From Blautia sp. (lineage in GTDB: Bacteria > Bacillota > Clostridia > Lachnospirales > Lachnospiraceae), in the NCBI GenBank assembly GCA_022769545.1, contig JALEJS010000040.1, positions 1-64,000 on the forward strand: a stretch of 64,000 nucleotides of DNA, written 5' to 3'. Position 1 is the first letter of the stretch, and every line of letters starts with the position of its first letter. Made by a program: the position numbers and the translations under genes. Shown here one piece after another: positions 1-64,000 of the stretch. Below the pieces are notes generated by a model. It was not told the DNA's origin, searched no databases, and saw only the letters and a list, made by a program, of their open reading frames with translations.

Positions 1-849
1 GTAGGTCTCCAGCACCTCATAAGCCTTCTGTCCTTCCTCGGTGGCAAGGGAACCAAGCACCTTGTCAAGCAGTGCCTCTGCCATGTAGTAGGTGTAGCCG
101 TCGATAGCCTTTACCTTACAGTAGGTCTCATCCGGATTTACGCAGAGTGCCACGTTGCTGGGCAGTGTCCAGGGTGTGGTTGTCCATGCCAAAAAGTATG
201 CGTCCTCGCCTACCACCTTGAATCTTACAACTGCGGAGCGTTCCTTGACAGTCTTATAGCCCTGTGCCACTTCCTGTGAAGAAAGCGGGGTTCCGCAGCG
301 CGGGCAATAGGGAACGATCTTGAAGCCCTTGTATAACAGCTTTTTGTCCCAGATCTCTTTTAATGCCCACCACTCAGACTCGATAAAATTGTCATCATAG
401 GTCACGTAGGGATCATCCATGTCTGCCCAGAAGCCAACAGTACCGGAGAAGTCCTCCCACATGCCCTTATATTTCCATACAGATTCCTTACATTTTTTGA
501 TGAAAGGCTCCATTCCGTACTCTTCGATCTGCTCTTTTCCGTTTAAGCCCAGCAGCTTTTCTACTTCCAGCTCCACCGGAAGCCCGTGGGTATCCCAGCC
601 TGCCTTACGGGGCACATAATAGCCCTTCATGGTGCGGTACCGAGGAATCATATCCTTGATGACACGGGTCAGCACGTGACCGATATGGGGTTTGCCGTTT
701 GCCGTAGGCGGTCCGTCATAGAAGGTATACGTGGGTCCCTCTTTACGGCTGTCCATACTTTTTTCAAAGATATGGTTTTCTTTCCAGAACTGTTCGATTT
801 TCTTTTCACGATCCACAAAATTCAGGTTCGTATCAACTTTCTGGTACAT
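1..849 (-). CDS. ileS: Isoleucyl-tRNA synthetase, N-terminal part (cut by window edge)
   Basis: This is the first 283 codons of a class I aminoacyl-tRNA synthetase that charges tRNA-Ile with isoleucine in the cytoplasm. The translation starts [11 protein letters not shown] and carries the class I HIGH signature as PHIGH near residue 57, preceded by [12 protein letters not shown], which is typical of IleRS. Further on are [10 protein letters not shown] and the zinc-like CPRCGTPL segment, then [12 protein letters not shown] of the start of the editing domain. The reading frame is open to base 1, so the KMSKS half lies outside. The ATG at 849 follows a GGAGG ribosome site. An isoleucine T-box leader precedes it, which independently supports the identity. 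Confidence 0.97.
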
Positions 850-895
850 GTTTTAACCTCCTTACAAATTTAAGTAAAAATATTTCCCTTACAAC

Positions 896-924
896 AAAAA
901 AATCCCCGTCCCGTAAAAGGACGA
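896..924 (-). terminator. T-box intrinsic terminator
   Basis: On the minus strand CGTCC pairs with GGACG around a short loop and is followed by a run of seven T (902-896). It lies between the T-box core and the ileS start, where the family has its regulated terminator. The competing antiterminator would pair the T-box core with the 5' arm. Confidence 0.85.
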
Positions 925-1140
925 AGACCTGCTGTGTTCGCTATACCACCTGTTACATCGTACGGGCAAATGCCGATACAAGTTCCCTGTAACGGAGGAA
1001 AGCCGTCAGTCCCTACCTGTCACCGGACAAGGAACGCTCAGAACTGAAACTCCGGAGTGATTTTCCGCTGCATTTACTTGTACCGGGCTTCCACCTGCCC
1101 CGGCTCTCTGCACCTTTCGACACAGCATACTCTCTCCATC
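896..1140 (-). promoter_or_regulatory. T-box leader of ileS with isoleucine (ATC) specifier
   Basis: This is an untranslated leader that senses uncharged tRNA-Ile. Read on the minus strand, it has a specifier-loop-like segment in which GAAA-ATC-ACTCC places an ATC isoleucine codon at 1061-1059. The T-box core reads AGGTGGTATAGCG at 951-939, followed by the terminator hairpin. It accounts for most of the 489-base gap between ileS and the next gene. The specifier assignment is by eye and matches the downstream gene. Confidence 0.9.
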
Positions 1141-1172
1141 ATCGTTTTTTCATTTTCTCTTTATGCTGCTAT

Positions 1173-1202
1173 ATTATAAATGCAGGAATTTCCATATGTC
1201 AA
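1173..1202 (-). promoter_or_regulatory. Sigma-A promoter of ileS leader
   Basis: On the minus strand there is TTGACA (1202-1197), an 18-base spacer and TATAAT (1178-1173). It would start transcription near 1166, just upstream of the T-box leader. Confidence 0.8.
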
Positions 1203-1232
1203 GCTTTTTATGGAAATTTCATACCGTCAGTG

Positions 1233-1261
1233 TAGACTTTGTGCCGTAAAACGGCTATAAT
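1233..1261 (+). promoter_or_regulatory. Promoter of the D-Ala-D-Ala carboxypeptidase gene
   Basis: TAGACT (1233-1238), a 17-base spacer and TATAAT (1256-1261) form a sigma-A-like promoter. It is 78 bases upstream of the start codon and divergent from the ileS promoter. Confidence 0.7.
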
Positions 1262-1268
1262 AACGTAA

Positions 1269-1301
1269 TGAATCACCCACGCTTGCAGACACGGTGATTC
1301 A
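1269..1301. repeat. 9-bp inverted repeat downstream of the promoter
   Basis: TGAATCACC (1269-1277) and GGTGATTCA (1293-1301) are perfect inverted arms with 15 bases between them. The repeat begins at the likely transcription start and could be an operator or a 5'-UTR hairpin. No T-run follows, so it is not a terminator. Confidence 0.6.
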
Positions 1302-1338
1302 GGAGAGTATATTCCAATTTTACGAAGGGTAATCAAAC

Positions 1339-2799
1339 ATGAACAGATTCAGAAAAACAGTTAAGACCGCCGTAAGCGGCATTTTGTGTCTCAGCCTGCT
1401 GTTTTCACAGACAGGCGTTTGTCTCGCTTCCCAGGAGGATGCGGGAAGTCCTCCGGCCATGGTCTACTATGACGAATGGGGCGACATCGGTTACTTTGAT
1501 GACTATCTGAACCAGTACGTTTACTACGATGAGAATTTCCATCCGGACGGCGCAGAACCGGTTCCGTATGGTTCTGATCCGGCTTCCGGCAGCGATTCGT
1601 CCTACAGCAGTGATTCCTCTTACAGCAGTGATTCTTCCTACAGCAGCGATTCTTCCGGATCTGCCGCAGCCACTCCCACTCCGGATCCGCATATGCCGGC
1701 TTATTACGAACCGGTTTCCACGGATTCAGTTGAGGGCTGGCCTGCAGGTCCCGCCATTGAAGGAGGTGCCGCCATTGCCATGGACGCCTCCACCGGGGCG
1801 ATCCTCTATTCTAAAAATGCAGATACCAGGATGTATCCTGCCAGCATCACAAAGATCATGACCGCACTGCTCGCCTGCGAAAACCTCCATCCTGAGGATA
1901 CCTATGCCATCTCCGAATCAGCGGCGTACGGAATCGAGCCGGGAAGTTCCAGCATCTATGCAGATACCGGAGAGATATTTACCGTAGAGCAGGAGCTGAT
2001 GGCACTCATGCTGGAGTCGGCAAACGAGATTGCTCTGGCACTGGCAGAACAGACCGCCGGATCCGTAAAAAAATTTGTGGAAATGATGAACGAACGGGCA
2101 AGGCAGCTTGGCTGTACCGGCACACATTTCAATAATCCCAACGGTCTGCCGGATGAAAGCCACTATACGACGGCCAGCGATATGGCAAAAATTGCGAAGG
2201 CTGCATGGAACAACCGCACCTTCCGCAAATATGCCACCACTGACACTTACGAGATCCCTCCCACCAACGTGATGCAGGAGACCCGGTACCTGCGGAATCA
2301 TCACGGCATGATGTCCGGACATGATCACGCCTACGAGGGCGTCCTCGGCGGCAAAACCGGCTATACCGTAGCTGCCGGCAACACGCTGGTCACTTACGCC
2401 ACAGACGGAAAGCTCGGCATCATCACCGTCGTGCTGAACTCCATAAACGGTGCCTACCCCGATACAGCTTCCCTTCTGGATTACAGTTTCCGGAATTTTG
2501 AGCGGATCAGTCTGAAATACAAGAAAAATCCTGTTCCAAAGAAATTTCTTCCCTGTGAACGGTTCATACTGCGAAACTGCGGAAACACCTACCCGTTTTA
2601 CGCCACCCGCAAATACTATGCCACAGTTCCTGTCGGCACCACGTTTGACAGCCTGACAAAAGAGTCCTCCGTCACCAGGCTGTGCACCGGTCCGTACATC
2701 AAGGAGGACACCTACTATTTCAACGGCTATTATGTCGGCTACGGAGTCCAAAAAGAAAGGGAGATCCTTTCAGACCTCCTTTTGATTCCGTCTCTTTAA
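1339..2799 (+). CDS. Secreted serine-type D-Ala-D-Ala carboxypeptidase (peptidase S11)
   Basis: A penicillin-binding DacF/DacA-type enzyme of 486 residues that trims the terminal D-Ala of peptidoglycan stem peptides outside the membrane. It has an N-terminal signal peptide (hydrophobic stretch about residues 12-31), then a low-complexity linker (about 86-115) built of repeated SYSSDS units and a proline/threonine segment. The S11 catalytic motifs follow: SxxK as S169-ITK172, SxN as S227-A-N229, and KTG at 339-341. The C-terminal about 100 residues fit the usual PBP5-type C domain. No C-terminal amphipathic anchor is obvious. Its 3' end overlaps the convergent exonuclease gene by 30 bases. Confidence 0.93.
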   Translation: MNRFRKTVKTAVSGILCLSLLFSQTGVCLASQEDAGSPPAMVYYDEWGDIGYFDDYLNQYVYYDENFHPDGAEPVPYGSDPASGSDSSYSSDSSYSSDSSYSSDSSGSAAATPTPDPHMPAYYEPVSTDSVEGWPAGPAIEGGAAIAMDASTGAILYSKNADTRMYPASITKIMTALLACENLHPEDTYAISESAAYGIEPGSSSIYADTGEIFTVEQELMALMLESANEIALALAEQTAGSVKKFVEMMNERARQLGCTGTHFNNPNGLPDESHYTTASDMAKIAKAAWNNRTFRKYATTDTYEIPPTNVMQETRYLRNHHGMMSGHDHAYEGVLGGKTGYTVAAGNTLVTYATDGKLGIITVVLNSINGAYPDTASLLDYSFRNFERISLKYKKNPVPKKFLPCERFILRNCGNTYPFYATRKYYATVPVGTTFDSLTKESSVTRLCTGPYIKEDTYYFNGYYVGYGVQKEREILSDLLLIPSL

Positions 2800-3729
2800 C
2801 TGCCTTTTGAGGCGGAGGCTTTCCCGTTTTCCACGGATTTCCTCCGCCTCTTCTTCACTGATCAGTTTCAGTGTCTTAACCGCATACACTTTGTCCTCAT
2901 CGTTTTTCCGGACACGGATTTTCCCTTTTATCAGTCCATGCTCCTCACAAAGAGATACGCTGTAAAAATTTTTTGTATTATTGGTAAACCAGCGGATTTT
3001 CCGCTTTGCCGCCTTCTGGCATACCGGACATCTGGTGCTGGTCACCTCCCGGTCCTTCATGACTTTTTCCCGCGCCGAAAACTCTCTGGACACGTATTTG
3101 TCGTATGTGGGATATTTCAGATGCAGCTCTTCCTTTCTCGATTTCGGATTCTGATACACATCTACCGAGGAATTCGGAAACACCCAGGAATCCTCTATCG
3201 TCTTCAGGACCTCTGCCGTATAAAAGGCATCTGCCAGCGCCCGGTGAAACCCGTATTTTTTCTCTATTTCCAGCTGATCGATGGCATATTCCAGCGACCG
3301 CCGGTTCCGCCTCTCCTCATACCGGATCGCGTACAGTTTCTGCACATCATAATAGATCACAGGCCCCGGGAGCATCTGCAGAACCCCGTAATATTTCATA
3401 TTTCTCTGCAGCTCTGTCAGATCCTGATTTCCCCAGGTAAAAAAACAGAAGTCCTCTCCGCACCACTCCAGAAATTCATTCACTGCCTGTTCAAACGGCT
3501 CTCCGTTTTTCAGATCCTTGTAATCCACATGAATGACCTCATGGATGCTGTTATGAATCCACTTGTACACCTGCGGACGGATCAGTTTCTGAAAGCGGTC
3601 CACAAACTCTCTCTTCTGATTCAGTTTTACCGCACCGATTTCTATAATTTCAAAGGGCAGGCGCTGATTTGAATATTTCTTGCCTGCAGGACTCTGATTC
3701 CATTCCAGATCAAAGATAATATAATCCAT
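2770..3729 (-). CDS. DEDDh-family 3'-5' exonuclease (KapD/DnaQ-like)
   Basis: A 319-residue protein whose N-terminal half is an exonuclease domain. The ExoI motif is IIFDLEWN (D7, E9), and the ExoIII motif HRALADAFYTAEVL carries the general-base histidine and last aspartate of DEDDh nucleases. The family degrades single-stranded nucleic acid from the 3' end with two metal ions. It includes the sporulation-associated KapD group, so the exact substrate is open. The C-terminal third has CPVCQ and a later Cys-His pair that may bind zinc, then a basic tail rich in Lys and Arg. The ATG is preceded by AAGGAAAG and has its own promoter. Confidence 0.85.
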   Translation of the reverse strand: MDYIIFDLEWNQSPAGKKYSNQRLPFEIIEIGAVKLNQKREFVDRFQKLIRPQVYKWIHNSIHEVIHVDYKDLKNGEPFEQAVNEFLEWCGEDFCFFTWGNQDLTELQRNMKYYGVLQMLPGPVIYYDVQKLYAIRYEERRNRRSLEYAIDQLEIEKKYGFHRALADAFYTAEVLKTIEDSWVFPNSSVDVYQNPKSRKEELHLKYPTYDKYVSREFSAREKVMKDREVTSTRCPVCQKAAKRKIRWFTNNTKNFYSVSLCEEHGLIKGKIRVRKNDEDKVYAVKTLKLISEEEAEEIRGKRESLRLKRQLKRRNQKEV

Positions 3730-3762
3730 TCTCTTTCCTTCTCACGTCTCATCTTTTCATCC

Positions 3763-3791
3763 AGTATAACAGACGGAAAAAGTCCTGTAAA
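3763..3791 (-). promoter_or_regulatory. Promoter of the exonuclease gene
   Basis: On the minus strand TTTACA (3791-3786), a 17-base spacer and TATACT (3768-3763) lie just upstream of the start codon at 3729. The promoter falls between the stop of the previous operon and the exonuclease gene, so the latter is likely transcribed separately as well. Confidence 0.7.
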
Positions 3792-3796
3792 GCACC

Positions 3797-6409
3797 CTAA
3801 CAGCAGCCGCAGATCACCTCCTGGTTCAGGGCATCCATGCATAGTGTCAGATCCAGCCCCGTGGTATCATACACCTTCATGACCGACCGCACGGACTCGT
3901 CCAGCAGCTCCTGACAGATCTCTCTTCCTTTTTTCAGGAATTCCGGACGATAGCAGACCGTCTCCGCCTTTTCCATGCAGGCAATGTAGAGAATATCCGC
4001 CTCCACCAGATCCTGAAACATATGGCTTCCGAAAGAGAGCTCCGGCATATAGCCGGCCTTACTGTATGCCACCTCCATGACAGCACTGAAATGGCTGAGC
4101 TCTGCATAGGCCGCAGGCACACCCAGCTCCGGCGAGGACGTTCCGATCCGTCCCGGCGCGATCAGCAGCATTTTTTTCCCCCGGTTTTCAAAATACCGGT
4201 TGATACTGCCGATGGCTCTCGCAATATTGGTCTTCTGTGCGTACGGAAAGCTGTAATACGCGTGAGGATCCACATAGACAACCACATCTATTTTCTGTTT
4301 CCGGGATGCTCCCATCACATTCTTTACAATATGAAACAGTGTATCCTCCTCCTTGCATACCGGGATCTGCACTGCAGCATGCTCCCCGGTCTGCAGAGGA
4401 CGGCACTGAAGAAGATTTACCTGAAATTCACCGGTCTCCGAAATATTCACCGTATATTCGATGTCCACAGCCTTTCCGTAATGCTTCTGAAGTGCAGTCA
4501 GCATCTCCTGCATACAGTCCGTGAACTCCCCGTTCTGAATCAGATGACCGCAGTCCGTGAACAGAATGTCCCTGTACACACCTCTGTCCCGAAACATTCT
4601 CTCGGTGTCCCAGTCATGTGAAAACATGTATTTTCGCTGCCACTGCGGAATCAGCGGCACCAGCTCTTCCACCGGCAGATTTTCCAGGCAGTTTTTCTCC
4701 AGGTTCAGTACATCCATCCGGTGCTGGGAAAACCGATGATGGTCGGACACGGAAGCAAAGGTCGTCAGATCCGGTCGGTCCAGATTCACCAGCCTCGGAT
4801 AATCTCCCGGCGTACGGTCCACTGCTCTGGTTCCCAGTCCCACCACCAGCCGGAGCATTCCTGCCTTTGGATCAAGCTCCTTACTCCAGGGATAGCTGTT
4901 GTAGGAATATCCCACACCTGCTGCCATAGGAAAATAATACTGTTCCCATCTGGAGCCGGACACTCTCTGCACCAGCAGAGCCATCTGCTCATCCTTCTTC
5001 AGAAGCCCCCGCACCTTCCGGTACTCCAGTGCCGAAGGAGACATGGTACTGGCATACACGGTTCTCACCGCATCCTGAAAAAATTCCATCCGCTCTTCCA
5101 TGGTTCCCGCATTGATACAGAAGACCGAATCATACTTTCCGGCAAACGCATTGCCGAAGCCGTCCTCCAGAAAGCTGCTGGAACGCACGATCATCGGACT
5201 GGTTCCGAAATAATCCAGAAGCCGCTTAAACTGCCGGCGGATATTTCCCGGAAAAACACCAGTCAGCAGCTTGTCTCTCAGCCGGTTTGCCGCCTCCCGG
5301 TCTTCCGGGTGGCGTTTCTGATACATCCACAGACGCCAGCAGTCGTTGTGAATAATGTAGGTATAATAAATATCAGAAGCAATATAATAGGAATCGTGAG
5401 GCTCCAGATGTTTTTCTGCCAGCGGACAGAATTCCCGGACAATTTTCCGGGCCAGCAGCATACCGCAGGCTTTTCCTCCGATCATTCCGGATCCCACCAT
5501 ACGCTCCTTCACCGTCATGTAATCTCTGACCGTAAAGTAACGCCGGATCAGTCCGCGGATCTTTTTGTCCCTGGTCATCATCATACCGCATAGTTTGTCC
5601 AGATCCTTCTCCTCCAGCTTTCCCTCCGCCAGCTTCAGCCGCATCTGCAGAAAGAAATCTTCCCAGGAATCCTGCATCTGCTCTCCGGATCCCGCCTCGT
5701 CCAGAACCGTATAATAACGGCTGAGTGAGGTGGAATACGTCATCGGGTGAAAGCTCTCATCCAGATCAATTCTGTGCGTGAGGAACATTTCTCCGTGATA
5801 GCGGTTTTCCACCTTCAGCGGAGTGAGATAGTAACTGATTCCGGAAAAAAATACGTCCAGAAAAATCTGGGCGCTTTCCCGGATCCGCGATACCGAATCA
5901 TAAGAGTGTATTCCCCTCATAAGGGGATAAAACGCCACGGAATTCCACTCTCTGATAAAAGGGCAGGTCACCCGCATAAAATTATCCATCATAAGATCCG
6001 AATACCAGGCCTCCTGCAGCTGTGACAGACAGTCAAACAGAAAGACCGTCCCTTCCCCTGCCGCCTCGATGATTTCATGGACAGCAAGCGTAAACAGCTC
6101 AAAGCCCATTCGCGGGTCCACCTGGCGGATCGTGATTCCTTCTGTGCGATCGGTCAGCGGTTCCTGGCTGCCGAAACGCAGATATATTATTTTTTTTCCT
6201 TCGCGAAGCTGTTCCTGTAAAAAAACGTCCGAAAAAAAGCGAAAATGCTGCAATTGTGTTACACGAAATACAACATTTTCGCCCGCTCTGATAAAATCCA
6301 GTTTTTTATCAAGGCCTGTCATTCCGGACCTGATCAGGTCCGCCCCGGCGTACCTGTCGCAGGATACACTACGCGAAGTACCTTTCTCCGAGATAACATC
6401 ATTTTTCAT
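3797..6409 (-). CDS. PEP/pyruvate-binding (PPDK/PpsA N-domain) protein with KaiC-like N-terminal domain
   Basis: An 870-residue protein. Residues about 20-210 resemble a RecA/KaiC fold: SGMTGLDKKLDFIRAGENV stands where a Walker A loop would be but lacks GxxGxGKT, and TVFLFDCL looks like a Walker B strand. From about 310, GGKACGMLLA and then SSSFLEDGFGNAFAGKYDS (about 415) are the ATP-grasp signatures of PEP synthase and pyruvate phosphate dikinase, ending near 670 with LLQCRPL. The C-terminal part has GRIGTSSPELGVPAAY and FGSHMFQDLVEA, seen in stand-alone PEP/pyruvate-binding proteins. The phosphohistidine swivel and PEP barrel domains are absent, so it is not a complete dikinase and its substrate is unknown. 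I prefer ATG 6409 (GAGG six bases upstream) to the TTG at 6421. It follows the glycerate kinase gene by 8 bases. Confidence 0.8.
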   Translation of the reverse strand: MKNDVISEKGTSRSVSCDRYAGADLIRSGMTGLDKKLDFIRAGENVVFRVTQLQHFRFFSDVFLQEQLREGKKIIYLRFGSQEPLTDRTEGITIRQVDPRMGFELFTLAVHEIIEAAGEGTVFLFDCLSQLQEAWYSDLMMDNFMRVTCPFIREWNSVAFYPLMRGIHSYDSVSRIRESAQIFLDVFFSGISYYLTPLKVENRYHGEMFLTHRIDLDESFHPMTYSTSLSRYYTVLDEAGSGEQMQDSWEDFFLQMRLKLAEGKLEEKDLDKLCGMMMTRDKKIRGLIRRYFTVRDYMTVKERMVGSGMIGGKACGMLLARKIVREFCPLAEKHLEPHDSYYIASDIYYTYIIHNDCWRLWMYQKRHPEDREAANRLRDKLLTGVFPGNIRRQFKRLLDYFGTSPMIVRSSSFLEDGFGNAFAGKYDSVFCINAGTMEERMEFFQDAVRTVYASTMSPSALEYRKVRGLLKKDEQMALLVQRVSGSRWEQYYFPMAAGVGYSYNSYPWSKELDPKAGMLRLVVGLGTRAVDRTPGDYPRLVNLDRPDLTTFASVSDHHRFSQHRMDVLNLEKNCLENLPVEELVPLIPQWQRKYMFSHDWDTERMFRDRGVYRDILFTDCGHLIQNGEFTDCMQEMLTALQKHYGKAVDIEYTVNISETGEFQVNLLQCRPLQTGEHAAVQIPVCKEEDTLFHIVKNVMGASRKQKIDVVVYVDPHAYYSFPYAQKTNIARAIGSINRYFENRGKKMLLIAPGRIGTSSPELGVPAAYAELSHFSAVMEVAYSKAGYMPELSFGSHMFQDLVEADILYIACMEKAETVCYRPEFLKKGREICQELLDESVRSVMKVYDTTGLDLTLCMDALNQEVICGCC

Positions 6410-6417
6410 ATATAGCC

Positions 6418-7650
6418 TCAATCCAGCAGCGCCACTGCCACATCGTTTACATTGGTTCCCGTCGGACCTGTCACGATCAGTCCATCCGACGCTTTCAGCG
6501 CTGTGTATGCATCATTGTTCTGCAAAACCGAAAATACATCCAGCTGCTTTTCTCTGAGCGCCTCCATCGTCTCACCGTCCACATAGCCTCCGGCTGCATC
6601 CGTAGGGCCATCGGTACCGTCACTGCCCACCGAAAATACACAGGCATTCCGGATTCCGGCAATGCCAGGTGCTGCCGCCAGCGCAAGTTCCTGATTCCGT
6701 CCGCCCTTTCCCTTTCCGGTAAGGTGGACTACCGTCTCTCCGCCTGCGATATAGCACAGCCTGCGGCCTTCTTTTGCATGCGTACGCAGAACGCTTGCCA
6801 GCATACTGCCCGCCTCTCTCGCCTCACAGCACAGCTCATCGGTAAGAAGAACCGGTTCATATCCCAGTCCGGACGCAGCTTTCATCGCCGCCTCACAGAG
6901 CTCACGTACACTTCCCGTAATCCGTGTGGTAACATTGGTAAGACACTTCGGTGTCTCCTGCTTCAGAAGCTCCTGTGCCCGCTTTGACAGCTTCAGATCA
7001 TACTTTTTCAGAATATCCTCTGCCTGTGCACAGGTGGAAGAGTCCGGATAAGCCGGTCCCGATGCGATCATATCCAGCGGATCTCCCAGGATATCACTGA
7101 GCACAATGGCATAAACCTGTGCCGGCATGCACGCCTGGGCAAACCGTCCTCCTTTGACTGCAGAAAGACGCTTACGAATGGTATTCATCTCCACAATATC
7201 CGCCCCGCAGGCGAGAAGCTGTCTGGTAATATCCTGCAGCTCTTCTCCCGGGATCAGCGGATCCTCAAACAGTGCACTTCCGCCTCCGGAAAGCAGGAAT
7301 ATCACCGTATCCTGTTCCGCAAGTCCACGCACTTTTTCCAGTGCTTTTCTGGTTGCCGCAAAGCTGTTCTCATCAGGAACAGGATGACCGGCTTCCAGAC
7401 ATTCCACTCCGGGGATCTCCCCTTTTACATGTTCATATTTGGTAATGACAATTCCGTCATCCACATGTCCGAGGACACGCACTGCCGCAGCTGCCATCTG
7501 CCAGGCAGCCTTGCCGGCCGCCACCAGAACGGTGCGGCCGCCGGCCCCGTGATAATCCTTCAGCGCTTTTTCCACGGCATTGTCCGGCATCACTGCTGCC
7601 AGAGCCTCCCGGATGATCTGATCTGCTTTCTGTCTCAATAACTGATTCAT
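6418..7650 (-). CDS. Glycerate 2-kinase (MOFRL/DUF4147 type)
   Basis: A 410-residue enzyme of the glycerate kinase group that makes 2-phosphoglycerate from D-glycerate and ATP in the cytoplasm. N-terminal VAAGKAAWQMA and FLLSGGGSALFEDP, the NTIRKRLSAVKGGRFA lysine-rich segment, VLSDILGDPLD, and the C-terminal GGRNQELAL and SVGSDGTDGPTDAAGG motifs are all characteristic. Length is normal for the family. The gene starts one base after the stop of the hydroxyacid dehydrogenase gene, so the two are surely cotranscribed. The pairing supports the step hydroxypyruvate to glycerate to 2-phosphoglycerate, although related enzymes can act on tartronate-semialdehyde-derived glycerate. Confidence 0.9.
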   Translation of the reverse strand: MNQLLRQKADQIIREALAAVMPDNAVEKALKDYHGAGGRTVLVAAGKAAWQMAAAAVRVLGHVDDGIVITKYEHVKGEIPGVECLEAGHPVPDENSFAATRKALEKVRGLAEQDTVIFLLSGGGSALFEDPLIPGEELQDITRQLLACGADIVEMNTIRKRLSAVKGGRFAQACMPAQVYAIVLSDILGDPLDMIASGPAYPDSSTCAQAEDILKKYDLKLSKRAQELLKQETPKCLTNVTTRITGSVRELCEAAMKAASGLGYEPVLLTDELCCEAREAGSMLASVLRTHAKEGRRLCYIAGGETVVHLTGKGKGGRNQELALAAAPGIAGIRNACVFSVGSDGTDGPTDAAGGYVDGETMEALREKQLDVFSVLQNNDAYTALKASDGLIVTGPTGTNVNDVAVALLD

Positions 7651-7651
7651 C

Positions 7652-8617
7652 TTATTTATTCACCACGTTTGCAGGACTTCCGTCCACAAAGGATTTTACA
7701 TTGTCAACAGTGATATCCATAATTCTCTGTCTTGCTGCCTGTGCCGCCCAGGAAATGTGCGGGGTGATCAGGCAGTTTTTCGCTTTCAGAAGCGGGTTGT
7801 CACCCTTGATCGGCTCTGTGGATACAACGTCCAGACCAGCCGCATAAACCTTTCCGCTGTTCAGGGCATCTGCCAGATCCTGCTCTACCACAAGCTGTCC
7901 GCGGCTGTTGTTGATCAGAATCACGCCGTCCTTCATCTTTGCGATATTATCCTTGTTGATAATACCCTCTGTGGACGGGAACAGCGGGCAGTGAAGGAAG
8001 ATCACGTCAGACTGTGCAAGAAGTGTGTCCAGATCCACATATTCTGCCAGCTGTCTTCCAGCCTCAGACTCAAATGCGTCGAAGGCAAGAACCTTCATAT
8101 TCATCGCGTTCAGAATTTTCGCTGTGGACTGTCCGATTCTTCCAAGTCCGATGATACCGGCGGTTTTTCCGTACAGCTCGATCATCGGGAAGTCCCAGAA
8201 GCACCAGTCATCGTTGTTCTCCCAGCGTCCTTCCTTGACAGCCATATCATGGTGTGCAAAATGGGAGCAGATTTCCAGAAGAAGTCCCACTGCATACTGA
8301 CCCACGATCTGTGTTCCGTAGGTCGGAACATTCATTACCGGGATTCCTTTTTCCTTTGCATACTGGTAGTCAACCACATTGTAGCCGGTAGCCAGCACTG
8401 CGATTGCCTTAATATTGGGGCATGCATCCAGCGTCTCTTTTGTTATGGGTGTTTTGTTTGTGATCACCACATCTGCATCACCGATTTTTTCGCGGATCAC
8501 CGGTGCGTCCACATAGGAAACACGGTCATATACAGTCAGTTCTCCAAGTTTCGCAAGCTCATCCCAGGAAAGATCTCCGGGGTTCTCTGTGTATCCATCC
8601 AGAACTACAATCTTCAT
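7652..8617 (-). CDS. D-2-hydroxyacid dehydrogenase (hydroxypyruvate reductase-like)
   Basis: A 321-residue NAD(P)-dependent D-2-hydroxyacid dehydrogenase. The Rossmann motif GLGRIGQS lies near residue 150. Conserved NNSRGQLVVEQDL carries the substrate arginine, and TPHISWAA carries the catalytic histidine. Start choice: ATG 8617 (MKIVVLDGY) with AAAGGG upstream; the frame runs open further 5' into gdhA but without family similarity. Being sandwiched between gdhA and glycerate kinase makes hydroxypyruvate or glyoxylate the likely substrate; D-lactate cannot be excluded from sequence alone. Confidence 0.88.
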   Translation of the reverse strand: MKIVVLDGYTENPGDLSWDELAKLGELTVYDRVSYVDAPVIREKIGDADVVITNKTPITKETLDACPNIKAIAVLATGYNVVDYQYAKEKGIPVMNVPTYGTQIVGQYAVGLLLEICSHFAHHDMAVKEGRWENNDDWCFWDFPMIELYGKTAGIIGLGRIGQSTAKILNAMNMKVLAFDAFESEAGRQLAEYVDLDTLLAQSDVIFLHCPLFPSTEGIINKDNIAKMKDGVILINNSRGQLVVEQDLADALNSGKVYAAGLDVVSTEPIKGDNPLLKAKNCLITPHISWAAQAARQRIMDITVDNVKSFVDGSPANVVNK

Positions 8618-8636
8618 ACGTTTATCCCTTTCTTTT

Positions 8637-9986
8637 TTAGAATACGCCCTGCTGAAGCATTGCATCCGCAACACGTTCAAAGCCGGCAATGTTTGCTCCT
8701 GCAACTAAATTATAACCTAAACCGTTCCGTTTTGCAGCATCAACTGAATTTTTGTAAATCGTATTCATAATATTGTGCAGCTGTGTATCAACTTCTTCCT
8801 CCGACCATACAAGACGCTCGCTGTTCTGGCTCATTTCCAGAGCAGATGTAGCCACACCGCCGGCATTGACTGCCTTGGACGGAGCAACGATAATGTCTTC
8901 CTGATCCATCAGGAAACGAAGTGCATCGTTTGTGGTCGGCATATTTGCCACCTCAATATAATAACGGATATGATTTGCTGCAATCTTCTTTGCTTCTTCC
9001 ATATGTACGTCATTCTGCATTGCAGACGGCATACAGATATCTACTTTTACGCCCCACGGTTTTTCTCCCGAGAAGAATTCCACACCAAATTTGTCTGCAT
9101 AGTCCTGCACTTTGTTTCTTCCGGAATTTCTCATGGTCACCAGATATTCGATCTTCTCCGGTGTGTTTACGCCATCCGGATCGTATACATATCCGTCCGG
9201 TCCGGAAAGTGTCACAACCTTTGCGCCAAGCTCGGTTGCTTTCTTGCAGATTCCCCAGGTAACATTTCCGAAACCTGCGCAGGCAATGGTCTTGCCCTTG
9301 ATGTCCTGTCCGTCATCGCGAAGAACATTTTCCAGATAATATACCGCACCGTATCCGGTAGCTTCCGGACGGATCAGGCTTCCGCCGTAGGAGAATCCCT
9401 TTCCTGTGAGTACACCGTTTTCGAAGTTGCCTTTCAGTCTTCTGTACTCACCGAACAGATATCCAATCTCTCTTCCGCCGCAGCCCATGTCACCTGCCGG
9501 AACGTCCACGTCCGGTCCGATGTAGCGATACAGTGCCTGCATATAACTCTGACAGAAGCGCATGATCTCGTCATCACTCTTTCCGGACGGATCGAAGTCG
9601 GAACCACCTTTACCGCCGCCGATGGGAAGCCCGGTCAGGCTGTTTTTAAAGGTCTGCTCAAATCCAAGGAATTTCATGATGCTGGGTGTTACATTTGGCT
9701 GGAAACGAAGGCCGCCCTTGTACGGTCCGATGGCGCCGTTGAACTGGCAGCGGTATCCGGTATTGGTGTGCCACTGTCCGTTGTCATCCTGCCATACCAC
9801 GCGGAATGTGTACATTCTCTCCGGCTCTACCATACGATTTAAAAGATCTACTTTTTCATATTCCGGATGTCTTTCCACAACCGGCTCCAGAGAAGAAAGT
9901 ACTTCCTCTACCGTCTGGCAGAATTCCGGCTGTTCCGGATATTTTGCCTTAACACCTTCAATTACTCTGTTGATATATGCATTCAT
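8637..9986 (-). CDS. gdhA: Glutamate dehydrogenase
   Basis: A 449-residue cytosolic hexameric-type glutamate dehydrogenase interconverting 2-oxoglutarate plus ammonium and glutamate. PYKGGLRF and the lysine motif GLPIGGGKGGSDFDP are the substrate and catalytic signatures. PAGDMGCGGREIG follows, and GFGNVTWG is the dinucleotide-binding loop. ATG 9986 with TAGGAGGAAAG upstream is preferred to the ORF extension that begins 33 bases earlier. It sits 55 bases after the aminotransferase gene and 19 bases before the hydroxyacid dehydrogenase, and could regenerate the amino-group acceptor or donor for the transaminase. Coenzyme preference is not clear from sequence. Confidence 0.97.
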   Translation of the reverse strand: MNAYINRVIEGVKAKYPEQPEFCQTVEEVLSSLEPVVERHPEYEKVDLLNRMVEPERMYTFRVVWQDDNGQWHTNTGYRCQFNGAIGPYKGGLRFQPNVTPSIMKFLGFEQTFKNSLTGLPIGGGKGGSDFDPSGKSDDEIMRFCQSYMQALYRYIGPDVDVPAGDMGCGGREIGYLFGEYRRLKGNFENGVLTGKGFSYGGSLIRPEATGYGAVYYLENVLRDDGQDIKGKTIACAGFGNVTWGICKKATELGAKVVTLSGPDGYVYDPDGVNTPEKIEYLVTMRNSGRNKVQDYADKFGVEFFSGEKPWGVKVDICMPSAMQNDVHMEEAKKIAANHIRYYIEVANMPTTNDALRFLMDQEDIIVAPSKAVNAGGVATSALEMSQNSERLVWSEEEVDTQLHNIMNTIYKNSVDAAKRNGLGYNLVAGANIAGFERVADAMLQQGVF

Positions 9987-10019
9987 TGTCTCTTTCCTCC
10001 TAAAGCAATCCTCATCCAT

Positions 10020-10041
10020 TTTGCTTTTTGCTTTTTGCTTT
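10020..10041. repeat. Short tandem repeat of TTTTTGC
   Basis: Three to four copies of a 7-base TTTTTGC unit lie in the gap between the aminotransferase stop and gdhA. Such a tract can vary by slippage. I see no further function. Confidence 0.6.
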
Positions 10042-11220
10042 TTATTTTGTTCTCAGTTCTTCAAATGCTTTTGCCATTCTGTCCATAGCTTCCACAATAC
10101 GCTCATAGCTGCATGCGTAGGAAAGACGGATATATCCTTCTCCCTCTGTTCCGAACGCAGAACCCGGAACGGTTGCAACTTTTGCATGATCCAGAAGATA
10201 ATCTGCAACCTGTGCCGATGTCATACCCAGGGATTTCACATTTACGAAAATGTAGAACGCGCCTTCCGGAACCTTGCAGCTGATGCCTTCCATGGCATTC
10301 AGTGCTTCTACGGCATAATTTCTTCTCTTTTCGTATTCCTTCACCATCATCTGTACATCCGGCTCAGCCTCACGAAGTGCTGTCACACCTGCGTCCTGAA
10401 CGAAGGAAGCTGCACAGGTATTGATGTACTGGTGTACACGTACCAGGCCCTGGATCATCTCCACAGGAGCGGCACAGTAACCAAGTCTCCAGCCCGTCAT
10501 GGAGTAGCATTTGGAAAATCCGTTGAGAGTGATGGTTCTTTCTTTCATTCCCGGAAGAGATGCGATGCTGACATGCTTCGTTCCTCCGTAAACCAGTTTT
10601 TCATAAATCTCGTCTGCCACTACGATCAGATCATATTTTTTTGCGATATCTGCCAGTTTTTCCAGTGTCTCACGGCTCTGTACAGTACCTGTGGGATTTC
10701 CCGGTGTGTTGATAACCATCATTTTGGTTTTATCTGTGATCTTGCTCTCGATCTCTTCCATGTTGATCTGGTAGTTGTTCTCTTCTTTCAGAGAGTAGGT
10801 AACCGGAACAACACCAAAGAAATTCGGCACATGGATGTAGTTCAGCCATACCGGATTGGGAACCAGAACTTCATCTCCCGGATTCAGGAATGCTGCCATA
10901 GATGCATAAGTTCCTTCACCTACACCGATGGTAACCAGAATTTCCTCCGGCTTGTATTCCACACCGTTTTCCTTGGTCAGCTTCTCTGCGATGGCTGCGC
11001 GAAGCTCCGGTGTTCCATAGTTGGATGTATAGAAAACATGGCCCTTCTCCAGGCTGTCATATGCTGCTTTTTTGATAACCTCCGGGGTGTCAAAATCGGG
11101 ACGGCCGATTTCCATATGGATGACATCCTGTCCCTCTTTCTGCATTTTGTTTGCACGTTCCATCATGACACGGATTCCGGAAAAAGGAAGTGCTTCCATT
11201 CTTTCTGCTGTATTAAACAT
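10042..11220 (-). CDS. PLP-dependent class I/II aminotransferase
   Basis: A 392-residue fold-type I aminotransferase. VINTPGNPTG and VVADEIYEKL are the conserved substrate-side and pyridine-nitrogen motifs, and LNGFSKCYSMTGWRLGY contains the Schiff-base lysine in SKxxxxxGWRLG. Length and motifs match the aspartate/aromatic/PatA-like aminotransferases; the amino donor cannot be assigned from sequence. It is the first gene of the operon with gdhA, hydroxyacid dehydrogenase and glycerate kinase, so a serine:pyruvate or serine:glyoxylate-type activity giving hydroxypyruvate is an attractive inference, with alanine or aspartate transamination as alternatives. GGAGAGGAG precedes the ATG. Confidence 0.92.
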   Translation of the reverse strand: MFNTAERMEALPFSGIRVMMERANKMQKEGQDVIHMEIGRPDFDTPEVIKKAAYDSLEKGHVFYTSNYGTPELRAAIAEKLTKENGVEYKPEEILVTIGVGEGTYASMAAFLNPGDEVLVPNPVWLNYIHVPNFFGVVPVTYSLKEENNYQINMEEIESKITDKTKMMVINTPGNPTGTVQSRETLEKLADIAKKYDLIVVADEIYEKLVYGGTKHVSIASLPGMKERTITLNGFSKCYSMTGWRLGYCAAPVEMIQGLVRVHQYINTCAASFVQDAGVTALREAEPDVQMMVKEYEKRRNYAVEALNAMEGISCKVPEGAFYIFVNVKSLGMTSAQVADYLLDHAKVATVPGSAFGTEGEGYIRLSYACSYERIVEAMDRMAKAFEELRTK

Positions 11221-11303
11221 ATCTGTTATCTCCTCTCCTTGATGTGTACTGGTTCATTGTCAGTAAGTTTATTTCCAGGGCTCTCTTCCCTGTTTCTGAC
11301 CTC

Positions 11304-11332
11304 ATTATATGCCCTGTTAATAATAAAGTAAA
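11304..11332 (-). promoter_or_regulatory. Promoter of the aminotransferase-gdhA-glycerate operon
   Basis: On the minus strand TTTACT (11332-11327), a 17-base spacer and TATAAT (11309-11304) lie 84 bases upstream of the start codon. AT-rich sequence with a GAATTAATTC palindrome (around 11335-11344) borders the -35 side and may be an upstream element or operator. A small CAGGG/CCCTG hairpin can form in the leader. Confidence 0.7.
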
Positions 11333-11364
11333 ATGAATTAATTCTATTTAAATCATTTACTATT

Positions 11365-12465
11365 TTAATAATTATGGGTGAGCCGGTTTTTCTGCTCCAG
11401 TCCCATACAGGAGGAAATATGGGACGCAAAATCAGAAGTTATTTTGTGGATTTCCCGGATCTCCATAATGCTTCCCGGAGTATTCGCCGTCTCCATCAGC
11501 GCAAAATCTCCGGGCAGGATAAAGGATTTATTCATATTCAGCCCGTCGATCAGCTGTCTGGCCAGAATGTCCCCTCCGCTGTACCCGGACACAATCAGCG
11601 CAAACAGACATTTGTCGGCAAACGGTTTTTTGCGGAACAGCGCTGTCAGCCGGTTGATAAAAGCGGTCAGATTTGCCCCCAGGGCATCGTTGTAATTGGG
11701 GCACAGAAGGATCAGCCCGTCACACACCTCCAGAGCCGGATATACTTCCTCTACCATAGGGCCGCCATAAAAGCAGCTGGAATTCCGGCTGAAATACATA
11801 CACATATCATATGGGCAGCCTGCACAGTCCGATACCGTTCCATTCCGGAGAGAAATTTCCCGGACAGTGATCCGGTCCGACAGCTTTCCCTTTATTTCCT
11901 TCCAGAGCTGCAGTGTGTTGGAGGTTTCCGGGTTGCAGGAATGAACGCATAACAGACGGGCCTGTTTTTTCTTCGGCCGCTCAAAAGAAAGGATACGTTC
12001 CGCAAGATCTCTGGCCGACCAGAGATACGCTTCATAAAGACTACATTTCTGATTGGACGCTATGACTTTGTAATTCTGGAGACTCCCGGTTCCTTCTGTG
12101 AGCGGACGGCCCACAAACCAGCAGCCGGCCTGATTGGCAGCCTGTACCACTTCCCGCCCCACTGCCTTCGTGTAGTATTCTCCACTGCCATCTACCAGAA
12201 TCCCGGCCACGCTGCCTCTGAGGCACCCCGGATGCATCCGCAGAATCTCCATCATGGTATACAGCTTCAGGTTAATCCCGGAGCTTCCCAGTGCTGCAGC
12301 AAACAAAATTCTTTTATTCTGCAGTTCTCCCCGGGAAGCCATCTGTTCCAGCATCTCCGGCTCCCGGATCTGCATTGCGGGAATCGTTCCGTTCAACGCA
12401 TATTCAACTACTGCTTCCAGCCGTTTTTCTTCTTTATACTTCGGCCAGATCAGAATCCATTCCAT
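11365..12465 (-). CDS. Two-part flavodoxin-like NAD(P)H-dependent oxidoreductase
   Basis: A 366-residue protein. The C-terminal half (about 170-350) resembles NADPH-dependent FMN reductase/iron-sulfur flavoproteins: VHSCNPETSNTLQL looks like an FMN phosphate-binding loop, CAGCPYDMC is a compact cysteine cluster at about 220, and LLCPNYNDALGANLTAFINR resembles the conserved flavodoxin-like loop. The N-terminal 160 residues (with AAALGSSGINLKLYTM and AGILVDGSGEYYTKAVGRE) recall a second Rossmann-like alpha/beta domain that I cannot name; it resembles the NAD-binding half of shikimate-dehydrogenase-like proteins. GGAGG precedes the ATG, which lies inside the end of the upstream dehydrogenase-like gene (16-base overlap). 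Reaction and partner are unknown. Confidence 0.7.
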   Translation of the reverse strand: MEWILIWPKYKEEKRLEAVVEYALNGTIPAMQIREPEMLEQMASRGELQNKRILFAAALGSSGINLKLYTMMEILRMHPGCLRGSVAGILVDGSGEYYTKAVGREVVQAANQAGCWFVGRPLTEGTGSLQNYKVIASNQKCSLYEAYLWSARDLAERILSFERPKKKQARLLCVHSCNPETSNTLQLWKEIKGKLSDRITVREISLRNGTVSDCAGCPYDMCMYFSRNSSCFYGGPMVEEVYPALEVCDGLILLCPNYNDALGANLTAFINRLTALFRKKPFADKCLFALIVSGYSGGDILARQLIDGLNMNKSFILPGDFALMETANTPGSIMEIREIHKITSDFASHISSCMGLEQKNRLTHNY

Positions 12466-13472
12466 AATATTTCCTCCAGTCCGCGGTATGACCTTTCCAG
12501 CCTGTCAAAAAGGGCTTCCGGAAGGGGCACTTCCTCCCACTGAACTCCCTGCGGGGTCTGCCGGTTCAGAGCCCCAAAATAAAGACCGTTCAGATAAGCC
12601 GCGCTGTAATTCCATTCCCCCTTCAGCATTGCCAGAAGTGTCAGAACTGCCGAGGAGATCGCCGGTGCCAGGAAGGGCTTAAACCCAAGCCGGCGCACCT
12701 CCAGATTGGCCTTTACCGTCATTTCCGTCAGAGCACGGGAAGCATTGTCATCATAGTGGGCCGGATCTGTACTGTTGGCAATGACAAGATCCTTCCCATG
12801 AGGCCCGAAGGCTCTCCCCTCCGTGAGATACAGAGAAAACTCCGGGTGTCTTTTCGCATAGTAAGCAGCACGGGCGTTCATCACACCCAGGCCGCAGCCC
12901 CGGATCTGATCCGGTGTCAGGCGGCGGCCCTCCCCCTGTTCCTCCTCTGCCGACGAACGAAGCGCTTCCATACAGAGAAGGTCCACCGGATCCGATACCA
13001 CCACAAACAGTCCCCGGTATCCCACCCGAGCCGCCTGGCGTGCATAGAGGGCAACAATTTTCCTGTTTGCCTCATACTGCGCCATGCGCACATCCTTCAC
13101 ATCACTGTCCAGGGCAGGTACACTTTTCGTGGCACAGAACAAAAACACATCACAGTCAAACATTTCCTCCCAGGAAACGGCAGATACCTCAGGAATCCGT
13201 CTGCCTCCCGGAGGCGGAGCGATCTGAGACAGCTCCGTCTCCATCCGTTTACACTGTTCCGGGCTCAGATCATATAGTCCGATTTTTTCAATCAGTTCCT
13301 CTCCCAGAAGCACAAGCCCCAGGGCCACATTCCGTCCCACATCCCCCAGACCGGCCAGATGGACCCGTTTTCTGTCTCCACTTTCTGTCTGCATCCACAC
13401 CGGCTTCGTCTGTTCCAGACAATCATATTTTCTGTGCGCTTCTGCACATCCGAGTTCCAAAATTGTCTTCAT
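12450..13472 (-). CDS. Lactate/malate dehydrogenase-like NAD-binding protein
   Basis: A 340-residue Rossmann protein. VHLAGLGDVGRNVALGL near residue 37 is the dinucleotide loop. The acidic IGLYDLSPEQ after beta2, CDVFLFCATKSVPA, VVVSDPVDLLCMEAL and GRAFGPHGKDLVIAN (catalytic-His position) follow the order of LDH/MDH-superfamily proteins. It is diverged from both lactate and malate dehydrogenases and lacks the usual substrate-loop arginine pattern that I can recognise, so I do not assign the substrate. ATG 13472 has AAGGGGGA upstream and lies 13 bases after the giant gene, while its 3' end overlaps the flavoprotein gene; the three genes look like one transcript. Confidence 0.72.
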   Translation of the reverse strand: MKTILELGCAEAHRKYDCLEQTKPVWMQTESGDRKRVHLAGLGDVGRNVALGLVLLGEELIEKIGLYDLSPEQCKRMETELSQIAPPPGGRRIPEVSAVSWEEMFDCDVFLFCATKSVPALDSDVKDVRMAQYEANRKIVALYARQAARVGYRGLFVVVSDPVDLLCMEALRSSAEEEQGEGRRLTPDQIRGCGLGVMNARAAYYAKRHPEFSLYLTEGRAFGPHGKDLVIANSTDPAHYDDNASRALTEMTVKANLEVRRLGFKPFLAPAISSAVLTLLAMLKGEWNYSAAYLNGLYFGALNRQTPQGVQWEEVPLPEALFDRLERSYRGLEEILWNGF

Positions 13473-13485
13473 ATATCTGTCCCCC

Positions 13486-16400
13486 TTATTCTCTGTTATT
13501 TTTCGCGCCAACCGCTCCAGTCAGTCGGCGAAGACGGCAAAGTTTTTCCAGTTCTTCCTCCAGAATCCGGGACGGCGCCTGCTGCAGTTTTTCCCGGGTC
13601 AGTCCTATGCCGTCCGGATATCTGGGTTCCGCTGTCACCTCGCCGATCCGATCCATCGTCAGCTGTCTTCCATACCGACGGCGGTATTCTTTTTCCAGCA
13701 CCCGGCAGATATCACGGGCATTTTCCAGGCAAACCTGCGACAGCTGGTAAAGAGCACCCAGAGATGCATCCTCCAGAAATGCCGGTATCTCATACGGCAG
13801 AATGGTATTTACCGAAGGAATTGCCATCAGCATATCGGACGCTTTTGTTCTGCTGCGCACTCCGTCTCCTCCCAGGAAGGGATACAGATCCGACTCGATC
13901 AGCCAGGAGGACAGGTTTGGCACATTATAAACCGCTTTGATTTTCTGTCCGTTTACCCGTGCCAGGTCCCTTCCTCTTCCGGAGATGACTCCCACGATCA
14001 GCTCCGCATCTTCGATTCCCTCATCCTGCAGGTGTCTGGATATTTCCTTCATCCGGTAGCCACTGTGATACAGATCGTCCACCAGAAGTACCGGTCTGCG
14101 AAACGAGCGTACCGTCCGGATCTGAACCGGAAGGGAAGCATATCCCGGGAAGCTGGAAATAGTAAAGGAAGAAAGATCCTTCTCATATACCTTCTCCGTA
14201 TCCAGGCCTTTGGTAACCGTGTTGGGAATCCGTACCCCTTTCAGAATCTTGCCAAAAGGAACACACATTTTTTCTCCTTTCCCCCCGGATTCCTCCTGCT
14301 CCATGGAAACTCCGTTTTCTTTCGTGATAAGGCGGATCAGCCGATAATTCATCACCTCGGATGCAAAACACAGGATCAGCCGGCCCGGATAAAGGTTTGT
14401 CAGTGCTTCCAGAAGGCGGATGTGGCACTTTCTTATGACAAATCTCACCGCCTCGCTGTCTGCCATGGGCTCCTTGACGGAGGAATGCGTATCATAAAAG
14501 ATCACCAGCGGATGACGCAGATCCAGAAGATACATGTTTTCCAGCCCGCGAACCGGAAGAAAACCGTGCAGCTTCAGCGCTTCCCGATTCTCTCCTTCAT
14601 CCACACAAAGCGCAAAAGAATAGCTGTTTTCCTGGAAATATTCCAGCACCTCATTGAGAACCGTCAGTCTTCCGTCATCCGAAGCGCTGACCTCCCCCTG
14701 GATCTTTGTAATCATCGCCGTTCTGCCGGAGATGAGACTTCGAAGCAGTTCCGCCTGCTCAATACTTCCGCATTCCTGCATTAACTCAGATGGGTCCACA
14801 TCATGGAATTCCACACTGGAAAAAACCGTCTCTGTATTGGACAGTGTCATTCTCCGGTTCTCCCCTTCTCCTGTCGAAAATTCTGCATCAACAGGAAAAT
14901 ATCTGGCGGTTTTCTTGTAAACCGGCTCCATGGTATATAATCCCAGATGATAAATATAATTCTGTACACCGTCATCCACCAGTCCCAGAATATCTCTTCC
15001 TGCATTGATATTTTCCCGAATCCTTGTGGAACTCACCGTCTCCAGAAGGGGCGGCAGCTTCATAAATCGTCTTTCTCCCAGGATGCGTTCCCGGCAGATT
15101 CTGATTTCTTCGTCCTTCTCTTCCCCGTTTTCCTGTGCATTTCTGGAAAAAATGATATGCGGGAACTGATGCACGGAATATTCTTCAGGAACTTTTTTGT
15201 ACGCTGATGCATTCTGAACCACATCGCTGCCCACCACAATATAGATCGAACGATCCTTCAGCATACCGGACAGCTTTTTCATATCTTTCGGATTTGCAAT
15301 GTTTACAGGAATCTCCTCCGGAAACAGATAGACCTCTTCCATATCTGCAGTTGACATGGAAAGAATTTTTCTTCGCACTTCAAAAGGCTGCGGTTTTTTG
15401 GACCAGGAAAATTCATCCAGTGCCAGATAAACCCGAAAGCCCATTTCTCTGATTTTCTCCACAATCTGCTTATGACCCAGAGAGAAGGGATCAAAGGTCC
15501 CCGGGAAAAAGGCTGTGGGAAGTTTCTTCTCTTCAAAAGGAAGCGTTCCCTTTGTGGTAAGGTAATCATTGATAAATCGATAAATCCGGTTCAGGGCTGC
15601 ACCGTTAAAATATACATACAGTCCCAGACGCTCCCAGTTGAGAAGAGTCAGTATTTTTCTTGCAAGGCCGGAAAAATTCTTCTGCTTTTCATCCAGCGTC
15701 AGACTGCGGTTTCCAAATAATTCATAGCCGGTAATATAAAACGCCTCCTGAGCGATCTCGTCCCGATAATCTGCCATACCGATGCACAGAATCCCCTCTG
15801 CCTGAGAACGCTCCTTCTCCGACAATTTTCCCGAACAATTGTGAAGAATCTTTCCGGCCGTTTCCAGTGCCGCGATTACCGTCCTGGTATGTACTCCGCT
15901 GCAGAGCCTGCGAAGCTGACAAAGAACGTATTCCCGTTCTCCCTCATGAAGCAGTGCAAACATTTTGCCCAGGCAGGGCGGAATATATTTGGAAACAGCA
16001 TATTCTTCGATTTCCAGTGCCCGGATCAGCTCCAGGACGATCTCATGGCTTTGTGTCTCCGTAAGAAAGGGCAGAATTGCCAGCAGATTGTCCCCTGCCT
16101 GGAGACGGTTGACGATCTGACCGGAAAACTGCAGCATATGCAGCAAATGCGAGGCATACTGATATAATTCCTCCGGGCTGTCCTCCACGCCCTGTCTTTT
16201 TTTCAGAATTTCCAGATTCATGAATTTGTAAATCCAGGGAACCTCCGAACGCTGATTTTCCATATACAGATTGGTCATATCATAATAAATCATGCCCTGT
16301 TCGCTGGGAATATGATAGAATTCCCGGATTCTGGCTGCCAGATACTGTACACTGTAAGGTCTCTGCTTCATACCCGGAATGCTTTCCGTAATCAGATCAG

Positions 16401-18090
16401 ACACATTCCGGTCCGGCTTCCATCCCTGACGCATCCAAAGCAGAATAAAACGAAGGGCAGCCACCTGACTTTCTTCCCCGCATTCTCCTGTGACCAGCGC
16501 ATAAGCAAATTCTGCCAGCGTTTTCACCTGACTTTCGCTGCACTGTTCATATCGGATCTCCGCGCAGCAGTCCATCAGAAAAAACATGGTAAGATTGTCA
16601 CAGCCCGTGTGACACTGCCGGATATAGGCATCCAGGACACCACTCTGTTTCCCCTGATCCAGCTTTTTCAGCAGCGTATGCAGCACCCGTTTCATGGCAA
16701 AGCCCGCATAACGGCGCTCCCGCTCCGCCGCATGCACCTCCGGATATACCAGTCGTTCCAGAAAGCTCTGGAAAACTTCTTCCAGAGTTCCTCCCACCCT
16801 CGGCGCCTGATAGCCGCTGGGAATTTCCTTCGCAAAATTGATTTCATAACCGGCCATAAGGATTCCCGCAATCTCCGCAGCCTGCCGGCGGATATCGCCG
16901 TCCTTATGGGACAGCATGTCAAAAAGGAATTCCAGAATCACCTGTTTCTGATTCTGCGGTAGATACGCAGAATATTCCTCAATAGCGGTGAGGTAAGCCC
17001 GCACATGGCGCCAGTCTCGTTCGGACCGGATGTTCTCCAGAAGACTGATAAACTGTTCCTCCCGGATGGTTGTGCTCATGATGGCAAGATTTGACCGGAT
17101 GGCAAGATTTTTAAACCGGCAGACAAGCTCCTCTTTGCTCATCAGAGAAGCATAATTCTCTTTTGCCGGCTCGCCCGCTCCGGATACCAGATCCACCGAA
17201 CATCCCAGCGCAATCATGTAATCCTCAAAATCCTTCAGCTTCGCATATACTCTGGCATAACGCTGCTTCTTCGCCTCATCCACGTTGTCCAGTTTTCCCA
17301 GAATCACTTCATAGGCGTCATCCAGACTCCAGAAACGGATATGCTCTTTTTTGTTTTCATCATAAATGCTCTTCACACGGAAATCGGCATAAATCAGAAG
17401 AAGACTTTCTGCAGACAGATTTTCCAGCTCCAGATCCCATACGGAATGGTTGGAGGCAATGTCTCCGATGGCCTCCAGGTGATTGCTGCGGCAATATTGG
17501 AAGGTGTAATAATAGTGAAGGTACGGGACCCTTCTTCCCTCCTGGGGACGGCATCCGTACTTTCCGATGTCATGCATCAGTGCCGCACCGGACATCAGAC
17601 CAAGGTCCACCGGAACCCCTTTTTTTGCCAGCTGTCTTGCCATATACATGGATACATGATGGACTCCGGCAATATGTCCCAGCGTGTTGTAAGGTGTACA
17701 TACCTGAGAAAGACGCATAAAGGCATAGACTCCCCCCGCACCGAAGCATTCCAGAAAACGTCTGTATTCCGGTAGAATACTGCAGTATTTTTCTTCTTCT
17801 TTTTTCAGAAGGGCAAAATTCCGACAGGGGTCAAAAGGCCGTTCTGCCGCTTCCCGCTCAAACAGGGCGGTCAGGATTTCCATATAATATGAAACCGCCT
17901 GCTGCGCACCCCGGATTTTTTTCACGGTATAATTTTCCGGAAAGTATTCTGCCAGAAGATAGTGGAATACATAGTCAAGCCATCCCTCTTCCGGTATTTT
18001 TTCACACATCTGTTCCATGTACGGCCGGCACAGTTCCAGCACCTGCCTCAGGTTTACGCCTTCTTCCGGCATTTCATATTCCGTAATCAT
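13486..18090 (-). CDS. Giant HD / helical-repeat / NadD-like / phosphoribosyltransferase-like fusion protein
   Basis: About 1534 residues with no signal peptide. An HD phosphohydrolase-like domain comes first: H139 and H144-H145 in HIAGVHHVSMYMA, then MHDIGK at H173-D174. A long Leu-rich helical region (about 300-850) resembles HEAT-type repeats. Near 860, FFPGTFDPFSLGH is a nucleotidyltransferase HxGH-type motif, and near 1020 VSSTRIREN matches the ISSTxxR motif of NadD/CoaD-type adenylyltransferases. After a possible GNAT-like stretch (about 1080-1230), a type I phosphoribosyltransferase-like PRPP motif VLLVDDLYHSGYR lies near 1335. Start choice: ATG 18090 (GAGGG 8 bases upstream); ATG 18105 and 18120 are alternatives. 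It heads an operon with a dehydrogenase-like and a flavoprotein-like gene. NAD-type cofactor or nucleotide-signal metabolism is an inference; I do not know the function. Confidence 0.75.
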   Translation of the reverse strand: MITEYEMPEEGVNLRQVLELCRPYMEQMCEKIPEEGWLDYVFHYLLAEYFPENYTVKKIRGAQQAVSYYMEILTALFEREAAERPFDPCRNFALLKKEEEKYCSILPEYRRFLECFGAGGVYAFMRLSQVCTPYNTLGHIAGVHHVSMYMARQLAKKGVPVDLGLMSGAALMHDIGKYGCRPQEGRRVPYLHYYYTFQYCRSNHLEAIGDIASNHSVWDLELENLSAESLLLIYADFRVKSIYDENKKEHIRFWSLDDAYEVILGKLDNVDEAKKQRYARVYAKLKDFEDYMIALGCSVDLVSGAGEPAKENYASLMSKEELVCRFKNLAIRSNLAIMSTTIREEQFISLLENIRSERDWRHVRAYLTAIEEYSAYLPQNQKQVILEFLFDMLSHKDGDIRRQAAEIAGILMAGYEINFAKEIPSGYQAPRVGGTLEEVFQSFLERLVYPEVHAAERERRYAGFAMKRVLHTLLKKLDQGKQSGVLDAYIRQCHTGCDNLTMFFLMDCCAEIRYEQCSESQVKTLAEFAYALVTGECGEESQVAALRFILLWMRQGWKPDRNVSDLITESIPGMKQRPYSVQYLAARIREFYHIPSEQGMIYYDMTNLYMENQRSEVPWIYKFMNLEILKKRQGVEDSPEELYQYASHLLHMLQFSGQIVNRLQAGDNLLAILPFLTETQSHEIVLELIRALEIEEYAVSKYIPPCLGKMFALLHEGEREYVLCQLRRLCSGVHTRTVIAALETAGKILHNCSGKLSEKERSQAEGILCIGMADYRDEIAQEAFYITGYELFGNRSLTLDEKQKNFSGLARKILTLLNWERLGLYVYFNGAALNRIYRFINDYLTTKGTLPFEEKKLPTAFFPGTFDPFSLGHKQIVEKIREMGFRVYLALDEFSWSKKPQPFEVRRKILSMSTADMEEVYLFPEEIPVNIANPKDMKKLSGMLKDRSIYIVVGSDVVQNASAYKKVPEEYSVHQFPHIIFSRNAQENGEEKDEEIRICRERILGERRFMKLPPLLETVSSTRIRENINAGRDILGLVDDGVQNYIYHLGLYTMEPVYKKTARYFPVDAEFSTGEGENRRMTLSNTETVFSSVEFHDVDPSELMQECGSIEQAELLRSLISGRTAMITKIQGEVSASDDGRLTVLNEVLEYFQENSYSFALCVDEGENREALKLHGFLPVRGLENMYLLDLRHPLVIFYDTHSSVKEPMADSEAVRFVIRKCHIRLLEALTNLYPGRLILCFASEVMNYRLIRLITKENGVSMEQEESGGKGEKMCVPFGKILKGVRIPNTVTKGLDTEKVYEKDLSSFTISSFPGYASLPVQIRTVRSFRRPVLLVDDLYHSGYRMKEISRHLQDEGIEDAELIVGVISGRGRDLARVNGQKIKAVYNVPNLSSWLIESDLYPFLGGDGVRSRTKASDMLMAIPSVNTILPYEIPAFLEDASLGALYQLSQVCLENARDICRVLEKEYRRRYGRQLTMDRIGEVTAEPRYPDGIGLTREKLQQAPSRILEEELEKLCRLRRLTGAVGAKNNRE

Positions 18091-18138
18091 TTTTGGGTCC
18101 CTCATAACTCTTTTCCTCATTTCCTTTTTTCTTCTGCA

Positions 18139-18199
18139 GGTGTCAGAATTCTGCACAGGAAGCTGTGCCGGACCGTTTTCTGCACAGGATTCTGACACC
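18139..18199. repeat. Structured leader: nested inverted and direct repeats
   Basis: GGTGTCAGAAT (18139-18149) pairs perfectly with ATTCTGACACC (18189-18199). Inside, CACAG/CTGTG can form a second stem, and TTCTGCACAGGA occurs twice as a direct repeat. It lies just upstream of the giant gene and could fold in its mRNA. Confidence 0.6.
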
Positions 18200-18210
18200 C
18201 GGATCATGCA

Positions 18211-18240
18211 GAAAAAGGAATGCCATTTCCGGCATTCCTT
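18211..18240 (-). terminator. Intrinsic terminator after the symporter gene
   Basis: On the minus strand AAGGAATGCC, a six-base loop and GGCATTCCTT form a perfect 10-bp stem running into T residues. It ends the pxp-symporter transcript. If the putative TATGAT promoter near 18255 is real, it would instead sit in the leader of the giant gene. Confidence 0.85.
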
Positions 18241-18303
18241 CTTCTGTAAGGTATCATACTGCAGTTTCCGGGTTTGTCCGAAAATCAGATTTTCCGTATT
18301 CCT

Positions 18304-19653
18304 TTAAGAATTATATACGTCTTTATCCAGCTGTCCTTCCGATGCGTTTACGATCACGTTAACTGCTGCGTCGCCGATAACGTTCAGAGGCAGAAGAGAC
18401 ATCTCAACCGGTCTGTTGATTGCAACTACCAGAGCATAGCCCAGGAGGCAAAGATCAGATGTCCAGCCCATACCGGAAAGAACGGTAAAGATCATGGTTG
18501 TTCCGGCGATCGGAATAGCCGGTGTTCCGGCAGCGGCACAGATGGAAAGAAGTGCCATTACGATCATGTTTGCCGGTGTGACATTGATGCCAGCTGCGGT
18601 TGCAATAAAGGTTACCGCAAACATATGCATCATGGTAGTACCATTCATGTTGATGGTCATACCGGTCGGCAGTACAAAGCTTGTGATTTCCTGAGAACAT
18701 CCCAGCTCATTCAGACAGGTTTTTGTGTTCAGCGGAAGTGTTGCTGCGGAGGAGTTTACAGAGAATCCGAAAACGCCAACCTTAGCCATCTTCTTCAGGA
18801 ACTTGGACGGGTTCAGTCCGGTTGTAACAAAAATACCAATCGGGTAAAGTACACAGCAGGTAATCAGCAGTGTAGCCATGGCTGCAACAATGTAAGCAGC
18901 CGCCGGTTTCAGATATTCTGCTCCGTAGATTGCGAAGGTTCTGGATACCAGACAGAAGATTGCCACCGGTCCGATCTTGTTGATCAGGAAGTTCAGATAC
19001 ATCTGGATGATTTCGTTGGCACTTTCAAATACCTTCTTCAGTGCTGCTGCCTTTTCTCCCAGAGCGTTCATACAGATACCGATGACAACTGCGGTAAATA
19101 CAACTGCCAGGATACTGTTGTTTGTGCTGAACGCGGAAGTAATGTTATTGGGCACTGCATTGACAATTACTGCAAGAGGGTTAAATGCATCAATGGTGCT
19201 TGCTTCACTGAGGCCATCTGCCACAAGTGTTACATTAAACAGTCCGACAGACTTGATAATGTAGGCAACGGCACAGGCAATTGCTGCACCAACTGCATAG
19301 AATGCAAAGAATCCGGCAAGTGTTTTTCCTGCAATTCTTCCAAGCTTTGTAGAATTGGAAATGCTGCAGAGTGCCAGGCTTAAGGATACCAGTACCAGCG
19401 GAACGATGGCAGCCTGAAGACCTTTCATAAACAACTGACCAATAATATAGAAGATACCGATTGCTTTTACGCCATCTGCGCTTGTAATATCCTGGAACAG
19501 AATGTTATTGATGGTTTTCCAGGTCGCTTCGCCGCCGTTATTTAACAGATTCTGGCGAATCATCATAAAGATCAGACCGACAACAATACCACCAACCAGA
19601 GCTGCAATCATTTTCTGGGCGATCGGTCTTTCCTGTTTTTTCGTTTTTCCCAT
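18304..19653 (-). CDS. Dicarboxylate/amino acid:cation symporter (DAACS family)
   Basis: A 449-residue integral membrane protein of the GltP/SstT/DctA family that moves acidic or small neutral amino acids or dicarboxylates with Na+ or H+. There are about eight hydrophobic segments. VNSSAATLPLN is the serine-rich re-entrant loop motif, and TGMTINMNGTTM is the variant of the NMDGT cation-binding motif (Asp replaced by Asn in NMNGT). The C-terminal NRPVEMSLLPLNVIGDA is also diagnostic. It lies 45 bases after pxpA in the same direction and ends at a terminator, so 5-oxoproline, glutamate or a related substrate is plausible for this operon. Confidence 0.92.
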   Translation of the reverse strand: MGKTKKQERPIAQKMIAALVGGIVVGLIFMMIRQNLLNNGGEATWKTINNILFQDITSADGVKAIGIFYIIGQLFMKGLQAAIVPLVLVSLSLALCSISNSTKLGRIAGKTLAGFFAFYAVGAAIACAVAYIIKSVGLFNVTLVADGLSEASTIDAFNPLAVIVNAVPNNITSAFSTNNSILAVVFTAVVIGICMNALGEKAAALKKVFESANEIIQMYLNFLINKIGPVAIFCLVSRTFAIYGAEYLKPAAAYIVAAMATLLITCCVLYPIGIFVTTGLNPSKFLKKMAKVGVFGFSVNSSAATLPLNTKTCLNELGCSQEITSFVLPTGMTINMNGTTMMHMFAVTFIATAAGINVTPANMIVMALLSICAAAGTPAIPIAGTTMIFTVLSGMGWTSDLCLLGYALVVAINRPVEMSLLPLNVIGDAAVNVIVNASEGQLDKDVYNS

Positions 19654-19698
19654 TTTCCCTCTCCTGTTATGTAGTTTTTTTAAGGCTCCCGGAAACGC

Positions 19699-20457
19699 TT
19701 ATCGAAAAGCCCTGATTTCAATTCCCTCTTTTTTGAAGGCTTCCGAAATTTTCTGAACAAAGGCAATTGCCTTTGGTCCGTCTCCGTGTACACAAAGAGT
19801 ATCCCCTTTGATATCCAGTTCCTTTCCGCTGTATCCGGTAACCTTTCCTTCCTTGATCATGCGAATGCACCGTTTGATTGCTTCATCCTCATCCGTGATC
19901 ATGGAACCTTCCAGTTTCCTTCCTCTCAGAGAAAGGTCGTCCTCATATGCACGGTCTGCGAAAATTTCACATGCAGTGCGAAGTCCGATCTTCTCAGCCT
20001 CTTCTCCGAGAACTGCGCCTGCGCAATAATACATAATGATGTCCGGATCAATTTCATAACATGCCTCACAGATAGCCCTTGCCAGCTGTCTGTCATTCTG
20101 GCACATATTTCCCATCGCTCCATGGGGTGCCACATGATGAATTTTGATTCCGTAGCTGGTGGTGAATGCAGAAAGCGCACCGATCTGATATTTCACATAG
20201 TTCTTGGCTTCCTCAAAAGAAAGATACATTTTTCTTCTTCCGAATCCCAGAAGATCCGGATAGCTGGGATGCGCTCCCACTACAACGCCTCTTTCCGCAG
20301 CCATTTTTACAACCCGTTCCATAACCATGGGATCGCCTGCGTGCCAACCGCATGCCACATTCGCTGCGGTAACATATTTTAAGATTTCCGCATCATCACC
20401 AAGCTTATATGCGCCGAAGCTCTCGCCAATGTCGCTGTTCAGATCTACTGAATACAT
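19699..20457 (-). CDS. pxpA: 5-oxoprolinase subunit A (LamB/YcsF family)
   Basis: A 252-residue member of the LamB/YcsF family, which with PxpB and PxpC hydrolyses 5-oxo-L-proline to glutamate using ATP. The start DLNSDIGESFG, then NVACGWHAGDP and GAHPSYPD, GALSAFTTSYG, and the C-terminal DTLCVHGDGPKA are the family signatures. Length is usual. AAGGAGG precedes the ATG. It follows pxpC after a 120-base gap that can form a CATCTGTA/TACAGATG hairpin. Confidence 0.96.
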   Translation of the reverse strand: MYSVDLNSDIGESFGAYKLGDDAEILKYVTAANVACGWHAGDPMVMERVVKMAAERGVVVGAHPSYPDLLGFGRRKMYLSFEEAKNYVKYQIGALSAFTTSYGIKIHHVAPHGAMGNMCQNDRQLARAICEACYEIDPDIIMYYCAGAVLGEEAEKIGLRTACEIFADRAYEDDLSLRGRKLEGSMITDEDEAIKRCIRMIKEGKVTGYSGKELDIKGDTLCVHGDGPKAIAFVQKISEAFKKEGIEIRAFR

Positions 20458-20577
20458 ACCCTTTTCCTCCTTGTGTCACTGTTGGTCTTTTAAATTTTTT
20501 ACTGTTCGGTACCGATGTATATTGCATCTGTACAGGAATCCTGCGCGTCCGCAGTAAGTATACAGATGTAACCAGAA

Positions 20578-21528
20578 TTAACTGTTCAGGGACTGCTCCA
20601 GAGCTTTCATCTCTTCAAGCTCCCTGATGTACAACATATGTGCCAGCTCCATGCTGACGTGAATGAAACGGACCCTCATGCCCGGCTTCGCCTGTGCAAT
20701 CTTGGGAAGATCCGCTGTAATGACGGTTCCTATTTTTGTATAGCCGCCTACCGTCTGTCTGTCAGCCATCATGATGAAGGGCTGCCCTGTGGTAGGTACC
20801 TGGATAGAACCAAAAGCGATTCCGTCACTGATGATATTTCCGTCTTTGATGTGTTTGATCGGAACTTCGCGCTCCAGTCTGCACCCCTGACGGTCAAACT
20901 CATTGGTCACTTTGGAACTGTACCAGAAAAATTTTCTCTGTTCTTCTTCGGAGAAAGCATCCTCCTGGGGGCCCAACACCACTCTCAGAGACACCTCATC
21001 CGTAGGATATACCGGAATGGGATAATGTCTTTTTTCCATTGCCGGAAGCTCTGCCTTTGGTGCTGTGAATCCAATACGGTCACCTTTTTTCAGGGCTCTT
21101 CCTTCGAAGCCGCCCAGCTTTTTCGCTGCAAGAGTGGACTTGGATTCCATCACCAGCGGAATGTCCAGACCGCCTGCAAAGGCGATGTATCCACGGCATC
21201 CGCCGCCTGCTGCAAATCCAAACCGAAGCACATCTCCTGCGTGAACTGCGACTGCCGCATACCGGGGAATCGGCTTTCCGTTTACGGACGGCTGCATATC
21301 ACCTCCTGTGACTGCGATCACATTGTCCTGATCAAATTCAAGATCCGGACCTTTAAATGTAATCTCAAGCGCCCCTTCTCCCTGTGGATTTCCCACAAGA
21401 ATATTTGCAATATGAAAAGCTCTGGCATCCATCGGTCCCGACGGAGTAACGCCATACTGCTGATATCCAAATCTACCCTCGTCCTGTACGGTTGTAAGCG
21501 GACCAGGATCTTTTACAAGAATTCCCAT
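20578..21528 (-). CDS. pxpC: 5-oxoprolinase subunit C (KipA, carboxyltransferase family)
   Basis: A 316-residue biotin-dependent carboxyltransferase-like protein, subunit C of the ATP-dependent 5-oxoprolinase. The sequence starts with DPGPLTTVQDEGRFGYQ. VTGGDMQPSVNG, AAGGGCRGYIAFAGGLD and MADRQTVGGYTKIG are the family motifs. No biotin-attachment site is expected or seen. GGAGG lies ahead of the ATG, and the gene follows pxpB by 50 bases. Confidence 0.95.
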   Translation of the reverse strand: MGILVKDPGPLTTVQDEGRFGYQQYGVTPSGPMDARAFHIANILVGNPQGEGALEITFKGPDLEFDQDNVIAVTGGDMQPSVNGKPIPRYAAVAVHAGDVLRFGFAAGGGCRGYIAFAGGLDIPLVMESKSTLAAKKLGGFEGRALKKGDRIGFTAPKAELPAMEKRHYPIPVYPTDEVSLRVVLGPQEDAFSEEEQRKFFWYSSKVTNEFDRQGCRLEREVPIKHIKDGNIISDGIAFGSIQVPTTGQPFIMMADRQTVGGYTKIGTVITADLPKIAQAKPGMRVRFIHVSMELAHMLYIRELEEMKALEQSLNS

Positions 21529-21578
21529 ATCTGACCTCCATGCCTTATCTGAATGATTTCTGTCTCAAATGATTTCGA

Positions 21579-22301
21579 TTACTCTTCTACGTGAACCTTA
21601 ACCTGATAGGTACCGGCTTCATCCGCCCGGCGGATAGCGTCATATTCTTTCTGACTGACCGGAACATAGCGGACCCATTCTCCCGCATGTACCAGGAACG
21701 GATCTTCTTTTTTATAATCACAAATGGTCAAAGGTGTGGAACCGATGATATTCCAGCCACAGGGCTGTTCAAAAGGAATCAGATCCGACAGATTCAACTG
21801 TACCACAACAGATCTCTCCGGAATTTTCACTCTGGCAGTATCTCTTCTCTTGAAGGAGAAAGGTTCTTCAAATCTGGCAGAATAGGGATGTCCGGGTGCA
21901 AATCCCAGCATATACACATAATAATCATGAGAAGAATGCTTCCGGATGATTTCTTCCACAGTGGTATTCTCCAGCTGTGCACAGAGCTCCAGATCCGGTC
22001 CTGTTTCTCCGCCATAGAGGATGGGAACCTCACGGACGATTTTTTTCGTGCCTGCGATATCTTTCATATTGTCCACACGCTGATATATTTCATCCTTCAG
22101 CTGTTCCAGACTGATCACATCCGGACGATAGTGAATCATCAGTGATGCATAGGTGGGAACCATTTCACGAATCCCGTTCACAGGCTTATTCTTTAATTCT
22201 TCATGCAGCATAAGAACCTTCCGGTTTACCTCAAGGCTGATTTCATCCCCCATCTGAACGGAAACCGCCTGATCTCCGGACATTAAAATTTTTACATCCA
22301 T
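21579..22301 (-). CDS. pxpB: 5-oxoprolinase subunit B (KipI family)
   Basis: A 240-residue KipI/AHS1-family protein, subunit B of 5-oxoprolinase. GDQAVSVQMGDEISLEVN at the N-terminus, the MVPTYASLMIHY segment, LGFAPGHPYSARF and the C-terminal IGSTPLTICDYKKEDPFL are diagnostic. It is the first gene of the pxpB-pxpC-pxpA-symporter operon. Members of the family were first described as KinA inhibitors in Bacillus, but the presence of all three subunits supports the metabolic role here. Confidence 0.95.
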   Translation of the reverse strand: MDVKILMSGDQAVSVQMGDEISLEVNRKVLMLHEELKNKPVNGIREMVPTYASLMIHYRPDVISLEQLKDEIYQRVDNMKDIAGTKKIVREVPILYGGETGPDLELCAQLENTTVEEIIRKHSSHDYYVYMLGFAPGHPYSARFEEPFSFKRRDTARVKIPERSVVVQLNLSDLIPFEQPCGWNIIGSTPLTICDYKKEDPFLVHAGEWVRYVPVSQKEYDAIRRADEAGTYQVKVHVEE

Positions 22302-22399
22302 CCTTCTTTTTTACCTCCGGTCAATAAACAAAATTTCACAAAAACTTTACCGGCACTTCATGTTTGCCTGATGATTTTTACGTACTTTTTTCTAAACAA

Positions 22400-22440
22400 A
22401 ATATACCATAATCTTTAAATAAATAAAAATAAATTATTTG
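22400..22440 (-). promoter_or_regulatory. Probable activator-dependent promoter of the pxp operon
   Basis: On the minus strand a TATATT box (22405-22400) has only a weak TTTTAT at the -35 position. The region upstream (to about 22440) is AT-rich with an imperfect AAATAA...TTATTT dyad, resembling the motif ahead of the RraA-like gene. A LysR-type activator site is inferred. The stretch 22450-22490 is almost purely A and T. Confidence 0.4.
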
Positions 22441-22511
22441 TTCATCTTTTATAAACATAATTTATATATATTATATATAATTATATATAAGCAAAAAAGG
22501 GGATGCATTTT

Positions 22512-23444
22512 CTATGCATCCGCCTCTGTGTATCGATCCATGTAGCGGTCCAGACCGCTGTCGGTAAAGTACTGGTTGATCCGCTCCTCAAACACCTTTA
22601 AGGTATCCAGCTTTGCCTCATTCATATCCTTATGCCTTACAATATAGGTAATTCTTTCCGGCGGCCTCTTCTTATTACCGATTTCGCTGACAAACACCTT
22701 CTGTTCGTTCTGCAGGCGGTTTACCACCGTTACCGGGGCGATTGCCCAGCGCCCCTTGTCCCTGAGAAATTCCGACAGCAGGGAATAGGTATCCACCTCC
22801 AGACTGTTTCGTTTCCCCTTGGATATCACCTGCTCATGCCAGATCTGATAATTGGTTTCCCACAAAAAAGCAATTTCATTTTCCGGATCCAGTTCCTCCG
22901 TATTGATCTGATTCTTACGGATGGCGCTGTCCCACTCCTGCACGATATACATTTTTTCCCGCAGAACCGGTTCCGAAATAATATTCTTAAAATGCAGATG
23001 ATGGTAAACAAACCCCACATCGATGGTACGCTTCTCCAGCAGCTCGTATATTTCATAGGAATAATGCGTGGAGATATTCAGTTTCAGATTCAGCTGTGTA
23101 TCCCTTAAAATGGAACGATACAGATCTCTGAGAATGCAGCTGTTCAGGGTATCCGTGCTTCCCACGCACAGGTACATTTCCTCACTGGAATTTTTCAGCA
23201 GCATGGTTTCCTTCATAAGAGAAAGCCACCTCTGGGCAATGGGAATAAATTCTTCCCCCTTTGGTGTGAGTTCCACCTTTTTATATCCCTTTTTTCGGAT
23301 CAGAAGGGATACGTTCAGTTCCTCCTCCAGAAGCTTCAGCCGATGGCTGACAGTTGGCTGAGAGACAAAAAGACTTTCCGCCGTTTTTGTAATGTTCCTG
23401 GTTTTTACCAGCGTAAGAAAGGTTTCAATATCTGCCTGATTCAT
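22512..23444 (-). CDS. LysR-family transcriptional regulator
   Basis: A 310-residue LysR-type regulator with an N-terminal winged helix-turn-helix (NITKTAESLFVSQPTVSHRLKLLEEE), a linker helix and a periplasmic-binding-protein-like effector domain from about residue 90. It binds DNA as a tetramer in this family and usually activates a divergent or neighbouring operon in response to a small metabolite. It lies between the pxp operon (same strand) and the RraA-like operon (divergent), so both are candidate targets. GGAGG precedes the ATG. Confidence 0.93.
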   Translation of the reverse strand: MNQADIETFLTLVKTRNITKTAESLFVSQPTVSHRLKLLEEELNVSLLIRKKGYKKVELTPKGEEFIPIAQRWLSLMKETMLLKNSSEEMYLCVGSTDTLNSCILRDLYRSILRDTQLNLKLNISTHYSYEIYELLEKRTIDVGFVYHHLHFKNIISEPVLREKMYIVQEWDSAIRKNQINTEELDPENEIAFLWETNYQIWHEQVISKGKRNSLEVDTYSLLSEFLRDKGRWAIAPVTVVNRLQNEQKVFVSEIGNKKRPPERITYIVRHKDMNEAKLDTLKVFEERINQYFTDSGLDRYMDRYTEADA

Positions 23445-23568
23445 AATTCCCTCCGTTCGTTATTTCTATGTATCTGTCCGGGTCTTCTCCCGGCCTGTCT
23501 GCCTCGTCATGGTGCTGCTTTTTGGTGTATTATATCCTTTTTTTCAATAATAAACAACATTAATTTTA

Positions 23569-23615
23569 TTAAATAAATTAATTCATTTTTCATATGTTTT
23601 CTTCTGTGCTATATT
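23569..23615 (+). promoter_or_regulatory. Probable LysR operator and promoter for the RraA-like gene
   Basis: ATTAATTT (23569-23576) and AAATTAAT (23585-23592) form a perfect 8-bp inverted repeat whose distal arm overlaps the -35 position of a TATATT box (23610-23615, spacer 17). The poor -35 hexamer ATTAAT suggests an activated promoter. The regulator is probably the adjacent LysR protein. Confidence 0.5.
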
Positions 23616-23649
23616 GATACCAGAAAACAAAAACACGGAGGTAAAAGAC

Positions 23650-24336
23650 ATGTTCGATATTATAAAACACTATGACAAAGTGTCTCCCGAATTAGTTGAG
23701 AAATTTTCCAAATTTGAAGAAAGCGCTTCCATCCATGAAAGCATGGGCAGAACCGGTGCCATGGGCGGAAAAATCCATCCGGTATGGCCGGGATCCAGAA
23801 TCTGCGGTGTTGCAATGACTGTAGAAGCAAGACCTGGTGACAATGTTATCATCCACAAAGCCATTGATATGTTAAAGCCAGGCGATGTACTGATGATCGC
23901 TTATTCCGGTGACACACGTACCGGCGGAATGTGGGGCGGCATGATGAGCGCTTCCGCGCAGGCAAAGGGCTGTGTCGGAATGATCACAGACGGTGCCGTA
24001 AGAGATACCATGCTGATGAAGGAATTAAACTTCCCGGTATTCTCCCAGGCAATCAACGTAGTCGGAACCACCAAAGCATTCCCGGGAAAAATCAACCATC
24101 CGGTTACCATGTGCGGTGTAACGGTAAATCCAGGAGACCTTGTATTTGCAGATAACGATGATGTCGTTGTTGTTCCGAAGGAAATCGCGCAGCAGGTTTA
24201 TGACATCACACTTGCCAGAGAGCAGAAGGAAGAAGTGCTCCTGAAGAGAATCCAGAATCATGAGGGTACCACCTATGATTTATCCGGCTTCAACAAAATC
24301 GTAGAATCCCTGAATCTGACAGAAGAGCCGGACTAA
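23650..24336 (+). CDS. RraA-family protein (4-hydroxy-4-methyl-2-oxoglutarate aldolase-like)
   Basis: A 228-residue protein of the RraA/HMG aldolase fold, whose members are class II aldolases or oxaloacetate decarboxylases and in some species regulators of RNase E. GRTGAMGGKIHPVWPG, DMLKPGDVLMIAYSGD, the loop GGMMSASAQAKGCVGMITDG and AVRDTMLM match the substrate-binding segments. The ATG at 23650 follows GGAGGTAAAAGAC, while an upstream in-frame ATG (23614) has no ribosome site. It starts an operon with a metallo-hydrolase and an AEC transporter, so a keto-acid or carboxylate catabolic role is likely. Confidence 0.85.
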   Translation: MFDIIKHYDKVSPELVEKFSKFEESASIHESMGRTGAMGGKIHPVWPGSRICGVAMTVEARPGDNVIIHKAIDMLKPGDVLMIAYSGDTRTGGMWGGMMSASAQAKGCVGMITDGAVRDTMLMKELNFPVFSQAINVVGTTKAFPGKINHPVTMCGVTVNPGDLVFADNDDVVVVPKEIAQQVYDITLAREQKEEVLLKRIQNHEGTTYDLSGFNKIVESLNLTEEPD

Positions 24337-24412
24337 ACTTTCGCCAGCCAGTGTATCTCCTTCTGACAGTCTTTTGCCGGAAGGCGGCACACCAGTATGA
24401 TATATTTCCTCT

Positions 24413-24452
24413 CGCACCGGTATTTTCAGGCTTATGCTTGAATACCGGTGCG
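24413..24452. terminator. Long hairpin between RraA-like and metallo-hydrolase genes
   Basis: CGCACCGGTATT (24413-24424) pairs perfectly with AATACCGGTGCG (24441-24452), and the loop can extend with CAGGC/GCTTG after a two-base bulge. No T-run follows on either strand, so it may be a weak terminator, an attenuator or an mRNA-stability element. Confidence 0.5.
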
Positions 24453-24495
24453 ATTCCGTTTATGATAATAGAAAATCACCAGGAGGTACCTGAAT

Positions 24496-25299
24496 ATGGA
24501 AAAACTGATCGTTCTGGGCACCGGAAATGCCCAGGCCATTCACTGCTACAACACCTGCTTTGCCATGAAAAAGGGCGAGGAATATTTTCTCACAGATGCC
24601 GGCGGCGGAAACGGAATTCTTCTTGCACTGGAAAATCAGAATATTCCGCTGGAAAAGATCCATCATATTTTTGTGACCCACGCCCACAATGACCACATTC
24701 TTGGAATGGTATGGATGATCCGCATGATCGCCACCAGTATGAACAAAGGCAAATATGAAGGCGATCTGCACATTTACTGCCATTACGAGCTGGTAGAAAC
24801 CATCAAAACCCTCTCCTGCCTGACGGTGGGAAAAAAATTTACAAAGCATTTTGACAGCCGCATTCTTTTCCACGTGGTATCCGACAACGAATCCATGGAA
24901 ATTCTGGGTGACCGCTTCACCTTCTTTGATATCGGCTCCACCAAGGAAAAACAGTTTGGCTACAGCATACACATGGACAACGGCGTGACCCTCGCCTTTC
25001 CCGGAGATGAACCTTATCATCCGGAGCTGCTTCCTTATGTGCAGGGAGCGGACTGGCTCCTGCACGAAGCTTTCTGTCTGTATGATCAGCGGGATATTTT
25101 CAAACCTTATGAAAAGCACCACAGCACGGTTATGGACGCATGCCGCCTGGCGGAAGAGCTTCAGATCCCCAATCTGATTCTCTGGCACACCGAAGACAAG
25201 GACATCGCGCACCGAAAAGAAAAATATACCGCCGAGGGAAAGGAATATTATCACGGAAATCTGATGGTTCCAAACGACGGAGAATCTTTTACCTTTTAA
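24496..25299 (+). CDS. MBL-fold metallo-hydrolase (RNase Z-like subgroup)
   Basis: A 267-residue metallo-beta-lactamase-fold protein with VTHAHNDHILGM, the HxHxDH metal motif near residue 59. A later EAFCLYDQR and HHSTVMDACRLAEE carry further metal-ligand candidates, and ILWHTEDKD lies near the C-terminus. The N-terminal LGTGNAQAIHCYNTCFAM is typical of the tRNase Z/arylsulfatase-like group. It could hydrolyse a carbon-oxygen or phosphodiester bond; no specific substrate is visible. It is preceded by GGAGGTACCTGAAT and lies in an operon with the RraA-like gene and an AEC transporter. Confidence 0.85.
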   Translation: MEKLIVLGTGNAQAIHCYNTCFAMKKGEEYFLTDAGGGNGILLALENQNIPLEKIHHIFVTHAHNDHILGMVWMIRMIATSMNKGKYEGDLHIYCHYELVETIKTLSCLTVGKKFTKHFDSRILFHVVSDNESMEILGDRFTFFDIGSTKEKQFGYSIHMDNGVTLAFPGDEPYHPELLPYVQGADWLLHEAFCLYDQRDIFKPYEKHHSTVMDACRLAEELQIPNLILWHTEDKDIAHRKEKYTAEGKEYYHGNLMVPNDGESFTF

Positions 25300-25331
25300 C
25301 ACACACCGACGCTCAAAGAGGAATTCCGAAT

Positions 25332-26246
25332 ATGGACTTTATTTTTAAGATGCTGAACCTGCAGTTTATGCTGTTTGCTCTGATCATAACAGGGATCATT
25401 GCCAACAAACTGAATATCATTACATCCAAAAACCGGAAGTCTTTCTCCGATCTTCTGATCAATATTGTGCTCCCCTGCAATATTGTGAATTCCTTTTTGA
25501 GCAAGGTGGACATTTCGGGAGAATTTTTTCACAACTGTATTCTGGCCATTCTTTTATCCTGCTGCATACAGCTGTTCATTCCCTTTATCAGCCGGTTCCT
25601 TTTTGCGCGCTTCAAAAAAAACGAGAAAAGCATCATGACCTACGGCATGATCTGCTCCAACTCCAGCTTCATCGGCATCCCCGTCGCAGAAGCCCTTTAC
25701 GGAAGTCTGGGGGTCATGTACACCTCCATCTACCAGATTCCCATCCGTTTTACCATGTGGACTGCAGGTCTGTCCCTCTTTACCCAGGTAGATAAAAAGG
25801 ATGCCTGCAGAAAACTTGCAAAGCATCCCTGTATCATTGCTATTTTTGTCGGCTTTTTCCTGATGCTGCTGCCGGTGTCTCTGCCTTCCTTTCTGCAGAA
25901 CACCATAGCCTCCGTGAGCCGCTGCACCATTCCTCTGTCCATGTTCGTAATCGGAGCCATTCTTGCAGATGCGGACATCCGGACGATTTTCACGAAAAAA
26001 ACTCTGTATTTTACCTTACTGCGGCTGATCCTGTTCCCGCTGTTTATCTTTCTGGTTCTGAAGCCGTTTCATCTGGATCCGCTGCTGGTAAGCATCTGCG
26101 TGATCATGTCCGGCATGCCGGCCGGAAGCACCACTTCCGTCCTGGCTGACAAATACGGATGCGATCCCGTATTTGCCTCCCAGATCATCTTCGTATCCAC
26201 GCTGTTCTCCATTTTCACCATACCGGTGCTGGGACTGCTGGCGTGA
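25332..26246 (+). CDS. AEC-family (auxin efflux carrier-like) transporter
   Basis: A 304-residue membrane protein with about ten transmembrane segments and a central polar break, as in AEC/AuxE carriers such as malate and malonate exporters. The N-terminus MLNLQFMLFALIITGIIA and the KNRKSFSDLLINIVLPCNIV loop match the family. Start ATG 25332 is preceded by AGAGG; the open frame continues upstream inside the metallo-hydrolase gene but is not real there. An organic acid is a probable substrate in view of the upstream aldolase-like gene. Confidence 0.85.
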   Translation: MDFIFKMLNLQFMLFALIITGIIANKLNIITSKNRKSFSDLLINIVLPCNIVNSFLSKVDISGEFFHNCILAILLSCCIQLFIPFISRFLFARFKKNEKSIMTYGMICSNSSFIGIPVAEALYGSLGVMYTSIYQIPIRFTMWTAGLSLFTQVDKKDACRKLAKHPCIIAIFVGFFLMLLPVSLPSFLQNTIASVSRCTIPLSMFVIGAILADADIRTIFTKKTLYFTLLRLILFPLFIFLVLKPFHLDPLLVSICVIMSGMPAGSTTSVLADKYGCDPVFASQIIFVSTLFSIFTIPVLGLLA

Positions 26247-26277
26247 CGCACGGCGTCCGTCAAAGCAGAATACGATT

Positions 26278-27075
26278 TTATCTCCGAAGCTTTCCTGCCT
26301 TCTTCCCTTTCAATACGACACAGGAATGGGTGTACGTCACAGTGATCAGCAGCCACATCGCCGCAACCACAATGATGGCAAGAAGTCCCGTATTGCAAAA
26401 CAGATGCATCAGCATGGTTATCAGAAGAAATGCCGGAATCCCCTTGTTCATCATCTGATATGTCTTGTAGGAGCTCTGGAAAATCACTTCCTTTTCGGCC
26501 TCATCGCAGCTGTTCAGCCATTGCTTCTGGAACTTCAGCGAGGAGGGGTCTCCCTGCTTTTCCGGATGTGTATTCTGAATTCTCTTTATATACCGGATCT
26601 GCCAGAATGCATCATAGATCCAGCAGGATATGAAAACAATACTGGCATACAGAAGATTATTCCTCGCCCCGTCCGAACTGTCTATATACCGAAAGGAATA
26701 CCCCACAGACAAGACAATAATGCTAAGTACCTGTGACAGGATGTTCATATTCAGTCCAAAAGCACCTGCACGCTCTTCCTCATATTCCCAGTAATCACAC
26801 TCTTCATCCTCCGATCGGAGCACTTCCGCACCAATCTTTTTCAGTCTTCCAAGACTGATCTCTCCGGCCAGAACCGTGAGTACGGTCAGCCCTCCCAATA
26901 TGGGCAGCAGCATCCTTTGCATCCAGGCCAGCGCAAAATCCGCTGCCATGCCGATGTCAGCACCTGACCGGCTGCCGATGAATGAAAATCCAAAACCAAG
27001 GATTCCCCCTGCGACTGCAGACAGCAGTATAATGACCCCCATTTTCAGATATGAATTTGTCTGTTTCCTGTTCAT
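26278..27075 (-). CDS. DUF3169-family membrane protein
   Basis: A 265-residue membrane protein with about six hydrophobic segments (for example about 10-33, 45-68, 117-137 and 145-160, and two near the C-terminus) and a charged cytoplasmic loop in the middle. It matches DUF3169 proteins, which commonly lie directly beside a small XRE regulator as here. Function is unknown. The start codon overlaps the XRE stop by four bases (ATGA), so the two are translationally coupled. Confidence 0.8.
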   Translation of the reverse strand: MNRKQTNSYLKMGVIILLSAVAGGILGFGFSFIGSRSGADIGMAADFALAWMQRMLLPILGGLTVLTVLAGEISLGRLKKIGAEVLRSEDEECDYWEYEEERAGAFGLNMNILSQVLSIIVLSVGYSFRYIDSSDGARNNLLYASIVFISCWIYDAFWQIRYIKRIQNTHPEKQGDPSSLKFQKQWLNSCDEAEKEVIFQSSYKTYQMMNKGIPAFLLITMLMHLFCNTGLLAIIVVAAMWLLITVTYTHSCVVLKGKKAGKLRR

Positions 27076-27281
27076 ACTTCATCCTCCTCATAAACAAATA
27101 TGTCCTCCACTGTCGCCTGACATATTTTCGCCAGCTTCAGCGCCAGCGAAACCGACGGTGAATAATCTCCCCGTTCGATCAGACTGATGGTCTGCCTGGA
27201 TACGCCGGCCAGCTTTCCCATTTCTGTCTGATTGATTCCCAGTTTTGATCTGTATTCCTTCAAATTATTCAATAATGGCAA
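27072..27281 (-). CDS. Small XRE-type DNA-binding regulator
   Basis: A 69-residue protein with a complete helix-turn-helix (NQTEMGKLAGVSRQTISLIE) and an acidic tail YEEDEV, of the YozG/PlcR-N group. It starts at TTG 27281, with AAGGAG eight bases upstream, as there is no in-frame ATG. It would bind the three TTGACAA-N6-TTGTCAA dyads in front of it and repress its own operon with the DUF3169 gene. An effect of DUF3169 on the regulator is an inference. Confidence 0.88.
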   Translation of the reverse strand: MPLLNNLKEYRSKLGINQTEMGKLAGVSRQTISLIERGDYSPSVSLALKLAKICQATVEDIFVYEEDEV

Positions 27282-27318
27282 TGTACCATCTCCTTCTATT
27301 CATTTTCCGCGGAATCAT

Positions 27319-27338
27319 TTGACAACTTTCCTTGTCAT
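27319..27338. promoter_or_regulatory. Operator dyad 1 of the XRE operon (near +1)
   Basis: TTGACAA-N6-TTGTCAT; one base off the perfect dyad seen in operators 2 and 3. It covers the expected transcription start. Confidence 0.75.
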
Positions 27339-27342
27339 CCTT

Positions 27343-27371
27343 ACTATAGCATTGACAAATATACTTGTCAA
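27343..27371 (-). promoter_or_regulatory. Promoter of the XRE-DUF3169 operon
   Basis: On the minus strand TTGACA (27371-27366), a 17-base spacer and TATAGT (27348-27343). The -35 lies within operator dyad 2, which implies repression by steric block. Confidence 0.85.
27352..27371. promoter_or_regulatory. Operator dyad 2 of the XRE operon (over -35)
   Basis: A perfect TTGACAA-N6-TTGTCAA palindrome that contains the -35 hexamer of the operon promoter. Confidence 0.8.
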
Positions 27372-27376
27372 TACAT

Positions 27377-27396
27377 TTGACAAAAAAAGTTGTCAA
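27377..27396. promoter_or_regulatory. Operator dyad 3 of the XRE operon (upstream)
   Basis: A second perfect TTGACAA-N6-TTGTCAA palindrome, 25 bases from dyad 2 (centre to centre). The dyads 1 and 2 are 33 bases apart. Confidence 0.8.
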
Positions 27397-27437
27397 ATAT
27401 GAGATAAGCATCAAAATGGCTGAAAATATTTCTCTGC

Positions 27438-27466
27438 TTGCATACCGGAGATATATTTGATACGAT
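27438..27466 (+). promoter_or_regulatory. Possible promoter of the MATE transporter gene
   Basis: TTGCAT (27438-27443), a 17-base spacer and TACGAT (27461-27466). The leader contains a CGAGGC/GTCTCG stem-loop (27482-27501) and a repeated TACGATA element. Confidence 0.4.
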
Positions 27467-27544
27467 ATCACTAATGCGCCTCGAGGCAAATATTCGTCTC
27501 GTGTGCCTTACGATACATATCACAGATCAGAAAGGCTTATCACT

Positions 27545-28909
27545 ATGAAAGACCATATGTTTTCCGACAAATTTTTCTGCAGAAAGCTGCTGCAGCTGAC
27601 GGCACCGATTGCCTTGCAAAGTCTGATGCTTGCCTCTGTGGCAGCGGCAGACGCGATCATGCTGGGCAGCTCCGATCAGAATTCCATGGCTGCCGTCTCT
27701 CTTGCCACACAGATTCAGTTTATCCAGAATATGATACTGCTTGCATTTGTGTCTGCCACCGGCATTCTGGGCGCACAGTACTGGGGAAAGGGTGACAAAC
27801 GAACGGTAAACGACATCTTCTGTATGGCGCTTCGGTACTGTGGAATTACTTCTTTCCTGTTTTTCATCAGCTGCGTTTTCTTTCCGCGGTATCTGATGAT
27901 GGTCTTTACAAACGAAAACGTACTGATCGATATCGGTATCCACTATCTGCGCGTTGCCGGATGGTCCTACCTTCTGACCGGTATTTCCCAGTGTTATCTG
28001 GCAGTGATGAAGGTCAGCGAGCACGCTTCCAAAACGGCACTGATCAGTTCTGTTACGGTAATCATTAATATTGTTCTGAATGCAGTATTCATTTTCGGTC
28101 TCCTTGGCGTTCCGGCAATGGGCGTGCAGGGCGCTGCACTGGCAACGCTGACTGCACGTATCATCGAGCTGATATGGTGTGTTTTCTGTTCCCGAAAAGA
28201 AGGTTATATTCATCCGGACTGGAGCCGTTTTATGAAGCGCAACGCACTGCTGGCCTCCGACTTCCGGAAATGTGCACTCCCGCTTCTGGGCGGCGGCCTG
28301 TTCTGGGGAGTCGGTTTCACCTCCTACACCGCCTTTATGGGACACATGGGAACCGACGCCGCTGCCGCAAACTCTGTGGCAGCGGTCATCCGGGACCTGA
28401 TCTGCTGTCTGTGCAATGGAATCAGCAGCGGCGGCGGAATTCTGGTAGGAAATGAACTGGGTGCCGGAAATCTGAAAAAGGGCAGACTGTACGGAGACCG
28501 GCTGGTGAAGCTGGCGTTCCTGTGCGGTATCCTTTCCACCGCAATCATGCTTGCTGTCATTCCTCTGGTGATCCGTTTTGTAGAATTGACAGACCAGGCC
28601 GGCTCCTATCTGATCGGCATGATGCTGATCATGGCCGTTTACATGATCGGCCGGGCCATCAACACCATTATTATCAACGGAATCTTCGCCGCCGGCGGAG
28701 ATACTCTGTTTGACATGTACAGTCTGGCAATCTGTATGTGGGGAATTGCCATCCCGCTGGCCGCAGCGGGAACCTTCCTTTTTCACTGGCCGGTTCTGGT
28801 CGTGTACGCCTGCACCTGTCTGGACGAGGTCGGCAAAATTCCGTGGGTAATGATTCACTACCGAAAATACATCTGGGTGAAGGATCTGACCCGGGATATC
28901 CTGTCATAA
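27545..28909 (+). CDS. MATE-family multidrug efflux transporter
   Basis: A 454-residue cation-coupled efflux pump with twelve predicted membrane segments in two homologous halves. LTAPIALQSLMLASV and the early ADAIMLGSSDQNSMAAVSLATQ are the MATE N-domain segment; GLLGVPAMGVQGAALATLTAR and SSGGGILVGNELGAGNLKKG are the loop motifs in the first and second halves. The ATG 27545 has GAAAGG upstream, and an in-frame ATG at 27503 lacks a good site. A short leader hairpin may regulate it, but no known riboswitch class is evident. Confidence 0.92.
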   Translation: MKDHMFSDKFFCRKLLQLTAPIALQSLMLASVAAADAIMLGSSDQNSMAAVSLATQIQFIQNMILLAFVSATGILGAQYWGKGDKRTVNDIFCMALRYCGITSFLFFISCVFFPRYLMMVFTNENVLIDIGIHYLRVAGWSYLLTGISQCYLAVMKVSEHASKTALISSVTVIINIVLNAVFIFGLLGVPAMGVQGAALATLTARIIELIWCVFCSRKEGYIHPDWSRFMKRNALLASDFRKCALPLLGGGLFWGVGFTSYTAFMGHMGTDAAAANSVAAVIRDLICCLCNGISSGGGILVGNELGAGNLKKGRLYGDRLVKLAFLCGILSTAIMLAVIPLVIRFVELTDQAGSYLIGMMLIMAVYMIGRAINTIIINGIFAAGGDTLFDMYSLAICMWGIAIPLAAAGTFLFHWPVLVVYACTCLDEVGKIPWVMIHYRKYIWVKDLTRDILS

Positions 28910-28963
28910 ATACACACTCATCTGGTCCCGGAATAAAGCGGACAAGTCCGCATCTGGTCGCAC

Positions 28964-29021
28964 AAAAAACTCCCCGAAGGCCAAACGCATATATCTGCGT
29001 CTGTGCCTCCGGGGAGTTTTT
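28964..29021. terminator. Bidirectional terminator between MATE and PutP genes
   Basis: An A-run, ACTCCCCG, then an inner ACGCA/TGCGT hairpin, and CGGGGAGT followed by a T-run. The A5-T5 ends make it work in both directions between the convergent genes. Confidence 0.88.
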
Positions 29022-29040
29022 ACTTTAGCCGGAAATCATT

Positions 29041-30567
29041 TTATTTCCCTGCCGCTTCATTAAATTCATTGATGATGGACTGATCCGGTGCCGGTGTTGC
29101 CAGACTGACTGCCACGATCATGACACATGCCACGATAAATGCCGGGAGCAGTTCATAAATATTCCAAGCACCGCCCATGGGACGAACCAGATACTTCCAC
29201 ACAAAAATCATAATGCCTCCGGAAAGCATTCCGGCAAGAGCTCCATAGCGGTTGGTCCGCTTCCAGAACAGCGAAAACAGAACTACCGGGCCGAAGGATG
29301 CTCCGAAGCCGGCCCATGCAAAGGAAACGATCTGGAATACAGAGCTTCCCGGGTCCTTTGCCAGAATCACTGCAAATACCGCCATCACAAGCAGCGTGAT
29401 ACGTGCTGCCACGATACCGCTTTTATCTTTTCCCTGAATCTTTTCTCCCAGCAGGTCCGAAGATACGGCGGAAGACGCAGCCAGAAGCTGAGAATCCGCA
29501 GTAGACATGGTGGAAGCCAGAATTCCTGCCAGGATCACACCAGCCAGCAGAGCCGGAACCACACCGTGGGAGCTGAGAAGATCTGCAATTTTGACAATAA
29601 TTGTCTCGGAATTGGAACCCTCCAGCAGTTCGATCGCACCTGTGCTGCTCATTCCCAGGCCGACGATACCGATCAGCACTGCCACTGCCATGGAAATCGT
29701 AACCCAGATAATCGCAACTCTTCTGGAAAGGGACAGCTTGTTTTCATCCTCGATTGCCATGAAACGAAGAAGAATATGCGGCATTCCGAAATATCCAAGT
29801 CCCCACGCCAGGGTAGAGACAATGGTAATAAATCCGTAGGATGCGGAGCCGCCGCTCACTGCATCATGAGATGCAAACATTGTCAGATAACCGGACAGCG
29901 ATTTCGCATTGTCCATCACCGCGCCCATACCGCCGGCTGTCTGAACTCCGAATACCAGTACCACTACCAGAGCGATGGTCATGATAATGCTCTGAATAAA
30001 GTCTGTGGTGGATGCCGCCAGGAATCCGCCCAGGGTAGTATAACCCACAATAACGATCGCGCTGATGATCATTGCCGTCGTATAGCTCACTCCGAACAGG
30101 CTGGAAAACAGTTTTCCGCATGCAGCAAATCCGGACGCGGTATACGGAATAAAGAAAATAACAATGATAACTGCTGAAATCAGAATCAGCGTCCCGCTTT
30201 CATCGTGAAAACGGTTTTTGAAAAACTGAGGCAGCGTGATGGAGTTATTTGCCACCTTTGTGTAGCGCCGCAGTCTTTTTGCCACTACCAGGAAATTGAT
30301 GTAAGTACCGATGGCAAGACCGATGGCCGTCCATCCTGCATCTGCAATACCGCTTAAGTAAGCTACTCCGGGAAGACCCATCAGCAGCCAGCTGCTCATG
30401 TCCGAGGCCTCTGCACTCATGGCTGTGACAAATGGTCCCAGCTTACGTCCTCCGAGATAAAAATCATCTGTGTTCCGGTTCTGTTTGGAGCAGCGGTACC
30501 CGATATACAAAACCAGCGCCAGATAGACGATGATCGAAATCATAATACAAATTTTTGACTGTGTCAT
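29041..30567 (-). CDS. putP: Sodium/proline symporter (SSS family)
   Basis: A 508-residue sodium:solute symporter with about 13 membrane helices. NRNTDDFYLGGRKLGPF and MSAEASDMSSWLLMGLPG are the PutP-specific N-terminal motifs, and DSQLLAASSAVSSDL and FAWAGFGASFGPVV carry Na+-binding residues. Start: ATG 30567 with GAGGAGAG upstream; the frame extends upstream to 30669 without family similarity. The promoter is at 30641-30669. It imports proline or a related solute; ectoine or other osmolyte transport is less likely. Confidence 0.93.
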   Translation of the reverse strand: MTQSKICIMISIIVYLALVLYIGYRCSKQNRNTDDFYLGGRKLGPFVTAMSAEASDMSSWLLMGLPGVAYLSGIADAGWTAIGLAIGTYINFLVVAKRLRRYTKVANNSITLPQFFKNRFHDESGTLILISAVIIVIFFIPYTASGFAACGKLFSSLFGVSYTTAMIISAIVIVGYTTLGGFLAASTTDFIQSIIMTIALVVVLVFGVQTAGGMGAVMDNAKSLSGYLTMFASHDAVSGGSASYGFITIVSTLAWGLGYFGMPHILLRFMAIEDENKLSLSRRVAIIWVTISMAVAVLIGIVGLGMSSTGAIELLEGSNSETIIVKIADLLSSHGVVPALLAGVILAGILASTMSTADSQLLAASSAVSSDLLGEKIQGKDKSGIVAARITLLVMAVFAVILAKDPGSSVFQIVSFAWAGFGASFGPVVLFSLFWKRTNRYGALAGMLSGGIMIFVWKYLVRPMGGAWNIYELLPAFIVACVMIVAVSLATPAPDQSIINEFNEAAGK

Positions 30568-30640
30568 ATTTTCTCTCCTCTCCTTCGTATCCCGGGCACC
30601 CGGTCTTTCCCTGCCCGCGATACAGCTTGTACAATGATAG

Positions 30641-30669
30641 AGTATAGCAGAAAACAACCGCATCATCAA
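30641..30669 (-). promoter_or_regulatory. Promoter of putP
   Basis: On the minus strand TTGATG (30669-30664), a 17-base spacer and TATACT (30646-30641). It leaves a leader of about 70 bases before the start codon. The remaining AT-rich DNA up to 30835 shows no gene. Confidence 0.65.
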
Positions 30670-30834
30670 TCAGAACGCAGTATAGACTATATTCTGTACA
30701 ATTTTTTCCGCAATATCAAATATTTCCATATTTTATAAGGATTTTTTATTAGACTAAACACAAAATAAAACAGTATACAGAATTGTATTTTTTTCAGTAC
30801 AATCGCTCGTCTCCTCCTGAGAAACCGGAAATAG

Positions 30835-30862
30835 AAAAAGCCCGCCGAAAACCGGCGGGCTT
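30835..30862 (-). terminator. Terminator of the SPFH-protein gene
   Basis: On the minus strand AAGCCCGCCG, a TTTT loop and CGGCGGGCTT make a 10-bp GC-rich stem followed by T residues, three bases beyond the stop codon. Confidence 0.92.
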
Positions 30863-30865
30863 ATG

Positions 30866-31789
30866 TTACTGCTTATCCGATACAATTTCCTTCAGGGATG
30901 TGGCAAGTCCTGCAATTCCCTGGATATCTGACGGAATAATAATTTTGGTTGCCTGTCCGTCCGCAACCTTGGCGAGAGTTTCCAGACTCTTCAGGGTGAG
31001 CACGGATTCATCTGCTCCGGCCTCCCGGATCATGCGAAGACCTTCTGCCGTCGCCTGCTGCACTTTCAGCACCGCCTCGGCCTGACCTTCCGCTTCCTTA
31101 ATCATCCGCTCCTTCTGTGCCTCCGCACGAAGAATCGCAGCCTGCTTTTCTGCCTCCGCATCAAGAATGGCGGACTGTTTATGACCCTCTGCCACCAGAA
31201 TGGTAGACCGTTTCTCTCCTTCCGCCTTCAGAATGGCTTCCCGGCGCTCTCGCTCTGCCTTCATCTGTTTTTCCATGGCATCCTGAATCGCTGCCGGCGG
31301 AATAATGTTCTTCAGCTCCACGCGATTTACCTTGATTCCCCACGGATCGGTCGCAACATCCAGCGATGCACGCATCTTGGTGTTAATGACTTCGCGGGAA
31401 GTAAGCGTTTCATCCAGCTCCATGTCACCAATGATATTTCTCAGCGTCGTGGCTGAAAGATTCTCGATTGCCATGATCGGACTTTCCACGCCGTATGCAA
31501 ACAGCTTTGGATCCGTAATCTGGAAAAATACCACGGTATCGATCTGCATGGTAACATTATCTTTTGTGATAACCGGCTGCGGCGGAAAATCCACCACCTG
31601 TTCCTTCAGATTTACCTTTCTTGCCACACGCTCAATAAACGGCAGCTTGATGTGGATTCCGGTATTCCAGGTGGCACGGTATGCCCCCAGACGCTCCAGT
31701 ACCACGGCATACGCCTGCGGCACGATACGGATGTTTGCCAGAAGCATCCACACGATCAGTATAATAATGATGAAAAATACAATTGCCAT
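30866..31789 (-). CDS. SPFH/Band 7 membrane protein (QmcA/stomatin-like)
   Basis: A 307-residue protein with one N-terminal membrane segment (about 3-20), an SPFH domain (about 24-190) including VVLERLGAYRATWNTGIHIKLP and VNLKEQVVDFPPQPVITKDN, and a long coiled-coil region (about 190-250) rich in Ala, Glu, Lys and Arg. Such proteins oligomerise on the membrane and act as scaffolds or protease cofactors. GGGAGG precedes the ATG. It lies after the MarR gene in the same direction and ends at a strong terminator. Confidence 0.9.
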   Translation of the reverse strand: MAIVFFIIIILIVWMLLANIRIVPQAYAVVLERLGAYRATWNTGIHIKLPFIERVARKVNLKEQVVDFPPQPVITKDNVTMQIDTVVFFQITDPKLFAYGVESPIMAIENLSATTLRNIIGDMELDETLTSREVINTKMRASLDVATDPWGIKVNRVELKNIIPPAAIQDAMEKQMKAERERREAILKAEGEKRSTILVAEGHKQSAILDAEAEKQAAILRAEAQKERMIKEAEGQAEAVLKVQQATAEGLRMIREAGADESVLTLKSLETLAKVADGQATKIIIPSDIQGIAGLATSLKEIVSDKQ

Positions 31790-31823
31790 TTGATGTCCTC
31801 CCTGTCTGATAAGATCGTAAGGA

Positions 31824-32273
31824 TCAGCTTTTCTCGCTGTATCCCTTAAAGAAATCCGTCAGCGCATCCAGTGTTTTCACAAGAACCGGAAGCTCCTCCT
31901 CACTGAGCCGGTCCACTACCGCCTGCGTCATCTGCCGGTGATAATCTTCATGATGTCGGTAGGCTCCCTCGCCCTTCGGCGTGAGATTCACCATCACCAC
32001 TCTTCGGTCTTTTTCACTTCGATGTCTTTCCACATACATCTTTTTCACCAGATGATTCATAGCTGTCGTCAGTGTTCCGACGGTGACATTAAGCTTCTTT
32101 GCAATCGCTGACATATTGTTGCCCGGACCAGGTCCGATGGCCTCAATCACATGCATATCGTTGTTGGTGAGATCCTGAAATTCCTCCGTAATGATCGCCT
32201 TTTCTTCCAGCTCCCATATTTCGTTTATTAAGTTTACCAATACATCGTTTATCTTTCTGTACGCTGTATCCAT
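31824..32273 (-). CDS. fabT: MarR-family regulator, FabT-like
   Basis: A 149-residue MarR-type winged-helix protein: the recognition region NMSAIAKKLNVTVGTLTTAMNHLV is near 55-80, and the wing contains RSEKDRRVVMVNLT. Its placement next to the fatty acid synthesis operon and the FabT-like palindromes at that operon's promoter suggest the fatty-acid repressor FabT. In the family, FabT senses acyl-ACP. Start: ATG 32273 with AGAGG seven bases upstream. The gene lies downstream of accDA rather than ahead of fabH, and has its own promoter. The name is an inference from context. Confidence 0.65.
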   Translation of the reverse strand: MDTAYRKINDVLVNLINEIWELEEKAIITEEFQDLTNNDMHVIEAIGPGPGNNMSAIAKKLNVTVGTLTTAMNHLVKKMYVERHRSEKDRRVVMVNLTPKGEGAYRHHEDYHRQMTQAVVDRLSEEELPVLVKTLDALTDFFKGYSEKS

Positions 32274-32312
32274 CTCAAGACCTCTTCTCATCCAAACTTT
32301 TGTCACACCATT

Positions 32313-32342
32313 ATTATACACTCGTCCGGCTGCCGGTAGCAA
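32313..32342 (-). promoter_or_regulatory. Promoter of the MarR gene
   Basis: On the minus strand TTGCTA (32342-32337), an 18-base spacer and TATAAT (32318-32313). It lies between the end of accDA and the regulator gene. Confidence 0.6.
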
Positions 32343-32347
32343 CCCTT

Positions 32348-34051
32348 TTATAGCATTCGAAAACGATTATATCGATGTTCCAGGAGCGCTTCCTCAGACA
32401 GCGCCTCATAGCGTGCCAGAAATGCTCCGATTTCCTTCTCCAGCGGCTCCGTCACATACGGCAGCGTCTCCACAGTCAGATGGTCCGGCTCGGAAAATAC
32501 CTTTTCCACGATATTTCCTTCATAGAGATGCTCCGCCGTCATCTTCATAACCTCTGATGCTTCCTTTGCCCTTGTGCTGTCCTTCCACAGGATGCTTGCG
32601 AAGCCTTCCGGGGACAATATAGAGTATACCGAATTTTCCAGAATCCATACTTCATCCGAAGTGGCCATTGCCAGAGCCCCTCCGCTTCCGCCCTCTCCGA
32701 TGATCACCGACAGGATTGGAACCTTCAGCGCAGACATTTCATAGAGATTTTCCGCGATCGCCTCGCCCTGTCCCCGCTCCTCTGCACCGATGCCACAGAA
32801 TGCCCCCGGCGTATCCACCAGACAGATGACCGGTCTGTGAAACTTCTCTGCCTGCTTCATCAGGCGCAGCGCCTTACGGTAGCCCTCCGGGCCCGGCATT
32901 CCGAAATTTCTGCGGATGTTTTCCTTGGTGTCGTTTCCCTTTTCCTGGGCGATCACCGTCACCGGGCGCCCGTGAAACCACGCAATGCCTCCCACAATGG
33001 CAGGATCGTCTCCAAAACGGCGGTCGCCGTGAAGCTCCACAAATCCGCCGAACAGTTCCCGGATATAATCACTCCCTACCGGCCGGTCTTTCCTGCGGGA
33101 AATCTGAACACGATCCCAGGCCGTTTTCGTTTCCTGGGCTTTTTCGGGAACCGCCGTCTCCGGATCCGGACTTTCTTCCGGCTGCAGTTCGCTCTTCTCA
33201 TGGAGCCGGAGAATCTCATACAGCGTATCCCGCAGCTTTGGCCGTTCCACAATTCCGTCCAGAAAACCATGCTCCAGAAGAAATTCTGCCCGCTGAAATC
33301 CCTTCGGCAGTTTCTGGCGAATGGTCTGTTCGATGACTCTGGGACCGGCAAATCCAATCAGTGCCTGCGGCTCTGCCAGGATCACATCTCCCAGCATGGC
33401 AAAGCTTGCCGTGACGCCTCCTGTGGTAGGATCCGTGAGAACACTGATATACAGAAGTCCGGCATCACTGTGACGCTTCAGTGCGGCGGAGGTCTTTGCC
33501 ATCTGCATCAGCGATACAATTCCCTCCTGCATGCGTGCCCCGCCGGAACAGGCAAATAAAATAACGGGCAGCCCTTCCCTGGTTGCCCGTTCCACTGCAA
33601 GGGTGATTTTTTCTCCGACTGCCTCTCCCATACTTGCCATCAGAAATCTTCCGTCACAGACACCGATCACGGTTCTTTGTCCTTTAATGGAAATTTCACC
33701 TGTGACGACTGCTTCGCTCAGTCCTGTTTTTTCCCGGAGTGCTCTCTTTTTTTCTTCATAGCCCTTATATCCCATGGGATTGGAAGACTGCAGCCCGGCA
33801 TCCCACTCCACAAAGGAGCCTTCATCCGCCAGCATCTCTATTCTCTGGTAAGCCGGTACGCGGAAATACCCTCCGCATTTCGGGCAAATATAATATCCGC
33901 GTTCCACGTCTTCGGTGATAATGGCTTTTCCGCATTTGTTACACTTTCGAAGCAGTCCCTCCGGAACCTCCGGACGCCCTGGCCCGGATGTGTTTTCCTT
34001 TGGATTGTGCTCCGTCTGTCTGGTTTTTTTGAATACATTATCCAGCTTCAT
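32348..34051 (-). CDS. accDA: Fused acetyl-CoA carboxylase carboxyltransferase beta-alpha (AccD-AccA)
   Basis: A 567-residue fusion of the two carboxyltransferase subunits that move CO2 from carboxybiotin to acetyl-CoA, giving malonyl-CoA. The AccD part (about 1-280) has the CNKCGKAII and CPKCGG zinc ribbon, SGGARMQEGIVSLMQMAK and GFAGPRVIEQTIRQKLP. The AccA part (about 315-567) has FGGFVELHGDRRFGDDPAIVGG, EKGNDTKENIRRNFGMPGPEGYRKALR and GEGGSGGALAMA. The linker contains PEESPDPETAVPEKAQ. Usually these are separate genes, and the fusion is seen in some Clostridia. It ends the fab operon; GGTGAAAAG lies ahead of the start. Confidence 0.95.
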   Translation of the reverse strand: MKLDNVFKKTRQTEHNPKENTSGPGRPEVPEGLLRKCNKCGKAIITEDVERGYYICPKCGGYFRVPAYQRIEMLADEGSFVEWDAGLQSSNPMGYKGYEEKKRALREKTGLSEAVVTGEISIKGQRTVIGVCDGRFLMASMGEAVGEKITLAVERATREGLPVILFACSGGARMQEGIVSLMQMAKTSAALKRHSDAGLLYISVLTDPTTGGVTASFAMLGDVILAEPQALIGFAGPRVIEQTIRQKLPKGFQRAEFLLEHGFLDGIVERPKLRDTLYEILRLHEKSELQPEESPDPETAVPEKAQETKTAWDRVQISRRKDRPVGSDYIRELFGGFVELHGDRRFGDDPAIVGGIAWFHGRPVTVIAQEKGNDTKENIRRNFGMPGPEGYRKALRLMKQAEKFHRPVICLVDTPGAFCGIGAEERGQGEAIAENLYEMSALKVPILSVIIGEGGSGGALAMATSDEVWILENSVYSILSPEGFASILWKDSTRAKEASEVMKMTAEHLYEGNIVEKVFSEPDHLTVETLPYVTEPLEKEIGAFLARYEALSEEALLEHRYNRFRML

Positions 34052-34095
34052 ATCTTTTCACCTTACCATTTTTCATTCAAGTCGAACCATTGTTG

Positions 34096-35430
34096 CTACT
34101 CGACTGAGATAAACCCGATGTCGATGTTCCCCGCCTGATAATCCGGGTGATTCAAAATATCATACTGATAATCAATGTTGGTATCCACACCTTCAATGAT
34201 CACTTCCCCCAGCGCACTGCGCATTCGGCGGATCGCTTCCTGGCGGTCCTGTCCCCAGACGATGAGTTTGGCGATCATGGAGTCATAGTACGGCGGGATG
34301 GTATAACCACTGTATACGGCCGTATCGACCCGCACACCGTTTCCGCCCGGAAAATATACCCCGGTGACGGTTCCCGGCGAAGGCCGAAAGCCCTTCTGTG
34401 GATTTTCCGCATTGATGCGGCACTCAATGGCATGCCCCTTCAGCTGTATCTCCTTCTGGCCAAATGAGAGCGGACATCCGGAGGCAATGCGGATCTGCTC
34501 CTTGATCAGATCGATCCCTGTCACCCATTCTGTGACCGGATGCTCCACCTGAATCCGTGTGTTCATTTCCATGAAATAGAATTTCCCGTTTTTTTCCAGA
34601 AGAAATTCAATGGTTCCCGCATTCATATAGCCGGCTGCCTTTGCGGCTCTCACAGCGGTCTCCCCCATCTTTTTCCGAAGCTTCACAGACAGCGCCGGAC
34701 AGGGAGACTCTTCGATCAGCTTCTGATGGTTCCGCTGTATGGAGCAGTCACGTTCCCCCAGATGAACCACATTCCCCTGCGTATCTGCCAGAATCTGAAA
34801 TTCGATATGTCTGGGATTTTCCACAAAATGTTCGATGTACATGGTACCGTCGCCGAAGGCCATCTGTGCCTCCTTCTGGGCCATCCGAAAGCTTTGCTCA
34901 AATTCTCCGGGATCCCGGGCCACCCGCATTCCCTTTCCGCCGCCGCCCAGCGCTGCCTTCACGATCACCGGATAGCCGATCTTTCCTGCTGCTCTGGCAC
35001 CGTCTGCCGCGTCATATATGGGATCCCTGCTTCCGGGAATCACCGGAACACCGGCCGCCTCCATGGTATTTCTGGCAATCTGTTTGTTTCCCAGCCGTGC
35101 GATCACCTGGGAGGTGGGACCGATAAAGGTGATCCCGCACTGCTCACAGAACTCTGCGAATTTGCTGTTTTCCGACAAAAAGCCAAAGCCCGGATGAATG
35201 GCATCTGCTCCGGATACGATCGTTGCGCTGATGATCTGTTCCATGGAAAGATAACTCTCCGACGATGGAGCCGGACCGATGCAGAAGGCCTCATCTGCCA
35301 GCTTTGTATGCAGCGCTTCTTTATCCGCCTCCGAGTATACCGCCACAGTTTCAATTCCCATTTCCCGGCATGCCCGGATGATGCGGACTGCGATTTCTCC
35401 TCTGTTCGCGATCAATATCTTTTTTATCAT
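34096..35430 (-). CDS. accC: Acetyl-CoA carboxylase biotin carboxylase subunit
   Basis: A 444-residue ATP-grasp enzyme that carboxylates the biotin on BCCP with bicarbonate and ATP. IANRGEIAVRIIRACREMG, the glycine-rich ATP-lid GGGGKGMRVAR, YIEHFVENPRHIEFQ and FYFMEMNTRIQVEHPVTEW are canonical. It lies between fabZ (8-base gap) and accDA (44-base gap). Confidence 0.97.
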   Translation of the reverse strand: MIKKILIANRGEIAVRIIRACREMGIETVAVYSEADKEALHTKLADEAFCIGPAPSSESYLSMEQIISATIVSGADAIHPGFGFLSENSKFAEFCEQCGITFIGPTSQVIARLGNKQIARNTMEAAGVPVIPGSRDPIYDAADGARAAGKIGYPVIVKAALGGGGKGMRVARDPGEFEQSFRMAQKEAQMAFGDGTMYIEHFVENPRHIEFQILADTQGNVVHLGERDCSIQRNHQKLIEESPCPALSVKLRKKMGETAVRAAKAAGYMNAGTIEFLLEKNGKFYFMEMNTRIQVEHPVTEWVTGIDLIKEQIRIASGCPLSFGQKEIQLKGHAIECRINAENPQKGFRPSPGTVTGVYFPGGNGVRVDTAVYSGYTIPPYYDSMIAKLIVWGQDRQEAIRRMRSALGEVIIEGVDTNIDYQYDILNHPDYQAGNIDIGFISVE

Positions 35431-35438
35431 GCGCTCAC

Positions 35439-35867
35439 CTATCCAACTGCAAATGTCAGTTCTGCCTTTACCACCGTTTTCCCGTCCACGCTGGCAACCG
35501 CTTCACCCACGCCGATGGGACCTTTTCTGGAAATGATCCGGGTTTCCAGACGTACCTTGTCTCCCGGAACGACTTTCCCGCGAAAACGGCAGTTTTTTAT
35601 TCCGCCAAAAAAGGCAATCTTACCTTTGTTTTCTTCCAGACTGAGGATTGCCACCGCACCGACCTGTGCCAGCGCCTCCACCAGAAGAACGCCCGGCATC
35701 ACCGGCTCCTGCGGAAAATGTCCGGCAAAAAAGTCCTCTCTGTAAGTTACACATTTATATCCAACCGCAAATTCCCCCGGTTCATAATCCTCGATCTCGT
35801 CTATCAGAAGAAATGGATGTCTGTGGGGAATGATTTCCTGAATCTGTCTGATATTCAGATGATTCAT
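35439..35867 (-). CDS. fabZ: 3-hydroxyacyl-ACP dehydratase
   Basis: A 142-residue hotdog-fold dehydratase that makes trans-2-enoyl-ACP. The catalytic segment [14 protein letters not shown] and [22 protein letters not shown] are conserved. ATG 35867 with AAGGATACAGGC ahead is preferred to the longer frame beginning 123 bases upstream within accB. There is no separate FabA gene in this operon. Confidence 0.95.
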
Positions 35868-35892
35868 GCCTGTATCCTTCTTTCTGTCCGTT

Positions 35893-36324
35893 TTATCCGA
35901 TCCGGAACAGGGGCTGTCCGTATTCCACCGGCCTGTCATTTTCTGCCAGGATCTCCAGCACAGTTCCGTCGTAATCACTTTCAATTTCATTCATCAGTTT
36001 CATAGCTTCCACAACGGCCAGCGTCTGTCCCTTTTTCACTGTGTCTCCCACGCAGACAAAGGGCTTCGCACCTTCTGCCGGAGCTGCATAAAACACACCT
36101 ACCAGCGGTGATTTCACAAGCTTTCCTTCTTTTTCCTCTGTCTTCGCAGGCTGCGCTTCAGCCGGTGCCATCTGAGTCATTTGCTGCAGTGTCTCAGTCA
36201 CAGCCTGCACCTTTCCCTGTTTTTTCACCAGATGGAGCTTCGTCCCGTCCTCTTCGTACTCCAGGCCGGTAATCTCTGATGCGGATACCGCATCGATCAA
36301 TTTCAGAACCTGTTCCACATTCAT
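35893..36324 (-). CDS. accB: Acetyl-CoA carboxylase biotin carboxyl carrier protein
   Basis: A 143-residue carrier protein. The N-terminal helical region precedes a hinge rich in Ala, Pro and Glu (about 50-70), and the biotinyl domain contains [13 protein letters not shown], with the acceptor lysine in AMKLM near residue 108. AGAAAGGCGG lies upstream of the ATG, and the gene follows fabF by 15 bases. Confidence 0.96.
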
Positions 36325-36339
36325 ACCGTATCCGCCTTT

Positions 36340-37578
36340 CTATTCCGCATATTTTTTCACGAGAAGCGATGCATTATGACCGCCGAAACCAAGAGAATTC
36401 GTCAGTGCATATTCCACATCCGTCTCCACCGGAGCTCCGATGGTATAATCCAGATCACATTCCGCTTCTGTCTGCCTTGTACCCACCGTCTGATGGATAA
36501 ATCCTTCCTGAATTGCCTTGACGCAGACAATAAATTCCACTCCGCCTGCAGCTCCCAGCAGATGTCCGATCATGGATTTGGTGGAATTCACATGCACCTT
36601 CTTCGCCGCATCTCCAAAAGCCAGATGAATCGCTCTTGTCTCAAAAAGATCGTTGTGATGCGTGCTTGTCCCATGTGCATTAATATAAGTTACCTGGGAC
36701 GGGTCTGCTCCCCCCTCTTCCATGGCAAGCGTCATGGCCTTCGCTGCTCCGCTTCCGTCCTCACAGGGAGAAGTAATGTGAAAGGCATCGGCCGTGGATC
36801 CATAGCCCACCAGCTCTGCATAGATTCTTGCCCCTCTGGCTTTTGCATGCTCCAGTTCTTCCAGCACGACAACTCCGGCCCCCTCACCCAGCACAAAGCC
36901 CTTCCGGTCTTTGTCAAACGGAATGGATGCCCGAAGAGGATCCTCGGACGTGGACAGCGCTGTCAGACTGGTGAAACCGGCCACACCGGTGGGGCAGATA
37001 CAGCTTTCACAGCCGCCTGCCAGCATGATGTCCGCATCCCCGTACTGGATCGCCCGAAATGCATCTCCAATGCTGTTTGTTCCGGTCGCACAGGCAGTCA
37101 CCACGTCCGTGCACTTTCCCCGGAAGCCCAGCTGGATGGAAATGTTTCCTGCCGCCATGTTGGAAATCATCAGGGGCACCATCAGAGGATGTACCTTTGA
37201 CGGACCCTTTTTCAGAATATTTTCCGTCTCCTGTTCTGCCCGGGAAAGACTTCCCACACCGGAGCCCACGATCACACCGGCCCGGAAGGGATCCTCTTTG
37301 CTCATATCCAGACCGGAATCCTCAAAGGCTTCCTTTGCCGCCGCAACGGCGTACTGGGCAAATAAATCCATTCTTCTGGCCGCCTTGAAATCCATCCGTT
37401 CCTTTGCCGAAAAGCCTTTCACCTCTGCAGCCAGCTTCACTTTATAATCTGTGGTATCAAATCGTGTGATCCGGTCAATTCCTACTTTACCTTCTTTGAT
37501 ACCCTGCCAGAAATCGGGCACATCATTTCCGATGGGCGTTACCGCCCCCAGTCCTGTGACCACCACTCGTCTTTTCAT
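36340..37578 (-). CDS. fabF: 3-oxoacyl-ACP synthase II
   Basis: A 412-residue elongating condensing enzyme. Catalytic cysteine in VTACATGTNSIGDAF and the two histidines in NAHGTSTHHND and NSTKSMIGHLLGAAGG form the Cys-His-His triad. It starts MKRRVVVTGLGAVTPIGND with GAGGAGAG upstream. Confidence 0.97.
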   Translation of the reverse strand: MKRRVVVTGLGAVTPIGNDVPDFWQGIKEGKVGIDRITRFDTTDYKVKLAAEVKGFSAKERMDFKAARRMDLFAQYAVAAAKEAFEDSGLDMSKEDPFRAGVIVGSGVGSLSRAEQETENILKKGPSKVHPLMVPLMISNMAAGNISIQLGFRGKCTDVVTACATGTNSIGDAFRAIQYGDADIMLAGGCESCICPTGVAGFTSLTALSTSEDPLRASIPFDKDRKGFVLGEGAGVVVLEELEHAKARGARIYAELVGYGSTADAFHITSPCEDGSGAAKAMTLAMEEGGADPSQVTYINAHGTSTHHNDLFETRAIHLAFGDAAKKVHVNSTKSMIGHLLGAAGGVEFIVCVKAIQEGFIHQTVGTRQTEAECDLDYTIGAPVETDVEYALTNSLGFGGHNASLLVKKYAE

Positions 37579-37594
37579 TTCTTTGTTCTCTCCT

Positions 37595-38335
37595 CTACAT
37601 TACCATTCCGCCATCCACATGAATGACCTGTCCGGTGATATATCGTGCTTCCTCCGATGCAAGAAACGCCGCCGCTGCCGCCACATCCTCCGGTGTTCCC
37701 ATATATCCCAGAGGAATCTGGCCGATGGCTGCTTCCTTCACCTTCTCAGAAAGCACTCCTGTCATATCTGTCTCAATAAACCCAGGTGCGATGGCATTCA
37801 CAGTGATTCCTCTGGATGCCAGCTCCTTCGCCGCAGATTTTGTCAGGCCGATCACTCCTGCCTTCGATGCGGCATAATTGACCTGTCCTGCATTTCCTGC
37901 CACACCCACAACCGATGCCATATTTATGATTCTTCCGTTTCTCTGGCGGATCATCTGACGTGCCGCAAAGCGGATCGTGTGAAAAGTACCCTTCAGATTG
38001 GTGGAAATCACCTGGTCAAAATCCGCTTCTTTCATCCGCATCAGCAGACCGTCTCTGGTAATGCCCGCATTATTCACCAGGATATCCAGGCTGCCGCATT
38101 TCTCAATTACATTTTGGATAAATGCTTCACATGCCGCAAAATCTGAGACATCGCACTGATAGATCATGGCTTTTCCGCTCTTTTCCAGAATTTCCTTCTG
38201 AACCTCCTCGGCTTTTTCCCTGGAGCCCTGATAGTTGATCACCACCTGCGCCCCCTGCTGTGCCAGCTTCTGTGCGATGGCTCTCCCGATTCCCCTGGAG
38301 GCTCCGGTTACCACAGCTGTTTTCCCTGTCAGCAT
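37595..38335 (-). CDS. fabG: 3-oxoacyl-ACP reductase
   Basis: A 246-residue classical SDR using [21 protein letters not shown] is the cofactor motif, [11 protein letters not shown] follows it, and [12 protein letters not shown] holds the catalytic YxxxK. The start overlaps the end of fabD by seven bases. Confidence 0.97.
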
Positions 38336-39273
38336 TCTGTCTCCTTTCCGGCCTGCCCAAGCTCACAGACCACCTGCTCCATTTCCTCCCACGTGGAAAT
38401 ATGGTATACTCTGCTGTTTCTGTTGATCTTTCTCATAAAACCGGTCAGTGTTTTGCCGGGACCGATTTCCACAAAGGTATCTGTTCCGTCTTCGATCATC
38501 TGCTCCATGCTCTGCATCCATTTCACAGGTGAACAGAGCTGCTGAACCAGAAGCCCGCGGATTTCCGAGGCCTGTGTGACCTGCTTCGCCGTCACATTGG
38601 TCACATACGGAATCTGCAGCGGTCTGATCTGCGTCCCGGCCAGTGCCGCCTCAAGCTCTGCCTTTGCCGGCTTGAGGAGCGGTGAGTGAAAGGGGCCGCT
38701 TACATTCAGCATAACCGTACGCTTTGCGCCCTGTTCCTTCAGCGCTTTTTCTGCCTGCTCCACCCCTTTTTTGCCTCCGGTGATCACGATCTGCCCCGGA
38801 CAGTTATAATTGGCAATGGTCACATCCTCGAAATTTTCCAGAACCTCTTCGATCTTTTTTTCGTCCATTGAGAGAACGGCACACATGGCTCCTTCCCCTG
38901 CCGGAACGGTATTCTGCATCAGAATTCCTCTTTTGCGGACCAGACGGATGGCATCCAGGTCCTCCACCGCACCGCTTACGGCAATGGCTGCATATTCTCC
39001 CAGGCTCAGTCCGGCCGTCACGTCCGGACGGATTCCCTTCTCCAGGAGCACTCTGGTCATGGCAAGATATGTCGTCACAAGTGCCGCCTGTGTATACTCC
39101 GTCTGATCCAGAAGATCGTTTTTTTCAAAACACAGCGCCTTCATGTCCAGCTTCAGCACCTCCGATGCCTGATCAAAGATCTGCCGCGCCGCAGGGCTGT
39201 TCTCATAAAAGTCCTTTCCCATTCCGCAGGTCTGAACACCCTGTCCGGGATAAATAAATGCTGTTTTACTCAT
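38329..39273 (-). CDS. fabD: Malonyl-CoA:ACP transacylase
   Basis: A 314-residue malonyltransferase with [17 protein letters not shown] at the start and the nucleophile motif GLSLGEYAA near residue 90. The later [14 protein letters not shown] contains the catalytic histidine. The ATG at 39273 overlaps the end of fabK by eight bases; AAAGGAACAGG is the ribosome site. It loads malonate onto AcpP. Confidence 0.96.
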
Positions 39274-40204
39274 AAATTCCTGTTCCTTTAAGCAGTGCGT
39301 CGGTCTCCTGTACCAGCTGATCAATGATTGCCTTGCAGGACCGCTTTTCTTTTACCAGTCCGGCAATCTGTCCTGCCATCACGCTTCCGTCTGCCACATC
39401 GCCTTCTACCACAGCCTTACGAAGGCCGCCCAGTGTGAGCATCTCCAGCTCTTCAAACGGAGCGCCGCTGTTTTCCAGCTCCAGGTATTTCCTGGTCATG
39501 TTATTTCTCAGGGCACGAACCGGATGACCGGTGCTTCTTCCTGTCACGCGGGTGTCAATATCTCTGGCCTTCAGAATCTTTTCCTTGTAGTTTTCGTGTA
39601 CCTGCGCTTCCTCCGATGCCACGAAGCGTGTTCCGATCTGCACCCCTTTTGCACCCAGCATGAAAGCAGCTGCCACACCTCTTCCGTCAGCAATTCCGCC
39701 GGCTGCGATGACAGGAATCTTCACAGCATCCACAACCTGCGGCACCAGTGCCATCGTAGTGGTTTCGCCAACATGGCCGCCGGATTCACAGCCCTCCGCA
39801 ACAACGGCATCGGCACCGCAGCGCTCCATTCTTCTTGCCATCGCCACAGATGCAACCACCGGGATTACCTTCACGCCGGCTTTTTTCCACATTTCCATGT
39901 ATTTTTCCGGGCTTCCCGCACCGGTCGTAACTACCTTGACGCCTTCTTCCGCAACAATTCTTGCCACATCATCTGCATAAGGGCTCATCAGCATAATGTT
40001 TACGCCAAACGGCTTGTCCGTGCATTTCCTGGTTTCGCGAATCTGCTCGCGCACCCATTCTGCCGGAGCACTGGCAGCTCCGATCAGTCCCAGACCGCCG
40101 GCCTCGGACACCGCTGCTGCCAGATGATATTCTGCCACCCAGGCCATTCCGCCCTGAATGATGGGATATTCAATTCCCAGTAATCCGGTTATTGCTGTCT
40201 GCAT
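39266..40204 (-). CDS. fabK: FMN-dependent enoyl-ACP reductase II
   Basis: A 312-residue flavoprotein of the FabK/nitronate-monooxygenase fold that reduces enoyl-ACP. IIQGGMAWVAEYHLAAAVSEAG and GVNIMLMSP, CDAVVAEGCESGGHVGE-type VVAEGCESGGHVGET and AAGGIADGRGVAAAFMLGA are typical. Its position between acpP and fabD in a fab operon favours FabK over 2-nitropropane dioxygenase. No FabI gene is present in the window. Confidence 0.94.
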   Translation of the reverse strand: MQTAITGLLGIEYPIIQGGMAWVAEYHLAAAVSEAGGLGLIGAASAPAEWVREQIRETRKCTDKPFGVNIMLMSPYADDVARIVAEEGVKVVTTGAGSPEKYMEMWKKAGVKVIPVVASVAMARRMERCGADAVVAEGCESGGHVGETTTMALVPQVVDAVKIPVIAAGGIADGRGVAAAFMLGAKGVQIGTRFVASEEAQVHENYKEKILKARDIDTRVTGRSTGHPVRALRNNMTRKYLELENSGAPFEELEMLTLGGLRKAVVEGDVADGSVMAGQIAGLVKEKRSCKAIIDQLVQETDALLKGTGIYE

Positions 40205-40218
40205 CGCTCTTTCCTCTC

Positions 40219-40446
40219 TTATTCTTTGTGCGCGTTGATGTAGTTCATAACGTCGCCTACCGTTACCAGTGTTTCCAGATCTTCTGCCGGAATCTCCACC
40301 TCAAATTCCTCTTCCAGTGCCATCACCAGTTCAAAAAGATCCAGAGAATCCACACCCAGATCCTCCTTGAAGGATGTGTTTTCTGTAATTTCGTCTGCAC
40401 TGATTCCAAGATTTTCCACTGTGATTTCTTTGATTTTCTCTAACAT
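40219..40446 (-). CDS. acpP: Acyl carrier protein
   Basis: A 75-residue acidic carrier protein. The phosphopantetheine serine is in GVDSLDLFELVMALE (S37 by my count). AGGAGAAATATC precedes the ATG. A 95-base gap separates it from fabH. Confidence 0.97.
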   Translation of the reverse strand: MLEKIKEITVENLGISADEITENTSFKEDLGVDSLDLFELVMALEEEFEVEIPAEDLETLVTVGDVMNYINAHKE

Positions 40447-40541
40447 GATATTTCTCCTTTTTCTTCTTAAATTTTCTTATACTGTTTTTTCGGAAACGGC
40501 CTGCGTATTCGGTCCGGTTATTTTTCGGACGATATACTGCT

Positions 40542-41498
40542 CTACTGCCATTGTATGATGCTTGCCCCCCAAGTCAGTCCGGCGCCAAATGCCGCCATAA
40601 CAATGTTCTGTCCCGGCTTCAGGCAGCCCTTGCGGTTCATCTCATCCAGAAGGATCGGCACACTGGCGGAAGAAGTATTTCCATACTCCTGAAGGTTCAT
40701 GGGAAATTTTTCGATTCCCACCTCCAGACGCCGGGCCACAGACTCTAGAATTCTCCCGTTTGCCTGATGAAGGATAAACCAGTCTATCTCGTCCTTCGAA
40801 AGATGGTTTTTCTCCAGGACCTCCTCGATTACTTCCGGAACCTTCTTCACCGCAAACCGGAATACGGCCTGTCCGTCCATCTGCATATAACAGCGGTCAT
40901 CCGGCATTTCATCCTCATTGTATCTGGTGCGGCAGGTCAGCGCCGTCCCCTTTTTTCCGTCAGAATGACATGCCCCCTCCAGGCGTTCGCCCGACTGGGA
41001 TGTGACAACGGCTGCACCGGCTCCGTCCCCGAACAGGATGCAGGTTCCCCGGTCTTTCCAGTTTACCAGATGAGACAGTCCTTCGCTGCCGATCACCAGA
41101 ATATTCCGGTACATCCCGGATGCAATGTACATCTCTGCCGTCTGGTAAGCCACCAGAAATCCGGCACAGGCCGCATTGATATCAAATCCTGCCGCATTCA
41201 CCGCTCCGATCCGCCTTTGCACCTCGCATGCCGTACAGGGAAGGATCACCTCCGATGAAATCGTGGAAACCAGGATCATATCGATTTCCTCCGGATCCAT
41301 ACCCGCATTTTGAAGCGCCCTTTCAGCCGCTTCCGCCGCCATGGAAACCGTCGATTCCTCACAGATCACGTGTCTGCTTTCAATTCCTGTCCTTTCACGG
41401 ATCCACGCATCACTTGTGTCCACCATTCTGGAAATCGCTTCATTATCCAGCCTGTGAAGCGGAATGCAGGAACCCGTACCGCTAATTCTTGCTCTCAT
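40542..41498 (-). CDS. fabH: 3-oxoacyl-ACP synthase III
   Basis: A 318-residue initiating condensing enzyme that joins acetyl-CoA (or a branched acyl-CoA) and malonyl-ACP. Cys in DINAACAGFLVAYQ, His in WFILHQANGRILES and Asn in EYGNTSSASVPILL make up the Cys-His-Asn triad. It is the first gene of the fab operon; GGACAAGAGGAC lies ahead of ATG 41498, and the promoter is at 41551-41579. Confidence 0.97.
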   Translation of the reverse strand: MRARISGTGSCIPLHRLDNEAISRMVDTSDAWIRERTGIESRHVICEESTVSMAAEAAERALQNAGMDPEEIDMILVSTISSEVILPCTACEVQRRIGAVNAAGFDINAACAGFLVAYQTAEMYIASGMYRNILVIGSEGLSHLVNWKDRGTCILFGDGAGAAVVTSQSGERLEGACHSDGKKGTALTCRTRYNEDEMPDDRCYMQMDGQAVFRFAVKKVPEVIEEVLEKNHLSKDEIDWFILHQANGRILESVARRLEVGIEKFPMNLQEYGNTSSASVPILLDEMNRKGCLKPGQNIVMAAFGAGLTWGASIIQWQ

Positions 41499-41538
41499 AC
41501 GTCCTCTTGTCCGTCTCTTTATTTTGACTTTAAATATA

Positions 41539-41551
41539 TTTGACCATCAAA
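41539..41551. promoter_or_regulatory. FabT-like palindrome 1 (over the fab operon start)
   Basis: TTTGACCATCAAA, a near-perfect dyad that fits the FabT box consensus (TTTGATTATCAAA) apart from the central bases. It overlaps the last base of the -10 and the expected +1 of the fab promoter. Confidence 0.65.
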
Positions 41552-41579
41552 CTATATATCAAAAATGATTTCCTGTCAA
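41551..41579 (-). promoter_or_regulatory. Promoter of the fatty acid synthesis operon
   Basis: On the minus strand TTGACA (41579-41574), a 17-base spacer and TATAGT (41556-41551); start near 41544. It is a consensus-grade sigma-A promoter flanked by the two palindromes. Confidence 0.88.
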
Positions 41580-41583
41580 GTAT

Positions 41584-41596
41584 TTTGATAATCAAA
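41584..41596. promoter_or_regulatory. FabT-like palindrome 2 (upstream of -35)
   Basis: TTTGATAATCAAA is a perfect palindrome (apart from its central base) embedded in ATTTTGATAATCAAAT. It ends five bases upstream of the -35 hexamer and differs from the streptococcal FabT consensus by one central base. Confidence 0.7.
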
Positions 41597-41600
41597 TTAA

Positions 41601-42158
41601 TTATATTTTCTCATGGATTTTTTCATAGACTTTCTGATATCTTTCTTCGATTTCTCTGACATCCCTGCAGGAAAGATCCGGCTCGGCATACAGTACCGGG
41701 AGCGTCCCCTCCCAGTCTCCGCACAGAAGCTGCTTCAGTTCATGCGCCAGAATTTCATCGTCGATCCGGCGCACCTGGCTCCACTCCTCCTGCGTGATCT
41801 CATTCAGGCCAAAGTGCACAAAAATCACCTTCAGGATCCCATCCTCAATTTCCACATAATTGGTGAGATGTTTTTTCACCGGACGGATAATATCTGAAAT
41901 GTAAGCCTCACTGGCATCATGAAGAAGGCAGGCCAGCACCACACGCTCTGACCATCCCCTGGCAGCGGCCTCCGCCGCGCAGTTGATGCAGTGCTGCCCC
42001 ACACTGTAGAAATATTTCAAATGCCCGCCGCCCCTGCAGAGAAGGCTCAGAGCATGGGCAATGTCCTCCAGTCTGACATTCTCCGGCTTCATGTCCATCG
42101 GGCAGAAGCGCAGCCCTGTATAGGTCGCCATCATATCATTCATTGTACTCTGATCCAT
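41601..42158 (-). CDS. HD-domain metal-dependent phosphohydrolase
   Basis: A 185-residue HD protein. YSVGQHCINCAA supplies the first histidine, LLHDASEAYISDIIRP the HD pair, and DDEILAHELKQLL resembles the distal aspartate segment. Such small HD proteins hydrolyse nucleotides (YfbR-like) in many bacteria; the substrate is not evident. ATG 42158 is preceded by GAGGAGGAAG. The preceding gene (GDPD) ends 35 bases upstream, so they may be cotranscribed. Confidence 0.8.
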   Translation of the reverse strand: MDQSTMNDMMATYTGLRFCPMDMKPENVRLEDIAHALSLLCRGGGHLKYFYSVGQHCINCAAEAAARGWSERVVLACLLHDASEAYISDIIRPVKKHLTNYVEIEDGILKVIFVHFGLNEITQEEWSQVRRIDDEILAHELKQLLCGDWEGTLPVLYAEPDLSCRDVREIEERYQKVYEKIHEKI

Positions 42159-42193
42159 GTTCTTCCTCCTCATTCCGGCCGGCAGGCCTGTTT

Positions 42194-44029
42194 TTACTGG
42201 TTTCTCAGGAACTTCACGTATTCCTGAATCACACTGCTGGTCTTGCTCTCATAAATACAGTTCTTCGCAAGTATCACCCGGTTCGTAATGATATTGTCTA
42301 CCTTCAGATCCAGCATTCTGCGAATTCCCGATTCGGTATTGACAGTCCATACAAAAATCTGTTTTCCGGCATTGTGCACCCGGGATACCATCCGTTTGGT
42401 GACGCTGGACGCCTCGATGCTGAACGCATCTGCATCCTCCAGACGATCCACATTCCCGTAGGCCAGCCCCATCACATACACCGTTCTGATATCCTCATCC
42501 AGCGACTTGATTTTCTCCAGGACACGGTATTCCTGCGATGTCACCACACACTGCTCCACCATTTCCGATTCCCGGATCAGATCTACCACGCCTTTTTCAA
42601 ATTCCGTTTCATGTCCGGTCGGTTTCAGTTCTATATTCAGACAAATTTCCTTTTCTTTTGCAAATTCCAGCACTTCTGACAGAAGCGGGATTTTTTCTCC
42701 TGCATACGTTTTGCTGAAATAGCTTCCCGCATCCAGCTGGGCAATCTCATCGAAATCCAGCTCCCAGGCATTCTTATTCACACCGGTCGTCCTGCGGAAA
42801 TTCCGGTCATGCATCACGAAAATCTGTCCGTCACGGCTCTGGTGGATATCCAGCTCGATCCAGTCTGCACCGGCCTCCACCGCCCCCTCAAACGCTGCCA
42901 TGGTATTTTCCGGATACTTCGCGGAATAACCTCTGTGTGCCGTTACGTCCATGGTTTTCAGATATTCCACCTGCATATCTGCCTTTTCCTGTGCAATACG
43001 GCCAAACTGAAATCCGCCGATCCCGATGCCGGCCAGCAAAAGCAGAAGCTCCATTCTCCGGATCTGCGCCTTCGTCTTATCCTTCAGTACATACGGTACC
43101 ACTTCCCGGTGTTTTACCTCTTCGCCCCTGTCCTCTTTGTGAAGGTAATACATCACGCTGATACAGGCATAGCCGAAGGGTGTACTCAGCGCGCTGGCCA
43201 GTGCCATGGCACAGACAAGCAGCCCCCAGATCAGCGTCGTGGACACCACACGAAAAAGCTCCATACGGCCAAACGCCCTCTCCAGAACAATGATCAGAAG
43301 AATCCCCACACCAGCAAGCACAAAGTACAGCAGATAGCTGCATACCTGTATCAGGACCAGCACCAGAAGATCCCGGCAGCGTCTTCCTTTTCCCAGCGCG
43401 CTGCTTCTTTTTCCCGCTTCCGAAAAATCACACTCTTCCAGTGTGTAATAGTGAAATACATAAATCCAGCGCTGCAGAAAAACAGCCAGAACCACCATTC
43501 CGGCTCCCAGAACCAGCAGAAGCGTATGATTTCGTTCTATAAAGGATGTCAGAAACTGCGGAAATGCAATCGTCCCGAAAAAGCCGGACGCCACGCCCAC
43601 ATTCAGAAACGGCAGCAGGCACAGAATGAGTCCGGCAATCCTGCAGTTTTTGCGCCGGAAGGTCCGCGCGGCATTTTTTATGGAAAACTGTATGACCTGA
43701 AAAAGATTTACCTGATTTTTCTGATATGACTGATCCAGAATAAATACAACGGCTCCGATATCTGCCACAGAATATACCGCAACGCATCCCAGCAGGACCG
43801 GCAGCAGAAGCATAACCAGCGGATTGCGCAGAAAATGCGTCACATTCTCATAGGTCAGATATGGATAGCCCGTAAGCTTCATGATTCCGTTAAACACTGC
43901 CCAGAAAAGAGGTGTTATGGCAGCTTTTGTAAGAAATTTGTATACCAGCTCAAAGCCCAGCAGAACGCGCCAGTTACAGGCCAGTAATTGAAGCACTCCT
44001 TTTATACGGTTCCGTGCTCTGTTTTTCAT
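42194..44029 (-). CDS. Membrane-bound glycerophosphodiester phosphodiesterase
   Basis: A 611-residue enzyme. The first about 350 residues contain about seven or eight membrane segments (GPDPase-memb domain). The C-terminal 240 residues are a GDPD TIM barrel with TAHRGYSAKYPENTMAAFE and DWIELDIHQSRDGQIFVMHD (the HR and E-x-D catalytic motifs), LNIELKPTG later and the TVNTESGIRRML end. It hydrolyses glycerophosphodiesters, possibly lipoteichoic acid-type polymers at the membrane, to glycerol-3-phosphate. A strong GGAG site lies before the ATG. Confidence 0.9.
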   Translation of the reverse strand: MKNRARNRIKGVLQLLACNWRVLLGFELVYKFLTKAAITPLFWAVFNGIMKLTGYPYLTYENVTHFLRNPLVMLLLPVLLGCVAVYSVADIGAVVFILDQSYQKNQVNLFQVIQFSIKNAARTFRRKNCRIAGLILCLLPFLNVGVASGFFGTIAFPQFLTSFIERNHTLLLVLGAGMVVLAVFLQRWIYVFHYYTLEECDFSEAGKRSSALGKGRRCRDLLVLVLIQVCSYLLYFVLAGVGILLIIVLERAFGRMELFRVVSTTLIWGLLVCAMALASALSTPFGYACISVMYYLHKEDRGEEVKHREVVPYVLKDKTKAQIRRMELLLLLAGIGIGGFQFGRIAQEKADMQVEYLKTMDVTAHRGYSAKYPENTMAAFEGAVEAGADWIELDIHQSRDGQIFVMHDRNFRRTTGVNKNAWELDFDEIAQLDAGSYFSKTYAGEKIPLLSEVLEFAKEKEICLNIELKPTGHETEFEKGVVDLIRESEMVEQCVVTSQEYRVLEKIKSLDEDIRTVYVMGLAYGNVDRLEDADAFSIEASSVTKRMVSRVHNAGKQIFVWTVNTESGIRRMLDLKVDNIITNRVILAKNCIYESKTSSVIQEYVKFLRNQ

Positions 44030-44113
44030 GTTTATTCACTCCTTCTGCTCTCCTCTGCTTTTTATATCACATGGCGCATTGGAACGCAAGGCTGACTTAC
44101 GGCAGGATTTCCG

Positions 44114-44674
44114 TCATTCCCGCCGCAGTTTTTTATTCAGCTTCTTATATATATGCTCCCGAAACCAGATTTCAGAGGATGCCTCCGGCGCTTTTTCCAG
44201 CGGGAACCACTGAACCCCGCTGTTTTCATCCGGTTTCACCGCAAGAGCCTGTCTGTCATCCGCCTCCAGAAGGTATGTCACATTCAGATGAAGGTGCGAA
44301 GAAACATATTTTCCCCGTTTCCAGTGACCGTCCACGGTAAGGATCTCCACAGAAAAAATGTCCTCCGAGACAGGATGTACCTCCCGGATACCACTCTCTT
44401 CCCGCACTTCCCGGACAGCAACCTCCAGAAGATTCTGATTCCCGTCTGCATGGCCGCCCAGCCAGGACCAGGAATCATAAATATTGTGATATACCATCAG
44501 AACTCTGCTGCGGTCCGGATTGACCACCCAGGCAGACGCCGTCATATGCATAGCCTCATTTTCTCTGTAAAAAACATCCGGAAACTGTTCCAGATAATGA
44601 AGAAGGTTCTTTTTATCCGCATCCTCCTGCTCATTGCAGGGGGAAAAGCGTTTCAGTGCTTCTATGATTTCCAT
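44114..44674 (-). CDS. NUDIX hydrolase
   Basis: A 186-residue NUDIX pyrophosphohydrolase. The NUDIX box GGHADGNQNLLEVAVREVREESGI has the G(x5)E(x7)REVxEESG pattern near residue 75-98. Its substrate cannot be told. Start ATG 44674 with GGGAG upstream is preferred to a longer open frame. It is divergent from the nitroreductase gene, with 106 bases between them. Confidence 0.9.
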   Translation of the reverse strand: MEIIEALKRFSPCNEQEDADKKNLLHYLEQFPDVFYRENEAMHMTASAWVVNPDRSRVLMVYHNIYDSWSWLGGHADGNQNLLEVAVREVREESGIREVHPVSEDIFSVEILTVDGHWKRGKYVSSHLHLNVTYLLEADDRQALAVKPDENSGVQWFPLEKAPEASSEIWFREHIYKKLNKKLRRE

Positions 44675-44780
44675 TCGGTTTCTCCCTTCGGCAAAAAGAT
44701 TGCAATTCTTTTCGAATAGTGTCATAATGTTTACGGATTTCAACTTTTATTTTATCAAATTTCTACAGGAGGTCAAGATT

Positions 44781-45317
44781 ATGGATTTTCAAAAATTAAT
44801 GGAAACACGCAGAAGCGTTCGTAAATATGCACCGGCACAGATCCGCCGGGAAGATCTGGAAGAAATGATCCGCGCAGCACTGGAAGCTCCGTCCTGGAAA
44901 AATACGGAAACCGGCCGCTACCATTGTATCCTTTCCCGGGGTCTGATCGACCGGGTCCGCACCGAGTGCCTTCCTCCGGCAAACTGTGCAAAGGCAGAAA
45001 ATGCCGCATTGGTTGTTGCCACTTATGTAAAAGACAAAGCAGGCTTCCAGATAGACGGGACACCGGACAACGAGTTGGGAAACGGCTGGGGATGCTATGA
45101 CCTGGGACTGCAGAACGAAAATTTCCTGCTGAAAGCCACAGAACTGGGCTACGCCACGCTGGTAATGGGAATTCGGGATGCCGGCAAAATCCGTGAGATT
45201 CTTTCGATTCCGGAGGATGAGATCATCGTTTCCGTCCTTGCTGTCGGAAAAGCAGGCGACGATCCCAAGCGCCCCAAACGGAAGGAACTGGAAGAGGTCG
45301 CAAAATTCTATGAATGA
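44781..45317 (+). CDS. Nitroreductase-family FMN oxidoreductase
   Basis: A 178-residue flavoprotein. MDFQKLMETRRSVRKYA is the N-terminal FMN-binding signature (RRSVRKY), and the middle AAPSWKN-type APSWKNTE and GCYDLGLQNENFLLKATELGYATL and a C-terminal VGKAGDDPKRPKRK complete the fold. NAD(P)H reduces a quinone- or nitro-like acceptor. ATG 44781 follows CAGGAGGTCAAG. The stop overlaps the shikimate kinase start by eight bases. Confidence 0.88.
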   Translation: MDFQKLMETRRSVRKYAPAQIRREDLEEMIRAALEAPSWKNTETGRYHCILSRGLIDRVRTECLPPANCAKAENAALVVATYVKDKAGFQIDGTPDNELGNGWGCYDLGLQNENFLLKATELGYATLVMGIRDAGKIREILSIPEDEIIVSVLAVGKAGDDPKRPKRKELEEVAKFYE

Positions 45318-45813
45318 TAACGTAATATTAATCGGCATGCCGGGTGCCGGAAAAAGCACCATCGGTATCGTTCTTGCCAAGGTTCTCGGATATGACTTCA
45401 TTGATTCGGATCTTCTGATCCAGAAGCAGGAAAAAAAGCTTCTCTGGCAGATCATGCAGGAACAGGGAATCCAGCGGTTCAACGAAATCGAAGAGCAGGT
45501 AAACAGCACCATACAGTCCCATCATACCGTAATCGCCACCGGCGGAAGTGCTGTCTACAGTCCGAAGTCCATGGCACATCTTTCCGAAATCGGCACCATT
45601 GTTTATCTGCGCACCAGCTACGAGGTGCTGAAAAACCGGCTGGGCGATCTGAACAAACGAGGCGTTGTTCTTAGGCCGGGCCAGACACTGGAGGATCTAT
45701 ATCAGGAACGCGTTCCCCTTTATGAACAGTATGCCAGGATCACCGTTCCAAACGATGACTTTAACATTTCCCGGACGGTGGCACAGATTGTATCCGACCT
45801 TCAGATCCGATAA
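45310..45813 (+). CDS. aroK: Shikimate kinase
   Basis: A 167-residue P-loop kinase that phosphorylates shikimate in aromatic amino acid synthesis. ILIGMPGAGKSTIG is the Walker A loop, DFIDSDLLIQK holds the shikimate-binding aspartate, RFNEIEEQV has the conserved arginine and glutamate, and VIATGGSAV the glycine-rich segment. ATG 45310 lies inside the end of the nitroreductase gene (8 bases), so coupling is likely. Confidence 0.92.
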   Translation: MNDNVILIGMPGAGKSTIGIVLAKVLGYDFIDSDLLIQKQEKKLLWQIMQEQGIQRFNEIEEQVNSTIQSHHTVIATGGSAVYSPKSMAHLSEIGTIVYLRTSYEVLKNRLGDLNKRGVVLRPGQTLEDLYQERVPLYEQYARITVPNDDFNISRTVAQIVSDLQIR

Positions 45814-45829
45814 AAGTCGCGGTTTTCTC

Positions 45830-45857
45830 TTGACGTTTTCTTTTATGGTATTATAAT
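45830..45857 (+). promoter_or_regulatory. Promoter of the acylation/esterase operon
   Basis: TTGACG (45830-45835), a 16-base spacer and TATAAT (45852-45857), with a start expected near 45864. The leader then contains the 17-bp hairpin. Confidence 0.75.
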
Positions 45858-45880
45858 GATTAACGAAATATCTCGAATGT

Positions 45881-45916
45881 GAGACAGGCCTGCAATGCTC
45901 ATTGCAGGCCTGTCTC
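45881..45916 (+). repeat. 17-bp perfect inverted repeat in the operon leader
   Basis: GAGACAGGCCTGCAATG (45881-45897) and CATTGCAGGCCTGTCTC (45900-45916) are fully complementary with only CT between them. The hairpin ends about eight bases before the AAGGA ribosome site of the next gene and lacks a T-run. Confidence 0.9.
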
Positions 45917-45932
45917 CGGGAAGGAACCTCCA

Positions 45933-46742
45933 TTGAAAAAGAAAAAACGCAAAAAAAGTTCCGGCGGGCCGCTGGTGGCCGCCGCCGTTCTCATAACAGC
46001 AGCTGCCGCTGTTTTTTTTCTGATGCCCCGCACATCTTCCACCTCCACGCAGAGCTGTGATCATGCCGTGGCCCGGCTGACCGAAATGGAAGCTGCGGAT
46101 ATCTCGGAAACCGAATCCCTTCTTCGCGACCTGAAGGAGCAGGACCGGCAGATATCCCTGAGCCAGACCCGGGATGAGCTCATGAATTCAGAGGACTCTG
46201 TCCTGAGTGGGGTGGAGATCCGGCAGGCATTTCAGGGAACCGTTATCATCGGTGACTCCATCACAGAATCCATTATGGAATACGGCTATCTGGACAAAGA
46301 TGTGGTTGTCAGCAAGCGTGGGCTCAGTATTGCCGATGCAGACAGCCAGATTGCCACTGCCATCGGACTGAATCCTTCCGTTATTTTCATGGCATTCGGC
46401 TCCAATGATCTTTCCATGTTTTTCGAAGATTCGGCAGCCTTCATTGATGCTTACCGCACACAGGTCCACAAGCTTCAGGAAGCATTGCCGGACGTTCCTG
46501 TTTATATTAACGGAATCCTTCCCATCCTGCCGTCCCGGATCGAACTGGAGCCGGAGCTGCAGTACTACCCCCAGTATAATGAAGCTCTGGAGGCCTTCTG
46601 CAGCAAGGAGGGACTGACATACATTGACAATGCCTTTATCGTGGAAAACGACGCCTCTATATATGAACCGGACGGGGAACATGTAACCAGCAGTTATTAT
46701 CCGATCTGGCTCACCTACATGGCCGAAATTGCGGGGTTATAA
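45933..46742 (+). CDS. SGNH/GDSL-type hydrolase-like protein, membrane-anchored
   Basis: A 269-residue protein beginning with a Lys/Arg-rich segment and a single membrane helix (about 13-32), then an extracellular SGNH-like domain. VIIGDSITESIM is block I with the nucleophile serine, FMAFGSNDLSMF is the SGNH block III (GxND), and the C-terminal DGEHVTSSYY fits the DxxH block V. In cell-wall acylation clusters such proteins transfer or remove acyl groups on glycans. Start: TTG 45933 with GGAAGGAAC upstream; the GTG at 45879 lies in the hairpin arm and is rejected. One base separates its stop from the next start. Confidence 0.75.
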   Translation: MKKKKRKKSSGGPLVAAAVLITAAAAVFFLMPRTSSTSTQSCDHAVARLTEMEAADISETESLLRDLKEQDRQISLSQTRDELMNSEDSVLSGVEIRQAFQGTVIIGDSITESIMEYGYLDKDVVVSKRGLSIADADSQIATAIGLNPSVIFMAFGSNDLSMFFEDSAAFIDAYRTQVHKLQEALPDVPVYINGILPILPSRIELEPELQYYPQYNEALEAFCSKEGLTYIDNAFIVENDASIYEPDGEHVTSSYYPIWLTYMAEIAGL

Positions 46743-46743
46743 T

Positions 46744-47220
46744 ATGAAAGCAGACAGACATTTACTGATCAAAATTTTTATGATTCTTTTTCTGGCAGCT
46801 TACCTCTGCCTTCTCTGTCTTTCCGACAGTACCCGAAATCTTCCCATAGAGCAGCTGGCCTCTGCACTGGAAGCCGGCGGAAATACCGCCGCTTTGGAAA
46901 AGCAGAATAAGGCCGGCCTGAAACGCTTTTATCAGCTGGAGGAATCCGACACGGACGGATATCTCTTTTATAAAGCGGCCTCCCCCATGGCTGTGGACGA
47001 GGTCTTCGTGGTAAAAGCCCGCAGCAGAGAAGATGCCGGACACTTTCTGGAGCTGGCCGAAGAGCATCTGCGCAGCCAGAAACGAACCTTCGAAGGCTAC
47101 GGTACAACCCAGATGGGTCTTTTAAATCAGGCTGTCGTAGAATCCAAAGGAATCTACACCTGGTATTTCTGCGGCGAATATGCCGATACCCTGCGCCAGC
47201 AGCTGCTTGCGCGAATCTGA
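46744..47220 (+). CDS. DUF4358-family lipo/membrane protein
   Basis: A 158-residue protein with one N-terminal membrane segment (about 8-28, LLIKIFMILFLAAYLCLLCL) and an extracellular alpha/beta domain with an AMDEVFVVKA-like AVDEVFVVKARSRED and LNQAVVESKGIYTWYFCG motif. It corresponds to DUF4358, which is often found in MBOAT/SGNH acylation clusters of Clostridia. Function is unknown; position suggests a partner in substrate transfer. ATG 46744 lies one base after the preceding stop. Confidence 0.72.
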   Translation: MKADRHLLIKIFMILFLAAYLCLLCLSDSTRNLPIEQLASALEAGGNTAALEKQNKAGLKRFYQLEESDTDGYLFYKAASPMAVDEVFVVKARSREDAGHFLELAEEHLRSQKRTFEGYGTTQMGLLNQAVVESKGIYTWYFCGEYADTLRQQLLARI

Positions 47221-47274
47221 TGTATCATTCAGAAACTTCATCGATACAGTCTAACACAAAACGGAGCCATTATT

Positions 47275-48666
47275 ATGATATTCAGCAGCATTTTCTTTCT
47301 CTTTGTCTTTCTGCCCGTTTTTCTGGTACTGTATTATCTGGTACCGCAAAAACTGAAAAATCCGGTACTGCTTGCAGGCAGTCTTGTTTTCTATGCCTGG
47401 GGAGAACCGGTATATATTGTTCTGATGCTCTTTTCCGTCATCTTCAACTACTACATGGGCCTGGAGCTTGAACGGCTTGCAAAAAACCGCCGGCAGCAAA
47501 AAAGAAACCTTGTATTTACGATCGTGGTAAATCTTTTCATCCTCTGTTTCTTTAAATATTTCGGTTTTCTTCTGGATACCGTAAACGGAATTTTTTCCAT
47601 ATCCCTGCCGCATCCCCAGCTGGCTCTGCCTGTTGGAATTTCCTTTTATACCTTTAAAAATCTTTCCTATATTCTGGATATTTATTTCGGAAAGACCTCA
47701 GCGCAGCATCATTTTCTCACCTTTTCCGTATACAGTACCATGTTTCCCCACATGACATCCGGGCCCATTGTACGGTATGCAGATATCCGGGAACAGCTGA
47801 ACAAGCGGTCTGTAAATATCCTCCGGCTTGGGCAGGGTGCCGATCTTTTCATCCGGGGGCTTGCCAAAAAAATTCTGCTGGCCGACAACCTTTCTGTCAT
47901 ATACACCGGCATTACAGCCGGTTCCGGCGAACTTTCCGTACTGAGTGCATGGCTCGGAATTTTTACCTATACCATGCAGATCTATTTCGATTTCAGCGGT
48001 TATTCCGATATGGCCATCGGTCTTGGAAAAATGCTGGGCTTCGACTTTGCAAAGAACTTTGACTATCCATATATGTCCCGAAGCGTTTCCGAGTTCTGGC
48101 GCCGCTGGCATATTTCTCTGGGCAGCTGGTTCCGTGATTACATCTATATTCCACTGGGCGGAAACCGGGTTTCCGCCGGAAAACACATCCGCAATATCCT
48201 TGTGGTATGGATACTCACAGGATTGTGGCACGGTGCAAGCTGGAATTTCGTGATCTGGGGACTCTATTATGGTCTCATTCTTCTCCTGGAAAAATTCCTC
48301 CTGAAGGATATCCTCGCAAGAATTCCCGGATGGCTGGCCAATCTATACACCATGCTTCTGATTTCTCTGGGATGGGTCTTCTTCAGTCAGACCGATTTCG
48401 GTGCCATGGGGCAGTACCTCCTTCAGATGATCGGAATCGGTGCCAACGGCCTGGTGGACAGCACGGCACTGTATTATCTGCGTGCCGGTGCAATTCTTTT
48501 TATCATCTGCATCCTGGCCTGCCGCGACGGACTGTATCGCTCCTTCCGGCGCATGCTGCAGCGGCATCCATCCATGGCAGTAGCCGCAAACTTTATTCTG
48601 CTGTTTGTGTGCACGGCATATATGGTTTATAACTCTTACACTCCGTTTTTATATCTGAAATTTTAA
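47275..48666 (+). CDS. MBOAT-family O-acyltransferase (AlgI-like)
   Basis: A 463-residue membrane-bound O-acyltransferase with about eleven membrane helices. The conserved VSFYTFKNLSYILDIY-type GISFYTFKNLSYILDIYFG, the FIRGLAKKILLADNLS region and YIPLGGNRVS are AlgI-like, and the catalytic histidine is in ILTGLWHGASWNFVIW. It would move an acyl group (acetyl from acetyl-CoA) across the membrane to an extracellular SGNH or DHHW partner. The GGAG lies upstream of ATG 47275. The gap from the preceding gene is 54 bases and to the next gene 11. Confidence 0.9.
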   Translation: MIFSSIFFLFVFLPVFLVLYYLVPQKLKNPVLLAGSLVFYAWGEPVYIVLMLFSVIFNYYMGLELERLAKNRRQQKRNLVFTIVVNLFILCFFKYFGFLLDTVNGIFSISLPHPQLALPVGISFYTFKNLSYILDIYFGKTSAQHHFLTFSVYSTMFPHMTSGPIVRYADIREQLNKRSVNILRLGQGADLFIRGLAKKILLADNLSVIYTGITAGSGELSVLSAWLGIFTYTMQIYFDFSGYSDMAIGLGKMLGFDFAKNFDYPYMSRSVSEFWRRWHISLGSWFRDYIYIPLGGNRVSAGKHIRNILVVWILTGLWHGASWNFVIWGLYYGLILLLEKFLLKDILARIPGWLANLYTMLLISLGWVFFSQTDFGAMGQYLLQMIGIGANGLVDSTALYYLRAGAILFIICILACRDGLYRSFRRMLQRHPSMAVAANFILLFVCTAYMVYNSYTPFLYLKF

Positions 48667-48677
48667 AAGGTACAACT

Positions 48678-49838
48678 ATGAAAAAGAGCAGACGCAACTA
48701 CAATTACCGCAGCTTCTGTAAAAGCACCGGACTTTTGTTCGCGCTCCTTCTGATCCTAGTGCTGATCCTGAATCTTCTGCTGCCGGACCGCGGATTTTCC
48801 CCCCGGGAAAACCGGGTGCTGGCTTCCTCTCCGGAGCTGAGTCTGTCCCAGGTTCTCTCCGGAAAATATGAAACCAAATACGAAACCTATGTAAATGACC
48901 AGTTTCTTCTGCGCGACTTCTGGGTGACCACAAAAGCCACCGCCGATTATCTTCTCGGCCGTCGTGAGGAAAACGGGGTTTATCTGGGAAAGGACCGTTA
49001 TCTCATGGAGGCCTTTCAGCCTGCCGGACAGGACCGCATCGATGCCACCACCGATGCCGTAACCGCTTTCGCAAAAAAGCACAGCGATCTGAATCACTAT
49101 TCCCTCATTGTTCCCACGGCAGTAAATATTCTGCAGAGCAAGCTTCCTGCACACGCACCGGTTCAGAATCAGAATTCCTATCTGGACAGCCTGAAAACTT
49201 CCCTGTCCGAAGCGGGAATCACTTCTATCGATGTGCGGAAAACACTTTCGGAGCATGACAATGAGACACTTTATTATCACACAGATCATCACTGGACCAC
49301 ACTTGGCGCATATTATGCCTATCATGAGGCTGCCGAAGTCATGAATCTGGATCACACGCGCGTATCCTTTCATTCCGAACCGGTCAGCTACTCCTTCCAG
49401 GGAACCCTGTCTGCCAAGAGCGGTTTCTGCAGCGCGGATAAAGAAGAACTGGATGTTTATTTTCCGGATGAGTCCGTTCCGTCCTCCGTTGTCAATTATG
49501 TCGATGAACAGAAAAAGACAGCCAGCTTTTACGATACTTCCCATCTGAAAGAGCGCGATAAATATGCCCTGTTTTTTGACGGAAATCATGCGCAGATCAA
49601 GATCAGCACCCCCGTGGACAGTGACCGAAGCCTTCTGGTACTGAAGGATTCCTATGCCAACTGCTTCGTGCCGTTTCTGACCCCCTATTACCGCACCATC
49701 ATCATGATCGATCCGCGGTATTATTACGGAGATCTGGAGCAGCTGATTCAGGTGGAAAATATCCAGGATGTTCTTTACCTTTATAACGCAAACACCTTTT
49801 TTACAGATACCTCCCTGCATATCGTTCTTACATCATAA
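48678..49838 (+). CDS. DHHW/AlgX-like acetylation partner protein
   Basis: A 386-residue protein with an N-terminal membrane helix (about 18-36) and an extracellular alpha/beta domain. YYHTDHHWTTLGAYYAY is the DHHW motif of the DHHW family, related to AlgJ/AlgX acetyltransferases; VLKDSYANCFVPFL near the C-terminus supplies a conserved DSYA serine. It probably accepts the acyl group brought by the MBOAT protein and transfers it to a surface glycan. GGTACAAC precedes the ATG, with 11 bases after the MBOAT gene. Confidence 0.82.
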   Translation: MKKSRRNYNYRSFCKSTGLLFALLLILVLILNLLLPDRGFSPRENRVLASSPELSLSQVLSGKYETKYETYVNDQFLLRDFWVTTKATADYLLGRREENGVYLGKDRYLMEAFQPAGQDRIDATTDAVTAFAKKHSDLNHYSLIVPTAVNILQSKLPAHAPVQNQNSYLDSLKTSLSEAGITSIDVRKTLSEHDNETLYYHTDHHWTTLGAYYAYHEAAEVMNLDHTRVSFHSEPVSYSFQGTLSAKSGFCSADKEELDVYFPDESVPSSVVNYVDEQKKTASFYDTSHLKERDKYALFFDGNHAQIKISTPVDSDRSLLVLKDSYANCFVPFLTPYYRTIIMIDPRYYYGDLEQLIQVENIQDVLYLYNANTFFTDTSLHIVLTS

Positions 49839-49857
49839 ACAGAAAGGATGGTTTATT

Positions 49858-50625
49858 ATGGTCAATACCTGGAAAATTACAATTCCTCCGCTCACAGACA
49901 AGGAGGAACGAAATGCATATATCTATCTGCCGGAATCCTATCAGACGCAGCCGGAGAAACGGTATCCGGTCCTGTATATGTTTGACGGACATAACGTCTT
50001 TTTCGATTCCCATGCCACTTACGGAAAAAGCTGGGGCATGAAAGAGTACATGGACCGCACTGCCACGCAGCTGATCATTGTGGCGGTGGAATGCAACCAC
50101 AGTCCTGATTTCGGACGTCTTAAGGAATACTCCCCCTTCTCTTTCCGGGATCCCCAGTTTGGCGAAATCGAAGGGAAAGGGGAAATCACCATGAAATGGA
50201 TGACCGGTACCCTGAAGCCTTACATCGACAGCCACTACCGCACACTCCCCGACCGGGCCAACACCTTTATCGCCGGAAGCTCCATGGGAGGGCTGATGAG
50301 CCTGTATGCACTGCTCGCCTTCAACCAGGTTTACTCCAGAGCTGCCGCCCTTTCGCCTTCCATCTGGACCAATGTAAAAGAAATCGAGCTTTTGATCCGC
50401 AGGTCCCGTCTGAATAAAAATACGATCCTCTATCTGGATTACGGCTCTGAGGAAATGGGGAATCGAAATGCCATGCAAAGAACCTTTAAGAAAACAGCCG
50501 ATCTTCTGCTGGAAAAGCAGGTTTATCTCACCTGCAGGATCGTTCCCGGCGGGACGCACTGTGAAGCCAGCTGGGAAAAACAGCTGCCGATTATGATGAA
50601 CACGCTGATGTACGGAAAAAATTAA
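49858..50625 (+). CDS. Alpha/beta-hydrolase esterase (Fes/YieL-like)
   Basis: A 255-residue alpha/beta hydrolase without a signal peptide. The nucleophile motif is GSSMGGLMSLYALL (near residue 143), FDGHNVFFDS lies after strand 2, and GGTHCEASWEK near the end carries the catalytic histidine. The enterochelin-esterase/acetyl xylan esterase-like fold is used on acylated sugars. It follows the DHHW gene by 19 bases, so it may act on an acylated sugar intermediate. Start: ATG 49858 with AAAGG ahead rather than the long upstream extension. Confidence 0.85.
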   Translation: MVNTWKITIPPLTDKEERNAYIYLPESYQTQPEKRYPVLYMFDGHNVFFDSHATYGKSWGMKEYMDRTATQLIIVAVECNHSPDFGRLKEYSPFSFRDPQFGEIEGKGEITMKWMTGTLKPYIDSHYRTLPDRANTFIAGSSMGGLMSLYALLAFNQVYSRAAALSPSIWTNVKEIELLIRRSRLNKNTILYLDYGSEEMGNRNAMQRTFKKTADLLLEKQVYLTCRIVPGGTHCEASWEKQLPIMMNTLMYGKN

Positions 50626-50638
50626 GGAAAGGCTCGAT

Positions 50639-51394
50639 ATGGAGGCAGAATACTACAGAGAATACAGTGATAACCTGAAACAGGAAATTGAATTTAAACG
50701 TTATGGCCATGCGGGAAAGCCTGTGATTTTTATCCCCTGCCAGGACGGCCGCTTTTTTGACTTTGAAAACTTTCATATGACAGATGTGTGGGCTCCATGG
50801 ATCGAATCCGGGCAGGTCATGGTGTTCTCCGTCGACACCATTGACCGGGAAACCTGGTCTGATTTCTGGGGAAATGCCCGCTGGCGCATCGAACGCTATG
50901 AAAGCTGGATCCGCTGTATCACCGATGAGCTGGTACCTTTTATCGCAGATATCGCCAATACCAGAAACGGCTGGGATGGGCAGCCGGGTGTCCTCGTCAC
51001 CGGCTGCAGCCTCGGTGCCGCCCATGCTGCAAATCTGTTTTTCCGCCGGCCGGACCTCTTTGACAGTGTGCTGGCGCTGAGCGGCCTGTACAACTCCGAA
51101 TACGGCTTCGGTACTTATATGGATGATCTGGTCTATTTCAACTCTCCGGTTCATTATCTGGGCGGAATGCCTGAAGATCACCCATACATAGAGCAGTATA
51201 ACCAGAAGCGCATCATTATCTGCTGCGGACAGGGGCCCTGGGAAAAACCGGAATATACCCGCCAGCTTCAGTCTGTTCTGGAACAGAAGGGCATCCATGC
51301 CTGGGTGGACTACTGGGGATATGACTGTTCCCACGACTGGCCCTGGTGGTACAGGCAGATGGAATATTTTATTCCACGTCTGCTGGAAGACTGA
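50639..51394 (+). CDS. Esterase-family alpha/beta-hydrolase
   Basis: A 251-residue protein with nucleophile motif TGCSLGAAHAANLFF (Ser near residue 125) and LSGLYNSEYGF following. The C-terminal CSHDWPWW near residue 240 contains the histidine. It differs from the preceding esterase in sequence (not a tandem duplicate). AAGGAAAGG precedes ATG 50639. It is the middle gene of an esterase-esterase-ATP-grasp trio that I do not recognise as a named system. Confidence 0.78.
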   Translation: MEAEYYREYSDNLKQEIEFKRYGHAGKPVIFIPCQDGRFFDFENFHMTDVWAPWIESGQVMVFSVDTIDRETWSDFWGNARWRIERYESWIRCITDELVPFIADIANTRNGWDGQPGVLVTGCSLGAAHAANLFFRRPDLFDSVLALSGLYNSEYGFGTYMDDLVYFNSPVHYLGGMPEDHPYIEQYNQKRIIICCGQGPWEKPEYTRQLQSVLEQKGIHAWVDYWGYDCSHDWPWWYRQMEYFIPRLLED

Positions 51395-51439
51395 ACCACA
51401 GATACACATTTATATATATTTCAGAGAAGGAGAAACTTT

Positions 51440-52636
51440 ATGAAGAACTTTATTTTTATTTCCCCGAACTTCCCGACCAATTACTGGCTGTTCTGTCGTG
51501 AACTGCAGAAAAACGGGATCAATGTGCTCGGAATCGGCGATCAGCCCTACGAAGAACTGAATGAAGAGCTTCGCCGCAGTCTCAGCGAATATTATAAAGT
51601 AAGCAATCTGGAAAACGATGAGGAAGTTTACCGAGCCGTCGCCTTTCTTATCTTCAAACACGGCCGCATTGACTGGCTGGAATCCAATAACGAATACTGG
51701 CTGGAGCGCGATGCCCGTCTGCGCACCGACTTTAACATCCGAAGCGGTTTCCAGGCAAAGGACATTCCCAGCATCAAGTTCAAATCAAACATGAAGGCAT
51801 TTTATGAAAGAGCCGGCATTCCGGTTGCCCGCTACCATATGGCAGATACGCTGGAAAACGGTCTGGCTTTTGCCCGGGAAGTAGGATACCCGGTCGTTTC
51901 CAAGCCGGACAACGGCGTGGGGGCTGCCGATACCTTCCGCATCGAATCCCCAGAACAGATGGCTGCCTTTTTCGAGAAAAAGGATCCGGATGTCTCCTAC
52001 ATCATGGAAGAGTTCATCCGCGGTGAAGTAAATTCCTATGACGCCATCATCGACTCTCACGGAGAGCCCTTATTTGAAACCGGAAATGTGACCCCCATGT
52101 CCATCATGGATATCGTAAACAACCAGGACAATTCCATATATTATATTCTGAAGGATCTTCCGGAGGATACCCGGGCAGCCGGCCGTGCCACGGTAAAAAG
52201 CTTTGGCGTAAAAAGCCGTTTCGTACATTTTGAGTTTTTCCGCCTGCAGGAGGATCAGGCCATCGGCAAAAAAGGTCAGATTGTCGCCCTGGAAGTAAAT
52301 ATGCGTCCCTGCGGCGGCTTTACTCCGGATATGATCAATTTTGCTCACAACACCGACGTATATAAGATCTGGGCCGACATGATTGCCTATGACACGACAC
52401 AGCTCACCGGTTATGACGATGAATACTGTGCCTTCGCCGGTCTCCGTGACGGAAAGGATTTCGTACTCAGCCACGAACAGATCATGGAAAAATACGGGGA
52501 GCACATCAAAATGACCGACCGCCTTCCGGATGTTCTCGCCACCGCCATGGGCAATCAGATGTACATGGCTACCTTCCCCACCAGGGAGGAGATGGATCAA
52601 TTCTACCAGGATATCCTGGCATGCCGCGAGGACTGA
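51440..52636 (+). CDS. ATP-grasp domain protein
   Basis: A 398-residue ATP-dependent ligase-like protein. The N-terminal domain (residues 1-100, starting MKNFIFISPNFPTNYWLF) is a Rossmann-like pre-ATP-grasp unit. ATP-grasp signatures are VGYPVVSKPDNGVGAADT (lysine and glycine-rich loop), YIMEEFIRGEVNSYDAI and FRLQ...GQIVALEVNMRPCGGF (metal-binding Glu and Asn). It probably joins a carboxylate and an amine or thiol, but the substrates are unknown. It follows the two esterase genes, 45 bases after the second. Operon ends with a hairpin at 52646. Confidence 0.85.
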   Translation: MKNFIFISPNFPTNYWLFCRELQKNGINVLGIGDQPYEELNEELRRSLSEYYKVSNLENDEEVYRAVAFLIFKHGRIDWLESNNEYWLERDARLRTDFNIRSGFQAKDIPSIKFKSNMKAFYERAGIPVARYHMADTLENGLAFAREVGYPVVSKPDNGVGAADTFRIESPEQMAAFFEKKDPDVSYIMEEFIRGEVNSYDAIIDSHGEPLFETGNVTPMSIMDIVNNQDNSIYYILKDLPEDTRAAGRATVKSFGVKSRFVHFEFFRLQEDQAIGKKGQIVALEVNMRPCGGFTPDMINFAHNTDVYKIWADMIAYDTTQLTGYDDEYCAFAGLRDGKDFVLSHEQIMEKYGEHIKMTDRLPDVLATAMGNQMYMATFPTREEMDQFYQDILACRED

Positions 52637-52645
52637 ATACATAAC

Positions 52646-52684
52646 ATGCGTCCGTACCTGCCCGAAGAACAGGTACGGACGCAT
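52646..52684. terminator. 15-bp perfect hairpin at the end of the ATP-grasp operon
   Basis: ATGCGTCCGTACCTG (52646-52660) pairs perfectly with CAGGTACGGACGCAT (52670-52684). It reaches the first base of the stop codon of the convergent metallophosphoesterase gene. No T-run follows on either strand, so termination is plausible but not assured. Confidence 0.65.
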
Positions 52685-53301
52685 TAACGTACAATCGGAT
52701 TCTCTTCCTTTTCAAAATCAAACACACACTTCTCATACGCGTTGATTACATGAGTATCCTCATATTTATCATAACGCTTCAGATTTCTTCCGTAGCTCAG
52801 ATGCATATGCCCATGGAGAAAAAATCTGGGTCTGTACTTTTCCATCAGCCGGAGAAAACAGCGAAATCCCTGATGCGGAAGGTCCCTCCCGTCATTCAGC
52901 TGATATGCCGGCGCATGTGTCACCAGAATGTCGAAGCCTCTCCGGTAAAAAAGCTTCCAGCCCATCCGGAAAATCCGTCTGCGCATCTCCTTTTCCGTAT
53001 ACTGATGCATCCCCGGGCGATAGCGCATGGAGCCTCCCAGTCCCATAATCCGCACACCTTCGTACACGAAAATATCATCATCAATACAGGTACAGCCCTC
53101 CGGAGGGCGCCTTTCGTATTTATCATCATGATTTCCATGCACATACAGCACCGGGACTGCCGCCAGAGTCACCAGAAAGGACAGGTATTCCGGGCTCAGA
53201 TCTCCGCAGGATATAATCAGATCGATATCTTCCACCTTACTTTTGTCGAAATAATCCCACAGATATTTGGACTCTTCATCTGCAATTGCAAGTATTCGCA
53301 T
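52684..53301 (-). CDS. Metallophosphoesterase (calcineurin-like)
   Basis: A 205-residue metallophosphoesterase. ILAIADEESKYL, IISCGDLSPEYLSFL, VLYVHGNHDDKYE, VTHAPAYQ and FLHGHMHLSYG give the D-x-H-like, GD, GNHD and GH-H metal-binding series; the usual first D-x-H appears as A-D-E. The reaction could be on a nucleotide or protein phosphate. It lies nine bases after the BMP-like gene with GGAAGGATAAGCGG upstream, so the two share a transcript. Confidence 0.85.
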   Translation of the reverse strand: MRILAIADEESKYLWDYFDKSKVEDIDLIISCGDLSPEYLSFLVTLAAVPVLYVHGNHDDKYERRPPEGCTCIDDDIFVYEGVRIMGLGGSMRYRPGMHQYTEKEMRRRIFRMGWKLFYRRGFDILVTHAPAYQLNDGRDLPHQGFRCFLRLMEKYRPRFFLHGHMHLSYGRNLKRYDKYEDTHVINAYEKCVFDFEKEENPIVR

Positions 53302-53310
53302 ATCTGCCGC

Positions 53311-55224
53311 TTATCCTTCCTTTGATGTCTTTACACCCTGCTGTTTCACCACAGGTCTGGCAGCCTCCTGCAGTTCATCCTTTTTGGGAATGGAGCCGAT
53401 CACATTTTCTGCCAGCCAGTCCATGGTAACAATTTCCTCTGCCGTTAAGCGGCTGCAGGGATCCCTTGTGATGATTCCGTTCTGGGAATACAGCACCCCG
53501 GCAAACGGATAGAAATCATCGGACGCGATATCTTTTCGAAGCAGCTCCACCAGACGCTTTGTTCCGATGGGAAGATTGTTGGAGCAGATGATATCCACCA
53601 CACCGGAGGACATGCCCCACCAGTAGTTGATGGCTTTTTTCTCCGGCTGCTTGTCATCGTATTTCCAGGTGCCGTCCAGAATATTCCGGATCAGCTTTTC
53701 GTAAAATTTCCCCCAGTGAACCAGCGGCATGGCAATATTGTGTTTTCGATCGCCCTCCACATGGTACACGCCGAACAGCCGGGACTGCTCCTCCGGGATT
53801 ACCATATCCTTTCCGGAAATACAGGATGGCTGCACCTGCCGGATACTCTCATACACGTCGGTATCCTTGCGGGAAGTCCACTCCAGATAGATCTTCGCCC
53901 GCGGATTGACCATCTTGGCACCAAGCGCAAATGCATTGATGTTGGCAATAGAACCGTAAATGGGATAGTCCTCAACATATGTGATCCTGTCGTTTTCCGC
54001 CATGGCGCCGGCCACTGCTCCCATAAGGAATTTTGCCTCATGCATCCGGGCATAATACGTGCGGATATAGCGGTGCGAAGTATTCAGTGAACAGTTCAGA
54101 ATATGAACCTCCGGATGGGCAATCGCCGCCTTGACACTGGCTTTTGCCAGGGAAGGGGACGTGGTAAAAATAATTTTGCAGCCCTGCTGTATCGCACTCT
54201 CGAGAACGGTATCCGCAATCTCCTCGGTAATGTTTTCGAAACAGCAGGTGGATACCTCATCCGGGAATTTCTGCTCAATATGCATCCGTCCCAGCTCATG
54301 CATGTAGATCCACGCAGAGGACATCGGTGTTTTCGTATAGATAAATCCAATCTTGATTCTGGACATTCCTGTGGGAATCAGTCTGCTCAGAATGGATTTT
54401 TTCTCCTGTGAAGGTTCCATTTTCAATGTAACCTCTTTTCCTGCCTCCAGCAGCTTGAATTCTTCCCAGGATTTGATGATCAGTTCTTTCATTTCCCGGA
54501 CGGTCTTGTTTTCCAGCTCCTGATATCCGTAGAGGCGGATGAATGCCAGAAACGCATCTCCCGGTGTGATGGAAAGCTTATTTCCTCCATTGGCTTCATA
54601 CTCTGCGGTAAAACGGTTGTACTGAGAACTGAACAGCATGCGGTCGTCATCATCCCACAGGTCCTCCGTATTTCCTTTCACTGCCTTCAATAGTCTCTGA
54701 AAACTCCCCAGCTGGGAAAACCAGATATAATTGATCTTTGTCTTTTCATAAAAATCAAGAAATTCAAAATAAATTTTATTTTCTTTTTCCTCTGTTTTCG
54801 GCGGAATGATCCGGGTAACTATCCCGGGGATCGAAACAGCGCCGAAATATTTCAGCACGCTGACCCTCTTGTTTCCCTCTTCCACATAGAACCGGTTCAT
54901 ATACTCATAAGCCTTGATGGGATCGCGGATCCCTTCTTCCTCATGAATGATGCTGAGCTTGGTCCATTTCTCTCCAAACTCGGACCGGGAATCCAGAATA
55001 GGCATGAAATTTCCGGCAAATGCATTGCTTCTGCCTTCGGTTTTCGTTCCGACGATCTGATCAATGGGAATCTGAACGAGTCCCAGGGAAACTTCCGAGC
55101 AGGATCCTTTGGATGGCAGAATATCGTCCAGAACTTCCAGTGTGGGCTTTTCTCCCCGCATCAGTCTGGACTGATAATCCCGTTTTCCAAGTTTATGCGC
55201 TTTGTTATAATCTTCCAATGACAT
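53311..55224 (-). CDS. Cytoplasmic BMP-family (PnrA-like) binding protein with ParB-like N-terminal domain
   Basis: A 637-residue protein. There is no signal peptide or lipobox. The N-terminal 150 residues (VSLGLVQIPIDQIVGT, IRDPIKAYEYMNRFYVEEGN, KRVSVLKYFGA) recall a ParB/sulfiredoxin-like domain. The middle is a helical region. From about 290, IKIGFIYTKTPMSSAWIYM begins a BMP/PnrA type periplasmic-binding fold (IIFTTSPSLAKASVKAA, YVEDYPIYGSIANINAFALGA), normally secreted as a lipoprotein that binds purine nucleosides. Here it would act inside the cell, so a nucleoside- or nucleotide-sensing role is an inference. GGTGGAGGATG precedes the ATG. The metallophosphoesterase gene follows. Confidence 0.75.
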   Translation of the reverse strand: MSLEDYNKAHKLGKRDYQSRLMRGEKPTLEVLDDILPSKGSCSEVSLGLVQIPIDQIVGTKTEGRSNAFAGNFMPILDSRSEFGEKWTKLSIIHEEEGIRDPIKAYEYMNRFYVEEGNKRVSVLKYFGAVSIPGIVTRIIPPKTEEKENKIYFEFLDFYEKTKINYIWFSQLGSFQRLLKAVKGNTEDLWDDDDRMLFSSQYNRFTAEYEANGGNKLSITPGDAFLAFIRLYGYQELENKTVREMKELIIKSWEEFKLLEAGKEVTLKMEPSQEKKSILSRLIPTGMSRIKIGFIYTKTPMSSAWIYMHELGRMHIEQKFPDEVSTCCFENITEEIADTVLESAIQQGCKIIFTTSPSLAKASVKAAIAHPEVHILNCSLNTSHRYIRTYYARMHEAKFLMGAVAGAMAENDRITYVEDYPIYGSIANINAFALGAKMVNPRAKIYLEWTSRKDTDVYESIRQVQPSCISGKDMVIPEEQSRLFGVYHVEGDRKHNIAMPLVHWGKFYEKLIRNILDGTWKYDDKQPEKKAINYWWGMSSGVVDIICSNNLPIGTKRLVELLRKDIASDDFYPFAGVLYSQNGIITRDPCSRLTAEEIVTMDWLAENVIGSIPKKDELQEAARPVVKQQGVKTSKEG

Positions 55225-55261
55225 TGTTCATCCTCCACCTCTCACTTCTGATTGTTTTCAC

Positions 55262-55293
55262 CTTCCGGCATCGAAGCTTTCTGATGCCGGAAG
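55262..55293. terminator. 11-bp hairpin between BMP-like and GH43 genes
   Basis: CTTCCGGCATC (55262-55272) pairs with GATGCCGGAAG (55283-55293) around a ten-base loop. It stands 94 bases after the GH43 stop on the minus strand, and no T-run is visible on either strand. Confidence 0.5.
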
Positions 55294-55386
55294 CATCTCA
55301 TGTCATTATCACTATACTTCCGGGCGCTTTCGGTTGTCAATCCAATTTCCTTCTCTTTGCCGGTTCGTGCAGGCTTTTGCTGCGGT

Positions 55387-57033
55387 TTACACAATTTCCC
55401 CTGTCTCATCCGCACAGTATTCCAGGAAATCAAAATCCGCATAATGCTGATGCTTCAATCGGTCCGCACAGGTAATTCCCACCATGGTTCCCGTGAATTC
55501 CCCGTATTTGCAGTATTCATCCGAAAATCTGGTCGTATCAAACTCTCTTCCGATTTTTTCATAATTCTCATTGTCATAGCTCCACTCGAACCAGGTACGG
55601 CGGCCTTCCACATAAAGCCGGAAGTAAATCGGCCGATCCTCGACAGGGATTCTCGTATCCAGGTATTCTGTCTTTTCCCCATTTTCCAGCTGAATCACGG
55701 AAATTGCACTCTGCCCCAGTGTCTCACTGTAGTATTTTCTCAGATTGATGTAATTCATATTGTCATAATACAGGATCAGACCTGCACTGTGCTGATATAC
55801 CTCCGGCCGGAATTCCATTTTTGTCGTAATTCTTGCATGGACAGAGGTCAGCTTCCTTGCAAGAATACTCACTTTGTTCAGCGATGTCCTGGATTCCTGC
55901 CCACGGATCCGCACATACCCGGGTCTTGCCTTCACATCCGCAAATTTCTGCGGCATCATACGCGGCGCATAGTAGAAATTCCCCAGTTCCTCCCCAGCAA
56001 AATCATCAAACTCCGGAATTCCCGGCACCGGTGCCTCCGGAAGTGCGCTCTCTTCCACCTCTGCTCTGGCAAGATTTCCGCCGTCCGCCATCCGCAGCCA
56101 GCCGTCCGGTGTCCACATCATCTTCTGGATTGCCGTCTCTCTTCCCAGAGTACACCGCAGCTCCGGCACAAAAGGTCTTGCACAAAGATGCAGCAGGTAA
56201 ACCTCCCCGGTTGGCAGCTCCACATAACTTCCGTGACCGGACTTCTGCAGCACAGACTCCGGATTGAAATACTTTGGTTTTAAGTGATCCGGATCATGAC
56301 GTTCGTTGGACTCTCCCGGTGCACTTGTGACAATCGGATTCCCGGGATCACTCTCATACGGTCCCCAGACATGCTCCGAACGCCCCATTGTCACACAGTG
56401 ATTGTATCCGGTCCCGCCTTCCGCACACATGATATAATAGTAATTTCCCCGCTTTGTCAGATGGGGAGCCTCGATACATCCACGGTCTGTCCCGCCGTTC
56501 CACATGCGTTTCGGATATCCCACGATCTCCTTCTTCTTGGGATCGTACTCTGCCATACAGATCGCTCCCGGCTTCTCATACCCTTCCCTGGTTTCCCACT
56601 CCAGCGAAACCACATATTTTCTTCCGTCATCATCGTGAAACAAGGAAGCGTCAAATCCGGCGGAGTGCAGGTAAACCGGCTCACTCCACGGACCACGGAT
56701 ATCCTTCGCCGTGATCAGGAAATTATCCACGTCAAAATATCTGGCATTCATGGAATTCATGACTCCATACACCACGTAAAACAGGTCTTCTTTCTCGCAA
56801 TATGTCAGGCATGGCGCCCAGATTCCTTTTGCACTTGGCAGTTTCTTCAGATCCACAGTCTCATCATCGGTCAGCACATGGGTATACAGTTCCCAGTTTT
56901 TTAAATCTCTGGAATGGTATACCGGAATGCCCGGAAACCACTCAAACGTGGAAACAGCAGCATAATAATCGTCCCCTTTTCTGCAGACACAGGGATCCGG
57001 GTTAAAGCCCGGAAAAATCGGATTTCTGATCAT
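55387..57033 (-). CDS. GH43-family beta-xylosidase/arabinofuranosidase
   Basis: A 548-residue glycosidase of the GH43 five-bladed beta-propeller family. NPIFPGFNPDPCVCRKGDDYY carries the catalytic aspartate, RDLKNWELY follows, and GCIEAPHLTKRGNYYYIM holds the general-acid glutamate (EAPH). The C-terminal part from about residue 325 is a beta-sandwich (xylosidase C-terminal domain). No signal peptide, so it acts on imported oligosaccharides. AGGAGGAACC precedes the ATG. It lies 89 bases after the GH5 gene in the same direction. Confidence 0.9.
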   Translation of the reverse strand: MIRNPIFPGFNPDPCVCRKGDDYYAAVSTFEWFPGIPVYHSRDLKNWELYTHVLTDDETVDLKKLPSAKGIWAPCLTYCEKEDLFYVVYGVMNSMNARYFDVDNFLITAKDIRGPWSEPVYLHSAGFDASLFHDDDGRKYVVSLEWETREGYEKPGAICMAEYDPKKKEIVGYPKRMWNGGTDRGCIEAPHLTKRGNYYYIMCAEGGTGYNHCVTMGRSEHVWGPYESDPGNPIVTSAPGESNERHDPDHLKPKYFNPESVLQKSGHGSYVELPTGEVYLLHLCARPFVPELRCTLGRETAIQKMMWTPDGWLRMADGGNLARAEVEESALPEAPVPGIPEFDDFAGEELGNFYYAPRMMPQKFADVKARPGYVRIRGQESRTSLNKVSILARKLTSVHARITTKMEFRPEVYQHSAGLILYYDNMNYINLRKYYSETLGQSAISVIQLENGEKTEYLDTRIPVEDRPIYFRLYVEGRRTWFEWSYDNENYEKIGREFDTTRFSDEYCKYGEFTGTMVGITCADRLKHQHYADFDFLEYCADETGEIV

Positions 57034-57122
57034 ATTATGGTTCCTCCTGATCTTTCTGTATGTTTTTCTGACAGATTCTTCTGTATGTTTTTCTCCCGGC
57101 AGGCTTTTTTCTTTGAAAATGC

Positions 57123-58295
57123 TCAGCCCCCGATGGGAAACCAGCCTTCATCCACGCATTTGCCCAGATCCCAGCTGTCCCAGTTGGCCCATTCCGGCTC
57201 GTTTACCGTATCCAGTAGCAGCTTATAACTCCAGTAGTAATACCCTGCCCCCTGCTTCCATGCCTTCAGCTGTGCCTCCGCAAGCTGCCGGTACAGCTGC
57301 TTTTTCGCATCCTGATCCATGGCATTGGTATTCCCGGAGAAATCCACACCATTCAGCACAGACTGTCCGCCCCGGGTATCCATTCCCACGGCACAGCTGT
57401 TGAAGAGACACCACTCTCCGCATATCACATCCACGTACTGCTGCACCTCTTCGATGTCTCTGGCAAAAACATTCCGGATGTAGTCCAGATATCCGTCCGG
57501 TGTCTGAGGACACCCCATCATTTCTGCCATCATCAGATACTGGTGCGTATCCAGGATCACATTCTCAAACCGGGATTCCTCCAGAAACGTCCTCCAGTCC
57601 TTCAGGCGAAACGCGTCATGAAAGATCACATATTTGTCTGCCGCCAGATACGGATGAATCCTGTCATAAGCATCCCGGTAAAATTTCTTCAGGAATTCCA
57701 TGGTGTTGGGTGCCGTTCCCTCCGCCAGCTGCGGATCCACTGCCGGGTAGCGCTCCGGAACTTTCATCATGCTCCACATCGGTTCTGTGGCAGGCTCATT
57801 GATCGGCGTGATTCCCAGGAGCCCTTTTCTGTGCCCGTAGCGCTGTGCCAGCTTCTCAAGAACATTCAGAACAAATTCTACCTCCTCCGGAAGCTGACTC
57901 CAACGGCATACCCCGCTCAGTCCGCCGTTATCAAACCCGTTCTGGCTCATCGGCGCCGTATGCAGATCAATCAGGATACTCAGCCCGTATTTCTCTGCCC
58001 AGGAAAAAGCTTTATCCAATTCACGGATACAGCCGATAAAAGGAGGACGATCCCCGAAAATGAAATACGGCACGGGAATCCGGACCGAATTCAGGCCGAT
58101 GCGGCGGATTGTGGCGAAATCACGCTCGGTAATATATTCGCTGCGGTGCATTTTTATTCTTGCCTCATAAACCTCCGGGGAAAGCTGAGTGGGAAGATAA
58201 TATTCATCCTCCGCTGTCGTACCCTCAAATAACGCCGGGCTCATCCATTTTTCCAGCACGAGCCAGTTTCCAAGATTTACTCCTCTGATTTCCAT
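57123..58295 (-). CDS. GH5-family glycoside hydrolase (exo-beta-glucanase-like)
   Basis: A 390-residue GH5 enzyme related to exo-beta-1,3-glucanases. MEIRGVNLGNWLVLEKWM begins the barrel; IGLNSVRIPVPYFIF, the acid/base in GITPINEPATEP and the nucleophile glutamate in VICGEWCLFNS are present. No signal peptide is seen, so it probably acts in the cytoplasm on oligosaccharides. AGGAG lies just ahead of the ATG. The divergent AraC regulator gene starts 207 bases away and likely controls both glycosidases. Confidence 0.88.
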   Translation of the reverse strand: MEIRGVNLGNWLVLEKWMSPALFEGTTAEDEYYLPTQLSPEVYEARIKMHRSEYITERDFATIRRIGLNSVRIPVPYFIFGDRPPFIGCIRELDKAFSWAEKYGLSILIDLHTAPMSQNGFDNGGLSGVCRWSQLPEEVEFVLNVLEKLAQRYGHRKGLLGITPINEPATEPMWSMMKVPERYPAVDPQLAEGTAPNTMEFLKKFYRDAYDRIHPYLAADKYVIFHDAFRLKDWRTFLEESRFENVILDTHQYLMMAEMMGCPQTPDGYLDYIRNVFARDIEEVQQYVDVICGEWCLFNSCAVGMDTRGGQSVLNGVDFSGNTNAMDQDAKKQLYRQLAEAQLKAWKQGAGYYYWSYKLLLDTVNEPEWANWDSWDLGKCVDEGWFPIGG

Positions 58296-58502
58296 GTTTT
58301 TCTCCTTTTCACACTTTTGGGGATTTGTTTTTCAGCATTTTTCCGTAATATCTTTTTCTGATCCCTTTTTTCAAGAACAGTTTATCTTCTCCTGCGTCTT
58401 CTATATATCATATTTCTCATGTTTTTATCACATTTCTCAGAATCTGTGTTATACTATGAGCCAAGGGAAAAATCGACGTCAGACTCATACAGGAGAATTG
58501 CC

Positions 58503-59295
58503 ATGAAACCATCTGATTTTATGAAAAGCCACTCTGTCGGGGCAGACGCTGCCCCGCTCAAAGCATATTCCGATCTGGTTTTCCGGAATCAGGAGCACGG
58601 ACGGAAGCACAATCCCTACAGCCAGGAGGTGCGGGAGCAGCACAGCATCGAGATCGGAGATCCGGAGCTTTTGCAGAAAAGTATCGAAGAAGATTACATC
58701 GGTGAGCTCGGAACATTATCTGCGGATCCTCTGCAGAACCGGAAATATCTCGCTGTCGTCGTGATCACCCTTGCCAGCCGCTCTGCCATCCGCGGAGGTC
58801 TCGCACCGGAAATGGCATTTTCTCTTTCGGATTCCTATATCCGGAAAATCGACGAAAGCAGTTCCCAGTCCCAGATTACCCGGCTCATGCGCTCAGCCGA
58901 ATTTCAGTTTGCCCGGATGGTACAGGAACAAAAGGCACACCAGAAAAAAAAATCCGGCAAAAGAAAATCCCTGCGTGGAGCAATGCAAGGATTATATCTT
59001 TTCCCATCTTCATGACCGGCTTGAAGTCGCAGATATTGCAGCAGGTTTATGCATCAGCGCCAACTATCTGTCCGAGCTGTTCCATAAATGTGAGGGGATT
59101 ACCCTGAAGACCTACATTCACGAGGAAAAAATAAAGCTGGCCAAAAACCTGCTGATCTACTCCCGCTATACATACAGTGAGATTGCCGCATATCTGGGCT
59201 ATTCCTCCCAGAGTCACTTCGGAAAAATCTTCCGGCAGATAACCGGGTATACGCCGGGACAATACCGCAGAGAATTCCAAAGGAATTTCCTATGA
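58503..59295 (+). pseudogene. AraC-family regulator interrupted by a frameshift at an A9 run
   Basis: ATG 58503 (AGGAG upstream) opens a frame that matches the N-terminal part of an AraC-type regulator but ends at 59015 after the change at an A9 tract (58944-58952). The DNA-binding part continues in the +1 frame to 59295: NPCVEQCKDYIFSHLHD, then the two helix-turn-helix units, AAGLCISANYLSELF and EIAAYLGYSSQSHFGKIFR. One base too many in the A9 tract explains the shift. Together they make a protein of about 263 residues. Alternatives are a sequencing error, slippage-dependent expression or true decay. It is divergent from the GH5-GH43 operon. Confidence 0.75.
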
Positions 59296-59297
59296 AA

Positions 59298-59343
59298 TCA
59301 AAAAGACAGGCCGTGCGTCGTTTCCTGACTGCACGTCCTGTCC
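59298..59343 (-). terminator. Terminator of the HtrA gene
   Basis: On the minus strand GACAGG-x-CGTGC pairs with GCACG-x-CCTGTC with one mismatch, and the stem runs into T residues (59304-59299). It lies between convergent araC-like and htrA-like genes. Confidence 0.75.
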
Positions 59344-59367
59344 TCCCTGCCGGTTACCGGCTCATTA

Positions 59368-60873
59368 TCAATTTATTCCGAAGAATCTTTCATACATACC
59401 GTCCCCGTTCATACTGTCATCCCAGTTTTTGAAAAGGCCGGCCCATCCGTCTTCTTCCTCTTCTTCCATTTCCTCATCGGGAACTTCTTCCAGATCTTCC
59501 TCATCTCCGTCCGGAGCGTCGGAATCTTCTTCTTTTTTGCTCTTCTTGTCAGAAGATTTTTCATCCTCATCATCGGTGCTTTCCATCAGCGTAACTGTGA
59601 TAGTTTCTTCTCTATAGCTATTTCCGTCCGGAACCTGTACGTCAACGTCCACTTCTTCACCTGGCTCATAATAAGTAAGAAGCTCGATCAGCTGATCAAT
59701 GGTTGTCACCGTCTTGCCGTCAAATCCTACGATCACGAAATTCTTCTGAATTCCGGCCTTCTCTGCCGCACCGCCTTCGGTTACTTCTGATACAAATACA
59801 CCCTGCGGAATTCCATATACCTGAATCGCCTCGTCACTTACAGTACTTCCCATAATGCCAAGCACACCGTGCTCACCATCCTCCAGCTGATCTCTGGGCA
59901 CTGCATTCATCAGATTTTCCAGAATGTCCTCCACATCCGAGATGGCAATGGCATAACCCATTCCTTCTACCTCTGTGGATGCAAGCTTTGCAGAGTTGAT
60001 TCCTACGACCTCACCTTTCATGTTCAGAAGTGCGCCGCCGCTGTTTCCGGGATTGATTGCTGCATCTGTCTGGATCAGGTTAATTCCGTTTTTCAGGTTC
60101 TCCTCATCATCCGTCTGGAAATAGCCGGAGTCAGAATCCATCCTGCGGTTCTTCGCACTGACGATACCGGTGGTAACAGACTGTCCGTAACCAAGGGCAT
60201 TTCCGATGGCAACGACCTGTTCCCCGACAACCAGATCATCTGAGCTGCCGATCTTTGCAATGGTGATCACATCCTTCGTCTCATCGGAAATGTCATCCAG
60301 TGCAACCGATACAACGGCAAGGTCTTTGTTCGAGTCAAATCCTTTTACCTTTGCCTCGGAAGCATTTCCGTCTGTGAAGCACACCGACAGAGTATCTGCA
60401 TCCTCAACCACATGATAATTGGTAGCAATCAGAAGTTCACTGTCATTCTTTCCGATGATAATGCCGGAACCGCTTCCTTCTACTTCCTGCTCACCGGTTT
60501 CCGGTGCATAACCGTAACCATAGAAAAATCCATAATAGTTTTCCACTTCCTGAACGGATTTCGTTGTAATGGACACTACCGAAGGCATCGCCGCTGCTGC
60601 GATATCAGATACATCCAGGCTTCCTTTTACTTCACTGCCTTTTTCGTTTTCGCTGCCCGCGTCGTCTGTTTCTTCGCCGGAACTGTTCTTCATCAGTGTC
60701 AGCTTTTCCTCCTCTGCTGCTGCCACACTCTGCGGTTCATTCCAGCCGGTCAGACGGTTCACACCTTCAAAGGTTCCGGCTGCAAGTCCGCCTGCCAGAA
60801 CTGCACAGAGACTGATTCCTGCTCCTCTTTTCAGAATTTTTTTCATTTTTTCGTTTTCTTTTAAGCTTCCCAT
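59368..60873 (-). CDS. Membrane-anchored HtrA/DegP-type serine protease
   Basis: A 501-residue protein with an N-terminal signal anchor (about 13-33), a low-complexity Ser/Glu/Asp linker, a trypsin-like domain with the triad in TNYHVVEDA (His), DSNKDLAVVS (Asp) and NPGNSGGALLN (Ser), a PDZ domain (about 325-430) and an acidic tail (about 445-485, runs of Glu and Asp). It degrades or refolds exported proteins at the cell surface. The PDZ carboxylate-binding loop is present as GVLGIMG. AGGAGG lies before ATG 60873. The acidic tail is an unusual addition. Confidence 0.93.
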   Translation of the reverse strand: MGSLKENEKMKKILKRGAGISLCAVLAGGLAAGTFEGVNRLTGWNEPQSVAAAEEEKLTLMKNSSGEETDDAGSENEKGSEVKGSLDVSDIAAAAMPSVVSITTKSVQEVENYYGFFYGYGYAPETGEQEVEGSGSGIIIGKNDSELLIATNYHVVEDADTLSVCFTDGNASEAKVKGFDSNKDLAVVSVALDDISDETKDVITIAKIGSSDDLVVGEQVVAIGNALGYGQSVTTGIVSAKNRRMDSDSGYFQTDDEENLKNGINLIQTDAAINPGNSGGALLNMKGEVVGINSAKLASTEVEGMGYAIAISDVEDILENLMNAVPRDQLEDGEHGVLGIMGSTVSDEAIQVYGIPQGVFVSEVTEGGAAEKAGIQKNFVIVGFDGKTVTTIDQLIELLTYYEPGEEVDVDVQVPDGNSYREETITVTLMESTDDEDEKSSDKKSKKEEDSDAPDGDEEDLEEVPDEEMEEEEEDGWAGLFKNWDDSMNGDGMYERFFGIN

Positions 60874-61073
60874 AATTTATTCCTCCTCATATTGAGATAT
60901 CTTCCTCATTTCGTTGTACCCAGTATAGAAAACATTTGTGTTCGATGTGTGGGAAAAATGTGTTTAATTTGTTAACTTTTTCAGCTTTTTTATCTCGTTA
61001 TTTTCATTTTTCCTGCCATTTTATATTACCCCTGCCTGCCGGAGCACGTCAAGGAAAAAGCCACCGGAACAGC

Positions 61074-61107
61074 AAAAACGCGGAAGGATCCCGAAAGATC
61101 CTCCCGC
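61074..61107 (-). terminator. Terminator of metY
   Basis: On the minus strand GCGG-x-AGGATC pairs with GATCCT-x-CCGC and runs into TTTTT. It lies 38 bases after the metY stop. Confidence 0.85.
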
Positions 61108-61144
61108 TGTATCTATATAAAAAAGCAACTATGTTATTTCACCG

Positions 61145-62449
61145 TTATTTCACCGCTTCAAACGCAGCATCCAAAGCAGCGATCAGATCCTCCGCCTTCT
61201 CAATACCGATGGAAAGACGAATGGTATTTGGCTTGATTCCCTGATCCAGAAGCTCTTCCTCTGTGCACTGGCTGTGTGTGGTCGTTGCCGGATGAATGAC
61301 AAGCGACTTCACGTCCGCAACATTTGCCAGCAGTGAGAAGATTGCCAGGTTATCGATAAATTTCTGAGCTGTTTTCGCATCTCCTTTAATCTCAAAGGTA
61401 AAGATCGATCCGCCTCCGTTCGGGAGATACTTCCTGTACAGCTCATGCGTCGGTTCACTTTCCAGCGACGGATGATGAACTGCCTCCACCTGCGGATGCT
61501 TCGACAGATAATCCACAATTTTCAGCGCGTTGCTCACATGGCGCTCCACTCGCAGGGACAGTGTTTCCAGTCCCTGAAGGAACAGAAATGCATGGAACGG
61601 AGAAAGCGTCGCCCCAGTGTCGCGGAGAAGCACCGCACGAATGTAGGTAACAAAAGCAGCCGGTCCGGCAGCGTCCGTAAAGGCCACACCATGGTAGCTG
61701 GGATTCGCCTCGGAAATCCACGGATATTTTCCGGATGCCTTCCAGTCAAAGTTTCCGCTGTCAATGATCACACCACCGATCGCAGTTCCGTGTCCGCCGA
61801 TAAATTTTGTTGCGGAATGCACAACGATGTCTGCTCCGTACTCGATCGGGCGAATCAGATACGGTGTTGCAAAAGTGGAATCCACCACCAGCGGAAGACC
61901 GTGTTTATGCGCAATCTTTGCCAGTGTTTCCAGGTCTGCCAGATTCGAATTGGGATTTCCCAGCGTTTCCACAAAAATAGCTTTGGTGTTTTCCCGGATA
62001 GCAGCCTCAAATGCCCCCTCTTCCTCCGGATCCACAAATGTGGTGGTTATGCCGTTGGTCAGAGGAAGTGTGTGTGCCAGGAGGTTGTAGGTTCCTCCGT
62101 AAATGGTTTTGGATGCCACGATATGTTCTCCGGATTTTGCCAGCGCCTGGAACGTATAGTCAATTGCTGCCGCACCGGATGCCACTGCCAGTGCAGCCAC
62201 GCCGCCCTCCAGAGATGCGATTCTCTGTTCAAACACATCCTCGGTCGGATTTGTCAGTCTGCCGTAAATATTTCCTGCATCGCGAAGTCCAAAACGATCT
62301 GCCGCATGCTGTGAATTGTGGAACACATACGATGTCGTCGCATAAATCGGAACGGCTCTCGCGTCTGTTGCAGAATCCGCCTGCTCCTGTCCGATGTGTA
62401 ACTGTCTTGTCTCAAATCCCCAGTTTTTAGAATCCTTAATATTTGCCAT
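61145..62449 (-). CDS. metY: O-acetylhomoserine sulfhydrylase-like PLP enzyme
   Basis: A 434-residue Cys/Met metabolism PLP enzyme. The lysine-containing segment is VHSATKFIGGHGTAIGG. RLTNPTEDVFEQRIASLEGG, the long C-terminal segment and the length favour MetY (O-acetylhomoserine sulfhydrylase, making homocysteine from sulfide) over cystathionine gamma-synthase. Cytosolic. GAGGAGG lies ahead of ATG 62449. It has a plausible promoter on the minus strand (TTGGAC, 17-base spacer, TTACTA) within 62450-62560. Confidence 0.9.
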   Translation of the reverse strand: MANIKDSKNWGFETRQLHIGQEQADSATDARAVPIYATTSYVFHNSQHAADRFGLRDAGNIYGRLTNPTEDVFEQRIASLEGGVAALAVASGAAAIDYTFQALAKSGEHIVASKTIYGGTYNLLAHTLPLTNGITTTFVDPEEEGAFEAAIRENTKAIFVETLGNPNSNLADLETLAKIAHKHGLPLVVDSTFATPYLIRPIEYGADIVVHSATKFIGGHGTAIGGVIIDSGNFDWKASGKYPWISEANPSYHGVAFTDAAGPAAFVTYIRAVLLRDTGATLSPFHAFLFLQGLETLSLRVERHVSNALKIVDYLSKHPQVEAVHHPSLESEPTHELYRKYLPNGGGSIFTFEIKGDAKTAQKFIDNLAIFSLLANVADVKSLVIHPATTTHSQCTEEELLDQGIKPNTIRLSIGIEKAEDLIAALDAAFEAVK

Positions 62450-62544
62450 TTTTTATTCCTCCTCATATTCTCAAGCACTTCTTTGCTTTTCTTTCTGAAA
62501 GCATAGTAACATGGTAGGAATTATTTGTCCAATACATAAAAAAG

Positions 62545-62596
62545 ATACCTTGTAATAGGTAAAACCTTTACCAGTCTATACGCTTTATGCTATACT
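62545..62596. promoter_or_regulatory. Divergent regulatory region metY / secreted SH3 protein
   Basis: On the plus strand TTTACC (62567-62572), an 18-base spacer and TATACT (62591-62596) could drive the SH3-protein gene. Two small dyads lie in it: TACCT-N6-AGGTA (62546-62561) and GGTAAA-N3-TTTACC (62558-62572). They may bind a regulator. Confidence 0.45.
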
Positions 62597-62642
62597 GTAA
62601 CCAAAGATTCTGTGAATATCACGCAAATAGGAGGTTCCCAAA

Positions 62643-63341
62643 ATGAAACGATTTCTGAAAACATTTTCTGTTTTTCTGCTGCTGGTGGTTCTGACGATAC
62701 CTGTTCATGCAGACCAGAAAGCGGCAGAAGCCTACACGGTAAAGGTTGACTCCGGTTATCTCGCCGTGCGCTCTGCTCCGTCCTATGATGCTTCCAACGA
62801 ACTGGCCAAGCTGTACACCGGCGATGTCTTTTATGTGGAAATGTGGCCCAGTGGAGATTACTGGTATGGTTATACCAAATCCGGCGTAGAAGGCTATGTA
62901 AACAAAAACTATCTTGTGCCTGCCGGAGGCTCCGGATTTCATATCGCATCCAACATCAAATTTACGCCGGACGGAGGCGATAAAGTTCTGGAAACAGACC
63001 ATTTTTCCCTTCAGTTTCCGGCATATATCGACTGGGATTACAAGATTGTGAACAACACAACTCTGGACATTATCTATACACCGGCTGCCAAAAGCGGTTT
63101 CGGCGGCAACGTAGTCACGATCATGGCCTATGACTGGGGCGATAACAGCTACGAGGATTTGCCGGACTGGTCTGTCGCCGGCTCGGATGAAAACAAAAAA
63201 TACATTGCCGTATTCCCGACGGATGTAAGATTCGATCCAAACGATTCGACACAGCAGAAAGAATATCAGGAACTCCTGGAAATCGCAGAAGATATGGACT
63301 GCAACGACAGCAGCGCCTACAACCTGTTCAAAATAAAATGA
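62643..63341 (+). CDS. Secreted SH3b-domain protein
   Basis: A 232-residue protein with a signal peptide (about 1-23, FLLLVVLTIPVHA) followed by a bacterial SH3 domain (about 31-90, with GYLAVRSAPSYDASNELAKL and GYVNKNYLVP). The remaining 140 residues are a second globular domain with FSLQFPAYIDWDYKI and TIMAYDWGD segments that I do not recognise. SH3b domains usually bind peptidoglycan stem peptides. GGAGG lies ahead of the ATG. Confidence 0.8.
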   Translation: MKRFLKTFSVFLLLVVLTIPVHADQKAAEAYTVKVDSGYLAVRSAPSYDASNELAKLYTGDVFYVEMWPSGDYWYGYTKSGVEGYVNKNYLVPAGGSGFHIASNIKFTPDGGDKVLETDHFSLQFPAYIDWDYKIVNNTTLDIIYTPAAKSGFGGNVVTIMAYDWGDNSYEDLPDWSVAGSDENKKYIAVFPTDVRFDPNDSTQQKEYQELLEIAEDMDCNDSSAYNLFKIK

Positions 63342-63351
63342 CCGGTCAGCA

Positions 63352-63377
63352 AAGGGGTGTCCCACCGGACACCCCTT
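63352..63377. terminator. Hairpin after the SH3-protein gene
   Basis: AAGGGGTGTCC (63352-63362) pairs perfectly with GGACACCCCTT (63367-63377) around a four-base loop. U-runs are short on both strands. It lies between convergent genes and may act as a bidirectional terminator. Confidence 0.65.
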
Positions 63378-63383
63378 ATTCTG

Positions 63384-63722
63384 TCACCTGCTGCAGCAGG
63401 CTTTGATGGCTCTGCACGCAAATTCCGCCGTTCCTTCTCCTCCGGCTTTGTCGATATTCGCTGTAAATTCACCGCCGTCTGCATACATTTCGCCAAGCGA
63501 CAGGAGAATTTCCTTCGTACAGTTATAATAATTCTCTGTGATGTGATCCTGCAGCTTTCGGATCAGCTTCTGTGCATCTTCCCCTTCGGGATCACCGCCG
63601 CGAAGTGCTCCGATTTCTGCAAAAATGCTCATCATCTCCACATTCAGACTTCTCTGCTGTTCCAGTGCTTTGTCCCGGTCACCGTACCGTCTGTTTTCCT
63701 TCCACATTCTGTTTGAATCCAA
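63384..63722 (-). CDS. Orphan TipAS-type domain protein
   Basis: A 112-residue protein that matches the antibiotic-binding TipAS domain: ITENYYNCTKEILLSLGEMY and GGEFTANIDKAGGEGTAEFACRAIKA. In TipA regulators this is fused to a MerR DNA-binding domain, which is absent. The N-terminal part of the domain is short, so a truncated remnant or a free binding protein is possible. There is no good ribosome site for the TTG at 63722 or the ATG at 63707. It overlaps the end of the ABC permease gene by 29-44 bases and may be coupled to it. Confidence 0.6.
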   Translation of the reverse strand: MDSNRMWKENRRYGDRDKALEQQRSLNVEMMSIFAEIGALRGGDPEGEDAQKLIRKLQDHITENYYNCTKEILLSLGEMYADGGEFTANIDKAGGEGTAEFACRAIKACCSR

Positions 63723-64000
63723 TATATGTCACCAGAAAATACATCAGGTAAATTCCGAAAAACAGTGCCATGCTGACGGCAAAATACATCCCGGCCAATG
63801 TGGGAACCCCCGTCTCACGCACAAAGATTTCTGATACCTGCAGGATCATTTTTCCGCTTATGAGAGCTGCCAGAAACGCAGGACACAGATAATATGCCGT
63901 GAGCTGTTTCCGGATCAGACGGTTGATACCGGAGCGTTCCAGTCCAAGCTTGGACAGCACATCATACCGGAATCTGTATTTTGCAGAATCACTGAGCTGC
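63679..64000 (-). CDS. FtsX/BceB-like ABC transporter permease, C-terminal end (cut by window edge)
   Basis: The open frame runs from the window edge to 63679. It reads LSDSAKYRFRYDVLSKLG, RSGINRLIRKQLTAYYLCP, which is the loop before the last membrane helices of BceB-type bacitracin/lantibiotic-export permeases, and then two hydrophobic segments. It would pair with an ABC ATPase outside the window. The stop overlaps the start of the TipAS-domain gene. Confidence 0.85.
   Translation of the reverse strand, partial: QLSDSAKYRFRYDVLSKLGLERSGINRLIRKQLTAYYLCPAFLAALISGKMILQVSEIFVRETGVPTLAGMYFAVSMALFFGIYLMYFLVTYIGFKQNVEGKQTVR

Follow-up and report, generated by a model that had tools for sequence, protein, structure and literature searches.

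A conserved three-gene unit built around a giant HD, HEAT and NMNAT-fold protein, with a tentative role in adenine-dinucleotide metabolism

Three minus-strand open reading frames (ORFs) lie side by side in the window, the 64,000-nucleotide stretch of Blautia sp. contig JALEJS010000040.1 analysed here: a long frame at 13486-18207 encoding the big protein, a lactate/malate dehydrogenase (LDH/MDH)-like NAD-binding protein at 12450..13511 and an FMN_red flavoprotein, FLD, at 11365..12465. The initial annotation had proposed a three-ORF arrangement at 11365-18090, which the ORF coordinates and the Pfam and profile matches confirm. Counted from their longest-ORF starts, the genes overlap by 26 nt (big/LDH) and 16 nt (LDH/FLD); were the LDH gene to start at the first ATG of its frame (13472), it would begin 13 nt past the big-gene stop. 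The big frame as given runs from its first ATG (18207) and would encode up to 1573 residues, the frame to which our big-protein residue numbers refer. A terminator-like hairpin with a T-run (18212..18240, minus strand, -15.9 kcal/mol) separates the big gene from a gltP-like ORF and ends 4 nt ahead of ATG 18207. Translation therefore more likely begins at ATG 18120, 18105 or 18090, the last giving 1534 residues (13486..18090, minus strand). A consensus terminator scan returned 7 sites against 8.7 expected, this hairpin not among them, and promoter-like consensus sites were near chance (14 against 9.6 expected).

The three genes form one functional unit. All three are held by the same 7 of 200 family genomes, and the complete trio occurs in order at 62 of 76 loci, with 11 of the remaining 14 cut by contig ends and 3 true exceptions; the genes thus stay together in other genomes, and the trio, whose gene order is nearly constant across Bacillota and Atribacterota, is a defined biochemical unit. 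The big gene is patchily distributed (7/200, 8/398 and 7/60 genomes, its own genome counted each time). Such a pattern would suit an anti-phage or other conflict system, but PADLOC gave no match for the three proteins at E≤0.001, and the flanking genes, which vary from locus to locus, are metabolic or housekeeping where examined; we give this reading almost no credence. The carriers of the trio that were examined are gut and sediment bacteria, and we take the named host genera to be anaerobes.

The first recognisable part of the big protein is an HD domain (residues 141-345; 17173..17787, minus strand). The Pfam HD match falls below its cut-off in the window's protein (E 0.006) and is found in 32/54 homologues at E≤0.1, the sample and threshold of all our Pfam counts over this family. 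The dinuclear motif H...HD...H...H...D is present, and its six metal ligands (H178, H212, D213, H231, H254 and D275) are kept in all 72 aligned rows, so the catalytic HD residues named initially are conserved across homologues; R277 and K216 are likewise found in 72/72. H254 is followed by S255, Ser in every row, so the adjacent His pair of the HD-GYP motif (H...HD...H...HH...D; PMC8177086, in the part available) is missing. A YqeK-type HD first looked likely because of the six ligands and a nadD-yqeK pair in the genome. The big-protein HD profile, however, ranks YqeK 12th among the genome's 17 HD proteins (18 matches minus the big protein itself), at 3.7 bits against 10.8 bits for the best, a large membrane HD protein, all scores being low, and hhalign against 16 YqeK sequences gives a probability of 14 (E 0.0019) over 36 columns only, which speaks against this type without firmly excluding it.

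A YxxE stretch within 25 residues ahead of the first HD His occurs in 48/72 rows by raw count, uncorrected for chance; it is absent from the window's own protein and presumably sits farther from the His than that of PhnZ. Three residues ahead of the first His stands Thr in 66 rows, Val in 2, Ser in 2, Met in 1 and Asn in 1, never Arg, and an Arg falls among the six preceding residues in 6/72. HD phosphatases are described as carrying an Arg about three residues ahead of the first His, the dinuclear motif of the superfamily is common to HD oxygenases, and PhnZ and TmpB possess a YxxE loop (PMC8177086, same part). On these grounds the HD site could, instead of being a phosphohydrolase, house a redox-active diiron centre to which the Fe-S flavoprotein supplies electrons, and a four-Cys flavoprotein does accompany the big protein. 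We consider this quite improbable, since it sits poorly with the anaerobic life presumed for the host genera, with the window's protein lacking YxxE, with the presumed spacing and with R277 and K216, which could hold a phosphate. Known HD oxygenases use O2 (PMC8177086, same part).

A HEAT-type α-solenoid occupies residues ~370-885 (15553..17100, minus strand), the fold search list being filled by HEAT proteins and Pfam HEAT matching 25/54 homologues, which bears out the helical-repeat middle suggested at the outset. Residues 893-1098 (14914..15531, minus strand) adopt the NadD/NMNAT adenylyltransferase fold: the fold search list is filled by NadD, to which the domain comes closest, and Pfam CTP_transf_like is over its cut-off in the window's protein (E 1.1e-8) and present in 54/54 homologues. 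Both folds, like the conserved residues, are established. The fold searches were made with the two halves of the big protein, and phosphodiesterase, oxygenase and PRTase folds for its other parts are compatible with their outcome. NadD and NMNAT carry an HxGH motif with both His and an SSTxIR-type motif. The latter is well kept here (S1059, S1060 and R1064 72/72, T1061 63/72, I1063 70/72), as is the second His of the former (72/72), so the HxGH-like and SSTR motifs claimed initially hold to this extent; the first His is replaced throughout (Ser 65, Thr 7, never His). This replacement, an almost invariant DEFSWSK stretch and the embedding in a 1534-residue protein set the domain apart from NadD and human NMNAT. 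The aromatic Y1003 (72/72) stands, we presume, about where NadD and NMNAT stack the base.

RelA/SpoT-type synthase-hydrolases also place an HD hydrolase first and a nucleotide synthase later on one chain; this likeness in order is an analogy only, and the big protein differs from them in size and in carrying an NMNAT fold where they have the Rel synthase. The mycoplasma NadD-YqeK fusion JCVISYN3A_0380 (PMC9426524, in the part available), like the big protein, unites within a single chain an adenylyltransferase of the NadD type and an HD hydrolase with the dinuclear motif, and such a pairing makes it possible to make and break a pyridine dinucleotide. Unlike the fusion, in which the HD comes second (as judged from its His230 in the same part of that source), the big protein has its HD first, a ~500-residue solenoid in between, GNAT-like and PRTase-like ends, two partner genes, and an HD without YqeK preference, with the HxGH first His and the HD Arg absent. 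Its genome also carries a separate nadD-yqeK pair, and the big protein is therefore not the housekeeping NAD enzyme. Quality control or salvage of NAD would be another use of the same parts, with the NMNAT domain making NaAD or NAD, the HD domain destroying mis-made or damaged forms, and the LDH-like and flavin proteins repairing NAD(P)H. The nearness of the NMNAT domain to NadD and the invariant Y1003, at its presumed base-stacking place, would agree with this. Proofreading by an HD-NadD pairing is known from the mycoplasma fusion (PMC9426524, same part). With a nadD-yqeK pair already in the genome, no YqeK preference in the HD profile (12/17, all scores low) and a distribution oddly patchy for general repair, we find this reading rather unlikely.

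Residues 1099-1250 (14458..14913, minus strand), left unnamed by the initial annotation, form a weak, degenerate GNAT-like stretch recognised by its strand and helix order, with a Pfam GNAT match in 1/54 homologues. The PRTase-like stretch at residues 1251-1460 (13828..14457, minus strand) matches Pfam Pribosyltran in 22/54 homologues and below the cut-off in the window's protein (E 0.06); no PDB sequence match was found for residues 1285-1573 at E≤10. Type I PRTases have an acidic pair and a T/S-G-x-T/S phosphate loop, which normally grips PRPP. The PRPP-type motif first reported survives in its acidic pair (D1377 72/72, D1378 71/72), with G1383 at 72/72, and not in its loop, where the first Thr position is Lys in 56 rows, Ser in 15 (the window's protein among these) and Asn in 1, and the second is Arg in 72/72. 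The PRTase-like end can exist without the rest: one big homologue, at locus L077, has neither the HD domain nor the partners, and its NMNAT residues are eroded.

LDH/MDH catalysis relies on an Asp168-His195 relay. In the LDH-like partner the Pfam Ldh_1_N match is below cut-off (E 1.2e-5), while the fold is recovered by profile with a probability of 98.3 over 276 columns, against 4 reference sequences that include a near-identical pair. As in L-lactate/malate dehydrogenases, the His195 and Arg171 equivalents are kept in 66/66 aligned rows; unlike in these enzymes, the Asp168 equivalent is Met and the Asn140 equivalent Asp, both in 66/66. The fold of the proposed redox partner thus stands, whereas ordinary dehydrogenase chemistry appears doubtful because of the Met at the catalytic Asp. 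The flavodoxin-like partner is indeed an FMN_red flavoprotein (Pfam E 6.7e-18, over cut-off). Like NADPH-dependent FMN reductases and iron-sulfur flavoproteins, FLD combines this domain with four invariant Cys (C214, C217, C222 and C231), but it differs in their CX2CX4CX8C spacing and in an extra N-terminal half without a Pfam match; FLD matched no PDB sequence at E≤0.01. A tandem flavodoxin was considered and found unsupported (hhalign of the N-terminus with its own C-terminus, probability 0.7).

The altered LDH, PRPP-loop and HxGH residues would also agree with an assembly in which some sites are non-catalytic and which detects NAD(H), ribose-phosphates or the redox state, controlling amino-acid or 2-oxoacid fermentation. 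Glutamate dehydrogenase, aminotransferase, serine dehydratase and malic enzyme genes adjoin several loci, but flanking genes vary among loci. Rfam gave no element in window positions 7000-24000, and riboswitch control was rejected, as the three Rfam matches in the six other loci searched (of 76) all lie opposite to the big-gene strand. That the HD and NMNAT domains are the most conserved parts speaks for catalysis, and a sensory or regulatory role seems unlikely.

The reading we prefer, at a probability of about one in three, is that of a synthase/hydrolase for an adenine dinucleotide, served by redox partners of its own. The big protein would be a scaffolded bifunctional enzyme whose NMNAT-fold domain joins ATP-derived AMP to a mononucleotide, giving an NAD-like adenine dinucleotide, and whose dinuclear HD domain cleaves that dinucleotide or incorrect forms of it. 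The HEAT solenoid would keep these parts together, probably with the two partners in a complex, and a ribose-phosphate compound may bind at the PRTase-like end, either as a substrate or as an effector. The LDH-fold protein could bind NAD or the new dinucleotide, FLD, with a putative Fe-S cluster, could pass electrons to or from it, and the dinucleotide may act as an accessory cofactor or signal in anaerobes. Sequence features that tell against this include the HxGH first His that is never His, the missing HD Arg at -3, Met for Asp168, the altered PRPP loop, the HD-first order with its solenoid before the NMNAT domain, and the L077 homologue. Given the conservation of the HD and NMNAT residues and of the linkage between the three genes, it is reasonable to infer that one chain combines a making and a removing activity. 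The initially proposed cofactor pathway is thus supported in part; as a whole it is plausible without being proven, and its PRTase leg is weak in view of the Pfam count and the invariant loop Arg. It is doubtful that the trio amounts to a dedicated, unrecognised adenine-dinucleotide pathway, for a cofactor or signal, of anaerobic Clostridia and Atribacterota, in which one giant protein would make and destroy what an LDH-fold protein of non-standard chemistry and an Fe-S flavoprotein use.

We could find no described system matching the trio in the open-licence PMC literature, where it is absent from the titles and abstract openings of the papers found, nor is it mentioned in the available part of PMC9503650, in agreement with the early impression that no characterised system has this set. 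If the trio makes its own dinucleotide, this would be a new cofactor or signal for anaerobic metabolism, gut bacteria included. With three parts in the same genomes (of 200) and a nearly fixed order, it is a unit awaiting a reaction, and a single purified protein would suffice for a direct test of the prediction.

A PPDK_N/ATP-grasp-type neighbour (3797-6421) was rejected as a fourth member, being present in 45/200 family genomes and in only one (G000) of the 7 big-gene carriers; contrary to this, a member of its family occurs in 7/76 loci and overlaps the big ORF in L077. Split or stand-alone versions were likewise rejected: among 398 phylum genomes a C-terminal-half profile finds 10 where the single protein finds 8, and the two extra matches, frames of 203 and 218 residues matching the NMNAT part only, are probably housekeeping NadD.

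The giant gene of the trio (ORF 13486-18207, minus strand) is followed by those of its LDH/MDH-like NAD-binding partner (12450-13511, minus) and its FMN_red flavoprotein partner (11365-12465, minus), and stop/start overlaps between the three ORFs suggest a single transcript. The initial annotation had described these as a three-gene operon, and the adjacency is kept elsewhere, with the trio in order on one strand in 62 of 76 loci from a collection of named genomes and a giant-LDH gap of about 67 nt or less in 51 of the 62 complete loci (longest-ORF starts). Each gene occurs in 7 of 200 Lachnospiraceae genomes, the identical seven in every case (the window's own included), and each carrier has the trio on a single contig; the 200-genome and 76-locus sets partly overlap, with at least one apparent shared species (G169 and L095). 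Eleven of the 14 loci lacking a complete trio are cut at a contig end, and L025 and L061 have the LDH-like gene with no flavoprotein gene in the >1.1 kb that follow. Pairwise distances among the three proteins correlate at r 0.757, 0.775 and 0.690 (59 sequences; maxima of 0.121, 0.102 and 0.166 in 500 permutations), which can be explained by shared ancestry alone.

The catalytic residues behind the nucleotide or dinucleotide cofactor pathway suggested in the initial annotation are retained at the HD ligands, at S1059, S1060 and R1064 and at D1377, and altered at the first His of HxGH and in the PRPP loop. Conservation along the giant protein is highest in its HD and NMNAT regions (columns conserved at ≥97%: HD 25%, NMNAT 21%, PRTase-like 13%, HEAT 5%, GNAT-like 4%). 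The dinuclear HD motif, described with its meaning in PMC8177086, has each of its six residues in 72/72 homologues (H178, H212, D213, H231, H254, D275; 1573-residue numbering). According to the same review, HD phosphatases all have an Arg some three residues before the first His; in the giant homologues position -3 is Thr in 66/72 and Arg in 0/72, and an Arg at any of the six preceding residues occurs in 6/72. This missing Arg keeps alive a reading of the HD site as a redox site, which we consider highly improbable, its weight raised slightly by a YxxE lying ≤25 residues before the first HD His (about residues 159-162) in 48/72 homologues, a raw count uncorrected for chance. The YxxE of these relatives recalls a loop of HD oxygenases, named for PhnZ and TmpB in PMC8177086; the window's own protein has no YxxE in that stretch. 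An HD profile search of the genome, in which every score was low, did not prefer YqeK.

Invariant NMNAT positions (72/72) comprise P902, G903, D906, P907, F908, H912, D931, F933-K937, G993, D995, V996, Y1003, H1017, S1059, S1060 and R1064, with Ser (65/72) or Thr (7/72) standing in place of the first HxGH His. Residues 931-937 read DEFSWSK (E932 in 71/72, the others in 72/72), possibly a substrate signature. The PRTase-like part retains P1328, K1333, D1377, G1383, R1385 and G1406 in 72/72 and D1378 in 71/72. The usual PRPP loop has two Thr/Ser positions, of which the first is here Lys (56/72), Ser (15/72, including the window) or Asn (1/72), and the second Arg throughout (72/72).

Compared by hhalign, the LDH-like protein matches lactate dehydrogenases along 276 columns with a probability of 98.3, against a reference set of four sequences, two of them near-identical. 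Across 66 rows (65 of 71 loci proteins, ≥260 aa, plus the window) the equivalents of His195 and Arg171 are invariant, as is probably that of Arg109, with Met at the Asp168 equivalent and Asp at the Asn140 equivalent (LDH numbering). The flavoprotein has a clear Pfam FMN_red domain, and 60 rows (the window and 59 of 62 loci proteins) show four Cys that never vary, as well as a CPNYND stretch. Pfam matches nothing in the N-terminal half of the flavoprotein, and this half shows no alignment with the C-terminal one. A reading of the trio as a sensor, which we regard as doubtful, is sustained by the residue changes in the LDH-like protein, the PRPP loop and HxGH.

The window's genome (50 contigs, 2.96 Mb in total) carries canonical nadD and yqeK ORFs side by side elsewhere (L002), yqeK being confirmed by TIGR00488. 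Searched with the giant-protein profile, it returns canonical NadD at 38.8 bits, ahead of CoaD (12.7) and of ORFs read as TmcAL-like (2.6) and RibF-like (1.4). Judged from sequence, the trio of this genome is not the housekeeping NAD machinery. The giant protein is found in 7/200 family, 8/398 phylum and 7/60 same-genus genomes (own genome counted each time), with identities among same-genus carriers from 80 down to about 40%. Named carriers, from a scan with short peptide seeds rather than a census, include Oscillibacter, Anaerovorax, Peptoclostridium litorale, Soehngenia, Fervidicella and Atribacterota MAGs; many ferment amino acids. That nadD and yqeK are encoded separately, that the partners are of redox type and that the distribution is patchy lead us to favour a trio serving an accessory dinucleotide rather than NAD upkeep. 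Mycoplasma NadD-YqeK, in which HD and NadD share one chain and the HD part cleaves pyrimidine analogues of NaAD as well as NaAD itself (PMC9426524), is a precedent for the arrangement, so the likeliest chemistry of the giant protein would be the making and breaking of an adenine dinucleotide. Both have the dinuclear HD motif; the giant protein differs in lacking the HxGH first His and the HD Arg, and in its genome having a separate nadD-yqeK pair. With these differences, and no description of the trio in open-licence PMC text, we put it forward as a putative new kind of system assembled from known folds.

L077 is an exception in which an HD-less giant homologue (9992-13837), with neither LDH-like protein nor flavoprotein, overlaps a PPDK_N gene. 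Its NMNAT part carries P902S, D931H, G993S, V996T, S1059T and R1064Q, while 16/16 examined PRTase-like positions have the family residues; this one case suggests that HD, NMNAT activity and both partners are lost together, the PRTase-like end having a use of its own. The window encodes an 874-residue PPDK_N-family protein (3797-6421, minus; Pfam domain seen in the L077 homologue), of a family present in 45/200 Lachnospiraceae genomes, and a second copy in the window's genome (L096) belongs to a gene cluster that also encodes a protein read as transglutaminase-like.

A hairpin with a T-run (18240-18212, minus; -15.9 kcal/mol) lies between the giant gene and an upstream ORF that we read as gltP-like, downstream of two promoter-like sites; it could be a terminator or attenuator, and is absent from the list of a consensus terminator scan. 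The promoter-like site at 11332-11304, ahead of the aminotransferase gene downstream of the trio, is weak because the consensus scan gave 14 such sites against 9.6 expected. Genes flanking the trio differ between loci. In the window a same-strand row (7652-22301, minus) holds 5-oxoprolinase subunits and gltP, as read from sequence, the trio, the aminotransferase, glutamate dehydrogenase and a 2-hydroxyacid dehydrogenase, and aminotransferase and/or glutamate dehydrogenase families also lie close to the trio in some relatives. In L070, L073 and L082, with Pfam calls on one member per cluster for both chains, a serine dehydratase alpha-chain ORF overlaps the giant ORF from upstream by 4-17 nt (longest-ORF starts), with the beta-chain ORF immediately ahead of it.
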